Assembly: GCA_033398695.1 (NCBI GenBank)
Contig: CM065802.1
Location: 145,748,096 to 145,812,095 of the forward strand
Direction of reading: 5' to 3'
Length of the DNA: 64,000 nt
Source: Orobanche coerulescens
Taxonomy: Eukaryota > Streptophyta > Magnoliopsida > Lamiales > Orobanchaceae
Every line of letters begins with the position of its first letter. Position 1 is the first letter of the stretch. The position numbers and the translations under genes were made by a program. The notes under the pieces are model-generated. The model made no database searches. It was not told the DNA's origin and saw only the letters and a list, made by a program, of their open reading frames with translations. This document shows, in pieces, positions 1 through 64,000 of the stretch.

Positions 1-1374
1 GGAATATGAGTGTTTGATTTGTATGTTGAAAAGATGATATGACCACTTTGAATGAGTTTATTAGACCGTAATCCTTTGCCGGGGATTACGTAACGTTATG
101 TGTACTTGTTCGTTAAGAATGTATTACGTGGGATATTAGTTGTTACTCCTTCGAAAAGGAGGTTGTGATGTTTAAGTGTTGCTTGGCTTGATGTTCTGCT
201 CATTGTGATGTGATTGCTGAAAGTGATGTGCATCCGGGTAGGATTGTTGAATCTCCGGGATCCATACTTGCTAGTATGGGTCGGGCGTGACCGTAGGGTT
301 ATCCAATCCGGGTATGTCTTGCGGGGACTCCGAGGTTCGGGGCTTTCTAGCCCGATGCCGAGATAACTTGTGGGGTTATCATCGGGTATGTCTTGCGGGG
401 ACTCCGAGGTTCGTGGCTTGTTAGCCCGATGCCGGGATAACTTGTGGTTGTGGTATGGAATGGTTCCGTGACTGTTGTCATGAGGACATGTGATTTGGTA
501 TGGTTTCCTATTGGGTTATTCACTCGGGTATGTTCTACGGGAGCATCTGAGGTTCGTGGCTTGTTAGCACGGGACGCGAATAATCCTTAGGAACATGTGT
601 TATGTGATTCGGGTCGTGGACCCTGTGGCTTATGATTTGGGTCTTGGACCCCGTGTGTTGTGAATTGGGTTGTGAAACCGCGTTTTATTATTGGAATCTT
701 ATTTTGGAAAGATGATTTTGGGCCGTGTCCCCAAGTGTTTTCGAAAGACTTGAGAATTCCTTATTTCCAAATGTTTTCAAACTCCCGAGACCGAAAAATA
801 TTTTGTATGAGACACATGGTTCTTTTCCTACCTTTTATAAATCAAACTGTTTTGATTAAGTGATTTATCTCGGGAAATATATTCAAGATTTTATATTCTT
901 GAAGCACGTTGTGTATGGCTTGTACTTTTGGTTTTATACTTGCACTAGCAAAACAGTGGAGTTTTGCTAACCCCAGTATTCGGGGTGGATGTCTGTGTGC
1001 GTCCCGTACTTGCGGGTAGTCGGGAGCGAATCACAGGATCGATACGAAGGATGATGGGAAACGAAGATACTAATCACGTGAAGACCAATTTTAGAGTATT
1101 TGGTAGAGTCGTGTTGGTTATCCCTCCGGTGTGTTGTTACCCCTATTTATGGGAGTGTTATTGTATTGTAGCCCCTGCGTGGGTATGTGTTCTGGGCAAG
1201 TATCGTGTATGTAATGTTGTGTGTGTTGTGATATAAGACCTAATCGGTCTCACGGTCCTTTACGTAGCCATGTCGGCATGTGAAGTGATGCATTGTTTTG
1301 TATTTAGCCTGGTAGATCCTCGCGGAGAGGGTCTGCGGCGCTGTAATATTCCCGATTGGTTTGGGGGTGTTACA
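1..1374 (+). repeat. G1 5' LTR, 3' part (R/U5)
   Basis: This is the downstream half of the 5' LTR, matching 5930-7301 and ending in TGTTACA just before the PBS. It has no U3 in the window. Between about 296 and 440 it holds two tandem copies of a roughly 75-bp unit (core GGGTATGTCTTGCGGGGACT), and a diverged third copy lies near 525-590. Positions 947-968 form a perfect 8-bp hairpin with loop AGTGGA, followed by a C-run/G-run hairpin at 970-986. Positions 1045-1078 are the upstream arm of a stem that spans the PBS. Short ORFs here are incidental. Confidence 0.9.
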
Positions 1375-1379
1375 GAATA

Positions 1380-1391
1380 TGGTATCAGAGC
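1380..1391 (+). other. G1 primer-binding site (tRNA-iMet type)
   Basis: TGGTATCAGAGC lies 5 bp after the LTR end and is the standard plant PBS complementary to the 3' end of initiator tRNA-Met. Minus-strand DNA synthesis of the element would start here. Confidence 0.9.
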
Positions 1392-2929
1392 TTAGGTTGA
1401 GGAAACCTAGGCTGTCGGGTTGAGTTGTGTGTTGTCGGGTCTTGTCTTGTCAGATTTGGTCTGACTGAGTTGTGTCGCGACGCGTCATCTGAGTTGTCGG
1501 TCGTGATTAGTATCGAGGTGCAACCATCATCTTCGTGCGATCTGTGGATGTAAGTCTCCCTACTTTGTTGTGTCTCGTGCTATACGACTTTATGTAATTC
1601 GGTGTTATTTTGTGGAGTTTAATTGTGCCTCGTGAATATTTATTCCATACTTGTTTGATTCTAGTATTGTGTTGGAATAAAGAGTAGTACCGGTATGCAT
1701 GTATATATGTATACATCCTTGTGTGAAATCGTTTTACAGGAGTGATGTTTTGGATTGGTTACTCAATAAAAGTTTATCAATGTGATATTTCAATTTCAAA
1801 TGTTTTGGGGAAGTCACGTAAATTCTATTTAAAAATATCTTTCGAGAAAAAAAAAAAAAATAATTTAATTTTCGTATGATGACCTCGAGACCAAAGATTT
1901 TGAGAATTCAAACTACACATATTATATTTTCATCTTGCATTGAAAATTTTCAAAATTTGATTTTAAATGCTTAAACGAGGTCTACCAATAGTTTACTTGA
2001 GACGTGACTTTCGCCTTCAACTTTTTTCGATTAAACGATATGTAGTGAGAATGTAAATTGTTGACGTTTGGATTCGTATGTTGTTGGTTATATGTAACCT
2101 TTGGCGTTTGGCATTATTTGATATATGCTCATGAATGTGTTGCTGAATTAGTATAACTAGCGCGCACTAACGTGGCATGGCTAGCGCATGCTAAGTCTCG
2201 TTGAATCATACCCTAACCGGTCCGAGCGAAGCTCGGAAACTACATTCGCCGTAAGTCTAACTTTTGCGATTGTTAGGTGACCGTTTGAGACGGTACTCCA
2301 TGTGTGTTGTTCATGAATAACAAGCTGTTGGGTGTGGTTATGTGTAATTTGAACGTGTTCTTGTCATTGCGTGTGTAAAGTTCAAAGTGACTTTGTGGGT
2401 ACTTTTACCAAATGGTGTGTGTTTCAAAATGACCCTTCGTATTTGTAAATTTGAATTATTTCGTTGACCCTTTTTCCCAACTCTTTTGTCGGGCGATTTA
2501 ACATATATTTTGAAACTATTGAGTTTTCGCGTCTACGCCTTGTAATTTCAAACGGTATTTGGTGACGGTATTTGGTATTTGGAAAATGACTTTTGGGGAG
2601 TATTTGGAAAGTATTACCGTCATCGGACTTTCTTGCATTTTGGAACATTTTCGAAAATGGTTTTCAACTTGGTGAGTTCCGGCGCGGAAACCGTACAGAA
2701 AGTGATTTTTGATATAATGGATGATTTCAATTTCATTGCATTTATAAATCGCATAACAACGGTATTATAAATGAAGATTGTTGGTATAATAGTTTGTATA
2801 TTGTGTTCTAAATTTGGAATTAAATGGTAATGTGTATATGATTTAATGATGTTGGATTAAAGACAAAGACTTGAATTTCTTGCTTTGTTTTATTTTCTTT
2901 CTTTACCTTTGGTTGTTTTTTGTTATTTT
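1392..2929 (+). other. G1 5' internal leader, non-coding
   Basis: I find no credible gene here. Positions 1502-1535 are the downstream arm of the PBS-bracketing stem, pairing with 1045-1078. An A-rich run lies at about 1847-1865. A single pair of the U3-type palindromes lies at 2158-2169 and 2182-2193 (spacing 24 bp), about 1 kb ahead of gag. The short ORF calls on either strand lack family motifs. Confidence 0.6.
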
Positions 2930-3944
2930 GCCGAGGGGATGAGTTCGTGGTCGTAATCGTGGCCCGATGGCCACGGGGGATCGATGCGGAATCGAGAGAA
3001 TGCCGCTGGGAATGATTTTGGTTTGGGTGTTGCTACTATATTGCAACAAGTAGCGACTCGGATGACTCGGTTGACCTGTGGTTCAACGTAGCCTTGACGC
3101 GAGTCGAACGTTGGTGTAAATCAATGGCTTCGCGAGGTAGTTCGTATGAATCCCCTCGATTCGCCGGTCTTTGCGGATGCGTTGGGCTGGGATGGTTGGA
3201 TTTTCCGGTTGGGAAAGATTTTCGAGGTGTCGGATGTCACGAAGAGCGGAAGGTACCTATCGCTCGCACCTTCTCGACAAGGATGCTGCTAATTGGTGGG
3301 AAGCTGTTAAACCTCGTGATCGTGATGTCACGTGGGCGGAGTTCCAAGCATTTATGGAAGCTGAGTTCTGTCCGAAACCGATTAGAGAGCAGAGGATTCA
3401 CGAATTCTACTTGGCAGAACCGCAAGATATATCGGTGTCGCAAGCTATCATTGATTATAGCAAACAACTCAGTTATGTGCAAGACCGGGTGAGAACCGAG
3501 GAAGAGAGAATCCTCCACTTTGACAGACGGATGAAGCCGGATATTCGCGTGTATATGTCGGGATTCAATTGCACCTCGTTGAGGGACTATCAAGATCGAG
3601 CATTAGCCCGTGAACTAGCTTCGTTATCGTCGGAGCATGTGCCCGAGTCGAAGAAGCAGAGGAAGTCCGACGACCGTGTGGACGGTGCAGGAGTTGGTAA
3701 TTCTAGTTTTCAATGTCGTAGCCTTTCCGCTGTGAAGCTCCATCGCTCGATGCGTGGAACTGAGAGTTCCAAGTCTTCTGTTCTGACTCCTGGTAAAGCC
3801 AGGAGATGTTTTAACTGTAATGTGGCGGGACATGTTCGTGCACATTGTCCTTCTCCGCCAGTAACGTGTTACAGGTGTGGACTCGAGGGACACCGGGTTC
3901 AGTTTTGCGAGATGGTTACCGAGCATTCCGAGGCAGGGACTTGA
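2930..3944 (+). pseudogene. gag: G1 gag (capsid-nucleocapsid), frameshifted
   Basis: Gag packages element RNA into cytoplasmic virus-like particles. The readable core is the ORF at 3171-3944 (257 aa). From about residue 30 it shows the retrotransposon gag domain (DKDAANWWEAVKP, then TWAEFQAFMEAEF), and near its C-terminus two CX2CX4HX4C knuckles, CFNCNVAGHVRAHC and CYRCGLEGHRVQFC. Matching N-terminal sequence (FADALGWDGWIF) lies just upstream in another frame, and an earlier leader segment has stops, so the true start is frameshifted away. The chosen 3171 start is only the first ATG of the open piece. The gene ends 750 bp before the 3' LTR with no pol between, so the protein would work only in trans with a helper element. 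Confidence 0.85.
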
Positions 3945-4697
3945 ACTTTGATATCAGGATCGGCTCCGGCGATCCGGAGGGGCGTGGTCTGTCAGTTGCA
4001 TGTTGAATTATTTCCCTTGCTTTGTTGTTTCGAAATTCAGAGATTGACTTCCTTTATTTGAAGTGGATCGGATTTTGAACTCTGTACTCTCGACTCTGTC
4101 GAATTGTTTATATTCGTTGATAATTTCTGATCTTGTCCTGTCCTGTGCTTTTATTGATCGAACGAGTTGTGGTATTGTTTCAGAACGACCCGTTTGTCGT
4201 TATGACTCTCCAAATTGCTATTCCCTTTCCTGTGGATCTTATGTGAATGCACACCTTGTTGCCGTCACCGGATCGTATATTATCTCTAGTCGAGATGTGA
4301 ACTTTGGGGTTGTTGTTTGAGTATTATTGTTCGTCGTGATTCGAACATGATTGATCGACTGTTGTTGTCTCGATCGTTGTAACTCAATCGTTTGATGGTT
4401 CAGTTTTTGTTGATCTCGTTTCGTAATTGTTGAGCGTTAGGACTCCTTCGTAATTTCCTTAAGTTCAGGAAATTAGTTTTGTGTTCGATCTTTCAACCCT
4501 TGGGCTGTGGAATTTCGTATTGGTTCAGTGAATAGCTCGTGTTTTTGATCTTTGTTGAATTGTTCAACCGAATTGATTTTCGTTCGTCGTGTTTTGTTAT
4601 TTCGGCAACGGATATCGTGGGTTATCTGAGTTTGTTTTGCGTCGTTCGTTCCATGTTTCAAGTTTCGAGGACGAAACTTCTTTTAAGAGGGGTAGAA
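3945..4697 (+). other. G1 3' internal region with hairpin and polypurine tract
   Basis: This stretch is non-coding and rich in GATC/TCGA words. It ends in a near-perfect inverted repeat at 4660-4679 (AAGTTTCG, loop AGGA, CGAAACTT), followed by the purine tract AAGAGGGGTAGAA next to the LTR start. The tract is the presumed plus-strand primer. Related sequence occurs in the internal regions of B and D, which ties the three elements together. Confidence 0.8.
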
Positions 4698-7301
4698 TGT
4701 AATACCCGAGATCTTTATTCCGGATTCGTTGGGTTTTCTGGGTTTCATCGGATTGTCATGGTCCTCATCGTAGGAATTTCGTGCCATGTTTGGTTGCGAC
4801 TTGTTGGGACATGTTTTTGGAGGCATTCCGGATCACTTTGTGAGTTTTTGAGATTTTGTGGTGTAGCGCACGCTAATGCTTGAAGCATAGCGCACGCTAC
4901 TGCATGGTGTTTAGCGCACGCTACTGAATGTGTAGCGCACGCTAAACTGGCGATTCGAGGCGATCAGTAGCTACCGGATCGGGTCGAGCTTTGTTAGCGC
5001 ACGCTAAGGCCGATAGCTAGCGCACGCTATCGACTGCTTAGCGCACGCTCCCTCTTCCTTCTAGCGCACGCTACTCGGTAGGTGCAGTTCTGTCCAGGGG
5101 CTACTGGACTGGTTCTTGTGACCCGTTAGCGCGCGCTACGGCTGTTGGCTAGCGCACGCTAACTGTGTTATACGCGGTTTCTGGAGCGTTGACCCGTTAG
5201 CGCACGCTAATGAAGGGTGATTAGCGCACGCTAATAAGCATCGATATAAATACGGGACAGCGAGATTAAGTCGTCATTTCCCACTTTTCTTCATTCCTTC
5301 CGACGGGAGTGAGATCCAGAGGCGAGTAGGGCCGATCTTTTTCTTCTAGCTTCATCTTTGAGCGGATTTGTAGATGTTTAACAACATCTAATCGCCTTCT
5401 CGGTCCAAATCAAGGTAATCTCTTGTTAGAACCCTATTTTCTTAAATTTGGGGTTTTTGCTTGGATTTGTGATTCTTGACCGATCTCATCCGATCGGTTA
5501 TTTGTTCTTGTTTGTCTTGACCGTAATCTTCAGATTTTGTTAACCGTTCATCGATTTTTATCGCCCGGATCAACGATTCTTGATTTCTTTGAGAACACTT
5601 AGATCCTTGTCGTTTTTAGGATCGTTTCGGATTTCGATTAGTGTTATTGATTCGTGGTGATGCTATTTTCGTAGTATTCGTGGGCTGTCGAAGTCTTGAT
5701 CGTTTTTGGAGGTTCGAAGGTTTCCCGATCGTGCCCGTTCGTCGTTTCGTCGCTCGTGATATCGAGGCAAGTATCTTGTCCATACGTTTCATGTTTCGTA
5801 GGCGTAATTAATGGTAAAGGAATTCGTGCGAAACCCAATGTTTAACGAACGTAAAAAGGGATCGGTATATTCTCGATAAATGTTGTCTTTCAACGATAAT
5901 TTATGTACTTCGTGAATATATGTGTTCTCGGAATATGAGTGTTTGATTTGTATGTTGAAAAGATGATATGACCACTTTGAATGAGTTTATTAGACCGTAA
6001 TCCTTTGCCGGGGATTACGTAACGTTATGTGTACTTGTTCGTTAAGAATGTATTACGTGGGATATTAGTTGTTACTCCTTCGAAAAGGAGGTTGTGATGT
6101 TTAAGTGTTGCTTGGCTTGATGTTCTGCTCATTGTGATGTGATTGCTGAAAGTGATGTGCCTCCGGGTAGGATTGTTGAATCTCCGGGATCCATACTTGC
6201 TAGTATGGGTCGGGCGTGACCGTAGGGTTATCCAATCCGGGTATGTCTTGCGGGGACTCCGAGGTTCGGGGCTTGCTATCCCGATGCCTAGATAACTTGT
6301 GGGGTTATCATCGGGTATGTCTTGCGGGGACTCCGAGGTTCATGGCTTGTTAGCCCGATGCCGGGATAACTTGTGGTTGTGGTATGGAATGGTTCCGTGA
6401 CTGTTGTCACGAGGATATGTGATTTGGTATGGTTTCCTATTGGGTTATTCACTCGGGTATGTTCTACGGGAGCATCTGAGGTTCGTGGCTTGTTAGCACG
6501 GGACGCGAATAATCCTTAGGAACATGTGTTATGTGATTCGGGTCGTGGACCCTGTGGCTTATGATTTGGGTCTTGGACCCCGTGTGTTGTGAATTGGGTT
6601 GTGAAACCGCGTTTTATTATTGGAATCTTATTTTGGAAAGATGATTTTGGGCCGTGTCCCCAAGTGTTTTCGAAAGACTTGAGAATTCCTTATTTCCAAA
6701 TGTTTTCAAACTCCCGAGACCGAAAAATATTTTGTATGAGACACATGGTTCTTTTCCTACCTTTTATAAATCAAACTGTTTTGATTAAGTGATTTATCTC
6801 GGGAAATATATTCAAGATTTTATATTCTTGAAGCACGTTGTGTATGGCTTGTACTTTTGGTTTTATACTTGCACTAGCAAAACAGTGGAGTTTGCTAACC
6901 CCAGTATTCGGGGGTGGATGTCTGTGTGCGTCGGTACTTGCGGTAGGTGGGAGCGAATCACAGGATCGATACGAAGGATGATGGGAAACGAAGATACTAA
7001 TCACGTGAAGACCAATTTTAGAGTATTTGGTAGAGTCGTGTTGGTTATCCCTCCGATGTGTTGTTACCCCTATTTATGGGAGTGTTATTGTATTCTAGCC
7101 CCTGCGTGGGTATGTGTTCTGGGCAAGTATCGTATATGTAATGTTGTGTGTGTTGTGATATAAGACCTAATCGGTCTCACGGTCCTTTACGTAGCCATGT
7201 CGGCATGTGAAGTGATGCATTGTTTTGTATTTAGCCTGGTAGATCCTCGCGGAGAGGGTCTGCGGCGCTGTAATATTCCCGATTGGTTTGGGGGTGTTAC
7301 A
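4698..7301 (+). repeat. G1 3' LTR, complete (2604 bp)
   Basis: The LTR starts TGTAATACCC directly after the purine tract and ends TGTTACA at 7301. U3 holds twelve copies of a 12-bp palindrome and a TATA box at 5245-5252. Downstream are an AACCCTA-containing leader, the motif AGGCAAGTATCTTG at 5765, tandem 75-bp units near 6230-6370, and the AGTGGA hairpin at 6876-6896 (one stem base deleted relative to the 5' copy). Confidence 0.93.
4864..5252 (+). promoter_or_regulatory. G1 U3 palindromic iterons plus TATA box
   Basis: Twelve copies of TAGCGCACGCTA (ten exact; one ends in C, one has core GCGCGC) start at 4864, 4888, 4912, 4933, 4995, 5018, 5039, 5062, 5127, 5150, 5198 and 5222. Steps are 24, 24, 21, 62, 23, 21, 23, 65, 23, 48 and 24, so most are one or a multiple of about 21-24 bp. 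A TATA box (TATAAATA) at 5245-5252 follows 11 bp after the last copy. The placement suggests upstream activator or silencer sites of the LTR promoter. The binding protein is unknown. Confidence 0.8.
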
Positions 7302-9240
7302 CATATGATCAAGAAACTCACCGAAGTGACAATAAGAATCAACGAGGTCAACGATTCAAAGGTGATGAACTTGGGAATGCAATCCCATGGTGAAATACGG
7401 AACATCATCAAGAACAATATCGAACTACGAATCACAGATTCATTAGTGTTTCATATACACAAAACATATAACCATCACAAGAATTCAATCATCATTATAA
7501 CCAAGCAAGATAACTTGCCTCAATTCTATAGGTGAACGATTGTCTTTCTACAAACGATAAAACGGACGATATCCTCGATTAAATACTCAATCGAACAAGC
7601 AACCTTGAACGAAACGTAATTCATTCAATAATACAGTCGCACAATATTGATATCAATTCGTAGGAAACGACACCCGAGACCTACTCGTTCAATTAATTCT
7701 ATTTCAATGAACATTTGATCAACTGTTGGTGAAATTCAATACCTTTAATTCGGCTTTAATAATCAGATTACCATACTACAATATCCTCTTGAATACTCTT
7801 GTTATCACTATAAACAAGTTCATACATTAAACACCTTCAATTCACCATTAACAATCAGATTATCCAAGTTCTTACGGTTCTTCAACATCTACCTCTATAC
7901 AAGGACCATAATAACGAATTCAATGCTCAATATATTATGACATTAACATCCAAAATTAGTATTACCTTCTTAAGAACACTATCCACTTATTATGATGATC
8001 AATACATTCCTAAGGCATCAATACAACCGATTTTCATATATAAGAGTTATAGTCGTGTTCATCAAAACCCTTTTATCATTTCTCAAAGACTTGGCTAAGC
8101 CAAAAACAGAAATGAAGTTATAGTTTTTAGGTTCAAGAACATTACCCTAATCTCTAAAAATCATCAAGTTCTTAACATGGTGTTCTAATACATTTTATGT
8201 CAACAATTCCATCGATTAAACTTAACTACGATGAAACTAAGGATTATTATTGTTCTAATGCTGTTAATAATTTAGCAAGATGAGTATGATTCTGATAAAC
8301 ATGATCATTACCATTAAAACATCAAGAACATCTTCATTCCAAACCCTTAATTACCATATTCATCAATAAGTGTTAGAAATCTTAACTACAAACGTGCTTT
8401 ACTTGATTAATTCAACCCTAGGTGTAGTATAACATATCACTAACATTATAACTACGAAAATATAGAGTAGAATCGCACAACATACCTTCAGAAATGAAGA
8501 ACAACCACCAAAACCACAAAAACACACTCCAAGCTTCAAGAACAACTCTAAACTTCCAATCAACAAGCTCCAATCCAAGATGCAAGGCTCAAACACAAGT
8601 TGGAATGGAGTAAAGTCGGTCTAGGGAGGCAGGGGTATGATTGTTGGAGAGAAAAATCGGAGTTTGGACGTGCAAATGAAAGACACAAGCTGTCTTTTTA
8701 TAATCTGCACAGCTCTTTACGTACGTTATCGCATGAAGATAACCTACGTTAACCCCTTTACGTACGCTACACCTAAAATGTTACGTACGTAATCTGCCTC
8801 CAGAGGCTACTGCCTCAAAATACCAACATCATTACGTACGTTATGGCCTCATCATTACGTACGTAATGTATGTCAACTTGGCTGTCTCGAAAGGGCCAAA
8901 TATCCGGATCATGTCCGGTCCCCACGCCGAAAGTTGAGATCGGATAAGATTCCAAGCATTACGTACGTAACCCGCATTCCATTACGTACGTAAAGCCAAC
9001 GAATTAGCATACGTTAAGTTAAATCCTTAGAGTACGTTAAACACAGAAAACCTAGCCAAAAAATGTAACAATCTACACAACGTCAAGAAATCAAACACAA
9101 TGCGAATGACAATTATAATCAAGTCTATTCTGATATATCCCGACATTAGTAAACATTAACTAAATGTAACATGATTACAACGATACTCAAATTATCCGAA
9201 TAATACAACAGTAGATAAGAAATTACTATCGGATATTACA
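7302..9240 (-). repeat. F: Ty3/gypsy LTR fragment (minus strand)
   Basis: Read on the minus strand this begins TGTAATATCC at 9240, has a palindrome array, then a TATA box near 8694-8705, then a long leader containing GAGGCAAGTTATCTTG (plus 7507-7522). It stops abruptly at the G1 3' LTR, so G1 inserted into it. No polypurine tract lies next to 9240, so it is the 5' LTR of a minus-strand element or a solo LTR. The part beyond the G1 insertion is off window. Layout is like that of LTR A, but the sequence is largely different. Confidence 0.75.
8694..9040 (-). promoter_or_regulatory. F U3 palindromic iterons and TATA box
   Basis: Copies of TTACGTACGTAA (exact and one- or two-base variants) start near 8717, 8740, 8758, 8781, 8832, 8855, 8959, 8982, 9005 and 9028. 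Steps are 23, 18, 23, 51, 23, 104, 23, 23 and 23. The minus-strand TATA box (ATTATAAAAA) is at 8694-8705, on the promoter-proximal side of the array. The 23-18-23 step pattern recurs in LTR A. Confidence 0.75.
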
Positions 9241-9560
9241 GATAACTTGTCTGATCCTCGACTGCAATAGTGTTTTGGTCAAACCTCTCTGATAATTTCT
9301 GTTGACCAAAACTCGGCTGGTAATTAACTTATCTGATATTTAGACAGTTATATACTTGGCCGATTTTATAACTGATCAACACTTGATCAAGACTTAGCCT
9401 AAATTTTAAGGCCTATAGAAGATACTCATTTGGTTATTCTTTACAATTCCAAGTACTTAGAGCATACATTTGAATTAATCATGAATACAAGGATGATATC
9501 ATCAAAATCTAAAATAATATTCCTAACAAAATATTTTGTCATCATCAAAAAGGGAGAGAT
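9241..9560 (+). other. Tail of a copia-type internal region ending in a polypurine tract
   Basis: AT-rich and non-coding. Its last 32 bp (about 9529-9560, GTCATCATCAAAAAGG and flanks) match the 32 bp before the K1 3' LTR with about one difference, so a polypurine tract lies outside the K1 5' LTR. The rest (9241-9528) does not match the K1 3' internal region. It may be the remnant of a related upstream element. Confidence 0.55.
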
Positions 9561-10920
9561 TGTTGAACAAATCTATTTCGATGATGCATTCCATCAAAAC
9601 ATTTAAAACAAAAACATCAAAGACTCGTTCAGATATCAAAACGGCGTATACTCTATCATAAAACAAAAGCTTCAAATCAAGACAAATTAGCGCATATTAT
9701 TAAATGATATTAGTGCACGCTACAAGAGGTAACTTAGATCTATTCTGAAACTACATAGCGCACGCTACTGATACATATAACACACGCTACCTGCTCTGCG
9801 TGCAAAGGTCAGTGAAGTCTGCCAGCCATATCTAGCACACGCTACCATGAAATTAACGTATGCTATGAAGAACTGTTAACGCACACTACAGATAAACTTA
9901 ACGCACACTACCTAATAATTCCTACAAGACAGTGAGCTCTGGACATCAAACAGAGTAGCAGTCAACGCACGCTACATTTATGTTTAGCGCATGCTACATG
10001 AAGCATTTTCAATATTTATTCACCAACAGTTAGCGCACGCTAACTGGTATATCTAGCGCACGCGAAAAGTTGAAAATCCTATCGTTGGACAAACATCCGT
10101 TGCTTGACCTTCTAGAACACGTAAATCACGCAAGTAACAAAAAGGTCTGGACGGCTAGCTAGCGCATGCGAAGGAATATACTAGTGCATGCTACATTCAA
10201 ATTACTACCGTTGGAAGTATTTGTCAAACCCAACTGCCATATTTGACCGAAGTTTAGTGCACGCTAAAGGTAAGTTAGCGCACCCTAATAACTTATGCAG
10301 TAATGGCTACAAGGCCTCAAAGATCTATAAATACCATTCCACTTGGTATGGATGAAGACACAACTTCAAGCAAACATACATTATATTGAGCTTTGATTAA
10401 TTGCTATATATTTTCTATTTAAGTTGTGACAAGAAAGATACGAGTGTTATTCTCATATTGTATTATTTCATATACATCGTATCTTCTTCGATTGTTGTGA
10501 GTGGTGTATCAGTCCTTCACGAGCTTGAGAGAAATGAATCAAGAATTTTAATCCGGTGTTATTAGGATCATTAATCCGGAATTATTAGGATTAAATTTTG
10601 ACGATCGTAAGTGAGGATTATCTAGTTCCTATAGAACACTAGAGAGAAATTTTTATTGAGTGATTGGTTGTGCTTGGACCAATCGAAGCCAAACATTGTA
10701 ATCGGTTGTGCCCGTACCTATAGAAGATGAGGCAAAGTTGAGTGTGGTTTTTCCTGAGCCAATAGAAAAAGAAACTTAGAGAGGACGTAAGCAGTTTATT
10801 GAATCTCTATAAATCTTCGTGTCTCTTGCTTTAAATATTTTTGTTTATTATAACCGAAGAAATAAATATTTATCAACTCTACTATTCAACCCCCCTTCTA
10901 GTGGAATTATTTACTCTACA
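9561..10920 (+). repeat. K1 5' LTR (1360 bp)
   Basis: Starts TGTTGAACAA and ends CTCTACA two bases before the PBS. The first 470 bp align to 17822-18295. U3 carries sixteen degraded palindromes and a TATA box near 10325. The palindromes differ from the 3' LTR copies mostly by C-to-T or G-to-A at CpG. Confidence 0.9.
9688..10331 (+). promoter_or_regulatory. K1 U3 palindromic iterons plus TATA box
   Basis: Sixteen copies or near-copies of TAGCGCACGCTA start at 9688, 9711, 9756, 9778, 9833, 9854, 9877, 9899, 9963, 9985, 10031, 10054, 10160, 10182, 10255 and 10276. Neighbours within a pair are 21-23 bp apart, and several larger gaps are near multiples (45, 46, 64). CTATAAATA begins at about 10324. 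The motif is the one used in the unrelated Ty3 element G1. Confidence 0.75.
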
Positions 10921-10922
10921 GT

Positions 10923-10933
10923 TGGTATCCGAG
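10923..10933 (+). other. K1 primer-binding site
   Basis: TGGTATCCGAG lies two bases after the LTR end. It is a one-base variant of the initiator tRNA-Met complement common in copia elements. Confidence 0.8.
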
Positions 10934-10979
10934 TGGTCACCTCTTATATCGGTTTAACCACCGGAGGAAAAGATCCGCA

Positions 10980-12044
10980 ATGGCTCTCCATCTCAAATCG
11001 AAGGTAATGCTCTCAACCGTCCACCTTTCTTCGATGGATCTAACTTTATGACATGGAAAAGAAGATGGCTATCTTCGTCCAAGCTTATGATATTGAGATA
11101 TGGAAGGTGATTGCTCTTGGTCCTAAACTGGATAAGAAAGAAGACGGGTCATTAAAAAAATTCGATGAATATAATGACGATGACTGGAAAAACACGCACA
11201 TCAACTCTCGTGCCACTCAATTACTATACTGTGCTCAAAATCCCAAAGAACTTAATCGTAACTCTACATACGAAAGTGCTAAAGAAATCTGGGAAATTCT
11301 TGAAGTTACTTACGAAGGAACGACTCAGGTCAAAGAGACTAAAATCAACATTCTCCTTCATGACTATGCATTATTCTCTACGAAAGAGGATGAAACAATC
11401 ACAATTATGTCGGATCGCTTCTCGGCTATAACCAATAGGCTAGCCTCAATTGGAAAACCGATTTCGAGCAGTGATAAAGCCAAAAATATTCTCCGATCTT
11501 TACCCCGTGAATGGGATGCCACTGTTACGGCTATTATGGAATCCAAAGATCTCAACAAATTGGAATTTAGTGGTCTTATCGGATCACTTACTAATTACGA
11601 GATTGCGCTCAAGTCTAGAGGATCCAAGCAAAGCCTCGTGAAAAAGTGGTTGCTCTCAAAGTTGATAGCGACGTTGAGGATGAAGGGCTGGAAGACAAAG
11701 ACGATGAGGAACTTGCCTTATATGCCCGGAACTTCATAAGGTACAAAAATCTTATCCAGAAAAATCTTATGCCCGGAACCTTCCTCGGTCGAGACTCCAG
11801 GATGGAACAAAAGAAAAACACATATGTTCCAACCAGTAAATTCGATAATAATTGTCGAAAATGCAGTCAACCCGGACATTATGCTAAAGAATGCCGAGTA
11901 ACTACTTCCAAACCTCAAGTTGAAAGATACAAAAAGAAAGAAGTGTTAATTGCTTCTTGGAGTGATGAGGAGGAGGAACTTGAAGGACCACTAGATGCAA
12001 ACCTTGCTCTTATGGCTCTCAAATCAGAAAATACTCAGAGGTAA
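10980..12044 (+). pseudogene. gag: K1 gag
   Basis: Copia gag forms the cytoplasmic particle. An ATG lies at 10980, but the gag frame (FFDGSNFMTWKRR) is joined to it only through a frameshift. A second shift near 11055 leads into the long open piece 11053-11739, which has the UBN2/gag core (ATQLLYCAQNPKE, KEIWEILEVTYEG). A third shift near 11645 leads to 11646-12044, which contains an acidic stretch and one zinc knuckle, CRKCSQPGHYAKEC, at about 11853-11894. Total length is normal for a SIRE-like gag. Frameshifts rule out a product. Confidence 0.85.
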
Positions 12045-12640
12045 TATCTAGTTTCGATGATAATGATTTATTAGATACGTGTGATCAATAAGCTCTTACT
12101 CATTATGATGAGCTTTTAAGTGCGTTTGAATCATTAAATATAGAGTATGACGAGATGATGGAACTTAATATATTTTTAAAAAGAAAATCAAGTCTTTAGA
12201 ACTTGAAAATTCGAAACTTCAAAATGAAGGCAAAAATGTTAAAATAGACCATATCTCTTACATTAATAATGAAAATAATTTGAAAATCGAGTTGTAAAAA
12301 ACTCAAAAGGAATTAAAATATATAACGAACAAACTTGGTAATGAGAAATTTGAAAGACTTTTATCCATTCAAAAATCTCCTTTATTAAAACACGGTCTTA
12401 GTTTCGATCCATTCAAAAGAGAACAATCTCTTATAAATCCTGACAAAATTAAGGAAACCCGGAATCAGAGTCATTTACGAGAAGTGAATGAAGAAAGTAA
12501 CAACAAAGTCCGTTCAAAATTGAGGACAATAAAAGTTCGACAAATTTGGGTTCCTAAAGGGATGATAGTTCCAAATTCCATTAGTATTATTAACTTTAGA
12601 GGACCCAAAAAGGCTTGGGTACCAAAACAACCAAAACAAA
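12045..12640 (+). pseudogene. K1 gag C-terminal spacer, degraded
   Basis: Between the zinc knuckle and protease the reading is broken into short pieces by stops. It is lysine- and glutamate-rich, consistent with the coiled-coil gag tail of SIRE-like elements. The fragment RQIWVPKG near 12537-12560, a usual marker just before the copia protease, shows the order is retained. Confidence 0.6.
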
Positions 12641-13950
12641 CTATGTTTGCAGGTACCTTATTCAAAGGAAAGCAAGTGGTACATTAACAGTGGTTGCTCA
12701 AGGCACATGTGTGGCACCAAAGAGTTGTTCGAAGATTTTGAATATCAAGAACAAGGATTCGTGACCTTTGGTGGCAACAAAAAGGGGAAGATTATGGGCA
12801 CCGATAAGGTTGGTAAGGACCTCCTCCCTCTATTAATAAAGTCTTATTTGGTGAAGGATTACATCATAATTTACTGAGTGTATCTCAACTATGTGACGAA
12901 GGTTTTAAAATTATTTTTGAAGAAACTCATTGTACTGCCTTAAAAAATAACAAAGTTGTATTTATTGGTTTAAGAAGTGGAAATATTTATATCATTGATC
13001 TTTGTGATGAAAACTCTTTCAATGAAAAATGCCTTATGACCTTAGATGAAAATGCATTCTTATAGCATCGAAAATTAGGACATACGCCATTACCTATTAT
13101 TTCCAAACTTTCTAAACATGATCTAATTCGTGGTTTACCAAAATTGAAATTTGATTGAAAACACTTATGTGAATCTTGCATTAAAGGAAAACACACAAGA
13201 GAATCATTCAAACCCAAATTTTAAATTTCTACTTCTCGTACTTTTGAACTTTTTCATATGGATTTGATTGGACCATCTAGATATGCTAGTTTGAATGGTA
13301 AATTCTATACTTTGGTTATTGTGGATGACTTTTCTCGTTTTACTTGGGTTAAATTTCTCACTCACAAGGATGATACTTTTACGGATTTCTAAATGGTGTC
13401 GTTTAGTTCAAAATGAGAAAAATCTTTCTATTATTTCTATTCGAACCGATCACGGAGGAGAATTTGATTGCTCTCTTTTTGAATTATTATGAGACAAATA
13501 TGGAATAAATCACAACTTTTCGGCTCCTAGAGCCCCTCAACAAAATGGGGTCGTTGAAAGGAAAAATCGTTCTTTCGAAGAAATATCTAGAACTATGTTA
13601 AATGAATACTCTCTTCCTTAATACTTTTGGGCCGAAGCTATTAATAGGGCATGTTATACAATTAATCAAGTTCATCTTTGTAGATCTCAACTTAAAACTC
13701 CGTATGAAATCTGGAATGATAAAAAGTCAAATATTTCTTATTCTCATCATTTTGGCTGCAAAGTTTTCGTTCATAATACCGGTAAAGAGAATATGTGAAA
13801 ATTGGACTCTAAATATTATTCAGGCATATTTCTGAGATACTCGTTAAATAGTAAAGATTTTCGTATTTACAATTTAAGGACAAATAAAGTAGAAGAATCC
13901 ATCCATGTTAAATTTAATAAAGCCATTTCATCGCCGAGAAAGGTAGATTC
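12641..13950 (+). pseudogene. pol: K1 protease and integrase
   Basis: The protease motif reads INSGCSRHMCG, so the catalytic Asp of DSG is Asn. The GAG-pre-integrase zinc-binding piece follows (HRKLGH near 13069, CESCIKGKH). The integrase core then shows HMDLIGP near 13255, RTDHGGEF near 13443, and PQQNGVVERKNR near 13539, the three acidic positions. Stops interrupt at several points, including just before HRKLGH, and the frame changes repeatedly. In life this product would cut gag-pol and insert the cDNA; here it is dead. Confidence 0.85.
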
Positions 13951-13999
13951 GTTTGATGATGGAGGTACACTTCCCGATCTTCAAGTCGCAAGAAATGGA

Positions 14000-15610
14000 G
14001 AAAAAGTGTGAGATTCATGAAGAAGAATTACCTATTGAATGGAAGAATATTAAAGATCATCCTAAATATCTCATAATCGGGAATATTCAAGATGGGGTTC
14101 AAACTCGTAAAAGATCTTTAGACTACTTGAATAATTTTGTCTTTGTGTCCGAAGTTGAACCCCAAAATGTTTCAGAAGCTCTAAATGATGAAAATTGGAT
14201 AACGGCTATGCAAAAAGAACTGGATCAATTTAAGCGAAACAAGGTTTGGAATTTAGTTCCCGCACCAGTGGATAAACCTCTGATCGGGACAAAATGGGTT
14301 CATAAAGTTAAGTGTGATGAAGATGGTTATCCAGTGAAAAATAAATCTCGTCTTGTCGCCCAAGGCTATAATCAAGAAGAAGGCCTAGATTATGAAGAAA
14401 GCTTTGCTCCAGTATCTCGTCTTGAAGCCATTCGACTACTCTGTGCCTTTGCATCTCATAAAAAGATTAAACTCTTTCAAATGAATGTTAAAAGTGTATT
14501 CTTAAATGGCATTAAGAAGAAGTTTATGTGAAGCAACCTACAGGCTTTGAGGATTATGAATTTCCAGACCATGTCTACAAGCTCAACAAAGCCTTATACA
14601 GTTTGAAGCAAGCACCCCGAGCATGGTATGATCGTTTAAGTGAATTTTTAATTTCTAATGACTACAAATGAGGTAATATAGATAACACACTTTTTGTACA
14701 AACTGTAAATAAATATATTCTTGTGTTTCAAATTTATGTAGACGATATAGTATTTGGAGCAACTAATGATTCTTTATGTCAAGAGTTTGCAAGTCTAATG
14801 AATGGGGGATTCGAGATGAGCATGATGGGAGAATTAACTTTCTTCCTAACAATGTAAGGATGAAATCTTTATCCATCAAATTAAGTACTCAAAGGATCTC
14901 CTCAAAAAGTTCAAAATGGAGAATAGCAAAGTTATTTCCACACCGATGTCATATACTCTAAATCTCGATAAAGATGAAAATGGAAAACCTGTCGATCAAA
15001 AACTTTTTCGAGGTATGATCGGTTCCCTGCTTTATTTAACTGCTTCTTGACCTGACATAATATTTGCTACGTGTTTATGTGCTCGCTTTCAAGCTAATCC
15101 AAAGTAATCGCATCTTATGTAAGCGAATTTTTCGTTATCTAAATGGAACAATTGGACTAGGTTTATGGTATCCATCTTGCCTAGATTTTAATCTTATTGC
15201 TTATAGTGATGCCGAGTTTGGTGGTTGAAAAATTGATAAAAAGAACACAAGCAGAACACGTCATTTTATAGGCTCTTGCTTGATTTCATGGGGTAGCAAG
15301 AAAAAAATGAGTGTAGCTTTATCTATCGTCGAAGCTGAATATGTTGCTGCCGGTAGTTCCTGTGCACAGGTACTTTGTATTAAAATCAACTTAGGGATTA
15401 TGGCATATTTATTGAAAACATCCCCATTTTATGTGATAATACTGGTGCTATTAATCTTAGTAAGAATCTGGTTTTGCATAGTAGAACTAACCACATTGAT
15501 ATAAGACATCATTTCCTTGGAGATCACATTTAGAAAAAGGATATTCGTTTAATTTTAATCGATACAAAAGATCAACTTGCTGATATATTTACAAAACCCT
15601 TACCCGAGAA
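14000..15610 (+). pseudogene. pol: K1 reverse transcriptase and RNase H
   Basis: RT begins with GTKWVHKVKCDEDG and KSRLVAQGYNQEEG. After a frameshift near 14520 it continues [11 protein letters not shown] and the catalytic YVDDIVFG at 14735-14758. RNase H is recognisable by ISWGSKKK and VEAEYVAAGSS in the open piece from 15280, then DQLADIFTKPLPEKT up to about 15614. At least five stops or shifts lie between these blocks. Order after integrase confirms Ty1/copia. Confidence 0.88.
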
Positions 15611-15725
15611 AACTTTAATAATGTTCATTTACAACTCGGTATAATACACATCGACAATTTCTAAAAGACTATTTTTATTATTTGTCTTATGAGAAATATC
15701 GATACTTGAGATTTTCACCTGGACC

Positions 15726-15945
15726 TAGCGCGCGCTAGAATTCCTCCGTAACGCGCGCTAAATAAAATCCCTAGATTCATCTATTTCACTCGAACCCGAT
15801 AGCGCACGTTACTTATAAGTTTAACGTACACTAATTAGTTTCCTTCAAAAGGCCTGAAGGTTCTGGACTGAGTACAGTGGCATATTTTTAATCGATAACG
15901 TACACTATCTCTTACATAGCGCATGCTCTAAATCTAGAATATATC
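15726..15945 (+). promoter_or_regulatory. Internal copy of the K1 palindrome module, ahead of the accessory ORF
   Basis: Three pairs of the U3 motif lie outside the LTRs: TAGCGCGCGCTA at 15726 with TAACGCGCGCTA at 15749 (step 23), 15800 with 15822 (22), and 15896 with 15917 (21). A TATA-like AATATAT follows at about 15938, and the accessory ORF starts at 16073. The arrangement copies the LTR promoter, so an internal promoter for the accessory ORF is plausible. No transcription evidence is available. Confidence 0.55.
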
Positions 15946-16072
15946 ATTAGAAATTAGGAGATCCCCTTCTTTATTTTCATCAACCTTAAACTCTCCCGGC
16001 GGACAGAAACCCAAAATTCATCCACCAAATCCTCAAATTAATCCAAATTCATCCGTAACCACCTTCACCAAA

Positions 16073-17270
16073 TGGCTAGCGGATCGAAAGCACCAGCAAA
16101 GAAAGCATCTAAACACCCTAGAGATTCTGAATTCAATTCGGACCGATTCATTTCTTCCATGGCTCTCAAGGTATTTTTCCAAAATTCTTCCTCAAGAACA
16201 CATTACAGACTGCTACCATTTCAATTTCGGTAGTTTGGACCGCGTGGGTGTCGAAATCCTAGAGTTTTTCTCAATGTTTGGTATTGATCGATTTGTTGAG
16301 TGTAAAGAGCCGGTCTATCCGAATCTAGTGAGAGAGTTCTATGCTAATCTTCATGTTGGGGAGAATGAGTCTTCTCCACCTTTTGTTCTTCAGAGTTTGG
16401 TTGGTGGAATTTGTGTTAAAGTTTCATCTGAAATTTTGGAATGAATTATTTGGTTTGTCAAATGAAGGTTTTGTATGTTCTGGGAAATCTATTGAAGATA
16501 AAGAAACTGGTGTGACTGAATTAGATGTTCGGGAATTTCTAAGCTCGAAAGCGGTTATTGAAATAACCAATGATATTTTTGAAAACAACGACTTTGGTTT
16601 TCGAATTCGTCTCTTGTTAGTTGCTTTACCAAGTGCTTGATGCCTAAGGTCAACACTCAACACAAGTTGGTTGGGGTTGACAAACATGTCGTTTATCGTG
16701 TTTTGAATGATGATAAGGTGAACTTTGCGACTATTGCAGTTGGATAAAGGCTAAAGGTGATGTATTTTGTTCTATGCATTACGCCTCTCGGTCAAGAAAG
16801 GCCGAAATGCCTTTTGGTTAGATTCTCATGGTTATTTTTAGACATCATAATGTGGATATGTCTAAGGAGGCTGCAGTTCCGGTGTCCCGGGGAGACGAAA
16901 TTTCTGACTCAATGCTAAAAGCCATACATTATGTTGAAACTATAAACAGAGGATGGGTGTTGTTTTCATATTCAAGGAAGATGATGAGGTTGCTAAAGGA
17001 ACTCGTGTGCCGACCCCTGCTGAGCGAATAACACGTAGAGGGCCAGAAACATTACGATAATTGCAAACCGGGACATTCGTCCATTTTCCTAAATTAAAGG
17101 GAAAAAAGAAAATGAATGGAGAAGCTACTGAAGATGATGACTTAGTTGCACGTATGCGAACCCTTGAAACAACACAAATTGAAATCCGTGATGACATTCG
17201 TGCTCTTCGGACTCAAGTACGAAATGAAATTCACTCCATCAAGTCCCTCCTTGAAGACTTCATATGCTTT
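16073..17270 (+). pseudogene. K1 accessory ORF, plant transposon-protein-like
   Basis: The ATG at 16073 opens a basic N-terminus (MASGSKAPAKK). The frame is lost after about 35 codons and resumes near 16220. The stretch LVREFYANL with a following V-G-G-I block and NELFGL resembles the Transposase_32 'putative plant transposon protein' family. The C-terminal piece (about 17115-17265) is a short heptad-like coiled coil (MRTLETTQIEIRDDI). It sits between RNase H and the 3' LTR, the env-like position of SIRE elements. I see no signal peptide or membrane segment. Function is unknown; the family name rests on recalled resemblance only. Confidence 0.6.
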
Positions 17271-17821
17271 ACCAATCCCTCATTCTCTTTCCTACCCCTC
17301 ATTTCAACCCAATCCCATAAATCTCATTTGTTGAGTACTTGTTAGAGACAAATATTTTGCTTCGTATATCTTGATGAAACGTGTCTTGAATTTATGATTA
17401 ACTTGCTTGGCTTGATCAATATGTGATTTAATGTTGGTTTATAAATATTTGATAATTATCTTGATTGGATGGTTCATTTTTGATTGCTCTATACAGGTTG
17501 GATCATTACATTTCAGAATATCATAGTTTTATCTAACCATGTATTTTAGTTTATAGCTAGAATTTTAAGCTAGAAGCTATAAGTTGTTTGTTTGCTTAAG
17601 GTTAGGAAAGCTCCATTTCAGGGGAGCTATGTCTGTTTACCTTTTTTATTGTGACAAAAAGGTGGAGAAAAAGATAGAACATTGAACATTTGTTCTTGAC
17701 AAGATTCAAAAATCTCTAACAAAATCGAACAAAGTAACAACTTTGATTCGAAAAGTTTTCTTTACAAATGTTTGCAGGTATATCTTGTTAAATATTTTGT
17801 CATCATCAAAAAGGGGGAGAT
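17271..17821 (+). other. K1 3' non-coding region and polypurine tract
   Basis: AT-rich, no coding signal. Ends ATCATCAAAAAGGGGGAGAT directly before the 3' LTR, a typical copia polypurine tract. Confidence 0.8.
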
Positions 17822-18295
17822 TGTTGAACAAATCTATTTTGATGATGCATTCTATCAAAACATTTAAAATAAAAACATCAAAGACCCGTTCAGATATCAA
17901 AACGGTGTATACTCTATCTTAAAACAAAAGCTTCAAAATCAAGATAAATTAGCGCACATTATTATATGATATTAGCGCACGCTACAAGAGGTAACTTGGA
18001 TCTCTTCTGAAACTACATAGCGCACGCTATTAATACATATAGCGTACGCTACCTGCTCCGCATGTAAAGGTCAGTGAAGTCTGCCATCCACATCTAGCGC
18101 ACGCTACCATGAAATTAACGTATGCTATGAAGAACTGTTAACGCACGCTACAGATAAACTTAACGAACGCTACCTGATAATTCCTACAAGACAGTGAGAT
18201 CTGGATATCAAATAGAGTAGCAGTCAACGCATGCCACATTTATGTCTAGCGCACGCTACATGAAGCATTTTCAAGATTTATTCACGAACAGTTAG
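17822..18295 (+). repeat. K1 3' LTR, 5' part, cut by K2
   Basis: Matches 9561 to about 10032. Its palindromes (starts 17950, 17973, 18018, 18040, 18095, 18116, 18139, 18161, 18247) keep more intact CpGs than the 5' LTR copies. It stops after GTTAG at 18291-18295, where the K2 LTR begins. The rest lies beyond the window. Confidence 0.88.
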
Positions 18296-19547
18296 TGTTG
18301 GGATAAACAATCATATTTTGATAATTGCCATCATACAGCAAAGAAGTCGAAAGAGTTAAAATGCCGCTAAGTATGGAAGCTGTCTGGAATCTCCATACAT
18401 CCCTTCTATATAGCATTGAAGATCTCATACAGTCTATCCTACAGAACCATCCTCATATAGCAAAAGATGTAATACGTTGATTACAGCATACAGACTGAAG
18501 GTGTTTTACTTAGGAAAAGTAAAACACATCCAACAGGACTGAATATAAAAAGGCTTTAAACATTTGTGAGATAAATATTGTTTATTCACAAAGTATTCAT
18601 AGTTAAAGCTGCATTTATTGTTGATAGGACATCATTTAATGCAGCTGGGTGAGACAAGTCTGAACGCATTGAAGAGCATTTAATGCGAAGTCAAAAAGGA
18701 TGTCTAAAGCATTAAATGCGATCTGGTTTAATTTAAATATTCAGCAAGCTGCCAATCAGAGACGTCAACATCTCACCTACCTGCATCAGCTACATTTATA
18801 ACGGATGCATTTTCTATGTTTATAAATAGCCCCAAGATGAGGACTTAAAGAAGCGGCTAACACTTGATATATTCATACTCGCGAAAGCTCTGACAAAGAT
18901 TCTGACAATTTAAGCTATATCAAGAGCATGTATATTTCACAAGCATACAACGTATCTACAATGAAGAAATATACTAAGTTCGCAACAAGAACAACACAAC
19001 ATACATCAAATGTATATCAAAGATCAAGCTGCTATTCGGAGAATTCTACCCTTTACTGTTGAGATAATCATCAGCCATGTATGGACTGAAGATCCTTGTG
19101 TTTTCCGACCTGAGCGGGAAGAATAGTATTAAAGACGAAGCTTCGATCTGTGTGAGAAGAAGCGAGTCAAGAAAGAGCTCAAGCCAATCTGTGTGAACCA
19201 AAAAAAGCTTTGGTCCCTGTATCAATATGTGTGAACGATATAGCGACATGTTTAGTTATAGTCATGTAGTTGTGTACGTAGTGATTATAATAAACTATTT
19301 ACTCCTGTGTGGAGGACCAGTGGACGTAGAGGGGTTTACCTCGAACCACTTTAAATTATGTGCCATTTATCTTCTGTCTTTATTGTTTTCATAACTGTGA
19401 TTTTTATACAAGTATACATTGTAAAATCCCATACGCACTAAGCAAATAGGAGAACGCCTAGTTGCGTATTTACAACCAATTTCGAAAACCGTACAACTTA
19501 TTATGTTTCCATATTCAAACTATTTATTGTTTACTAAGTGGACAACA
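18296..19547 (+). repeat. K2 5' LTR
   Basis: Boundaries are inferred from TG at 18296 and ACAACA at 19547 just before the PBS; the partner LTR is not in the window. A TATA-like TTTATAAATAG lies near 18820. No tandem palindromes are present, a useful contrast with K1. Confidence 0.75.
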
Positions 19548-19549
19548 AG

Positions 19550-19560
19550 TGGTATCAGAG
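19550..19560 (+). other. K2 primer-binding site
   Basis: TGGTATCAGAG, initiator tRNA-Met type, two bases after the LTR end. Confidence 0.85.
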
Positions 19561-19656
19561 AGGTTGATTCTAAAAAGAATCAGTCGTATTTTTAACTGAA
19601 TCAGATCCAAAAATCACTTATTTTTGAAAATAGTCTTATCCTTCCCATTTTCTCTA

Positions 19657-20363
19657 ATGGATACCTTAATGATAAACAAGGATCTTATGTTTTCGATTGA
19701 CGAGTTTGATGACTGGAGAATCAGGATGGAAACCCATCTTGCTACCATGCATGAGGAGATGATATTTGTCATCCAAGAAGGTCCAATAAAGATAATGAAG
19801 GTTAATTCTCCCGCAAGGATAGAAGGACAACCTTACGCTGAAATGCTCGAGAAGGAGCGCGAGCAATGGACAGCTGACAATCGCAAGCGTGCGAATCTCG
19901 ATAATGTAGCTAAGAATGCACTGTTTGTCACTCTTCACAAATGCACATTCTCAAAGGTAAAAAGCTGTAAGACAGCTAAGGAAATCTGGGAGAAACTCAA
20001 GCTGATTTACGAGGGTACTGAGCTCTCGAAAGAAAACAAAATTTCTACACTTACTCAGGAATTTAAATCTATTGAAATGAAATCTTTCGAAATGCTCGAG
20101 GAGCTTGACCTCAGATTCACTGGCATTGTCGGTGAACTTGAAGCATTGGGTAAAGTGTATACCCAAAAGGAGAAAAATTCAAAAACCTTTAGATCACTCC
20201 CTGCCCGATGGGACATTAAGACTACAGCCATGCGTGTATCCTGTAATCTTAATGATATTTCTACTTTTGATCTATTCTCTGACCTCAAAGCTTTCGAGTA
20301 CGATATTGATAGGAGAGAGAAGGCCGAAGAGTCATCTGCCAAGACTACAGCACTGGCTGCTAT
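19657..20363 (+). pseudogene. gag: K2 gag, N-terminal part
   Basis: Open from ATG at 19657 (MDTLMINKD; I prefer it to the 19624 codon because the gag N-terminus usually starts close to the FDDW block). It shows FDDWRIRMETHL, AKEIWEKLKLIYEG and RSLPARWD, the UBN2 copia gag core. The last authentic codons are at 20363, where the LTR of A interrupts. The few residues that follow in the open frame (TPPKQ) come from LTR A. The frame resumes at about 23814. Confidence 0.85.
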
Positions 20364-21052
20364 TGTAACACCCCCAAAACAATAGGGAGAGGATCTACCA
20401 GGATAATCATCTCAAAACGACCAAGTGTGTGTGTCCGACCGGGGCATACAATACAATGATACGACCAACTGATGTAAACATAAAAACACAACTCTATACA
20501 ATGAACACCCACGCAGGGGTAAAGACACATAACAGCGGAAAATGGAATACGAATTTGACGATAACTCACTCGACTCAACTCCCAACTCTCGATTAGTATC
20601 GTAGCCCGTCACTTCCTGTGCGATCCTGAGACTGCTCCCCGCACCTGCAAGCACCTAGACACAAAACAGACATCCACCCCCCAATTACTCGGGGGTTAGC
20701 AAAATTCCACTATTTTGCTAGTGCAAGTATAATACGATACGAAATGCAACAAGTAAATAGCAACCACGAATTTACCATGGAAATCAACTATCAAAATCTT
20801 CCCGAGAAGTTTTAGAATTTCGAACTCAAGTAAGCAATATTTGAAAAGGAACTCATTAGTTCAGGGATTTTTAAAGTAGAAATTCCTTTGGACCTCAAGT
20901 CCCGATTTACAAAACCTGTTCGAAAATGTTATGGACTCAGCCTGGTTCTCATTTCAAAACACACTAGTTAAGATTTCATTACGAGTTCGTGACCCATGTT
21001 TTAAAACGTTATAAAAAAATCACTGTTATACGATCACTGTTCCACAATCACT

Positions 21053-21296
21053 GTTCGTACACATCATGTACCGAACCCCGGAGGCCTCGACGGACCTTAC
21101 TCGGACTACACACGTTGTTCGTACACAACATGTACCGAACTCAAGAGGCCTCGACAGACCCTACCTGGACTACACACGTTGTTCGTACACATCATGTACC
21201 GAACTCCAGAGGCCTCGATGGACCCTACCCAGACTTCACACGTTGTTCGTACACATCATGTACCGAACTCCAGAGGCCTCGTCAGACCCTTACCTG
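21053..21296 (-). repeat. Four tandem 64-bp units in LTR A
   Basis: GTTCGTACAC starts at 21053, 21117, 21181 and 21245, an exact 64-bp period. Units differ by a few substitutions. They lie in the transcribed part of the LTR, like the tandem units of G1 and D. Confidence 0.9.
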
Positions 21297-21590
21297 TAAC
21301 ACACGCATTGACACAACACAACTCATATTGATCAACTCATACATCACCACATGCAACACACATAATTAACAATACGTCACCTCAATCAACAATAACACCA
21401 TAATACATATTAAGGTATGAAATCAAACCGATATAAATATCATCATCATCACGAACACTTAACCATGATCAATCACGCAAGACACAAATCATAGGATTAG
21501 CACAACCAACACAATTTCCACGACGTTAGCCAAGTGAGGATATCATCACTATCACCAACCGTTCACGATTATAAAATCACATGAAACATA

Positions 21591-22442
21591 CACTACAAAA
21601 AAACAGTTTTTACCGACGCCATTTACCGACGCCAGCACAGCCGTTGTTAAACTTATAATTTACCGACGCCATTTACAAGCGCCCGTCTGCCGTTGTTAAA
21701 CTTATAATTTACCGACGCCATTTACCGACGCCCGATTTCCGACGCCATTGCCGACGGCCGGTTCGCAGACTTATTTTTACAATTACAGCGCCATTTTGGC
21801 GTTGGTAAATTTTTTTTTTTTTAAATTTACTGACGCCGTTTACGCCATTACCGCGCCATTTACCGACGCCATTTTGGCGTTGGTATTTTTTTTTTTTTTT
21901 TACGCCGTTTACGCCATTCTGACGCCATTTCGGCGTCGGTAATTTTTAACACAATCCCACATCGAAAAAACATCAATGTTTTTGGTGGTTTATAAACCAA
22001 AATCCTTCTCAACCATTTGAAATTGAATGGAGCCGAACTCGATCCGCCGGACCCAGACTGGACTGGAACCCACACCCGACCCGGACCCGACACTGGACTG
22101 GCCGAACCCACCACTTTGAGCCGGACCTAACCCTTTGAGCCGGACCTAACCCGCTTTGAGTCGACTCCGACTTTTTAATATTTTTTTTTTAATTTAACGA
22201 CGCCAAAAATGGCGTCGGTAAATGGCGTAAACGGCATCGGTAAATTAAAAAAAAAAAAATTACCAATGCCAAAATGGCGTCGGTAATGGCGTCAGTAAAT
22301 GGCGTCGGTAAAAAATTACCGTCGAGCGTTTTTCCAACGGCGGGTTGCCGTCGGTAATGGCGTCGGTAAATTTTTTACCAACGCCATTTTCTGTTTTACC
22401 AACGCCATTTTGGCGTCGGTAAAAACTGTTTTTTTTGTAGTG
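21591..22442. mobile_element. Non-autonomous CACTA (En/Spm) transposon, 852 bp
   Basis: Terminal inverted repeats begin CACTACAAAAAAACAG at 21591 and end in the complement (CTGTTTTTTTTGTAGTG) at 22442. The target duplication is ATA (21588-21590 and 22443-22445), the 3 bp expected for CACTA. Many subterminal copies of a motif like TACCGACGCCATTT occur in both orientations, the usual transposase-binding pattern. No transposase is encoded. A USE-like ATCCCACATCG (21954-21964) followed by TATAAA (21991-21996) lies in the middle. Confidence 0.93.
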
Positions 22443-23089
22443 ATATTCACAAAGGTAAACCAAATCATCATAAACCTAGCATGAAGTCTCTATTCACAAG
22501 GCACAAATCGTATAGCAAGATACTTGCCTTAATAACCGCTACCGAACATTCCGAAGAACACAGTTCAACCGGGAAGCTCAGACCCCAAAGAAGGCAACGA
22601 ACGGGAGGGTTCCAACTCGAGTTCTTCACAAGGATTTCTTCCCTAAGTCATATCAACAATAAATCAACAATCGTACGATGAATAATAATCACATAATGCC
22701 CGAATCCCCCTCTAAGACCTTTTATCGGACACCTTCAAGACGTCGATTAAGAACTCGACCAAAACGACGAATCTATACAATCCAATCATGGAATAACAGG
22801 GGAAATTATAGAATACATCTAAATAATCATAAATCCATCACAAATCTAAGTTATTACGGTTAAATCGGACAAACCGAACAAAACCCGCAATTTTCCCAAA
22901 CTAGGATTTCCAGGAAATCTGACCTGATTCGCTCGATCAAAGGATGTTATAGGATGGATAATCGATGATATGAACTCCAGGACTTCATGGATTTATAGCC
23001 TGATAACATGCCTCCACGCCCACCAAGCCTCTAGCCGCGGAAGGGAAAGAAACGAAGTGAGAAAATGGGTGTAAACCCGTCTGCTGGCC

Positions 23090-23266
23090 TTTTATATACA
23101 GCCTGCCGACTGCCTTACGTACGTAATCGGCTATGGCTTAAGGCCGTAACCGGCCATGGACGAACCTTCTGCCCAAAACTACCGGCAGCGTTATGTACGT
23201 TACCGGCCAGGGCTTATGTATGTAACAGGCCTTACGGCCGTAGTTGCCGGCCCATTACGGCCGTAA
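23090..23266 (-). promoter_or_regulatory. A U3 palindromic iterons and TATA box
   Basis: Starts at 23115 (TTACGTACGTAA), 23138 (TTAAGGCCGTAA), 23191, 23214, 23232 (TTACGGCCGTAG) and 23255 (TTACGGCCGTAA). Steps are 23, 53, 23, 18 and 23. TATA box at 23091-23100 on the minus strand. The centre varies between TACGTA-type and GGCC-type while the pitch stays fixed. Confidence 0.75.
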
Positions 23267-23813
23267 CTCGGCCAGGTGAGTTTTACCCCAAAATGCACGA
23301 CCATGACTCGGCCGTGGCCAACTCCGACAGTCCGGTGAGATGCTCGACGACATCTCGACCACCTTAACGCACCGGTTATGATTCAAAATGATAGCGAGCA
23401 AATTACGAAGCATAAAATACCACAAGCACGGAACGAACACGACGAAAAGCTCGTGGACAACATCAACGATCCGAAACAAAAACCATGCAACAATTAGTTA
23501 CACGCGACCATATAAACACAATAATTCACCCATCGAGGAAAATAATATCGATACTTGGCAACCGAGAAATATCCAGAAAAAGGCAAAATATCCGAAGCGA
23601 AAATCCCTGGTATTACATTCCCCCCCACTAAAAATAAGTTTCGTCCCGAAACTTAAAACAAAAACATAACATACCACACCACACGCACACATTCAGTCAG
23701 AGAAACGCACGCAATGACAAGTCTCTCTCGTCAAACACTACAACAGAGTATACCAAACCGTTCCCGATAGAAAAACGAATTCCATATAATCATAACAAAA
23801 TAAAAGGAGACAC

Positions 23814-25210
23814 AGCCCTGCACCTAGAACATCCAAGTCCGCCCACAAGGCTGCTGATAGTGTTGATGATATCCTGTCACAAGATGAATTGGCCCTTCTT
23901 ATGCATAAATTCAAAAAGTTCATCAAACAGTCTGGAAAGACTTCATACAGGCCCAAGCCTTTTCACAAGGTAAACTCAGAAACTCCCTCATCCAGTGGTT
24001 CTAACTTATGCTATAACTGTAGGAAACCCAGATATTATGCAAATAAATGTCCACATCCAAAAGTGCAAAGTTGCTAGAAGCTGAGCAACAAGAAAAGGAT
24101 GAAAGAAGACGTGTCTGAAAAAACAAGCTCAAGGCCCTGATTGGTGAATCAGAAGCCTCGCCTGCATCCAACAAGACCGAAGAGTGCCGTCAGGTTGTCA
24201 CTAATAGTGACTCGTCCGATGATGAGATGGAAGATAAAGCATATATGTGCTTTATGCCCAAAGAAATTCAGGACGATGAAGATAGCGATGATGAAGTAAG
24301 CTCAAATTCGATTACTCCGACAAATGCGTCGCATACTTTTGAAAACATGATGGATGAATTCAAAAACATTCAAAAGGCCCATGAGACTTTAAAACGAGAA
24401 AACATACAACTCCAAATTTCTAACTTAGAGCTGAAAGATGAAAATGACTTGCTGAAAAATAATTACGAAAACATATCTATTGATTGCGAAAACAGCAAGG
24501 TCACATTTGAAAAACTCATGGAGAGCAATCATCAACTTGCCCACGATCTAAATGAGGCCAAGTCTCATAATGAGAGCAAGACAAATGATTTCGCTCTACT
24601 CGAAACCAAAGTAAAAACTCTCGAGAAACGAGAAGGAGAATTAGAGACCATTTTGAAATCATTCGAGAAATCATCTAAATGGATGGTAGAAATTCTAAGC
24701 ACCGGACAACATGCTCATGATAAAAGTGGCTTAGGATATAAATCATTCTCCAATAAGGGAAAACTAGTACGCTATTCATCAGGGGTGTGGAATCCATTCC
24801 CATACCTGAAGAAATTCCAAGCCCTGCAAAGGCTACAGCTGCCCCTCGTAAAGCGAAGGCTGCGATTCCGCCACCTAGCTTATATCACAGACAGCGGAAA
24901 CCTCAGCCTCCTAGACCTGTAAGACGTGATCAACAACATGCTCCTCGAGCATATCAAAAGCGCCAACAGCCGTTCAGGAAGAAGGCTGTATCCAAGTATC
25001 AGAGGCAAGCACCGCAGTACTTTCAACAGTACAGTGCGCCTAGATATTGGAGACATGAGCCCCGCTATCCATCCAGAAAGCAGGTCGCCGCGCAGTATCA
25101 TCAACAGCTCTGGGAATCCAACTTGAGACCCAGAACACAAGCTGTAAGGTCTAAGAAAACGGCTCCACCTTCGAGACAGCAATCATACTGGAAGGGAAAA
25201 TTACAGCCAA
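23814..25210 (+). pseudogene. gag: K2 gag, zinc knuckle and C-terminal part
   Basis: Gag resumes with PRTSKSAHKAADSVDDI and runs to CYNCRKPRYYANKC near 24018-24059. This knuckle has lost the usual Gly and His (G to R, H to Y), so zinc binding is doubtful. Frame breaks follow at about 24077 and near 24120. The open piece 24227-24922 is an acidic, Glu/Lys-rich coiled coil with the GLGY marker. After another shift, 24787-25218 is very basic (Arg, Gln, Pro rich). The MITE-like insert then splits it. Confidence 0.75.
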
Positions 25211-26138
25211 CTACCTAATTAGATGGCCTGTTTACAGTTTAGTTCCTATTGTTTCATAAATTACAGCGAAGGACAAAAATCTGGTTTGGTGTTGACTTCC
25301 ATTAAAAAGACAAAAATGCCCCTCTATTTACTTGAATAAAAAATTTCTTTTAAAATACATTTTATATGAAAAAATAGCTTATAAGTTATTAAAGTGTTTG
25401 GCTAATACATTTCTTTTAAAAAATATTTTTTTCAGAAAATATTTCTTTTTCGAAATATAATTTTTTTTCCAGAAAATAATTTGTTTTATTTTTGCCAGAA
25501 AATAATTGTTTTTATTTTTCAAAAAATAAAAAAATCCAGAAATTAATTTTATTTTTCGAAAAAATAATATTTTTTTCCAGAAAATAATTTTTTTTTCGAA
25601 AAAATATTTTTTTTGCCAAAAATATTTTTTTCTACAGAAAAGTTTTTTTTATTTTTTTTTGAAAAAATAAAAAAATTCCATAATATAATGTTTTTTTCGA
25701 GAAGATAATTTTTTTCCCAGAATTTTTTTTTTATTTTTTGAAAAATAATATATTTTTCCAGAAAATAATTTTTTTTTGGAAAAAATATTTTTTTCTAGAA
25801 AGTTTGAAAATTTATTACACTAAAAGCGTTATATATATAGTACAAGGAGGTCCAGCATGTGCCACCCATGTGAGTCAAAAAACAAATGGGTAAAAATAAA
25901 AAGGAATATAAAAAGGCAAATCCGGAATATCAGTACTCTCTCTCATGTGACATCATCTGAAAGTTTGACATTTGTCCTTCGTTGTAAATATAGTTTCTAG
26001 ACAGAGCAAAAATTGTCCTTCATTGTAATATTTGAAACAATAGGGTCTAAAATGTAATTAGTCCATCTAAAAAGGTAGTCATATGTAAATCGCCCCATAC
26101 TGAAATAATAATAATAATAACCCTAAATTTTACATGCA
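25211..26138. mobile_element. MITE-like AT-rich insertion in K2
   Basis: An imperfect inverted repeat of about 70 bp pairs 25211-25284 with 26005-26078 (shared core CCTATTGTTTC, with GAAGGACAA inside). The interior from 25330 to 25800 is low-complexity A/T with a drifting unit containing TTTCCAGAAAATAATT. K2 sequence on each side shows a near-duplicated TTACAGC-ACTAC (about 25201-25214 and 26139-26151), a possible long target duplication. Coding sense of K2 is continuous across the insert (RQIWVLKD follows). Superfamily not assigned. Confidence 0.6.
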
Positions 26139-27573
26139 TGTTACAGCGACTACGTGCCTGCCCCATGTAGACATCGCAAAACTGGACCGAAAGCAACCTA
26201 TAGTAAACCAATTGTTGTTAGGCAAATATGGGTACTAAAAGACACTAACATACATGGACCCGACAATCAAGGGGGACCTAAATCTACTTAAATTCTATGC
26301 TTATAGGATATCAAAGAAAAAGACATCTGCTACTTTGACAACGGATGTTCTCGGCACATGACACGAGATATCAGCAAGCTGTCGGATTATGTAGAAGGTC
26401 GCGCGGTCCAAAGGTTCACTTCGGTGATAAGTCAAAAGGTAGAACAAGAGGGAAGGGAACCCTGCTTGTAGGAAAGTTCAAAGTCACCGACGTATCTTAT
26501 GTTGAAGGCTTAAAGCACAATCTACTTAGTATTAGCCAGTTCTGTGACAAGCAGTTCTCGGTGAAATTCTATATAGATCACTGTAGAGTAAAGCACATCA
26601 AGACCAAAGAAATCATGCTCACAAGAAGCAGGTCAGGTAATATGTATATTGCTGACTGGAAGCTTACGAGCTCCACTATTCCTTGTTTTGTTGCCAAAGG
26701 CACTGCAGATCAAAGCTGGCTATGGCACAAGAGGATGTATCACATCAACTTCAAGACAATCAACAAACTTGCCAGATAGGGAATGGTTAGAGGCTTTCCC
26801 GATGTGTCATTTCAGAAAGACAGCATTTGCGGACCCTGTCAGAAAGGCAAACAAGTCAAAACCACCCTGAAAAGCAAATCATACCTGGCTACCCACAGGG
26901 TTCTGGATATGCTACACTTGGACCTCTACGGCCCTGTAAGTTTGGGGGTAAGAAATATTGTCTCGTTATTGTTGACGATTACTCCAGGTACTCTTGGACA
27001 ATCTTTCTAAGCAAGAAGAAAGAAACTACAACAAAGTTGCCAGAGCACCTTAAAAAGCTTCAAAACAAGAAAGGGTTGAGTATCGTGTCCATTCGTTCCG
27101 ACAGAGGTACTAAATTCACAAATCGCTTTATAGAGCAATACTGTTCAGAAAATAGAATACAACATGAATACTCAGTAGCCCGAACTCCTCAACAAAATGG
27201 TGTTGCCGAGCGAAAGAATAGGATGCTCAAGGAAGCTACAAGAACCATGATCACCGCAAGCAAGTTGCCGCAGCGGTTCTGGGGCGAAGCAACAAATACA
27301 GCGTGCTATACACAAAACCGCTATATCATCAACAAGCATCACAACAAAACTGCCTATGAGGTATGGAATAATAAAACTCCATTAGTTTTGTATTTTCACA
27401 TCTTTGGATGTCGGTGTTATGTTCTGAATAATGGGAAAGATCAACTCAAGACCTTTGACGAGAAGTTGGATGAAGGAATCTTTGTAGGACACTCCTCTGT
27501 CAGCAAAGCTTTCAGGATCTTTAACAAAAAGGAAGCTGACAATCGAGGAATATGTCCATGTAGTGTTCGATGA
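26139..27573 (+). pseudogene. pol: K2 protease and integrase
   Basis: Markers in order: RQIWVLKD near 26226; protease YFDNGCSRHM near 26332 (DSG changed to DNG); HNLLSISQFCD; LWHKRMYHINF near 26720; CGPCQKGKQ near 26827; integrase HLDLYGP, VIVDDYSRYSW, RSDRGTKF and PQQNGVAERKNR near 27189. The longest open piece is 26827-27573. A TAG follows INKLAR at 26777. Frames shift several times. It is better preserved than K1 but cannot give one product. Confidence 0.88.
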
Positions 27574-29347
27574 ACCTCATTTCGATCCTACAGGAGTAGA
27601 ATGCTTGACCCAGAATATTCGAACACATTCCATTGATGACTCTCAGACTCCAATAGAACCTGTCGTAGACTTAGAAATCAATCCCACAGCTGTAAGAACA
27701 GAAGTAGTCGAAGCCGATCTGTACAAGCTGAAGCTTGAACTACAGCACCTCAAGATACAGTACAGGATGCCAAACTAGAACATGACAGGAGATGGTTGAA
27801 AGATCACCCACAATAGTTAATTATAGGTGATATTGATGCTGGTGTATCTACCCGAAGAAGAATACAAAGTACACAAGGAACAGTACTGTGTGCGCAAGAA
27901 GAATCCGATTCTGAAAAATCTCCTTTTCCAGTATGGAATCTCAAGCTGAACTTAGGAGACTAGCTATGTGCACCCTAGCTGTATTCTTAGCTCAATCCGA
28001 ACCTGCTTCAACCAATGAAGCTTTTAATAATTTTCACTGGATTACTTCTATAAAAGAAGAGCTTAATGGTTTCGAAGAAATATTGTATGGTATCTAGTAC
28101 CCAGGCCAGAACATCAAGCTGTAATTGGAACCAAATGGGCATTTAGAAACAAGAAGGATGAGAATGGACTTGTTATCAGGAATAAGTCCCGTCTAGTCGC
28201 ATAAGGATACATACAGGAAGAAGGCATAGACTACAATGAGACATTTGCCACTATAGCCAGACTAGAAGCCATCAGGATATTCCTAGCTTTTGTTTCCCAT
28301 AAAAGTTTTATAGTATATCAAATGGACGTTAAGAGTGCATTCCTGAATGGAGACCTCGCCGAAGAAGTCTATGTTGAACAATCACCACGGTTTGTCAACA
28401 CTAAAGGCGGAGACCTAGTATACAGACTACGAAAATCTTTGTATGGACTTAAGCAGGCACCGAGAGCATGGTACGAAAACCTATCCCCGTACCTTACCGA
28501 TAATGGATTTGAGAAAGGTGTGGTGAACAAGACTCTATTCAAGATACAGGAAGGGGATGACCTATTAATGGTACAAATATATGTCGATGATATTATATTT
28601 GGTTCTACTAACCTTGCTTTATGTCAAAGGTTCTCTCATCTCATGCAAAGTAAATTTGAAATGAGTATGATGGGGGAACTTAGTTATTTCCTAGGATTCC
28701 AGGTGAAGCAATTGCCTACAGGAATCTTCATCAACCAGGAGAAGTACAACAAGGAGCTACTCAACAAATTTGGGATGAACAACTCCAAATTGTCGTCAAC
28801 CCCCATGAGCACTTCCGTGCAAATTAGTGCTGACGAAGCTGGAAAGCCGGTTGATCAATCACTTTACAGGAAGCTAATTGGCTCACTCCTGTACCTAATG
28901 AATAGAAGGCCCGATATACAGTTTGCTATAGGAGTGTGTACTCGGTATCAAGTAGCACCTAAGGAGTCATACTTCACGACAGCCAAACGAATCCTTAAGT
29001 ACGTCAAAAGAATAATTGATGTAGGATTGTGGTATCCTAAAGCAGTAGGATTCAATTTGGTTGGCTACAGAGACTCGGATCTCGGAGGTTGTAAGTTGGA
29101 TAGGAAGAGTACAAGCGGTAGTTGTCACTTTATTGGACCTAGACTTATGTCATGGTTCAGTATGAAACAATTGGCCAACTCACTTTCTACAGCTGAGTCG
29201 GAGTACTATGCCGCTGGAAGTTGCTGTATGCAGATTCTCTTGATGCAACAACAATTATCAGATTATGGAATCAGTGCCAGAGAAACGCCAATCATGTGCG
29301 ATATCACGAGTGAAATTGACAATCCTGTATTCTACTCGCGAACTAAG
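27574..29347 (+). pseudogene. pol: K2 reverse transcriptase and RNase H, cut by B
   Basis: After a degraded linker (27574-28010) the RT block reads NKSRLVA, a TAA, then [14 protein letters not shown]. From 28322 one frame is open for more than 1 kb: [29 protein letters not shown], catalytic YVDDIIFGS near 28580, [10 protein letters not shown], then RNase H with [24 protein letters not shown] and MCDITSEI. It stops after YSRTK at 29347 where LTR B begins, so the last part of RNase H and the K2 3' LTR are beyond the window. Residues after YSRTK in the open frame are LTR sequence. Confidence 0.9.
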
Positions 29348-29670
29348 TGTAACACCCCCAATCCGCTCAGGGATATTACACGCCGTAGAACCTTTCCTCA
29401 AGGATCTACCAGGCTGGTAACAACATAGAACAACTCGACAATGCCTTTAAGGCTAAAATGACTAAGTAGACCTATTTGGTCTTTCAATAAATACATACAA
29501 CTCAAAATCATTACATGCCCACGCAGGGGTCGAATACAACACACTCCCGTACAACGGGAAAGAATACTGCAGCGGAAAATAAACTATAACTAAACCAATG
29601 ACGTACGGATCCTCGTCTGATTAGTATCGTTCATCTTTCATCATCCTTCGTGCCGACCCTGTGTTATGCT
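29348..29670 (-). repeat. B 3' LTR, first segment
   Basis: TGTAACACCCCCAATCC at 29348 matches 44053 and following. The segment ends inside the motif GTGTTATG where C inserted; the uninterrupted version is at 44374-44385. The GATACTAATC-type stem arm near 29620 is partly deleted here compared with the other LTR. Confidence 0.9.
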
Positions 29671-31968
29671 TGTAACACCCCAAACTAGGCGGATATTACA
29701 GTGCCGTGAATCCCCGACTAGGACCCACCAGGCAAATGAAAATGATGAATTAAATAATATAATCGTAGTACCGAACCACATTATATTACCAAGTACTCCG
29801 ATGAGGAGTTTAAGTACATTACACCAGGACAAAACGGAATACTAGTATATTTTATATGGAGATAAAATACACCACCCTGAACAAATAAGCATCTCAAACG
29901 GAATTTGCAGCGGAAAAATACAAATGACGGAATAACTGAAATGACTGAAAATGACTGAACAAACGGAATGACTGGGGCCCCCTACTAGTATCACTGGGAC
30001 TCGTCGCCGTCAACATGCTCTTCCGTGCCTTTGCCTTGCCGTGACACGAAAACAAAATCCCCAACGGGTCGATTATCTGAACAACAATCCTCAAGGGTTG
30101 AAAATACACAATCATGATTAAGCGAAGTTATGAAATATTCTTAGTTATGAATTACCAAGAGGAGTATCATAGTACGCGTAATGTTCTCGTGCGAGTGTAC
30201 AACACCCGTCCGTGTACCTAATTAGTCTCACGGTGTAACGCTTTCCGTGTGCGGTCTAATGTATCGGTGAACCCAATACATAACCATCGTGTGCCCGACT
30301 AAAAATTCCACACACACACACCCGCCACGCAATATGAACCCGGAAGGTCATATGAGCGAATGACCGTAATGAATATCAATGAATAAATAATAATCGACAA
30401 AGTCAAGAATGACTCACCGAAATGAAGGTAATAATGAAATGAATGATAGCTCAACGAAAGGATTGGAACCGTCGTTCCTTATGACTGAAGTGATTAATTG
30501 ACAATAACAAGTTTTAATATGATTAATACAATGATGAATGAGTTATGATTATGAATGATCAACAACAAAAGGTATGAATATCCTTTTAACCGAGTAAGAA
30601 TTAACTTACTCAATACCGGTGACAACAATCCTTCCACGAACGACGTCCTAATTGAGATATCGATCGCTCGAACAACCTTGAATTATACAATATTCAACAA
30701 CCCGTTCAAAATACGAATCAAACACGAATATAACTAACTCAAAACGTCGATACGAATAAACCAAGTTCATTGAGGTATTAAATCAAACACGTTGCGTCCA
30801 AACTCCGATTGTTTACAATCAAACTTCAATATACCAATATCAAATCCCCCAAGAAGTGTTTCAAACCAAGAAACATCTCCAATACGATCAATAATCCGAT
30901 ATGAATATCCAAAACGTGATTATAACAACAATTAGTCGAAAATCCCCAATTCCAACTCGATATTCAAGGTGTTCTTGAATAATCCCTCAATAATCCAATG
31001 AATCCTTATACAAACTCATAATCATATACATATCCCTTCATATAACATGATTATAACGTCCAAAACATCATATCTCAACACAAAATCGAAGTCCAAAGTG
31101 TTGAAAGAATTACCTCTTGAAGATACAAGTACTTTAATCCAAGAACACGCGTTAGATTGATTATCCGGATTCACGATCGAAAGGAGATGAAGAAAATCAA
31201 ACACCCAAATGATTTGTGAAGGAAAACCTCTCCTCAAGCCGTCTCTCTCGTTTTAAGGTGAAGAAAAGGAAGAAAAATGGTGAAATCTGAAAAAATGAAT
31301 TTATAGGGGTTGACTACCTGCCGGACACGGCCGTGCCGATCGGCACGGTCATGTCGCATGATTGGCCGACACCGCCGACAGGACTCGACCGTGTCTGCTT
31401 GACACGGTCGCGGCGCCGGAGGGCCTTCCGATAGTGACCGTCCGACAGCCGACTTCGGCATGACTCGGCCGCGCTGCACGACACCACGGCGGCCGGGCGA
31501 TTTGACGATTCTGGCTTATCCGGAAGGGTTCGACTCGGCCGTGCCAGACGACACGGTCGGGTCCTGAGGCAGACACTTCGGCACTTTCCGGACGAGTTCG
31601 TTCGGCAGTGATCGGCCAAAACTGAAAAATGAGCGGTTGAGCTAAAACGACCATAACTCTCTCGTCCGGACTCCGATTGACTCACCGTTTGAACCATTGG
31701 AAAGCTAACTCGATGCTCTATAATATTGCAAAGATTTAGAATTTTTGGACTTACCAAAAATTAATGGTGATCTAACAAAGTCGAACTCATATGAGGAAAG
31801 TTGAAACAATGAACAATAACGATACACCACTCGAAGTTTTTCCGAACGGTGAACACGGTGAATGAATATGATTGGTGAATGATGATAATCGAGTGAATAT
31901 ACACTGGGTGACAATTACAGACTGATAATTACTGAATGAAAGTGAATGAATTACAACCGGGTATTACA
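29671..31968 (-). repeat. C 3' LTR (2298 bp)
   Basis: Minus-strand start TGTAATACCCGG at 31968, end at 29671. TATA box on the minus strand at about 31299-31307 (CTATAAATTC), with GC-rich palindromes upstream of it. It lacks the AGTGGA hairpin of G1/A/B/D but keeps the GATACTAG stem arm (near 29980). Confidence 0.93.
31299..31620 (-). promoter_or_regulatory. C U3 palindromes and TATA box, 3' LTR copy
   Basis: CACGGCCGTG-like sites (perfect example at about 31326-31335) recur upstream of the minus-strand TATA box. Several are disrupted by indels compared with the 5' LTR copy at 38223-38520. Confidence 0.65.
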
Positions 31969-32000
31969 TACACCCCCCTTAAAAGAGTTTCGTCCCCGAA

Positions 32001-32716
32001 ACTAAGGGTCAAACAACTCGGGATAACTCTCCCGCATACTATCCTCGGTTTCCCAAGTAGCCTCTTCGACTCCGTGTCTAGACCACTGAATTTTAACCAA
32101 AGGAATCGTCTTTCCAATCGAGGACGCATGCCCTCAACATGTCCTCTAATGTCTGAATGGTCCTCTCCGATTGTCCGTCGGACTGAGGATGAAAAGCTGT
32201 ACTGAGATTAAGCTAAGTTCCCATAGCACGATGAACTGATTTCCAAAAATGCGACACAAACCGTCCGTCACGATCGGAAACGATACTCTTAGGAGTACCG
32301 TGAAGTCTCACTATCTCTTTGATGAACAGTTGAGCAAGTCTCTCGGGACCCCACGACTCCTTGATCTCAAGAAAATGAGCTGATTTAGTTAAGCGGTCCA
32401 CGATCACCCAGATCGTATTCATGCCACGACGACTCGTCGGCAAACTCGTGATGAAATCCATAGAAATGTCTTCCCACTTCCATTCGGGAATAGGAAGAGG
32501 TTTCAAAGATACCCACGGCCACTGATGTTCAATCTTAACTTGTTGACAGGTTAAGCATCTCGAAACAAATTCTGCGACTTCTCTCTTCATATTACTCCAC
32601 CAGTAATTTTGTTTCAAGTCCTTGTACATCTTGCTAGACCCCGGATGAACAGAATAAGGGGTAGCATGAGCTTCTCTCAAAATAGAGTTTTTCAACTCGT
32701 CATTCGCGATACGCAC
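32001..32716 (-). pseudogene. pol: C integrase with chromodomain tail
   Basis: From 32716: zinc-binding region (HATPYSVHPGSSKMYKDL, CLTCQQVK), then core motifs MDFITSLP, SDRDGRF and [12 protein letters not shown], the three acidic positions. A frame break lies near 32213. After DWKDDSF the frame jumps to WSRHGVEEATWETED and PELFDP with a stop at about 32001, which is the end of a chromodomain. The integrase C-terminal domain and start of the chromodomain are deleted. A chromodomain would steer insertion to heterochromatin; here it is only a relic. Confidence 0.85.
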
Positions 32717-33074
32717 AACCGATTCTTAAACCGCAAAAGTCCATCCTCGTGGACCACAAATCCAGGGGCTTTCCGAGCCACATCCTCACGGATGCGCAAC
32801 AATGAAGGGTCGAACTCCGATTCTCTCTGATTACCTCCTCAAGTGACGATGAAATCTCTAACATACAAAGTTGTCCCCGAATTGGCTGAAGCCGGACCTC
32901 GATCTCGGTCTAAGGAATTCCTATCAAGCTCCTTCGAATCGTTAAACGAGCAAGCATCCGCTCCCGAACGGACTTACGACTCAAGGCGTCGCCGACAACG
33001 TTCGCCTTGCCCGGTGGTAAAGGATCTCAATATCATAATCCTTGATTAGTTCTAACCACCGCTCTGCCGCATAT

Positions 33075-34300
33075 TTAACTCCTACGAGTAAATATATACT
33101 TTAAACTTTTATGATCGGTGAATATCCGACAAGTAACGCCATAAAGATAATGACGCCAAATTTTCAAAGCGAACACCACGGCTGCTAGCTCAAGGTCGTG
33201 GGTCGGATAATTAATCTCGTAAGGTCTCAATTGCCGTGAAGCATAAGCAATAACCTTCCCATTCTGCATGAGTACACATCCGAGACCACGTCTGACGCAT
33301 CACTATAAACCACAAATCCCTCCGTCCCCTGTGGCAAGGAAAGTACAGTCTTGACATTAATCGGCTCTTGAGTTCATCAAAACTCCGTTGACACGTGTCG
33401 GACCACGTGTATTTCTTATCCTTCCGCAAAAGGTTCGTCAAGGGTTGAGCGATTTTAGAAAATCCCTCCACAAATCGCCGATAGTAGCCCGCTAATCCGA
33501 GAAAACTTCTGATTTCCTTAACATTCTTCGGAGGTAACCAGTCTCGGATAGCCTCCGTCTTCTGAGGGTCGACACGAACTCCGTCTGATGAAATTACATG
33601 TCCGAGAAAAGTCACCTCGGACATCCAGAACTCGCATTTGGAAAACTTTCCATAGAGTTGCTCTCGTCTCAACACGTCGAGAACCTGATGAAGATGAATC
33701 TCGTGTTCCTCTCGGTTACGAGAATAAATCAAAATGTCATGAAGACAACAACAAATCGATCCAAAAAGTCGATGAAGACCCGATTCATTAGTTCCATGAA
33801 TACTGCAGGTGCATTAGTTAGTCCGAACGGCATAACCACAAACTCATAATGACCATAGCGTGTTCGAAACGCCGTCCTCGCGATATCCGACTCTCGAATC
33901 CGCAACTGATGATATCCAGATCTTAAGTCGATCTTGGAAAATCGAAGCTCGAAGTTGATCTAAGAGATCATCAATACGGGGTAAGGGGTACTTATTCTTG
34001 ATCGTCACCTGTTCAACTCACTATAATCAATACATAAGAGGAATGAACCATCCTTCTTCTTGACAAATAACACTGGTGCTCCCCACGGGGATGCACTCGG
34101 TCGAATATAACCCTTCTCGAACAACTCTTCAAGTTGGTTCTTCAACTCCTGCATTTCGGTCGGGGCCATCGGTGCGGTGCCTTCGATATCGGAGACGCAC
34201 TGTGCTCCAACTCGATCGTGAATTCCACATCTCTCTGTGGAGGTAAACCAGTAACTCGTGCGGAAATACATCGGCATATTCTCTCACAACCGGAATATCC
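33075..34300 (-). pseudogene. pol: C reverse transcriptase and RNase H
   Basis: RT from about 34277: [20 protein letters not shown] and [19 protein letters not shown]. The catalytic IDD motif before LIYSR is destroyed by a small deletion near 33740. The open piece 33732-33211 carries [17 protein letters not shown] and [19 protein letters not shown]. RNase H at 33269-33075 shows [20 protein letters not shown] and [11 protein letters not shown]. Frames change at least three times. Confidence 0.88.
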
Positions 34301-34850
34301 GACAACAATATTGATGATTTTCGGTTTTGGTCATATAGCACCAATAACCAACACATCCTGATCGAGCAACCATCGCTTTCATCAAATTAATGACTTTACG
34401 AGCAGTCGGGATTACCTCCTGAAAAACACATTCAACCCCATCGTGCGAAATGATAGTGACCATACGCTTACGGACACTAATGATGGCATCATGACGATCC
34501 ATCCAAATCAATACCCAAGATGACGTCGTCTCTCGGCAAATCTACCACGATAAGGTCCGCCGCCATACACGACCATGGCCGAATCGGACAATCCTGAATC
34601 TCCGACACGATAATTCGTCTACCATCGGGTAGACCAATGACATAAGGCTCACAACTAGTAGCACTACCCGAAGTAGTCTACTCAAACATGACTTCGGAAA
34701 TGAATGAATGCGATGCACGGTATCAAAAAGGGTACACACAGTTGAGATAGAATATCGAGTGTACACGAGATCATTCGGCCTCGGGATCATCGGTCTTCTT
34801 CATCTCATAAATCCGGGTTTGCTAGTCCCAGACTGACGCTCCGTCGATGG
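34301..34850 (-). pseudogene. pol: C protease region, degraded
   Basis: The expected LFDTGA protease motif survives only as LFDTVHRIHSF near 34735. The stretch down to the RT shows short fragments in several frames. Identity rests on position between gag and RT. Confidence 0.55.
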
Positions 34851-34859
34851 CTAAAAGCT

Positions 34860-36080
34860 CCACCTTTAGTCGCTCCCCGCTGCTTTAAACGACGCCGATT
34901 GAGTGGCTTTGATTACGAACGGCTGACGCCGGTGCTCGAGATGACGTCCGAGTAGGTTTGGAGTCCCTACGGCAAAACGGGCCTTATGCCCGGCAATCCC
35001 ACAATTATGACACGTGATAGTCCTGCCGAGGACACTTGGTACCGAGGTGACCAAGCTCCCCACGATTAAAGCAGTGATGGCCAAACCGCCGCTCGAGACC
35101 GAGATTCCGCGGGTTTAGACGACACAGAGGTCGCTCGAAAAGCAGAGCCCGCACGGGTTTCTTGAAAGTTGTCCGACCGCCTTGATCGATTACGATTCTT
35201 CGATTTCTTGCTAGCAGACGAAGGTTGCCGCTAGCAATTTCCTTAGCGATAAGCTCGTAGGTGAGAGCTTTCTCAATGAATTCGCCAACGTGGTGCAACT
35301 ATGGTTAAGTAATCAAGTCTCATACGGGGTTTCACCTCTTCTGAAATACTTGATTTTATCCGCCTCGAATGAATGATGGATGAAGCGAAAGGAAGAAGTT
35401 CTGAAATTTCTCGGCAATGGCGAGAACATCCTCGTCGATGAGGGGTCGGGGTGAGCAATTCGCGGCTTGGCCTCTCTGAGTGGGGCCGGATAATACCTCT
35501 CCATCATGAGAGTCTTGAACTGATCCCAAGTACAAGATCCTTCGGTGGGCTTCAACGACAACCACCAAGAATGTGCGCTCTTACCAAGGTAGTAAGCCGC
35601 AACAGAAACTTTGTGTCCCTCGGGACACTCTACCATAGCAAACAACTTCTCGAAATGCTCGAGCCAATGAATGATATCTGCCGGCTCAGACGAGCCCTCA
35701 AAAGTAGGTGGCCTCTGACGAGAGATATCGCCGATGATATTACTCACATTCTTCTCTTGCCTGTGAGGTGGCGGCGGAGGAGCCTGCTGATTCTGATTGA
35801 CGGAGTTATGCATCGTCTCCATCAACTGAGCCATCTGGGTCATTTGGGCCATCATGCCCTGCATAAATGCGAGTGGGTCAACCCGGACACCCTATGACTG
35901 GGCCGTGTCCCGGGTACGACTCCCCGATAGTGAATGATCGCGTTCAGGTGAATGAGTGGCAGTGTCGCTGCCCGATGAATTAGCATTATTCCTCGCGTTT
36001 GCACGTGTATTCACACGAGCTCTCGGGATTCGGCCCGCTCCATGGCCTCGTCCTCCACGTCCTCTGCCAGCCCTTTCCAT
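34860..36080 (-). pseudogene. gag: C gag
   Basis: Starts at ATG 36080 with a Gly/Arg-rich N-terminus (MERAGRGRGGRGHGAG). A TAG at 35892-35894 splits it. The same frame resumes and carries PPTFEGSSEPADIIHWLEHF, AAYYLGKSAHSWWLSL and TWDQFKTLMMERYYP, the Retrotrans_gag core. Frameshifts follow near 35450 and 35310. Two zinc knuckles are damaged: CFNRGELGHLGTKC (second Cys is Arg) near 35050 and CHNCGIAGHKAR without its last Cys near 35010. Gag would form the particle; it is not functional. Confidence 0.87.
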
Positions 36081-36570
36081 ACTGAAGTGAAAAGTCATAT
36101 GATGATTATATATCTCGCATGAGTATCGCATTATGATTATATTATGAAATGACGAAAATGAGCATACGCGCTCAAATACCGCGATTACATGAATGATTAA
36201 TTGACGTGACATGATTATCTGATGAAGTTACTGAAATGATTATCTTGAATGAGTTAACAAGATTAATGATTCGATCTTCCTGATCAACAACTGAATAATG
36301 AAATGAATTGGTGATTAATGAGTTAACTCGACCGCTCGTCAAAGTGACAATGATGATTGAGGATTGTTAATCGATGAATTATGAATGAATGATTAATGCC
36401 AGAAATTATACCATGGCATTAGAAATCTTACAGTTCTTGGTCTGATTGGCTCGGCATTTGCACAGGTCACAAGTGACGCGAAAGTCCAATGATACTAGTC
36501 CGATGACGATGATTTCAAACGAGACATGACTTGGAGGGCAGTATTCAAAACCACGCTCCGATACCAACTC
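36081..36570 (-). other. C leader with PBS and stem arm
   Basis: Non-coding leader between gag and the 5' LTR. The PBS reads TGGTATCGGAGC on the minus strand (plus 36556-36567), a one-base variant of the tRNA-iMet type. TGATACTAGT at 36490-36499 is complementary to ACTAGTATCA in the LTR at 36881-36890. Confidence 0.8.
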
Positions 36571-38886
36571 TGTAACACCCCAAACTAGGCGGATATTACA
36601 GTGCCGTGAATCCCCGACTGGGACCCACCAGGCAAATGAAAATGATGAATTAAATAATATAATCGTAGTACCGAACCACATTATATTACCAAGTACTCCG
36701 ATGAGGAGTTTAAGTACATTACACCAGACAAACGGAATACTAGTATATTTTATATGGAGATAAAATACACCACCACTGAACAAATAAGCATCTCAAACGG
36801 AATTTGCGGCGGAAAAATACAAATGACGGAATAAGCGAAATGACCGAAAATGGTGAACAAGCGGAATGACTGGGCCCCCTACTAGTATCATCGGGACTCG
36901 CCGCCAACATGCTCTTCCGTGCCTTTGCCTTGCCGTGACTAAAACAAAATCCCAACGGGCCGATTATACGTAACAACAATCCTCAAGGGTTGAAAATACA
37001 CAATCATGATTAATCAAGTTATGAAATATTCTTAGTTATGAATTACGCCAAGAGGAGTATCATAGTACGCCCGTAATGTTCTCGGCGAGTGTACAACACC
37101 CGTCCGTGTACCTAATTAGTCTCACGGTGTAACGCTTTCCCGTGTGCGGTCTAATGTATCGGTGAACCCAATACATAACCATCGTGTGCCCGACTAAAAA
37201 TTCCACACGGCCACACCCGCCACGCAATATGAACCCGAAGGTCATATGAACGAGAATGACCGTAATGAATATCAATGAATAAATAATAATCGACAAAGTC
37301 AAGAATGACTCACCGAAATGAGGGTAATAATGAAATGAATGATAGCTCAACGAAAGGATTGGAACCGCTGCTCCTTATGATCAAGTGATTAATTGACAAT
37401 AACAAGTTTTAATATGATTAATACAATGATGAATGAGTTATGATTATGAATGATCAACAACAAAAGGTATGAATATCTTTTTTACCTAGTATGAATTAAC
37501 ATACTCAATACAGGAGACAACAATCCTTCCACGAACGACGTCCTAATTGAGATATCGATCGCTCGAACAACCTTGAATTATACAATATTCAACAACCCGT
37601 TCAAAATACGAATCAAACACGAATATAACTAACTCAAAACGTCGATACGAATAAACCAAGTTCATTGAGGTATTAAATCAAACACGTTGCGTCCAAACTC
37701 CGATTGTTTACAATCAAACTTCAATACACCAATATCAAATCCCCCAAGAAGTGTTTCAAACCAGTAAAACATCTCCAATACGATCAATAATCCGATATGA
37801 ATATCCAAAAACGTGATTATAACAACAATTAGTCGAAAATCCCCAATTCCAACTCGATATTCAAGGTGTTCTTGAATAATCCATCAATAATCCAATGAAT
37901 CCTTATACAAACTCATAATCATATACATATCCCTTCATATAACATGATTATAACGTCCAAAACATCATATCTCAACACAAAATCGAAGTCCAAAGTGTTG
38001 AAAGAATTACCTCTTGAAGATACAAGTACTTTAATCCAAGAACACGCGTTAGATTGATTATCCGGCTTCACGATCGAAAGGAGATGAAGAATATCAAACA
38101 ACAAAATGATTTGTGAAGGAAAACCCTCCCTCAAGCCTTCTCTCTCGGTTTAAGGTGAAGAAAAGGAAGAAAAATGGGCTGAAATCTTGAAAAATGAATT
38201 TATAGGGTTGACTACCTGCCGACACGGCCGTGCCGATCGGCACGGTCGTGTCGCACATTTGGCCGACAGTGGCCGACAGGACTCGACCGTGTCTCGCTGA
38301 CACGGTCGCGCGCGAGGGCCTTCCGATAGTGACCCGTCCGACGACTTCGGCATGACTCGGCCGTGCTGCACGACACGGTCGGCGTGCCGGGCGACGATTC
38401 TCGCTTATCCGAAGGGTTCGACTCGGCCGTGCTAGACGACACGGTCGGGTCTCGAGGCGTACACTTCCGGCACTTTCCGGACGAGCACGGCACGGGCCGT
38501 GTCGGACGACACGGCCGAGTTCGTTCGGCGTGATCGCCAAAACTAAAAATGAGCGGTTGAGCTAAAACGACCATAACTCTCTCTTAGGACTCGATTGACT
38601 CACCGTTTGAACCATTGGAAAGCTAACTCGATGCTCTATAATATTGCAAAGATTTAGAATTTTTGGAGTTACCAAAAATTAATGGTGATCTAACAAAGTC
38701 GAACTCATATGAGGAAAGTTGAAACAATGAACAATAACGATACACCACTCGAAGTTTTTCCGAACGGTGAACACGGTGAATGAATATGATTGGTGAATGA
38801 TGATAATCGAGTGAATATACACTGGGTGACAATTACAGACTGATAATTACTGAATGAAAGTGAATGAATTACAACCGGGTATTACA
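36571..38886 (-). repeat. C 5' LTR (2316 bp)
   Basis: Matches 29671-31968 over its length. Followed on the plus strand by ATGCT (38887-38891), the target duplication. TATA box on the minus strand at about 38197-38205. Confidence 0.95.
38197..38525 (-). promoter_or_regulatory. C U3 paired palindromes and TATA box, 5' LTR copy
   Basis: Pairs of CACGGCCGTG-like sites: 38223/38241 (step 18), 38282/38301 (19), 38356/38374 (18), 38422/38440 (18) and 38491/38510 (19). Within each pair the two sites are roughly complementary (CTCGGCCGTG with CACGGTCGGG). The pitch is shorter than in the other families. Confidence 0.7.
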
Positions 38887-38891
38887 ATGCT

Positions 38892-41832
38892 CCCAAACCT
38901 GAATGCAAAAACAGACATCCACCCCCCAAATACTCGGGGGTTAGTAAAACTCCACTGATTTGCTAGTGCAAGAACAAAGTGCAAATACGAGCCATACAAT
39001 TCACATTCCACGAATAAAAATAACCAGGAATCCTGAAAGATCCAAACGTAACAAAAAGTACTTCCCGAGGCAAGAGTTTGGTAAACATTTCCAAAACCGA
39101 AAGATCACAAATAAAGAGAAACAATTAATAAAACAGTTTTAAAGATGCCATCGAGAGTTTTAATAGAAAACAATTTAGGATTATCAAATCCTTCTCTTTC
39201 CAAAATCAACAGGGTCCTCGACCAGTAGGCGGAAAGCAATTTGCAAGAAAGCCACTCAATCAACACAAACGAGTCTTCACAAATATTTCCCATGGGGTTC
39301 TCGACCCAATCCAAATAACATCATCATGAAATCAATCATCTCAACAATCCACAGGGGCCTCGACCCAATAAACAGAATAGCACTACAATACAATCAAAGG
39401 TACAAACTCTCATTCGACATATCCTGCTCAAGACCCCCGATTAATTAACCCTTGGAGATTTCGTCAAACCTCGGTTAATTAACCCTGATACCAACGCTTT
39501 AAAAACAAGTTGAAACAAGCTTTCAAAAACATGAATCGCGGTCTATATCAAGACAAACATTTAAAAGGGAGTTGAAAGAATTGAGTTACGAACATCGTTC
39601 GGTAACGGGGTCTTAGCTATCACTCAAATACCCGTAACCAATAAGCCTGCCAGGCGCCTCTATTGCGCACCTGTGCACCATCGTTCACTCCACTATGTTG
39701 GCCGCTCCTTGAACATGTCACTGCGCCGGCGATCACTCCCGCAAGAGCCGCCCCTTGACACACGCATTATGTAACACCGGCGTTCACCACCCATATGGAG
39801 CCGCACATTGCAGCGTACACTAGGCCGGAGTGCACGCCCCGCCCTCAGAGGCTCCCGGATATGACGTCTGTCATAACAAGTATTCACATTGTCACAAACA
39901 TCAAGCACACAGTCAATCGTGTAACAATTATCAAATCAATACACCAATTCACATAATTCATCCGTCAGTCCACGACCACACGAATAAATAACAACACGCT
40001 CGTCAACCATAACGCGACGGAAATAAGCAATATACGTACGCACACATTATCAAGCGAAACCTCAACACCAAATATATCCAAAGGATTCACGTAGTCACTT
40101 ACAACCCACGCAATTTACAAAACACACGCGTTTTGAAAGTGAGCCTTTAACGAGGCTAGCCGAATCTTTTGAACACTTATTTCAAACAAACAAACAAACA
40201 AACATACCCAGACGATCACCAATCATCATATCCACAAAACAAGAAATGTATGGACAAGGTACTTGCCTTGAACAACCACAACACGGAGAATCGACCGAAG
40301 TAGGTTGGCACGAACCGACTACGAACCCTCCGACTCCACTGAACGCCAACTTGCGATAATAAACTACGGAGGACAATAACAACAATGAAAATGAATTCCA
40401 TAGCATGACTCAAAGCCGTAGAATTCAAAGAACGAACGACGAATGTTCAAGTGTTTTCCCCAAAACGGCCAAGAACACGATTCGTCCTGACAAAACACGA
40501 AAACGGAATTCCAAGTTGAAATATGGATATACAATCCATAGAATATGTTTAACAACATCATTTAACCACAATCGATCCATCAAAAACGGATGGAAAACGA
40601 GATCGAGAACAAATCCCCCAAAAAGTCGATTCGAAGGAAATCAAGAAATATACTTCGATTCGATGAAGAACAATAGATTAAATGATGTTAAACACAAGAA
40701 TACTACCAAGATTAATCATACCCATCATGAATTAATCCACAACACGGAACGAATCGGACAAAAATGCAAAAATCCCCAAATTCACGAAATTAGGGTTCTA
40801 AGGAAGATTACCTTGATTCGCTGGATCAAAGGATGATAACGGATGATTGATTGATGATATAACCTCAATAACTTCGAGGATTTGTTGTCCAACAACATGG
40901 ATCCATGATAAGCACACCCTCAGTTGTGGAAGAGAAGGAGAAGAAGGAGAAAAATGGCCAAAAACCCGACTACAGGGCCTTAAATAGCCGATCGCACAGT
41001 GTGCTGGCCCGGCCAAGTGTGCCGCGCACAGGCCGAATGCCCCGGTGATCGGCGGCAGCCGCGGCCCGACGAGTGTGCCGCGGCGGTGACTCGGCAGTGT
41101 GCCGCGCCTTGCCTTCAAGGCCGCGCTCACGTGCATGCCGCCGCCAAATCGGAAAATGAGTGTCTGAGCTATTTCGACCATAACTCTCTCGTCCGGATTC
41201 CGATTGACTCACCATTTGAACCATTAGAAAGCTAACTTGATGCTCTATAATATTTAAAAGATTCAAAATCTTTGGAGTTCCCAAGAATTTATGGTGATAT
41301 TACAAAGTCGACCCATACCTGGAAAAGTCGTTTAATAACACTGAACTCAAGAAAACGACACCGAAACCCAAACCTGAATACGAATCGAAGATACGGTTAC
41401 GAAGTACTCGCAAAGACGAATCTAAGAGCTAAGAGAACACACGATTCCGACCACCCGAATGCTCGAAATTCGACAACGGAAAGTAATTACCCCAAACTTT
41501 GGGAAATTACTAAAATGGCCCAAAACGTCCGAAATACACGATACACGATCGAAACACCAAGCCGAAGCTCGCAAAATGAATAATAACATTAAACGAACTT
41601 ACGAGAAACTCGAAACAACAGTTTCGGACGATATTCGCAGGAATCGAACGCACGTGCGGAAAAGTCGCTAAAAAGCACGGAACTCAACAAAACGGCACCG
41701 AAACAAACTCGGATGTCAAAAAGTGCAGAATAAAATATTCCCAGAATGACGAAACGGTCATGAGCGAGTCGTCAAAACGGACTCCGGCCGAAAAAAGAAA
41801 TTTTCCGAAAATTGAAAATTGCGGATATTACA
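38892..41832 (-). repeat. B 3' LTR, second segment
   Basis: Continues the LTR after the C insertion. Contains the AGTGGA hairpin (plus 38943-38964, stem imperfect), AAGGCAAGTACCTTG (near 40257), TATTTAAGG on the minus strand near 40976-40985, and GTGTGCCGCGGC-type palindromes around 40995-41110. It ends TGTAATATCCGC on the minus strand at 41832. The LTR is about 3.26 kb in total. ORFs here are incidental. Confidence 0.9.
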
Positions 41833-44052
41833 TTCTACCCTCCTTAAAAGAAGTTTCGTCCCGAAACTTAAAACAAGTAGGGAGAAGCAATATCCCGCCA
41901 GGAAAACTCTACGAGATACGCAAGAAACGCGTAACTAACGCCCAACGGCGAAACGTTACAAACAACGCAACGGAATATACGGTGTGAAAACACGCTCCAC
42001 AACGACCAACACAACGTCGCCGTTAGGGATATAATAAAACCAACAAGTGACAAGCGTCATCAAACGGATAATACAATCAAGTAATTATACGAACAATCAC
42101 AAAACACAACGAACGAAAATCAATACGATTGACCAACCCAACGGTACATCAATCAAAACGCGAGCCAATCGCTGAACAAATACGGAATTCCACCGCCCAA
42201 GGGTTGGAAGATCGAAAACGAGACTAATTTCCCGAACTTAAGGGAATTAGGAAGGAGCCTGAACGCTCAACAATCACGAAACGAGAACGAAAACCGAACA
42301 AACAAACGATCGAGACAACAAAAATCGAACAATCATGTCCGAAATACGAAGGATAATAAAATTCAAACAACAACTCCCAGGATGATCTGGTGAGAACAAC
42401 GAGACATGCATTCCCATAAGATCCACAGGAAAGGGAATAGCGATTGAAAATTCATAACGACAAACGAGTTATCCTGAAACAATACCACCCTTGTTCGATC
42501 AACAAAAGCAAGGGATAGGGAAAGTTCAGAGAATGTTAACGAGCATAAACGAGTCGACAGAGTCGAAAACACAGGAGTTCCAAATCCGATCCACTTCGAA
42601 TAAAAGAATTAGTAGAACCAAAAGATGTTACTTCCGAACAAGGTTCACAAAAATCGAACAAAATTCGGAAAAGTCACAGCGATAACCAGATCGACCCACA
42701 ACAAGATCACAGTTCGTTCGGAAGATGAAACCGAAATACAGAATAAGTTCATAAAGTATCAATGAACATGAGCGAATCGATAGACTGGAGAAAGAGGAAA
42801 TACAGAAGTCAAAATAGTACGGGTATTACCTCCGACCTCGTCCACGAAATTCACAAAAACGGGAGCAAGGTAACAAGACACTAAACAACCGACACATAAC
42901 GGAACCATCACCGATGCACACGGTCATACCAAACCAAGCTCTAACAGCTCGCACATGCGCGACAACACAGAAATCACTACGAGGCGACAATATTCAATAC
43001 CAACATCATACACACTTTGTCCGACCACAAGCAGGAAATGATGGGTTTTAAAAACGAAAACCACCTTTTGAAAACAGTTTGGAAACACCAGTTGATCTTG
43101 AGTATCATTTTACAAAAAGTTGAACAAACATCATTTTCAAGACTTTGAAAATCATCTTGCGTTTAAACAAAAGTGAGGACACTTTCTCTTAGTGAAAAAC
43201 TTTCAGAATGTTCGACCCTCGGGTCTAAGTAAAAGTGTTTCTAAATAATTGAAAATATCTCAAAGTATTTTGGTCCTCAATTGGAAAATTTTTGAAATAT
43301 ATTGCGGCACGAGAAATCACCTTGAAAACACCGCAAGGAAATTATTCGTTTTAAAAGTACGTCTCGAAATTTAATTTTCTAAGATACTCAAGGTTTTCAA
43401 AAATCCAATAGGCCAGAATGCCCAAAACTCACGCATACCGACGTACACTAAAACACCTCCTAGTACACGCATCAAAACGTTTAAAGTCAAGACAATACAT
43501 GTCTTTTAACGGAAAAATAAACGGTAAAATACCACAGTCGAAGACCGCCTAGGATTCAGAACAAAACCACTGACTCCATTCAAGGCCTCTAAGGACCCTC
43601 CCTCACTGGTTAGTGAACAAGTCGAACGCGTATAAGCACAAAGCTTCCACAAGAGAACTTGTAAAACGAGCAAATCGATTCGAAAATCATAAGCAACGGA
43701 CAAAAACAACAGTAAAAAGACATTAGCAGCGACGACACTCCTTGTATAAGCCAAATACGAGTGTCAACTAAATACATATCGTGAAATCAAAATCCACCGA
43801 AGGATTCAATCACCTAACAAATAATCATAAAAATAGCTCGTGTCACACGAGGCACAACACAAAGAAGGGAGACTTACATCCACTGGTCGCACGAAGATGA
43901 TGATCGCCCCACGATACTAATCACGACCAACAAACTCAGACGACGCGTCGCGACACGACTCAGTCAGACAAAATATAACAATACAAGACTCAACAACACA
44001 TAACTCAACCCGACAGCCTAGGTTTCCTCAACCTAAGCTCTGATACCATAAA
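41833..44052 (-). other. B internal region, no gag or pol recognised
   Basis: Starts on the minus strand with the PBS TGGTATCAGAGC (plus 44037-44048) and ends with the AAGTTTCG hairpin (41851-41869) and purine tract. CGATACTAATCAC at 43912-43924 and GCACGAAGATGATGA at 43889-43903 pair with the LTR at 44325-44361. A relic polypurine/LTR-start junction, GAGGTCGGAGGTAATACCCG, lies near 42825-42845 on the minus strand. No zinc knuckle or enzyme motif is visible in any frame. Confidence 0.75.
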
Positions 44053-46619
44053 TGTAACACCCCCAATCCGCTCAGGGATACTACACGCCGTAGAACCTTT
44101 CCTCAAGGATCTACCAGGCTGGTAACAACATAGAACAACTCGACAATGCCTTTAAGGATAAAATTACTAAGTAGACCGATTTGGTCTTTCAATAAATACA
44201 TACAACTCAAAATCATTACATGCCCACGCAGGGGTCGAATACAACACACTCCCGTACAACGGGAAAGAATACTGCAGCGGAAAATAAACTATAACTAAAC
44301 CAATGACGCCATACGGATCCTTGTGTGATTAGTATCGTTCATCTTTCATCATCCTTCGTGCCGACCCTGTGTTATGATCCCAAACCTGAATGCAAAAACA
44401 GACATCCACCCCCCGAATACTCGGGGGTTAGCAAAACTCCACTGATTTGCTAGTGCAAGAACAAAGTGCAAATATGAGCCATACAATTCACATTCCACGA
44501 ATCACAATAACCAGGAATCCTCAAAGATCCAAACGTAACAAAAAGTACTTCCCGAGGCAAGAGTTTGGTAAACATTTCCAAAACCGAAAGATCACAAATA
44601 AAGAGAAACAATTTATAAAACAGTTTTAAAGATGCCATCGAGAGTTTTAATAGAAAACAATTTAGGATTATCAAATCCTTCTCTTTCCAAAATCAACAGG
44701 GTCCTCGACCAGTAGGCGGAAAGCAATTTGCAAGAAAGCCACTCAATCAACACAAACGAGTCTTCACAAATATTTCCCACGGGGTTCTCGACCCAATCCA
44801 AATAACATCATCACGAAATCAATCATCTCAACAATCCACAGGGTCCTCAACCCAATACACAGAATAACACCACAATAAAATCAAAGGTACAAACTCTCAT
44901 TCGACATATCCTGCTGAAGACCCCTGATTAATGAACCCTCGGAGATTTCGTCAAACCTCCTTGGTTAATTAACCCTGATACCAACGCTTTAAAAACAAGT
45001 TGAAACAAGCTTTCAAAAACATGAATCGCGGTCTATATCAAGACAAACATTTAAAAGGGAGTTGAAAGAATTGAGATACGAACATCGTTGATAGCAAGTC
45101 TTAGCTATCACTCAAATACCTGTAACCAATAAGCCTGCCAGGCGCCTCCATTGCGCACCTGTGCACCGGCGTTCACTCCACTATGTTGGCCGCTCCTTGA
45201 ACATGTCACTGCGCCGGCGATCACTCCCGCAAGAGCCGCCCCTTGACACACGCATTATGTAACACCGGCGTTCACCACCCATATGGAGCCGCACATTGCA
45301 GCGTACACTAGGCCGGAGTGCACGCCCCGCCCTCAGAGGCTCCCGGATATGACGTCTGTCATAACAAGTATTCACATTGTCACAAACATCAAGCACACAG
45401 TCAATCGTGTAACAATTATCAAATCAATACACCAATTCACATAATTCATCCGTCAGTCCACGACCACACGAATAAATAACAACACGCTCGTCAACCATAA
45501 CGCGACGGAAATAAGCAATATACGTACGCACACATTATCAAGCGAAACCTCAACACCAAATATATCCAAAGTATTCACGTAGTCACTTACAACCCACGCA
45601 ATTTACAAAACACACGCATTTTGAAAGTGAGCCTTTAACGAGGCTAGCCGAATCTTTTGAAAACTCATTTCAAACAAACAAACAAACAAACAAACATACC
45701 CAGACGATCACCAATCATCATATCCACAAAACAAGAAATGTATGGACAAGGTACTTGCCTTGAACAACCACAACGCGGAGAATCGACCGAAGTAGGTTGG
45801 CACGAACCGACTACGAATCCGCCGACTCCACCGGACGCCAACTCGCGATAATAAACTACGGAGGACAATAAAAACAATGAAAATGAATTCCATAGCATGA
45901 CTTAAAGCCGTAGAATTCAAAGAACGAACGCCGAATGTTCAAGTGTTTTCCCCAAAACGGCCAAGAACACGATTCATCCCGACAAAACACGAAAACGGAA
46001 TTCCAAGTTGAAATATGGATATACAATCCATAGAATATGTTTAACAACATCATTTAACCACAATCGATCCATAAAAAACGGATGGAAAACGAGATCGAGA
46101 ACAAATCCCCCAAAAAGTCGATTCGAAGGAAATCAAGAAATATACTTCGATTCGACGAAGAACAATGAATTAAATGATGTTAAACACAAGAATACTACCA
46201 AGATTAATCATAACCATCATGAATTAATCAACAACATGGAACGAATCGGACAAAAATGCAAAAATTCCCAAATTCACGAAATTAGGGTTCTAAGGAAGAT
46301 TACCTTGATTCGCTGGATCAAAGGATGATAACGGATGATTTATTGATGATATAACCTCAATAACTTCGAGGATTTGTTGTCCAACAACATGGCTCCATGA
46401 TAAGCACACCCTCAGCCGCGGAAGAGAAGGAGAAGAAGGAGAAAAATGGCCAAAAACCCGACTGCAGGGCCTTAAATAGGCTGACTGCACAGTGTGCCGC
46501 GGCCCAGCCGAAGTGTGCTGCGGCACAAGGCTGAATCTGCCCCAAGTGATCGGCAGTGTGCCGCGGCCCGGACGAGTGTGCCGCGGCAGTGACTCGGCAG
46601 TGTGCCGCGGCCCTGCCGG
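44053..46619 (-). repeat. B 5' LTR, truncated by D
   Basis: Starts TGTAACACCCCC at 44053 and ends at GCCGG (46615-46619), where D begins. The AGTGGA hairpin is at 44430-44451, AAGGCAAGTACCTTG near 45749, and the TATA box on the minus strand near 46469-46479. GTGTGCCGCGGC sites start at 46492, 46513, 46556, 46576 and 46600 (steps 21, 43, 20, 24). The rest should lie beyond the right edge of the window. Confidence 0.9.
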
Positions 46620-46970
46620 TGTAATATCCGCAATTTCGGATTTCTGGTAATTTTCTTTTTTCAGCGGAGGTCCGTTTTGACGACTCGCTTGGGATGGTCT
46701 CGTCATTCTGTGAATGATTAATTATGCACTTTTTGTCATCCGAGTTCGTTTCGGTGTCGTTCTGTTGAATTCCGTGTTCTTTAGCGACTTTTCCACGTAT
46801 GAGTTCGACTTTGTTAAATCACCATTAATTTTTGGAAATATTATAAATCATCAAGTTATCTTTCAAATGGTTCAAACGGTGAGTCAATCGGAGTCCGGAC
46901 GAAGGAGTTATGGTCGATATAGCTAAGTCACTCACATGTTCCAGTTTTGGCCAAGCAGTCTGCCGGAAGG

Positions 46971-47204
46971 GCCGCGGCACACTTGGTCGAGCCGCGGCAC
47001 GCACACATTTTTCAATCTTCGGCCGACCCGTCTGTACCTTGTGCCGCAGCACATGCCGACGGGGCCGCGGCACACTGCCGAGTCACTGCCGCGGCACACT
47101 CGTCCGGGCCACGGCACGCTGCCGATCACTGGGGGCAGATTCGGCCCTGTGACGCGGCACACTTCGACTGGGCCGCGGCACACTGTGCAGTCAGCCTATT
47201 TAAG
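46971..47204 (+). promoter_or_regulatory. D U3 palindromic iterons plus TATA box
   Basis: GCCGCGGCACAC sites start at 46971, 46991, 47043, 47064, 47088, 47108, 47151 and 47172, with steps 20, 52, 21, 24, 20, 43 and 21. TATTTAA begins at 47197, just after the last copy. The motif is the complement-oriented version of that in B. Confidence 0.75.
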
Positions 47205-48177
47205 GCCAGCAGGCATTTTTTTCTCCCATTTTCTCACTCGTTTTCTTCCCTTCCGCAGCTGGAGCTTGACCAATCATGGAGGCATGTTGTTATACAATAA
47301 TTCCATGAAGTTTTGAGGTTCATATCATCAATAATCCGTCCTATAACATCCTTTGATCGAGCGAATCAGGTCAGATTTTCTAGAAATCTAATTTTGGGGA
47401 TTTTGGGTATTTTGTTCGATTTCGTCCGTTTAATCCGATTTAACTTAGGATTGTGATGGATTGATGATTATTTAGATGTATTACATCTTTTCCCTTGTTA
47501 TTCCATGGTTGGATCGTATCGATTCATTGTTTTGGTCGAATTCTTGATCGACGCCTTGAAGGTGTCTGGTAGAATGTCATAGAGGGGTTTTCGGGCGTTC
47601 TACGATTATTCTTCCTCGTATGATTGATGATTTATTGATTATATGTTGTTAGGGTCTAATTCTTGTGAAGAACTCGAGTCGGAACCCTTCCGTTCGTTGC
47701 CTTCTTTGGGGTCCGAGATTCCCGGTCGAACCGTGTTCTTCGGAGCGTTCGGTAGCGGTTAGTAAGGCAAGTATCTTATTATACGACTTGTATCTTGCGA
47801 CTAGTATTTACGTATGAGATGTATGATGATTTTGCTTGCCTTCGTAATTATGTTCCATTTGAGTTGGTTATGTTTTCCATAATTTGAAGGCTTTGCGATA
47901 ATAGTGTTATATTAGTATACGTGTTAGGCGTTGTGCCATTTGTGCAGGATTGCGACGTACATATGGGATGGTTGTACACTTGGTTGTGCAATGTATTGTG
48001 TACCGAACGTGTGTTATGTTGGTTATGTGTCGTTGATTGATGATAGTTGTTGCGAGTGTTGAGATTGTGTTATGTGCGTGTGATGTACGATTTTGTGGTG
48101 ATCAATGTGATTGATTAATTATGCTCATTGTTGTATGTAATGTGAATGTGAATATGAATATGCGTGTGACCGCTAAG

Positions 48178-48643
48178 TTCACTCGTGTTGGTTCGACGGG
48201 ACCTACGAGGATTCGTGGCAGTGGACTACGGGGTCAGAACTTAGTGAGGTACTGAGGTCCAATCGTGCTGGTCTGACGAGGCCTACGATAACGCATGGCA
48301 GTGGACCATGAGTTTCGGACACAGTACATCCAACCGGGTGAGCTCGACGGGGCTTACGGTGACACGTGGCAGTGGACTATGGTGTCAGGACGGTGTGTGT
48401 GTTTGTTGTGATTGATATAGTCCGTGCGGGTTGTTAAGCCTACGGAGACACGTGACAGTGGATCATGGTGTCGGAATTGGTTATGTCTGGTTAATAGTCC
48501 GTGCGGGTTGTTGAACCTACGGAGACACGTGACAGTGGATCACGGTGTCGGAATTGATTATGTTTGTTTGATTGTGCGTGGTGTAGTCCGTGCGGGTTGT
48601 TGAACCTACGGAGACACGTGACAGTGGATCACGGTGTCATGAG
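48178..48643 (+). repeat. Six diverged tandem units in LTR D
   Basis: Three good copies start AGTCCGTGCGGG near 48418, 48495 and 48585 and share GAGACACGTGACAGTGGATC. Three older copies lie upstream near 48180, 48262 and 48328. Unit length varies (about 60-90 bp). This is the same LTR zone as the 64-bp units of A. Confidence 0.8.
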
Positions 48644-48895
48644 CATGATTATTTTCAAATCAAAGTTTTGAAAGGAAAAGTTTTATGAAAATGAATGTTG
48701 GACCGAGTCCTAAGCTTGAATAAATGTTTCCCGTCTTGTAAACTGCTGAGTTATGAAACAAGATTTGGGTTAAGGCCCTAAAGTTTTTCGAAAGGTTTTG
48801 TGAATCAGGACTTGAGGTCTTAAAGGTTTTGAAAATCTAAAAATTCCCGAGATGATAATGTTATTTTTGAATGCTTCATAGCTTATCTTCCCTTG

Positions 48896-48932
48896 TGAAA
48901 ACCTCCCGGGAATAATTTGATACTTAATTATT
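48896..48932. repeat. Left copy of the 37-bp target duplication around E
   Basis: TGAAAACCTCCCGGGAAT and the following 19 bp recur exactly at 60146-60182. Other LTRs of the lineage show only one related segment, so the duplication came with E. Confidence 0.88.
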
Positions 48933-50070
48933 TGATGTAACCGAGCTGATCGGTCACCAAGAACCGAGTTGATCTTAGGAGTTTAGCTAAGAAAACCCAA
49001 AATGTATGAAGTATTGTCTTTTTCTCTCTCTCTAATATGCTGTAATCTCAGAATGTGAATGCCCCATGAACCCCCCCCCCCCTTCTCCCTTTTATAGGAG
49101 GGAGGTGCCTTATTCTCTAAGATCTTCCCTGATTTTCAGGGAAAATCCCGGATATCCGGGGATTCAGGCTGCGATTTCCCATCCCTGGATTTCCGGGATT
49201 GCAAGGTATGGGCTCTCAATCCCTGGATCTCAGGGATTCTGTCAGGTGCGTCAGGATCTTCTTTCTCGAGAGTTCGACCTTCATGAGCTCGGAGGCCTTA
49301 GGTCGGCTCCTATTACAAAAGATCATTTAGGTCGGGTCATTCCTATTCAAATTCGTAGGTTGGGAGACCTTTGAGGTCGGCAACCTTCTAACAGATGTCA
49401 CAGGTCAGCGGGGCCTCTGAGGTCGGCGCCCTTCTAACAGATCTTTAGGTCGGCATCCTCTTGTCTAAGAACCTAGGTCGGACTTTATTACTCTAAGAAA
49501 ACCTTTCTTTACTAAGAGATCGATACTCCGGCCTATATTAGTTATTTTAAACCGGGTTTTCAGGGAGCGTACATTCGACGTCCTATCAACCAGTCCCCCC
49601 TACTCTAGTCGAGCTGTAAGACCGAGTGGAGTAAGATTTGTTTACAATCTGACGACCTTGACACAACAGTCCTTGAGATTCCTGTTCCCAGATAACGAGG
49701 TTCCTCGGACTTCGTGCGCTTTAATATCCACGTCTTTTCCTCTCCCCGCCTCCCAATCGTCACGTCTATGGCCATGTCCAGGTGTCGACCTGCTATAGGT
49801 CGGATGAGGCGGTGCCAGATCCAAGCCGTTCTTTTACATGGGGCATCGGACGCTCCAGGTCGCCCGTTATCTTCTTGATTTTCGCCCTCCTTCTCTATAA
49901 ATAGGAATCCTCTACCCCCTTCAGCCATTTCCGCTCTTCTTCCTGCGACATAACTAGTGTGAGGGTATTCCGGCGACACTTGCAACCCTGATTTCCTGCC
50001 TTCGGTGGTGCTTCTACTACCTTTCTCCGGCGATTGTCCACCCAATCCCATGGGTATGTTCATCTAAACA
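48933..50070 (-). repeat. E 3' LTR (left)
   Basis: Plus-strand ends are TGATGTAACC and CATCTAAACA, so the minus strand reads TGTTTAGATG to GGTTACATCA. Minus-strand TATA box (CCTATAAAAGG) at 49088-49098. A plus-strand TATAAATA at 49896-49903 points into the element. A C-run lies at 49071-49082. Short repeats of GAGGTCGGC-CCTTCTAACAGAT lie near 49375-49440. Confidence 0.93.
49896..49903 (+). promoter_or_regulatory. Plus-strand TATA box in the E 3' LTR, for the antisense gene
   Basis: TCTCTATAAATAGGAATCC is a strong plant TATA context on the strand opposite gag-pol. It lies about 240 bp before the ATG of the antisense ORF at 50143, so it can serve as its promoter. The other LTR copy (59948-59955) would fire outward into LTR D. 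Confidence 0.6.
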
Positions 50071-50142
50071 CCTTTTTAGTTTTTATTTTGCTTTGTTACC
50101 AATATTTTCCTCTTCTTCTTCATCCCTTTTCTTCCTTTTGTT

Positions 50143-52651
50143 ATGTCGTCGGCTTCGGATTCTCAGAATCTTTCCGGCGAATCGGCCGTGAACTCCTTTT
50201 TAGAAGGTCTTTCCTCTTATGATGGGGATTCAGGGGGTAGGTCGGGGCGAGCTACTGGTTCCTCCCTCTGTCTTAGACATGAGCCCCTAGGTGATGTAGA
50301 TTGGTCCGAGCTAGGTGACATCCCTTCTAACCTTCCCTCTGGCATCCCCCTAATCGTTGTAGATCCCCCTTCCCCTCCTCCTATGGACGAAGTAACTGTG
50401 ACCGACCTCTTAGCTGATCTATATCAAACGGTCGTAGGAGCGACTCGAGTTCTCCCTCCTCATCCTCTATCTAGGACTAGCCCAGCCGCGCTGGCTAGTT
50501 TTATAAAATTTCTTAGACTTCCTCCAGGGTGGGAATTTGTCACGCCCCAGGTTAGTAACACACCTGATCATCCTCCCCCGGGGCATATTACTTGGTTCGT
50601 GGATTAGGTGAGCAGTGGTCTTCGCTTTCCACTCCATCCCTTCCTTGTCTCTCTCTCCGTTAAATACAATCTTCCCCTCAACCAATTTTCACCCAACTCT
50701 TTTCGTTATATGGTTGGTTTTCTCGTGCTGTGTCATTACAGACACGAGGAACCCGACCTGGGTTTTTTCTATTTTTGTTTTGGGCTAAAGAGCTTTAAAG
50801 GCTCCTTTTACTTAACTTCCCGAAACAACGCCCATTTCTTTACCCACCTCCCTTCCAATGTGAAGGATTGGAGGTCGCGTTTCTTTTTTCTTCGGATCCC
50901 TACAGCTGACTCCTGGGGTTTCCCCACGGAATGGACGCAGGCTACCCCGATCCAGGATCCTATTCCCAGGCGCAGTTCCATCCGAGCTGCGTGGGTCGAG
51001 AAAGTTCGGGAATGGAATGCCATTCCCTACCACGCTTTCCAGCTGACGCAGTTCCATGATCTTTTGTTCCATTGTGGGCTGAGCTCGAATCCTTACCCAG
51101 CTATCCCTGATATTGGTAGGCTTTATCGGTTCCTTCCATAGTGTAATCTTTGATATTTTGTTTTTTGGCTATCTTCTTGACCGTTTGTATTGTTTTTTGT
51201 AGATCGGTTCATGCGGACCTGCCAGTCGGATGCCTCCAAACCGGCCGAACCAGCGAAAGAGAAGGTCCCCAAGTCGACGAATCCCCCCAAGGAGAGGGCA
51301 GAGGGCTCATCAAAAATTAAACGGAAGCTCCCTTCTCGCCCCAAATCTGGGGTGACTCTCCCCTCCGACCTGGCTCCTACCTTGACCACCGGGCGAAGCC
51401 CTGCGAGCTCGTCTCGGCAGCTTCAGGTCACTCAGAGGGCCCCTTCTCCTAGCTCCCCCGCTTCCAAATGACCGAAGACCGCGGGTCCCCCAGGTCCGGC
51501 TATGGAGACTCTTCTCCGTTGCAAGGAGTTTGAGAAATTTCTTCCATATTTCAGCTCCATGGTCCCAGCTAGGGATAATTTGGGATTATGAGATGCCGCG
51601 GAGGAGCCTCGCTTTGATGCTATGATGATGTATTTCGGGAAGGTATTCCCCCTTTTCGCCTTCCTCCCCTTTTTTGACTATTTATTATTGCCCTTTGCCG
51701 TCCTGATGTGACTTTCTTTCTTGTGCAGTTCTTCGCCACCTTCGTGACCTTTGCAGAAGATCATAAGATCGGCGCTTCGTCTTCCTCCCAGCTCACCCAG
51801 ATGTCAGCCGATCTGGCGGCCGCCCTGTCGGCTAATTCCGATCTCTCGGCTCAGCTTCAGGAGAGGGAATATCGCTTAGATGCTGCCCTTAAGAAAATCT
51901 CTGAGCGGGAGGCGGTTTTGGAACGGGCTCAGATGGCCAATGTTCAGCTGAACCAAGAGCTGAAATTCTGGAAGGCCCTGTCTACAGCTGAAACGGAGAA
52001 GGTGGCCCAACTTGAGGTTCAATTGTCGGAAGCTAAGGCCGAATCTGAGAGGATTGGCCAGCTTGAGGCTCATGCTAAGGCGGAGTTAGAGAAGGTCGCC
52101 CAACTCGAAGCTCAGGCTAGAGCAGAGTCAGAAAAGGTCGCCCAGCTAGAAGCTCAACTAGCCGAGGCTAGATCTGAGGGATCATCTTATGAGCGCGGGG
52201 TGACGGAGGGCCGATGTCAATTTCTAACCAGTGACGTCGGTGACTCTTTCTAGAGGCCTACCGCTCTGCCCTCCTAGCCCGGTATCACAATTCTACCGCT
52301 TTCTTGGTTAAGCTAGCCCCTGCCGCGACACAATATTTCGATTTTGCTCTTACTCGTGCTCGTGAGCAACTAACTTTTTTGGGTTTTACGGGCGAGCTGG
52401 ACCGGGATGCTGCATTGAACGGGGCTCCTGTTCCTTCGGGTTAGTCCGGGGACGTGGAAGAATCTCCGAATGCAGCCTGGTGGGAGGACGCCCTTGAGGA
52501 GTCTATAAAGAAATCTGGCCTGGATTTGGAGCTGCCTTCTACTCCTCCTAACTCACCCGCTAAGGCCGGCACTCCTAATCCCGAGGTGACCGGGACCGAC
52601 CCTGATGCTTCTACTTCGTTGCCTCCTCCCTCTTCCGAGCCTGTAGTTTAA
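50143..52651 (+). pseudogene. E antisense gene, Transposase_28-like with coiled coil, three exons
   Basis: The ATG at 50143 opens one frame to 51141, broken only by a TAG at 50605. Residues around LRFPLHPFLVSLS and YMVGFLVLCHYRHEEPDLG match the 'putative gypsy type transposon' (Transposase_28) family. An intron is likely near 51143-51201 (pyrimidine tract, GTAG). Exon 2 is Pro/Ser/Lys rich. A clear intron is GTATTC at 51641 to TGTGCAG at 51728. Exon 3 is a long Ala/Glu heptad coiled coil (repeated EKVAQLEAQ) with a shift near 52250, ending at 52651. Further stops at 51470, 51589 and 52442 make it a pseudogene. Extra antisense ORFs are known in Tat-type elements; their role is unknown. Confidence 0.75.
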
Positions 52652-53062
52652 TCTTTTTAAGTTTTGTGTAGACATGTATATGTTTTTTTTTGTTTTGTTC
52701 ATTGTATTGGCACATCAGTTTTTAATGAAAAGTTTTTGAGTTGAATACACTTTGGATTTGTACGGTAGTGATGTGCTTTGTATCATGGCTTATCTCTGCC
52801 ATTTCTAAGTTAATGTAGTTCGGTGTTGATTATAACCTCGATGTATCTGAGCCTGTTTGAATTGATACGATCACTTCCTAATATAACTCGGCCTTTTCCT
52901 AGTATAGCCCTGACTATTTTTTGATTCGCAATATCTTAAATGTAACCCGACCATTTTGACCTTTACGAGTTGTAATGGTTTGGTGTTTTTTAGGTTAATT
53001 TAACCTAACCTTTTCACTGATCTTTAGTATAGGTTGGGTATTTCCCTAGTTATAACTTCACA
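52652..53062 (+). other. Downstream region of the E antisense gene
   Basis: T-rich, with possible poly(A) signal words (AATGAA near 52723). No coding signal. It probably holds the 3' UTR of the antisense transcript. Confidence 0.45.
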
Positions 53063-53491
53063 GGGCGGTTCACCCTTATTTAGATCCGAAGGCATTTCAC
53101 CTGATCGGATACCATAGGGCGGTTCATCCTTACTCGGATCTGAGGGCGTTTCGCCTGATCAGATGTCAGAGGGCGGTTTACCCTTACTCGGATCTGAAGG
53201 CGTTTTGCCTGATCAGATGTCAGAGGGCGGTTCACCCTTACTCGGATCTGAAGGCGTTTCGCCTGATCAGATGTCAGAGGGCGGTTCACCCTTACTCGGA
53301 TCGAAGGCGTTTCGCCTGATCAGATGTCAGAGGGCGGTTCACCCTTACTCGGATCTGAAGGCGTTTCGCCTGATCAGATGTCAGAGGGCGGTTCACCCTT
53401 ACTCGGATCTGAAGGCGTTTCGCCTGATCAAATGTCAGAGGGCGGTTCACCCTTACTCGGATCTGAAGGCGCTTTGCCTGATCAGATGTCA
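53063..53491. repeat. 54-bp tandem array in E (8 units)
   Basis: GGGCGGTT starts at 53063, 53117, 53171, 53225, 53279, 53332, 53386 and 53440 (steps 54, with one of 53). Each unit contains two short inverted repeats, AGGCG-TTT-CGCCT and TGATCA. The open frames in it exist because 54 is a multiple of three. Tat elements often carry such arrays near their 3' end. Confidence 0.92.
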
Positions 53492-53579
53492 TTTCTAGTT
53501 TTACTTGATCAACACATTCAGAGAGATTTTTTTGTAATAGACTTTTATTAAAACAACACAAGCTTTTTTCCACACCTAT

Positions 53580-56500
53580 TCATACAATATACTTTTTTAA
53601 GTGACATATGTTCCAAGGTCTTTTGATGGGGTGTCCTTCCATATCCTCGAGCTCATAAGCTCCCCCTGCATAAATTCGGATTACCTTGTAAGGGCCCTCC
53701 CAGTTCGGCTCCAGCTTTCCTGTTTTTCTGAGGGCATCAGCTCGCCTAAGCACCAAATCCCCGACCTGGAATTGTCTCTTCCTGACTCTTTTGTCGTGAG
53801 TTGCTTTTGTCAGGCTTTTGTATTTTTCAGTTCGCGCTGCGGCCGCTTCCCTTCTTTATTCTATGGTATCTAACGCCTCCTTCATTATTTCCTCGTTTTC
53901 CATCTCGTTGAACCATCGAACCCGATGAGACATTTCTCCGACTTCTGCTGGGATGACAGCTTCGGACCCGTATACCATACTGAAGGGTGTTTCCCCTGTT
54001 GATGATCTAGGTGTGGTCTTGTATGACCATAGTACCGAGCTGAGCTCATCCATCCATCCTCCTCCAACTTTGTCTAAGCGGGTTTTGATCCCTTGCAAGA
54101 TTGTTCTGTTAGTTACCTCCACTTGCCCATTAGCCTGCGGGTGAGCAACCGCAGCGAACCTTTGCTTGATATGCATACCCTCGCACCAGGACTGGGTTCT
54201 CTTCCCATTGAATTGAGTTCCATTATCCGAGATAAGTATCTGGGGTGCTCCATACCTGCAGCAAATGTTGTTAAACAAAAAGCTTATGATTCTTTGCTCG
54301 GTTATGGTGGCCACGGGTTCGGCCTCTACCCACTTGCTGAAGTAGTCTATGGCTACTACTAAGAACTTTCTTCCTCCCGATCCAGGTGTAAACTGCCCCA
54401 TGATATCAATTCCCCATTTAGCGAAGGGACAGGGTGCTCCCATGGTAATCATATCTTCGGTTGGGATGTGAATTAAGGGTGCATGCACTTGACATTTTTG
54501 GCATCGCTTAACCATCTCTACTGCTTTCTTGCTCTTGGTCGGCCAAAAAAAACTAGCCCTTAGTGTTTTGCTAATCAGCGCTCTTCCTTTGGTATGATCT
54601 CCGCAGCACCCTTCATGGATTTCTTCCAATATACCCCGCCCTTCTTCTTCCGAAACGCACCGTAGGTATGGACCGAGGTAGGATCTCTTGTATAGATCAT
54701 CATTAATGCAACAGAACCTCGCTGCTCTTCGCACAATCTTCATTCTTTCTTGCCTTTCCTTGGGTAGTTCTGCCCTTCTTAGGTATGCCAACAAAGGAGT
54801 TCGCCAATCTGCCATGTCGTTCACCACCATCACCTGTTTCATGATGCTACTCCGGGCTGCTCCCAAAATCGTTACTGTTCGCGAGCGGCAATCCACTAAG
54901 GAGCTTCCCATTTTTGCTAGGTAATCAGATTTTGCATTTTCCGCCCTAGGGATATGGATTAACTTCCATTCCCCTAGTTTTTTGGCACCCTCTTTCACTT
55001 CCTCAACATACTTCTTCATTCGATCCTCATTTATCTCAAATTTTCCTTCTACCTGTTGTGTGACCAGTTGGGAATCAAAGTAAGCAATGAGCCGTCGCGC
55101 GCCCAAGTCTATCCCCAGCTGCATTCCCTTAACCAGGGCTTCATATTCGGCCTCGTTGTTAGATGCCCTGAAATCGAATTTTATGGCATACTCTAATTTT
55201 TCACCTTCCGGGGTAGTAAGGACTATCCCTGCCCCAGAACCACTGGTTGTTGCCGATCCATCCACATGTAATAGCCACTGTCCCTCTGGTGGCGATGGCG
55301 TGGCCCCTTCTTGGATGAAGTCTGCTAGGGCCTGAGCTTTAATTGCCGTTCTCGGCTCATACTCCATGTCGTATTCCCCCATTTCTACTGCCCATTTCAC
55401 CAGGCGACCTGACGCGTTAGGTCGCCCTAATATTTCTCTTAAGGGCAAGTTGGTTCGCAGTTTTATCCATTGGGCTAGGAAATAGGGCCTCAATCGCCTG
55501 GCTGTAACTACTAACGCCAGTGCCCCTTTTTCTAGCTCGGAGTAATTCCGTTCTGCTCCTTGCAAAATTCGGCTTGTATAATAAATGGGCTTTTACTTAC
55601 TCATTTCTTCTCTTAGCAAGACCGAGCTAACCGCCCCCTCCCCCACGGATAAGTAGAGTACGAGATCCTCTCCTAGTACTGGTTTGGTGAGCAGAGGCAG
55701 CTTGGCCAAATACTCTTTTAATTTTCCGAATGCTGTTTGCGCTTCTGGGGTCCATTCGAACTTGTTCCCTTTTCTTAAGAGTTTAAAAAATGGGAATCCC
55801 TTCTCGGCTGAGCGTGATATGAAACGGCTCAGCCCTGCTATTCTTCCTGTTAGTATCTGGATATCCTTGATATTTTTTGGAGGATTCATTTGCAGCACTG
55901 CCTTGACTTTCTCCGGGTTGACCTCGATTCCTTGTTCTGTGACTACATATCCCAGGAATTTTCCCGATTTGACTCCAAAGGAACATTTTGATGGGTTAAG
56001 CTTCATTCCGTACGTGCGCAGGTTTTCGAACGTCTCTTCTAGGTCTCTGATATGCTCTCGTGCGTTCACGCTTTTTACTAGCTTGTCATCCACGTACACT
56101 TCCATGTTTCTGCCGATTTGGTCTCTGAAGATTCTGTCAACCATCCTTTGATACGTAGCTCCTGCAGTTTTTAACCCAAAAGGCATGCGTACATAACAAA
56201 AAGTTCCTTTTGATACCACAAAACTAACCCTCTTTCTGTCCTCGGGTGCGACAGGAATCTGATGATATCCCTGAGAAGCATCCATCATACTGAGTAACTC
56301 GCACCCCGAGGTTGAATCCACTAGCTGATCTATGCGGGGTAACGGGTAGTGATCCTTTGGGCATGCTTTATTTAGGTCCCGGAAGTCCATGCACATCCTC
56401 CACTTCCCCTGGCCTTTCCCCACCATCACAGCGTTGGATAGCCACTCCGGAAACTAGATCTCCATTATGTGTCCAGCTCGGAGGAGCCTGTCAACTTCTT

Positions 56501-57401
56501 CCCCAATGACCCCATCCATCTCCGGCCCAAAATGCCTCTTCTTCTGCTTCACTGGTCTTATGGTTGGGTCGATGTTTAACCTGTGCTCGGCAACTGTTGG
56601 GCTAATTCCCACCAGATCCTCAGCTGCAAACGCGAAAATGTCCACAAATCTCCTTAGCAGGCTGATAAGGCTTTCCTTTATTCCATCGTCCAACCGACTT
56701 CCCATGCGAGTTTTTGTTTCTGTCTTTCCTGGAACCAATTCTATTTCTAGCAACTCCTCATTGGGCTTGACGCCTTCTTTCTCAGATTCCTCGGGCGCCT
56801 TTGATTGTTTATTCTTTTTAGACTCTGGATTCGGACCCCCTAGCTCGGCTGTCCTCTTTCCGCGCTGTACTTCCTGCTTTACCGTTGTCTGGTAACAAGA
56901 TCAGGATACAAACTGATCCCCGGCTACTTCCCCTACCTCACATCCTACGGGGAATTTTACTTTCATGTGTGCGGTAGAGGCCACTGCTTCGAACTTGTTG
57001 AGTCCCAGTCGTCCTAGAATGGCGTTATAGGCCGATTTGGTGTCCACCACTAAAAACCTGAGCGTCTTGACCTTTCGATAGGGCATCCGACCTAGTGCTA
57101 CCGGAAGCACCACTTCTCCAATCAGTTGCACCTCGGTCATGCAGAACCCATAGAGCGCGGTATCTACCTTCCTCAATTCCACCTCCAGGTTCACCTGTTT
57201 GAAACAGTCATAGAATAAGATGTCTACCGAGCTTCCCGTGTCGATAAATACCCTTTGCACATCGTAACTGGCGATCTCCGCGGTGATGACCAGTGCGTCA
57301 TTATGGGGCGCATGTATCCCGTTATAGTCCATGGGGCTGAACTGAATGATAGGCCCGCTGCCTACAGAGGCGACCTCCTTGAGCTGATGACACCGAGCCT
57401 T
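53580..57401 (-). pseudogene. pol: E pol: protease, RT, two RNase H domains, integrase
   Basis: One continuous minus-strand frame in phase with gag, interrupted by stops at 56901-56903 (TGA), 56454-56456 (TAG), 55593-55595 (TAA) and 53856-53858 (TAA); no frameshift was found. Domains in order: protease VFIDTGSSVDILF near 57242; RT with WRMCMDFRDLNKACPKDHYP and YVDDKLV; RNase H (YYTSRILQGAERNYSELEKG); archaeal-type RNase H (LHVDGSATTSGSGAGI, SNNEAEYEAL, YFDSQLV); integrase zinc region (CQKCQVH) and core WGIDIMGQF, SDNGTQF, GQVEVTNR. The tail WNICHLKKYIV ends at 53580. At least the first three stops, and the TGA separating gag, look like C-to-T hits in CGA, CAG and CAA codons. Confidence 0.92.
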
Positions 57402-58922
57402 TCATGCGTGGGCTTTCCTAGCCTGATTAGAACTTCCGTCGGTTGGTCCTCCTGATATCATGTGGATTACTCCTTTCTTATCCGGGGGAGCAGCGGGTCC
57501 CCGAGGAGCTTCTCTTTTCACCCCCGTCCCTCCTTGGGGCATGGGTGGTTGCCTCCGACCTCCATTCCTCTGCTGATATGTGAACTCCATTAGATGTCCC
57601 GCTCGGACCAGCCTTTCGATCTCATCTTTAAGGTGCTTGCACTCATCTGTTTTATGTCCGTAATCATTGTGGAATCGACAATAAAGCTCTGATTTCGGCT
57701 GGGTGGGCTTATTAGGGCGAGATGCAGGCCACTCGATAACCCTGTTCATCTTATCTTCAACTGCTTCCAAAACCTGAGCTCTCCTCATTGTTAGTGGGCT
57801 GTGTTGGTCAAATCTTGGTCGTCTTAGAACGGTATCGCTCTTCTTTCGGTCTATTTTTCCCCGCGGTATTTCTTCCCGAGGTAAATTTCCTTGAAAGGTG
57901 TACTCCTCGCGCCGTATCAATCTGCTAGACCCCTTTTCCCCATTTTCGGGCTTTTCTTGCAATTCCTCCATATCCTTCTCGGTTTCCTCAACATTAATGT
58001 ACTTCGAACATCGGGCTAGGACCTCATCATATGTTCTGGCTGGTTTCTTAGCTAATGAGGTGCGTAGCAGCCCAAGCCTCAGTCCCTGCGTTAAGGCACT
58101 GATTTTTACTTCTTCTGACGACGAGGGTACCTCCAGACATGCCTTTGTAAATCGGGTCACATAAGCTCTCAGTGCTTCTCCGGAGTACTGCTTGATACTG
58201 AACAAGGACATGAAGGTCTTTTGGTGTGCCCTGGCACTGGCAAAGTGAGTCAAGAACGCGGAGCTGAAAGTTTTGAAGCTGGTGATTGACCCAGGGGGTA
58301 TCTGGTGGAACCAATCCTGAGCTGACTCTGTCAGCGTAGCCAGGAATGCTCTGCAACTCACGGCATCCGAATATCGATGTAGTACCGCCATGTTCTCGAA
58401 TCGGTATAAATGTCGGGTAGGATCTGAGAGCCCATCGTAGGTGAAGGTGACAGTCCTAAACCCATATGGGAGCTCGGTCTGCAGTATGCCTTCTGAGAAG
58501 GGATGGCTTAGATGACTCTCCATGTCCTTCCCCGCAACCCTTTGCCGCAACTCCTCCAGCTCGTCTTGCATATTGGATATCAAGGGATCCTGCGTTCTTT
58601 CCTGTCTAGATCGCTCCCATATTCTTGGATAACTCTCCCCATGCTCTTCCTTCTGATCAATTTCCTCCGGCCCATCCGAAAGGATGTGTATTACTTTTCG
58701 TGGTATTCTTTGTTTTTCGACCTCCCGACTCTTCTGGATCGCACTGGCGATTATGTCGGCTAAGGTTTCCTTCGTCAGTGTGATTGTGCTTGGTGCGACT
58801 TCTTCTACGGGGGTGACGTGTGTTTTTTCCAGAGTCGATTCTCCACCCGCAGCTGCTAATTCCTCTTCCAAATTTCGGGGTATCAACTCCCCTATTTTCT
58901 TCTGGTTCATTTCTTCCGCCAT
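57402..58922 (-). CDS. gag: E gag, intact ORF (about 506 aa)
   Basis: Start chosen at ATG 58922 (MAEEMNQKK); the open frame reaches 12 bp further but without an ATG. The Tat-type gag domain is in the middle (MAVLHRYSDAVSCRAFLA, AQDWFHQIP, FLTHFASARAHQKT, ALRAYVTRFTKACLEV). Near the C-terminus is the Tat signature CRFHNDYGHKTDEC followed by LRDEIE-like LKDEIERLVRAGHLMEF. Gag ends at TGA 57404-57402, after which the same frame continues as KARCHQLKEV into protease. This stop probably replaced CGA, so gag and pol were once one ORF. The capsid protein itself could still be made. Confidence 0.85.
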   Translation of the reverse strand: MAEEMNQKKIGELIPRNLEEELAAAGGESTLEKTHVTPVEEVAPSTITLTKETLADIIASAIQKSREVEKQRIPRKVIHILSDGPEEIDQKEEHGESYPRIWERSRQERTQDPLISNMQDELEELRQRVAGKDMESHLSHPFSEGILQTELPYGFRTVTFTYDGLSDPTRHLYRFENMAVLHRYSDAVSCRAFLATLTESAQDWFHQIPPGSITSFKTFSSAFLTHFASARAHQKTFMSLFSIKQYSGEALRAYVTRFTKACLEVPSSSEEVKISALTQGLRLGLLRTSLAKKPARTYDEVLARCSKYINVEETEKDMEELQEKPENGEKGSSRLIRREEYTFQGNLPREEIPRGKIDRKKSDTVLRRPRFDQHSPLTMRRAQVLEAVEDKMNRVIEWPASRPNKPTQPKSELYCRFHNDYGHKTDECKHLKDEIERLVRAGHLMEFTYQQRNGGRRQPPMPQGGTGVKREAPRGPAAPPDKKGVIHMISGGPTDGSSNQARKAHA

Positions 58923-58965
58923 TACTAACCTCACGCCTCAGCTCAAAGTGACTCGATGTCACAGT

Positions 58966-58982
58966 TCCCACAGACATCGCCA
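58966..58982 (-). other. E primer-binding site
   Basis: TGGCGATGTCTGTGGGA on the minus strand lies two bases inside the 5' LTR end. It resembles the TGGCGCCGTCTGTGGG form common in Tat elements, and differs from the tRNA-iMet PBS of the other elements here. Confidence 0.7.
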
Positions 58983-58984
58983 CT

Positions 58985-60122
58985 TGATGTAACCGAGCTA
59001 ATCGGTCACCAAGAACCGAGTTAATCTTAGGAGTTTAGCTAAGAAAACCCAAAATGTATGAAGTATTGTCTTTTTCTCTCTCTCTCTCTAATATGCTGTA
59101 ATCTCAGAATGTGAATGCCCCATGAACCCCCCCCTTCTCCCTTTTATAGGAGGGAGGTGCCTTATTCTCTAAGATCTTCCCTGATTTTCAGGGAAAATCC
59201 CGGATATCCGGGGATTCAGGCTGCGATTTCCCATCCCTGGATTTCCGGGATTGCAAGATATGGGCTCTCAATCCCTGTATCTCAGGGATTCTGTCAGGTG
59301 CGTCAGGATCTTCTTTCTCGAGAGTTCGACCTTCATGAGCTCGGAGGCCTTAGGTCGGCTCCTATTACAAAAGATCATTTAGGTCGGGTCATTCCTATTC
59401 AAATTCGTAGGTTGGGAGACCTTTGAGGTCGGTAACCTTCTAACAGATGTCACAGGTCAGCGGGGCCTCTGAGGTCGGCGCCCTTCTAACAGATCTTTAG
59501 GTCGGCATCCTCTTGTCTAAGAACCTAGGTCGGACTTTATTACTCTAAGAAAACCTTTCTTTACTAAGAGATCGATACTCCGGCCTATATTAGTTATTTT
59601 AAACCGGGTTTTCAGGGAGCGTACATCTGACGTCCTATCAACCAGTCCCCCCTACTCTAGTCGAGCTGTAAGACCGAGTAGAGTAAGATTTGTTTACAAT
59701 CTGACGACCTTGACACAACAGTCCTTGAGATTCCCGTTCCCAGATAACGAGGTTCCTCGGACTTCGTGCGCTTTAATATCCACGTCTTTTCCTCTCCCTG
59801 CCTCCCAACCGTCACGTCTATGGCCAAGTCCAGGTGTTGACCTGCTATAGGTCGGATGAGGCGGTGCCAGATCCAAGCCGTTCTTTTACATGGGGCATCG
59901 GACGCTCCAGATCGCCCGTTATCTTCTTGATTTTCGCCCTCCTTCTCTATAAATAGGAATCATCTACCCCCTTCAGCCATTTCCGCTCTTCTTCCTGCGA
60001 CATAACTAGTGTGAGGGTATTCCGGCGACACTTGCGACCCTGATTTCCTGCCTTCGGTGGTGCTTCTACTACCTTTCTCCGGAGATCTTCCACCCAATCC
60101 CATGGGTATGTTCATCTAAACA
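58985..60122 (-). repeat. E 5' LTR (right)
   Basis: Aligns with 48933-50070 at equal length with few differences. Minus-strand TATA box near 59140-59150. Confidence 0.93.
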
Positions 60123-60145
60123 CCTTTTTAGTTTTTCTTTTGGTT
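60123..60145 (-). other. Polypurine-side sequence outside the E 5' LTR
   Basis: CCTTTTTAGTTTTTCTTTTGG repeats, with about two differences, the bases just inside the 3' LTR at 50071-50093. A normal provirus has target DNA here. It is an untemplated extra copy of the element's own polypurine side. Confidence 0.8.
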
Positions 60146-60182
60146 TGAAAACCTCCCGGGAATAATTTGATACTTAATTATT
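60146..60182. repeat. Right copy of the 37-bp target duplication around E
   Basis: Identical to 48896-48932. After it LTR D continues (ATATTGTATTC). Confidence 0.88.
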
Positions 60183-60664
60183 ATATTGTATTCACGATTA
60201 TTATTTGCTTGTTACATTTTGTATGATTTGATACTTGCACTAGTAAAACAGTGGAGTTTTACTAACCCCCGAGTAATCAGGGGTGGATGTCTGTTTTGCG
60301 TCCAGGTACATGCAGATTCAGGGGAGCAGTCACAGGATTGGCACAAGAGGATGACGAGTTGCGATACTAATCAAGAGTCGAGAGTTGGTAGAGTTTGGTT
60401 GTATTGTTAGAGTTGATCCAGTCTTCCACTGTATTGTATTTCGACCCCTGTGTGGGTAATGTTGTTAGTCAGTTCTGTTGATAGAGTTGTGTGACGTCAT
60501 CGGTCTGTGTGTTTATGTGTAAGTGACCTTAACGGTATGTATTATTATATTGTTTGACCCTGGCCGGGCAAGCATTTGGTTGTTTATGGATGTTTAGCCT
60601 GGTAGATCCTTGTGGAAAGGGTCTACGACGTGTAATATTCCCATACGGTTTTGGGGGTGTTACA
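60183..60664 (+). repeat. D 5' LTR, second segment
   Basis: Carries the AGTGGA hairpin (60242-60263, perfect 8-bp stem), the C-run/G-run hairpin, the upstream arm of the PBS-bracketing stem (60341-60372), and the conserved end GCCTGGTAGATCC to TGTTACA. Confidence 0.93.
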
Positions 60665-60668
60665 TTTA

Positions 60669-60680
60669 TGGTATCGGAGC
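60669..60680 (+). other. D primer-binding site
   Basis: TGGTATCGGAGC, the same one-base variant of the tRNA-iMet type as in C, 4 bp after the LTR end. Confidence 0.88.
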
Positions 60681-62137
60681 TTAGGTTGCGGAAACCTAGG
60701 CTGTCGGGTCGAGTTGAGTTGTGATTTGTCGAGTAATGTGTTGTCTTGTCGTTCGAGTCGTCAGGTGACAAGTTGAGTTGTGCGTAGTCACAACGTGTCG
60801 GATATGTTGTCGGATGAGATTAGTATCGTGGGCGACCGTCATCTCCGTGCGGCCTGTAGACGTAAGTCTCCTCCTTTATGCGTAATACCTGTGTATCTCG
60901 ATTTTATCTTAATGAGTTAATTGCGGTGCATAATTTTATTTGCACGGTGTTGTGAATATAGTTGTATTTAATACGTGTGACATATAGTATATGTATAAAA
61001 CTGGGCCTATTGTTGTTTTACCTTTGAACCATTGTGAGGGGTGGTATGGTGTGAAAATTGAGAACCTTGTTGGGTTTCGAATAAGGTATCGACGATTGAG
61101 TTCGTGAGAAACTCCGAGGAATGGTTTTGTTGTATCTTTAAACTAGATGCTGTGAGATGTATTCAATTGGATTGTGCATGTTGGACTGTATTCCTTTTTC
61201 CGTTGCGTGAGTTCTTTTGTAATGGTTTTTGGCCTGGTAGGTTCCGGCGCGGGACCCATGGCGCTATAATGTTCCATGTAATTATCTGAAATTTTTGGGC
61301 ATTCTAGCCCATTGAGTTATCTTTGAAAACTTTGAGTACCTTAGAAAATAAATTTCGAGACGTACTTTTAAAATGAATTATTTTCTCGTGGTACATCCAA
61401 GGTGCCACAATATGTTTCAAGATTCTTCTACCTCGAGGACCAAAATGTTTTGAGATATTTCCAATGTTTTAGAAACACTTTTACTTAGACCCGAGGGTCG
61501 AATATTTCCGAAAGTTTTTCACGAAAAGAAAGTGTCCTCATTTTTATCGAATGCGAAATAGTTTTCCAAAGTCTCGATAATGATGTTTCACGATTGTATT
61601 TTTTTTTGAAGGTGATACTCAAGATTAATCGGTGTTTTCAAAATTATTTTCAAAAGGAGGTTTTCGTTTTTAAAACCTATCCATTCCCGTTTGAGGGCTG
61701 GGTATGTATGTATGATGTTCGCATTGTCGTTATGATGTTTGCTCCCGAGTATGATCGAATTGGTGGCATGAACGTCGAGGCGTTGCCACGCATTTGTTGT
61801 ACTAGCCCTCTGTGAAAGGGGTGAACTGGTGTTTACTGTTTATCGCCTCGTGGTGATTTGCGTGTTGTCGCACGAGTGTGAGCTGTTGAAGCTTGGGTTT
61901 GTACGTTTGTGTATATGTGTGATTGTTTCATAATGTTTGTAATTATGTGCTGGTTATCGTTCGGGCCGTTGAGGTCGCCGAACGATACCGTCGTTGTTGT
62001 AGTGTTTGTGTGTGTATTACTTTACGATGGTAATCGTTGTATATGATATGTGTTATGATTCTTTGTTGTGCTGAGTTGGCATCTCCGCTATATTGTTTTG
62101 CGACGTTATGCCCCATTGTATCTAGCATTTGTATTTT
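60681..62137 (+). other. D internal region, 5' part, non-coding
   Basis: Positions 60818-60850 are the downstream arm of the PBS-bracketing stem. Sequence near 61320-61680 matches B (43080-43390 on the other strand). I see no gag domain; the short open frames have no family motif. Confidence 0.6.
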
Positions 62138-62275
62138 CGGTATGCCGAGCCGAGGTGTTTCAACCCTGATGTGCCGGGGCATGCACGTGTAAATTGTCCT
62201 TCTCGTCGATGCGCGTTTCAAGTGCGGACTCGAGGGACACCGAATTCAGTTTTGCGAATTGGCTACTGAGACTTT
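62138..62275 (+). pseudogene. D gag zinc-knuckle relic 1
   Basis: RCFNPDVPGHARVNC from 62153 resembles the first G1 knuckle with the second Cys changed to Pro. A second knuckle follows in broken form (CGLEGHRVQFC of G1 is seen as TGCGGACTCGAGGGACACCG). The flanking word GATATCAGGATCGGCTC also matches G1, so this is the homologous gag end with the rest of gag deleted. Confidence 0.65.
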
Positions 62276-62383
62276 CGGAGTTCGCGCTTCAGCACAGATA
62301 TCAGGATCGGCTCTGAGAGACCCATGGGAGATTTTCCTGATGCTTTTTGTGTTGTTACCTTGTTTCCGTTGTTGTGGGTTGCA

Positions 62384-62424
62384 GGGACGACATTTCTTTT
62401 ATAAGAGGTCGGATGTAATACCCG
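62384..62424 (+). other. Relic polypurine/LTR-start junction 1 in D
   Basis: GGGACGACATTTCTTTTA, AGAGGTCGGA, then TGTAATACCCG at 62414 resembles a hairpin, purine tract and LTR start, but it lies 1.2 kb before the real 3' LTR. B has the same relic. Confidence 0.6.
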
Positions 62425-62699
62425 TACTATATTTGACTTCTGCAGTTTCTCCTTCTAAATTCTATCGACTTGCACGTGTTCGTCGATACTTTTTGAACTT
62501 GTTTGATGTCTCAGTTGTCATCGTTCGGACTGGTTGTGACCTTGTTTCAGATCGACCTGTTTGTCATCGTGACCTTTCCGAGTTCGGTTCGATTCTTGTG
62601 AACCTTGTTTGGAAGTAACATCTTTCACTTTCTATCAGTTCTTTTAATGTCTGGAGTTGAAGTGGGGACTTTAGAGTCATTGTTCGACTGTTGTCATTC

Positions 62700-62868
62700 G
62701 ATCGTTGTTGTTCGATCATTGTTAATTGATCATTATTGTTCGATCATTGTCATTCGATCGTTGTTGTTCGATCATTGTTATTTGATCATTATTGTTCGAT
62801 CATTGTTATTTGATCATTGTTGTTCGATCATTGTTATTTGATCGTTGTTGTTCGATCGTTGTTGTTCG
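62700..62868 (+). repeat. 14-bp tandem array with GATC in every unit
   Basis: GATC occurs at 62700, 62714, 62728, 62742, 62756, 62770, 62784, 62798, 62812, 62826, 62840 and 62854, exactly every 14 bp. Units read about TTCGATCATTGTTA. G1 has only a few scattered related words (near 4345-4380), so the array expanded in D. Confidence 0.92.
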
Positions 62869-62936
62869 AATGGGGTTGTCTGACTGTTGTTGCCTGATCT
62901 CGTACTGCAAAGAATATTCGTTCACCGTTAGTCAAC

Positions 62937-62978
62937 TGTTTCGAGTGTGGCCAAGTGGGTCACCGAGCGGTGCATTGT
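62937..62978 (+). pseudogene. D gag zinc-knuckle relic 2
   Basis: CFECGQVGHRAVHC is a perfect CX2CX4HX4C knuckle, isolated from any gag domain. No start codon or open frame of useful length surrounds it. Confidence 0.7.
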
Positions 62979-63151
62979 GAGACCGTTGCCAAGATGTTCG
63001 GGAATTGGGTTTTCGTTCCTACTCGGGGAGTGCCTGGTGGTGACCCGTGATGTAGTTTTGTATCGCACTTCGTGTTGTAATTCTTGTAGAAATTGATATT
63101 TGTTGCGTGAACTTTTTGGTTTTGTTTGTATTCTATCATGATGTTTTATTT

Positions 63152-63200
63152 TAAGTTTCGGGACGAAACTTAATTTTAATAGGATAGAATGTAATATCCT
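63152..63200 (+). other. Relic polypurine/LTR-start junction 2 in D
   Basis: AAGTTTCGGGACGAAACTT hairpin, a decayed purine tract and TGTAATATCC at 63190. A second false 3' end, about 430 bp before the true one. Confidence 0.65.
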
Positions 63201-63581
63201 GTATTCTCGTTTCCCGTTATCTTGAATTGTTTGTGTTTTGACGTCGGACATTTTCTTGTTGATGAGAATCGGAATGATTTCTATCGTAATACTCTATTTA
63301 TTTCTATCGCATAGCCGTTTTATTCGGGTGCGACTTGATGTCGCGTACGTTTCTTTGATTAAATGTGTGCATATGACGTGGTATGTGATGCGTCGTTAAT
63401 TGCTAGTTATTTTTTTGAATCATTGCCGGTGGCGTTGTTATGGTCGTCGTGGGGCGTGTTTTCACGCTGTATGTTCTTTCGCGTTGCTTGTAACGTTTCG
63501 CCGTTGGGCGCGATTTTTTTTCGATTCTTGTGTATCTCGTTGAGTTTTCCTGGTGGGATATTTCTTCTCCCTACTTGATTT

Positions 63582-63618
63582 AAGTTTCGGGACGAAACTT
63601 CTTCTAAGGAGGGTAGAA
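63582..63618 (+). other. D hairpin and polypurine tract
   Basis: AAGTTTCGGGACGAAACTT at 63582-63600 followed by CTTCTAAGGAGGGTAGAA next to the LTR. It is the presumed plus-strand primer region. Confidence 0.82.
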
Positions 63619-64000
63619 TGTAATATCCGCAATTTTGGATTTTCGGTAATTTTCTTTTTTCGGCGGAGGTCTGTTTTGACGACTCGCTTGGGACCGTCTC
63701 GTCATTCTGTGAATGATTAATTCTGCACTTTTTGTCATCCGAGTTCGTTTCGGTGTCGTTCTGTTGAATTCCGTGTTCTTTAGCGACTTTTCCCCGTACG
63801 AGTTCGACTTTGCTAAATCACCATTAATTTTTGGAAACTCCAAAAATTCTTAATCTTTGCAATATTATAAAGCATCAAGTTAGCTTTCCAATGGTTCAAA
63901 CGGTGAGTCAATCGGAGTCCGGACGAAGGATTTATGGTCGATATAGCTAAGTCACTCACATGTTCCAGTTTTGGCCGAGCGACTGCCCGGAAGGGCGGCA
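63619..64000 (+). repeat. D 3' LTR, start
   Basis: TGTAATATCCGC aligns with 46620 and following through to the window end, with an extra piece near 63836-63860 that the 5' LTR lacks. Confidence 0.92.

Follow-up and report, generated by a model that had tools for sequence, protein, structure and literature searches.

Why should the long terminal repeats (LTRs) of otherwise unrelated Ty1 and Ty3 retrotransposons carry arrays of short palindromes, set about two helical turns apart, and what could such arrays do? An earlier note had drawn attention to them in several LTR families of one 64,000-nucleotide stretch of the Orobanche coerulescens genome (hereafter the window, contig CM065802.1). Here we have followed the arrays through the window, through a sample of the rest of the genome and into the literature on comparable systems; the features located in the window are collected in Table 1.

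The array of the G1 element comprises units starting at 4864, 4888, 4912, 4933, 4995, 5018, 5039, 5062, 5127, 5150, 5198 and 5222, with steps of 24, 24, 21, 62, 23, 21, 23, 65, 23, 48 and 24 bp in order. Each unit is a 5-bp inverted repeat around a 2-base centre, which is the non-palindromic CA in 11 of the 12 units, all eleven in one and the same direction; the twelve 12-bp palindromes of the earlier note thus hold as to coordinates, steps and distance from the TATA box, but not as to strict palindromy. The TATA box itself barely varies, with at most one of 28-29 copies differing at each of positions 5246-5251. The 5' LTR of G1 begins upstream of the window (its array lies in locus L009) and ends near 1381, and the gag-like ORF between the LTRs carries a Retrotrans_gag domain, PF03732, through which we assign G1 as the 3' LTR of a Ty3-type element; the pol queries of the window gave no match in the G1 interior between the LTRs. 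G1 was also considered as a Sirevirus and rejected, as it shows PF03732 in place of Ty1/copia proteins and its LTR opens with TGTAATACCC, directly after AAGAGGGGTAGAA, in place of a AGGGGGAG junction.

Table 1. Arrays, promoter words and associated features located in the window (positions in the 64,000-nt stretch)
Feature	Position	Strand	Remarks
G1 gag-like ORF (Retrotrans_gag, zinc knuckle)	3150..3941	+	Pfam
G1 3' LTR (~2.6 kb)	4698..7307	+	start from TGTAATACCC, end from homology
G1 U3 array, 12 dyads TAGCG-NN-CGCTA	4864..5233	+	runs of 4+4+2+2 at 21-24 bp steps
G1 TATA box TATAAATA	5245..5252	+	11 bp after end of last dyad
Family F array, 8 TTACGTACGTAA-like dyads	8717..8993	-	steps 23,18,23,51,23,104,23; TATA-like match on - strand
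Likely Sirevirus, LTR copy before gag, 15 TAGCG-class dyads (at most 2 mismatches)	9711..10287	+	8/14 steps 20-24
Likely Sirevirus linker, six TAGCG-class dyads (at most 2 mismatches)	15726..15928	+	steps 23,51,22,74,21; before env-position ORF
168-codon open frame after pol, env by position only	15938..16441	+	weak PF20167 match, below cut-off
Sirevirus polypurine tract AGGGGGAG	17812..17819	+	10 bases before LTR start inferred from TG
Likely Sirevirus, downstream LTR, 9 TAGCG-class dyads (at most 2 mismatches)	17950..18258	+	5/8 steps 20-24
Family A array, 6 dyad positions TTACG(TA/GC)CGTAA	23115..23266	-	TATA-like match on - strand
Family C array, CACGGCCGTG	38223..38519	-	weakly periodic; TATA-like match 18 bp off, - strand
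Family B array, TGCCGCGGCA class	46495..46612	-	steps 21,43,20,24
Family D array, TGCCGCGGCA class	46970..47180	+	steps 20,52,21,24,20,43,21

The same design recurs in families A, F, B and D, whose previously listed steps were all recovered, those of family A from aligned copies: 19 of 21 show steps of 23, 53, 23, 18 and 23 bp, and the decayed units of the window copy give 23, 94 and 23 in a strict scan. For family C, said to use 18-19 bp, steps of both lengths are present (a single 18-bp step at 38223; 18, 40 and 19 in the second LTR), but the periodicity is weak. The LTR pair 48932-50095/58984-60147 holds no dyad array of at least four units; five dispersed copies of CTTAGGTCGG occur in it at 49297-49481 and 59349-59533. 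Elsewhere, the stretch 21610-22421 contains a dispersed repeated word, TTACCGACGC / GGCGTCGGTA, with several 12-14 bp steps and no dyad symmetry, as well as CGCCATTTTGGCG. AT-rich dyads at 25360 and a tandem repeat at 53144 were rejected as instances of the same phenomenon; the latter, of about 54 bp (53144-53479), has a conserved AGGCG(TTT)CGCCT dyad, adjoins a Ty3 pol with RVT_3 and recurs in L019 at 5951-6390.

Beyond the window, 29 further stretches at round-number coordinates, amounting to 240 kb of the 3.65-Gb genome, were scanned for at least four non-tandem copies of a CG-containing dyad with 5-bp arms, with five dinucleotide shuffles per stretch (1.2 Mb in total) as control. The scan returned 33 such arrays (LTR pairs counted singly and two AT-rich kinds left in), 32 of them with a 20-24 bp step, in 16 of the 29 stretches, and none in the shuffles. 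With the window included and arrays clustered by their flanks, 19 clusters yield 155 steps, of which 88 measure 20-25 bp, against a mean of 23.4 and a maximum of 40 in 2000 runs of uniform placement; these clusters are what is left of 24 after two tandem-like and three non-CG ones were dropped, and still include two AT-rich dyad arrays (window 25360 and L038 4462). By motif class, and with similar arrays removed, steps of 20-24 bp make up 68 of 114 for TAGCG (null mean 13.2, maximum 26), 41 of 77 for TTACG including TTACGGCCGTAA (9.6 and 19) and 31 of 60 for TGCCG (7.2 and 16). These margins are too generous, because old block duplication makes the steps not fully independent. The modal step depends on class, at 23/24 bp for TAGCG, 23 for TTACG and 21 for TGCCG (rank test of TAGCG against TGCCG, 8e-10), and just 8 of 251 steps over the three classes measure 25-41 bp. 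A perfect dyad word was present in 21 of 52 dispersed 10-mer arrays; many of the remainder are TAGCG arrays, imperfect through their centre, and others are non-dyad. The pattern holds up, and it extends through this genome more widely than the window by itself could show.

A second element of the window with TAGCG units, at 9529-18295, encodes a Ty1/copia gag (PF14223) and a reverse transcriptase (PF07727, RVT_2) in Pfam searches, and the closest named relatives of its gag are in Orobanche minor (79% identity over 82%) and O. gracilis. Palindromic units lie in its LTRs, the first LTR array having a TATA-like word downstream, and more of them precede an open frame that is env by position only; TAGCG-class dyads were not found at 11000-15400 with up to two mismatches allowed. 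Homology of the downstream LTR to the other stops at 18295, and the polypurine tract sits within the inverted repeat CATCATCAAAA/TTTTGATGATG. Many copies of the tract are reported for every Sirevirus in the available text of PMC2829016, and here a single exact AGGGGGAG was found in 9001-18400, with no multiple identical tracts in the linker; assignment to Sirevirus nevertheless stays likely, though not certain, because of the remaining features and the variation reported in the same text. The LTR family K1 of the earlier note would fit this Sirevirus LTR, in which 8 of 14 steps are 20-24 bp. Ahead of the LTR copy before gag, at 9500-9570, the inverted repeat occurs again together with AGGGAGAG, which resembles a polypurine tract; this LTR may therefore serve two copies in tandem, or may be the 3' end of an adjoining copy, and a nested arrangement is also conceivable. 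Two more arrays follow a Sirevirus junction, at L026 3769 and L038 1274. The L038 family (C16: 69997965 and 70001149) shows Sirevirus-type LTR copies about 3.2 kb apart, with several such pairs among the 40 matches listed, which suggests short non-autonomous derivatives.

Arrays of this form are not without precedent, as had been supposed. Bousios et al. (2010) described repeated motifs in Sirevirus LTRs that are palindromic, contain CpG and precede the TATA box, and the text available (PMC2829016) gives these RM boxes eight or more copies per element, a sequence varying by family, no known factor and, in env-bearing Sireviruses, further boxes upstream of env; it reports them as specific to Sireviruses and as missing from all other Ty1/copia elements examined there. 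The arrays here share with RM boxes their palindromy, mostly CpG-bearing units, many copies, position upstream of the TATA box, family-specific sequence and extra occurrence before env, and differ in being found also in Ty3-type LTRs and in having a measured step of 21-24 bp. The CGG-CCG core given there for 12 of 13 published RMs is missing from TAGCG-NN-CGCTA and TTACGTACGTAA (the TAGCG and TTACG-TA classes), appears with its triplets reversed in order in TGCCGCGGCA, and is present in TACGGCCGTA, TTACGGCCGTAA and CACGGCCGTG, all in Ty3-type LTRs. By these sequence features, the arrays are best described as a variant of Sirevirus RM boxes extended to Ty3 elements. What is new here is that a Ty3 LTR has the same 12-mer, step and centre orientation, that the step is quantised and class-specific, and that related LTRs differ in class. 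In the open-licence literature we found no such arrays reported for Ty3 elements, and the motif words, used as a text query, brought up no retrotransposon title among the matches listed.

The TAGCG class is common to Sirevirus (Ty1) LTRs and to G1 and L031, a sharing that the earlier note does not mention for G1 and the Sirevirus, and outside the units the Sirevirus arrays show no homology to G1 or L031 at E 0.01. In the seven TAGCG arrays whose direction is known (three Sirevirus, two Ty3-type and two oriented by TATA alone), the centre is CA in 61 of 77 units, TG in 3 and something else in 13; this count leaves out the other seven of the 14 TAGCG arrays, which lack a direction and some of which have mixed centres. 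The motif was said to change from family to family; this is right in part, as a few classes recur and one is common to a Ty1 and a Ty3 element. L028 is a Ty3 chromovirus with TGCCG arrays in its LTR pair, the two copies being 97% alike over 1016 bp and flanking RVT_1 and Integrase_H2C2 domains (rve and Chromo matches fall below Pfam cut-offs, Chromo at E 2.4e-4), and other elements such as L031 are Ty3 only by LTR start, one that we take to be typical of plant chromoviruses.

Related LTRs, 76-85% identical from the TATA region onward, also differ in class. The LTR at L025 4758 (TGCCG) is 79-85% identical over 233-494 bp, from the TATA region into R/U5, to LTRs beside TGCCG units (window 47181, 46494 and 41001; L024 130) as well as to LTRs beside TTACG or TACGTACGTA units (window 23091, L020 8352 and L025 1198), and the differing arrays begin within about 25 bp of this homology. 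Furthermore, L020 and L025 4758 are 83% alike upstream over 380 bp; between the conserved parts lie 501 bp with five TTACG units in L020 and 287 bp with four TGCCG units in L025 4758, segments that retain some likeness (best local score 23.5 against a maximum of 23.0 and a mean of 15.4 in 300 shuffles). Since conserved LTR parts flank differing arrays, the array would have been either exchanged or rebuilt in place.

Over the 37 classed arrays, a TATA-like word starts 11-21 bp after the array in nine and farther off, at 34, 41 or 44 bp, in three others, where about 3-4 are expected by chance (0.021 per 30 bp; search of 70 bp either side). The other 25, including all 11 TGCCG arrays, have no TATA-like word within 70 bp; the TGCCG array locus L025 has TATTTAA at the aligned place. 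An array also stands ahead of the env-position ORF in the Sirevirus, which speaks against a role confined to the LTR.

Comparison of copies (29 of G1, 19 used of 21 of family A and 11 of family F, being those most similar to each query and sharing ancestry) shows that the lengths of short gaps are largely kept: without exception in the 11 copies of family F (six gaps, 18-51 bp), in 16-18 of 19 at each of five gaps in family A, and in 26-29 of 29 at eight gaps in G1, where the 62-bp gap takes eight lengths. This gap (4945-4994) is hypervariable, with 157 of 1410 letters differing among the 29 copies and 72 of 5097 in all other G1 spacers, and by itself holds 157 of the 229 G1 spacer changes. 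Outside CpGs, units change less than spacers in family F (3/704 versus 79/1836), family A (34/882 versus 88/1227) and G1 (15/2725 versus 145/5600, or 69/4575 without the hypervariable gap). Special protection of unit CpGs, an impression gained from nine copies, was not borne out by the larger copy sets (units 30/441 versus spacers 18/262 in A and 22/352 versus 9/152 in F); in G1 without the hypervariable gap, CpG changes are more frequent in units (24/1449) than in spacers (3/522). The TAGCG unit has sharp edges, with no more than 0.3 bit in its flanks; in the TGCCG class, two extra symmetric positions appear on each side, beyond the search pattern. Selection by pattern accounts for part of the high information within units. 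In G1, the low-variation stretch extends about 5 bp ahead of the unit.

The idea that the units face one side of the helix is not supported: 23-24 bp make 2.2-2.3 turns at 10.5 bp, a run of 24, 24 and 21 rotates more than half a circle, and a run of four units thus drifts around the helix. Long gaps do tend to multiples of about 10-12 bp in two classes (at 10.5 bp, p 0.011 for TAGCG and <0.001 for TTACG), but not in TGCCG (p 0.89); the best long-gap periods are 8.25, 11.5 and 7.75 bp for TAGCG, TTACG and TGCCG, respectively.

From sequence and position, we infer that the arrays are probably promoter-proximal regulatory modules of LTR retrotransposons, built of cooperative dimer sites for a factor that the host would likely encode. 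Each 12-14 bp dyad would serve as the site for a dimer of a sequence-specific DNA-binding protein, and with neighbours 21-24 bp apart, two to four dimers could be in contact and bind as a cooperative group close to the TATA box, the array influencing transcription as an enhancer or as an operator for repression. A host-made protein is favoured because site, step and centre orientation are common to otherwise unrelated Ty1 and Ty3 elements, and because G1 shows a gag-like ORF only. The several classes would correspond to several factors or specificities, and a lineage of LTRs may switch class when the array between its conserved parts is replaced or rapidly rebuilt. From a symmetric homodimer one would not expect a fixed CA direction, which could have been passed on by duplication.

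It is less likely, and on balance rather doubtful, that the arrays are bound by an element-encoded factor resembling VANC, which would lift silencing, with motif classes tracking protein specificities in an arms race. According to Hosaka et al. (2017; PMC5735166), VANC targets are tandem motif repeats in the noncoding DNA of VANDAL elements, varying between related TEs, and VANC6 motifs are present also in AT9TSD1, which is unrelated to VANDAL. The arrays here are likewise short, lie in TE noncoding DNA and diversify between related TEs, motif class differing between related LTRs, and an extra ORF, likened to dsRNA-binding proteins, is mentioned in sunflower Tekay elements. VANDAL, by contrast, is a DNA transposon that encodes its own protein, and the VANC21 motif YAGTATTAY has no dyad (PMC5735166); moreover, one class, step and orientation serve both Ty1 and Ty3 here, G1 has its gag-like ORF only, and Pfam named no transcription-factor-like domain in the ORFs scanned, a subset of window and locus ORFs that are mostly fragments. 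Slightly less probable still is a role of the arrays as RNA or DNA hairpins, unit pairing with unit to form small-RNA hot spots and invite host silencing. Palindromes of maize Sirevirus LTRs, which resemble the arrays in occupying the LTR regulatory region, are described as rapidly evolving hot spots of small-RNA mapping (Bousios et al. 2016, Genome Research, as summarised in PMC5311732), and the RNA of the G1 array folds more stably than its shuffles (z -3.2, 60 shuffles). Good folding is nevertheless expected of any repeated dyad array, a single unit gives just a 4-bp hairpin of -2.2 kcal/mol, and pairing leaves the class-specific step, the fixed centre direction and the place before the TATA box unexplained.

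Perhaps the arrays merely grew by block duplication, the step being a neutral relic of the first duplicated unit. Long spacers do resemble one another more than chance would have it in L031, L016, L027 and L017, four of the seven arrays compared (p<=0.003), and weakly in a fifth (L038, 0.047), though such likeness was not found in G1 and family F, and block copying copies steps too. Against this, in five of the seven arrays the short spacers resemble one another no more than shuffled sequences do (p 0.013 for G1 and L038, the remaining two), a comparison whose power is low for such short sequences; elements that are unrelated show the same step, and non-CpG variation is lower in units. We regard a wholly neutral origin as improbable, a shade more so than hairpins. 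Multi-unit blocks appear to have been duplicated in some arrays, and the 21-24 bp step is evidently not a fresh tandem repeat: the unlike short spacers in five of seven arrays rule out simple 23-bp tandem duplication, which the earlier note had named as the outcome that would count against it, but duplication of larger blocks did come to light. A signal for RNA dimerisation, packaging or reverse transcription, conceivable in that U3 is also the 3' end of genomic RNA and that unit RNAs are able to pair (calculated -12 to -14 kcal/mol), seems very remote, given that the array stands before the TATA box and also before the env-position ORF, and that such a role needs neither CpG in the classed units nor many copies. 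Selection for a spaced array of dimer sites, as first proposed, retains the backing of sharp-edged dyads, kept short gaps, unlike short spacers and reduced non-CpG change in units, but the single helix face lacks support.

A mechanical analogy to the favoured reading, cooperative dimer sites, comes from a phage. IMG/VR contig L089, which also codes for a terminase, a portal and a VapE-like helicase, has at 5761-5933 an array of TTACGTACGTAA-like dyads, eight in number and 22-23 bp apart from start to start; an ORF of 98 aa that is weakly similar to CopG/RHH (E 0.03, under the cut-off) follows directly. This looks like an autoregulatory or partition array, presumably akin to iterons or operators; it has the same geometry as the plant arrays, presumably by convergence, and we imply no kinship. 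Unit pairs of the TAGCG, TTACG and TGCCG classes occurred in 0, 1 and 7 IMG/VR contigs, respectively, and the seven TGCCG contigs hold no 20-24 bp array of TGCCG, two of them holding 12-bp tandems.

A bolder extension, which we put forward tentatively and consider unlikely as it stands, though less so than the element-encoded factor, is that the arrays form a shared promoter code: a few spaced dyad classes, each with its own cooperative protein, would be used across Ty1 and Ty3 elements, class switching would escape silencing or shift the expression niche, and unrelated parasites would compete for the same factors. If the regulatory reading is correct, the RM boxes, described in 2010 and with no known factor, would become a wider and testable system, for which 12-14 bp probes with defined spacing suggest themselves. 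Extrapolation from 33 arrays in 240 kb gives about half a million arrays genome-wide, which on that condition would amount to a large stock of regulatory DNA ready for use, and LTRs that are related but differ in class would document how the promoters of parasitic elements have turned over.
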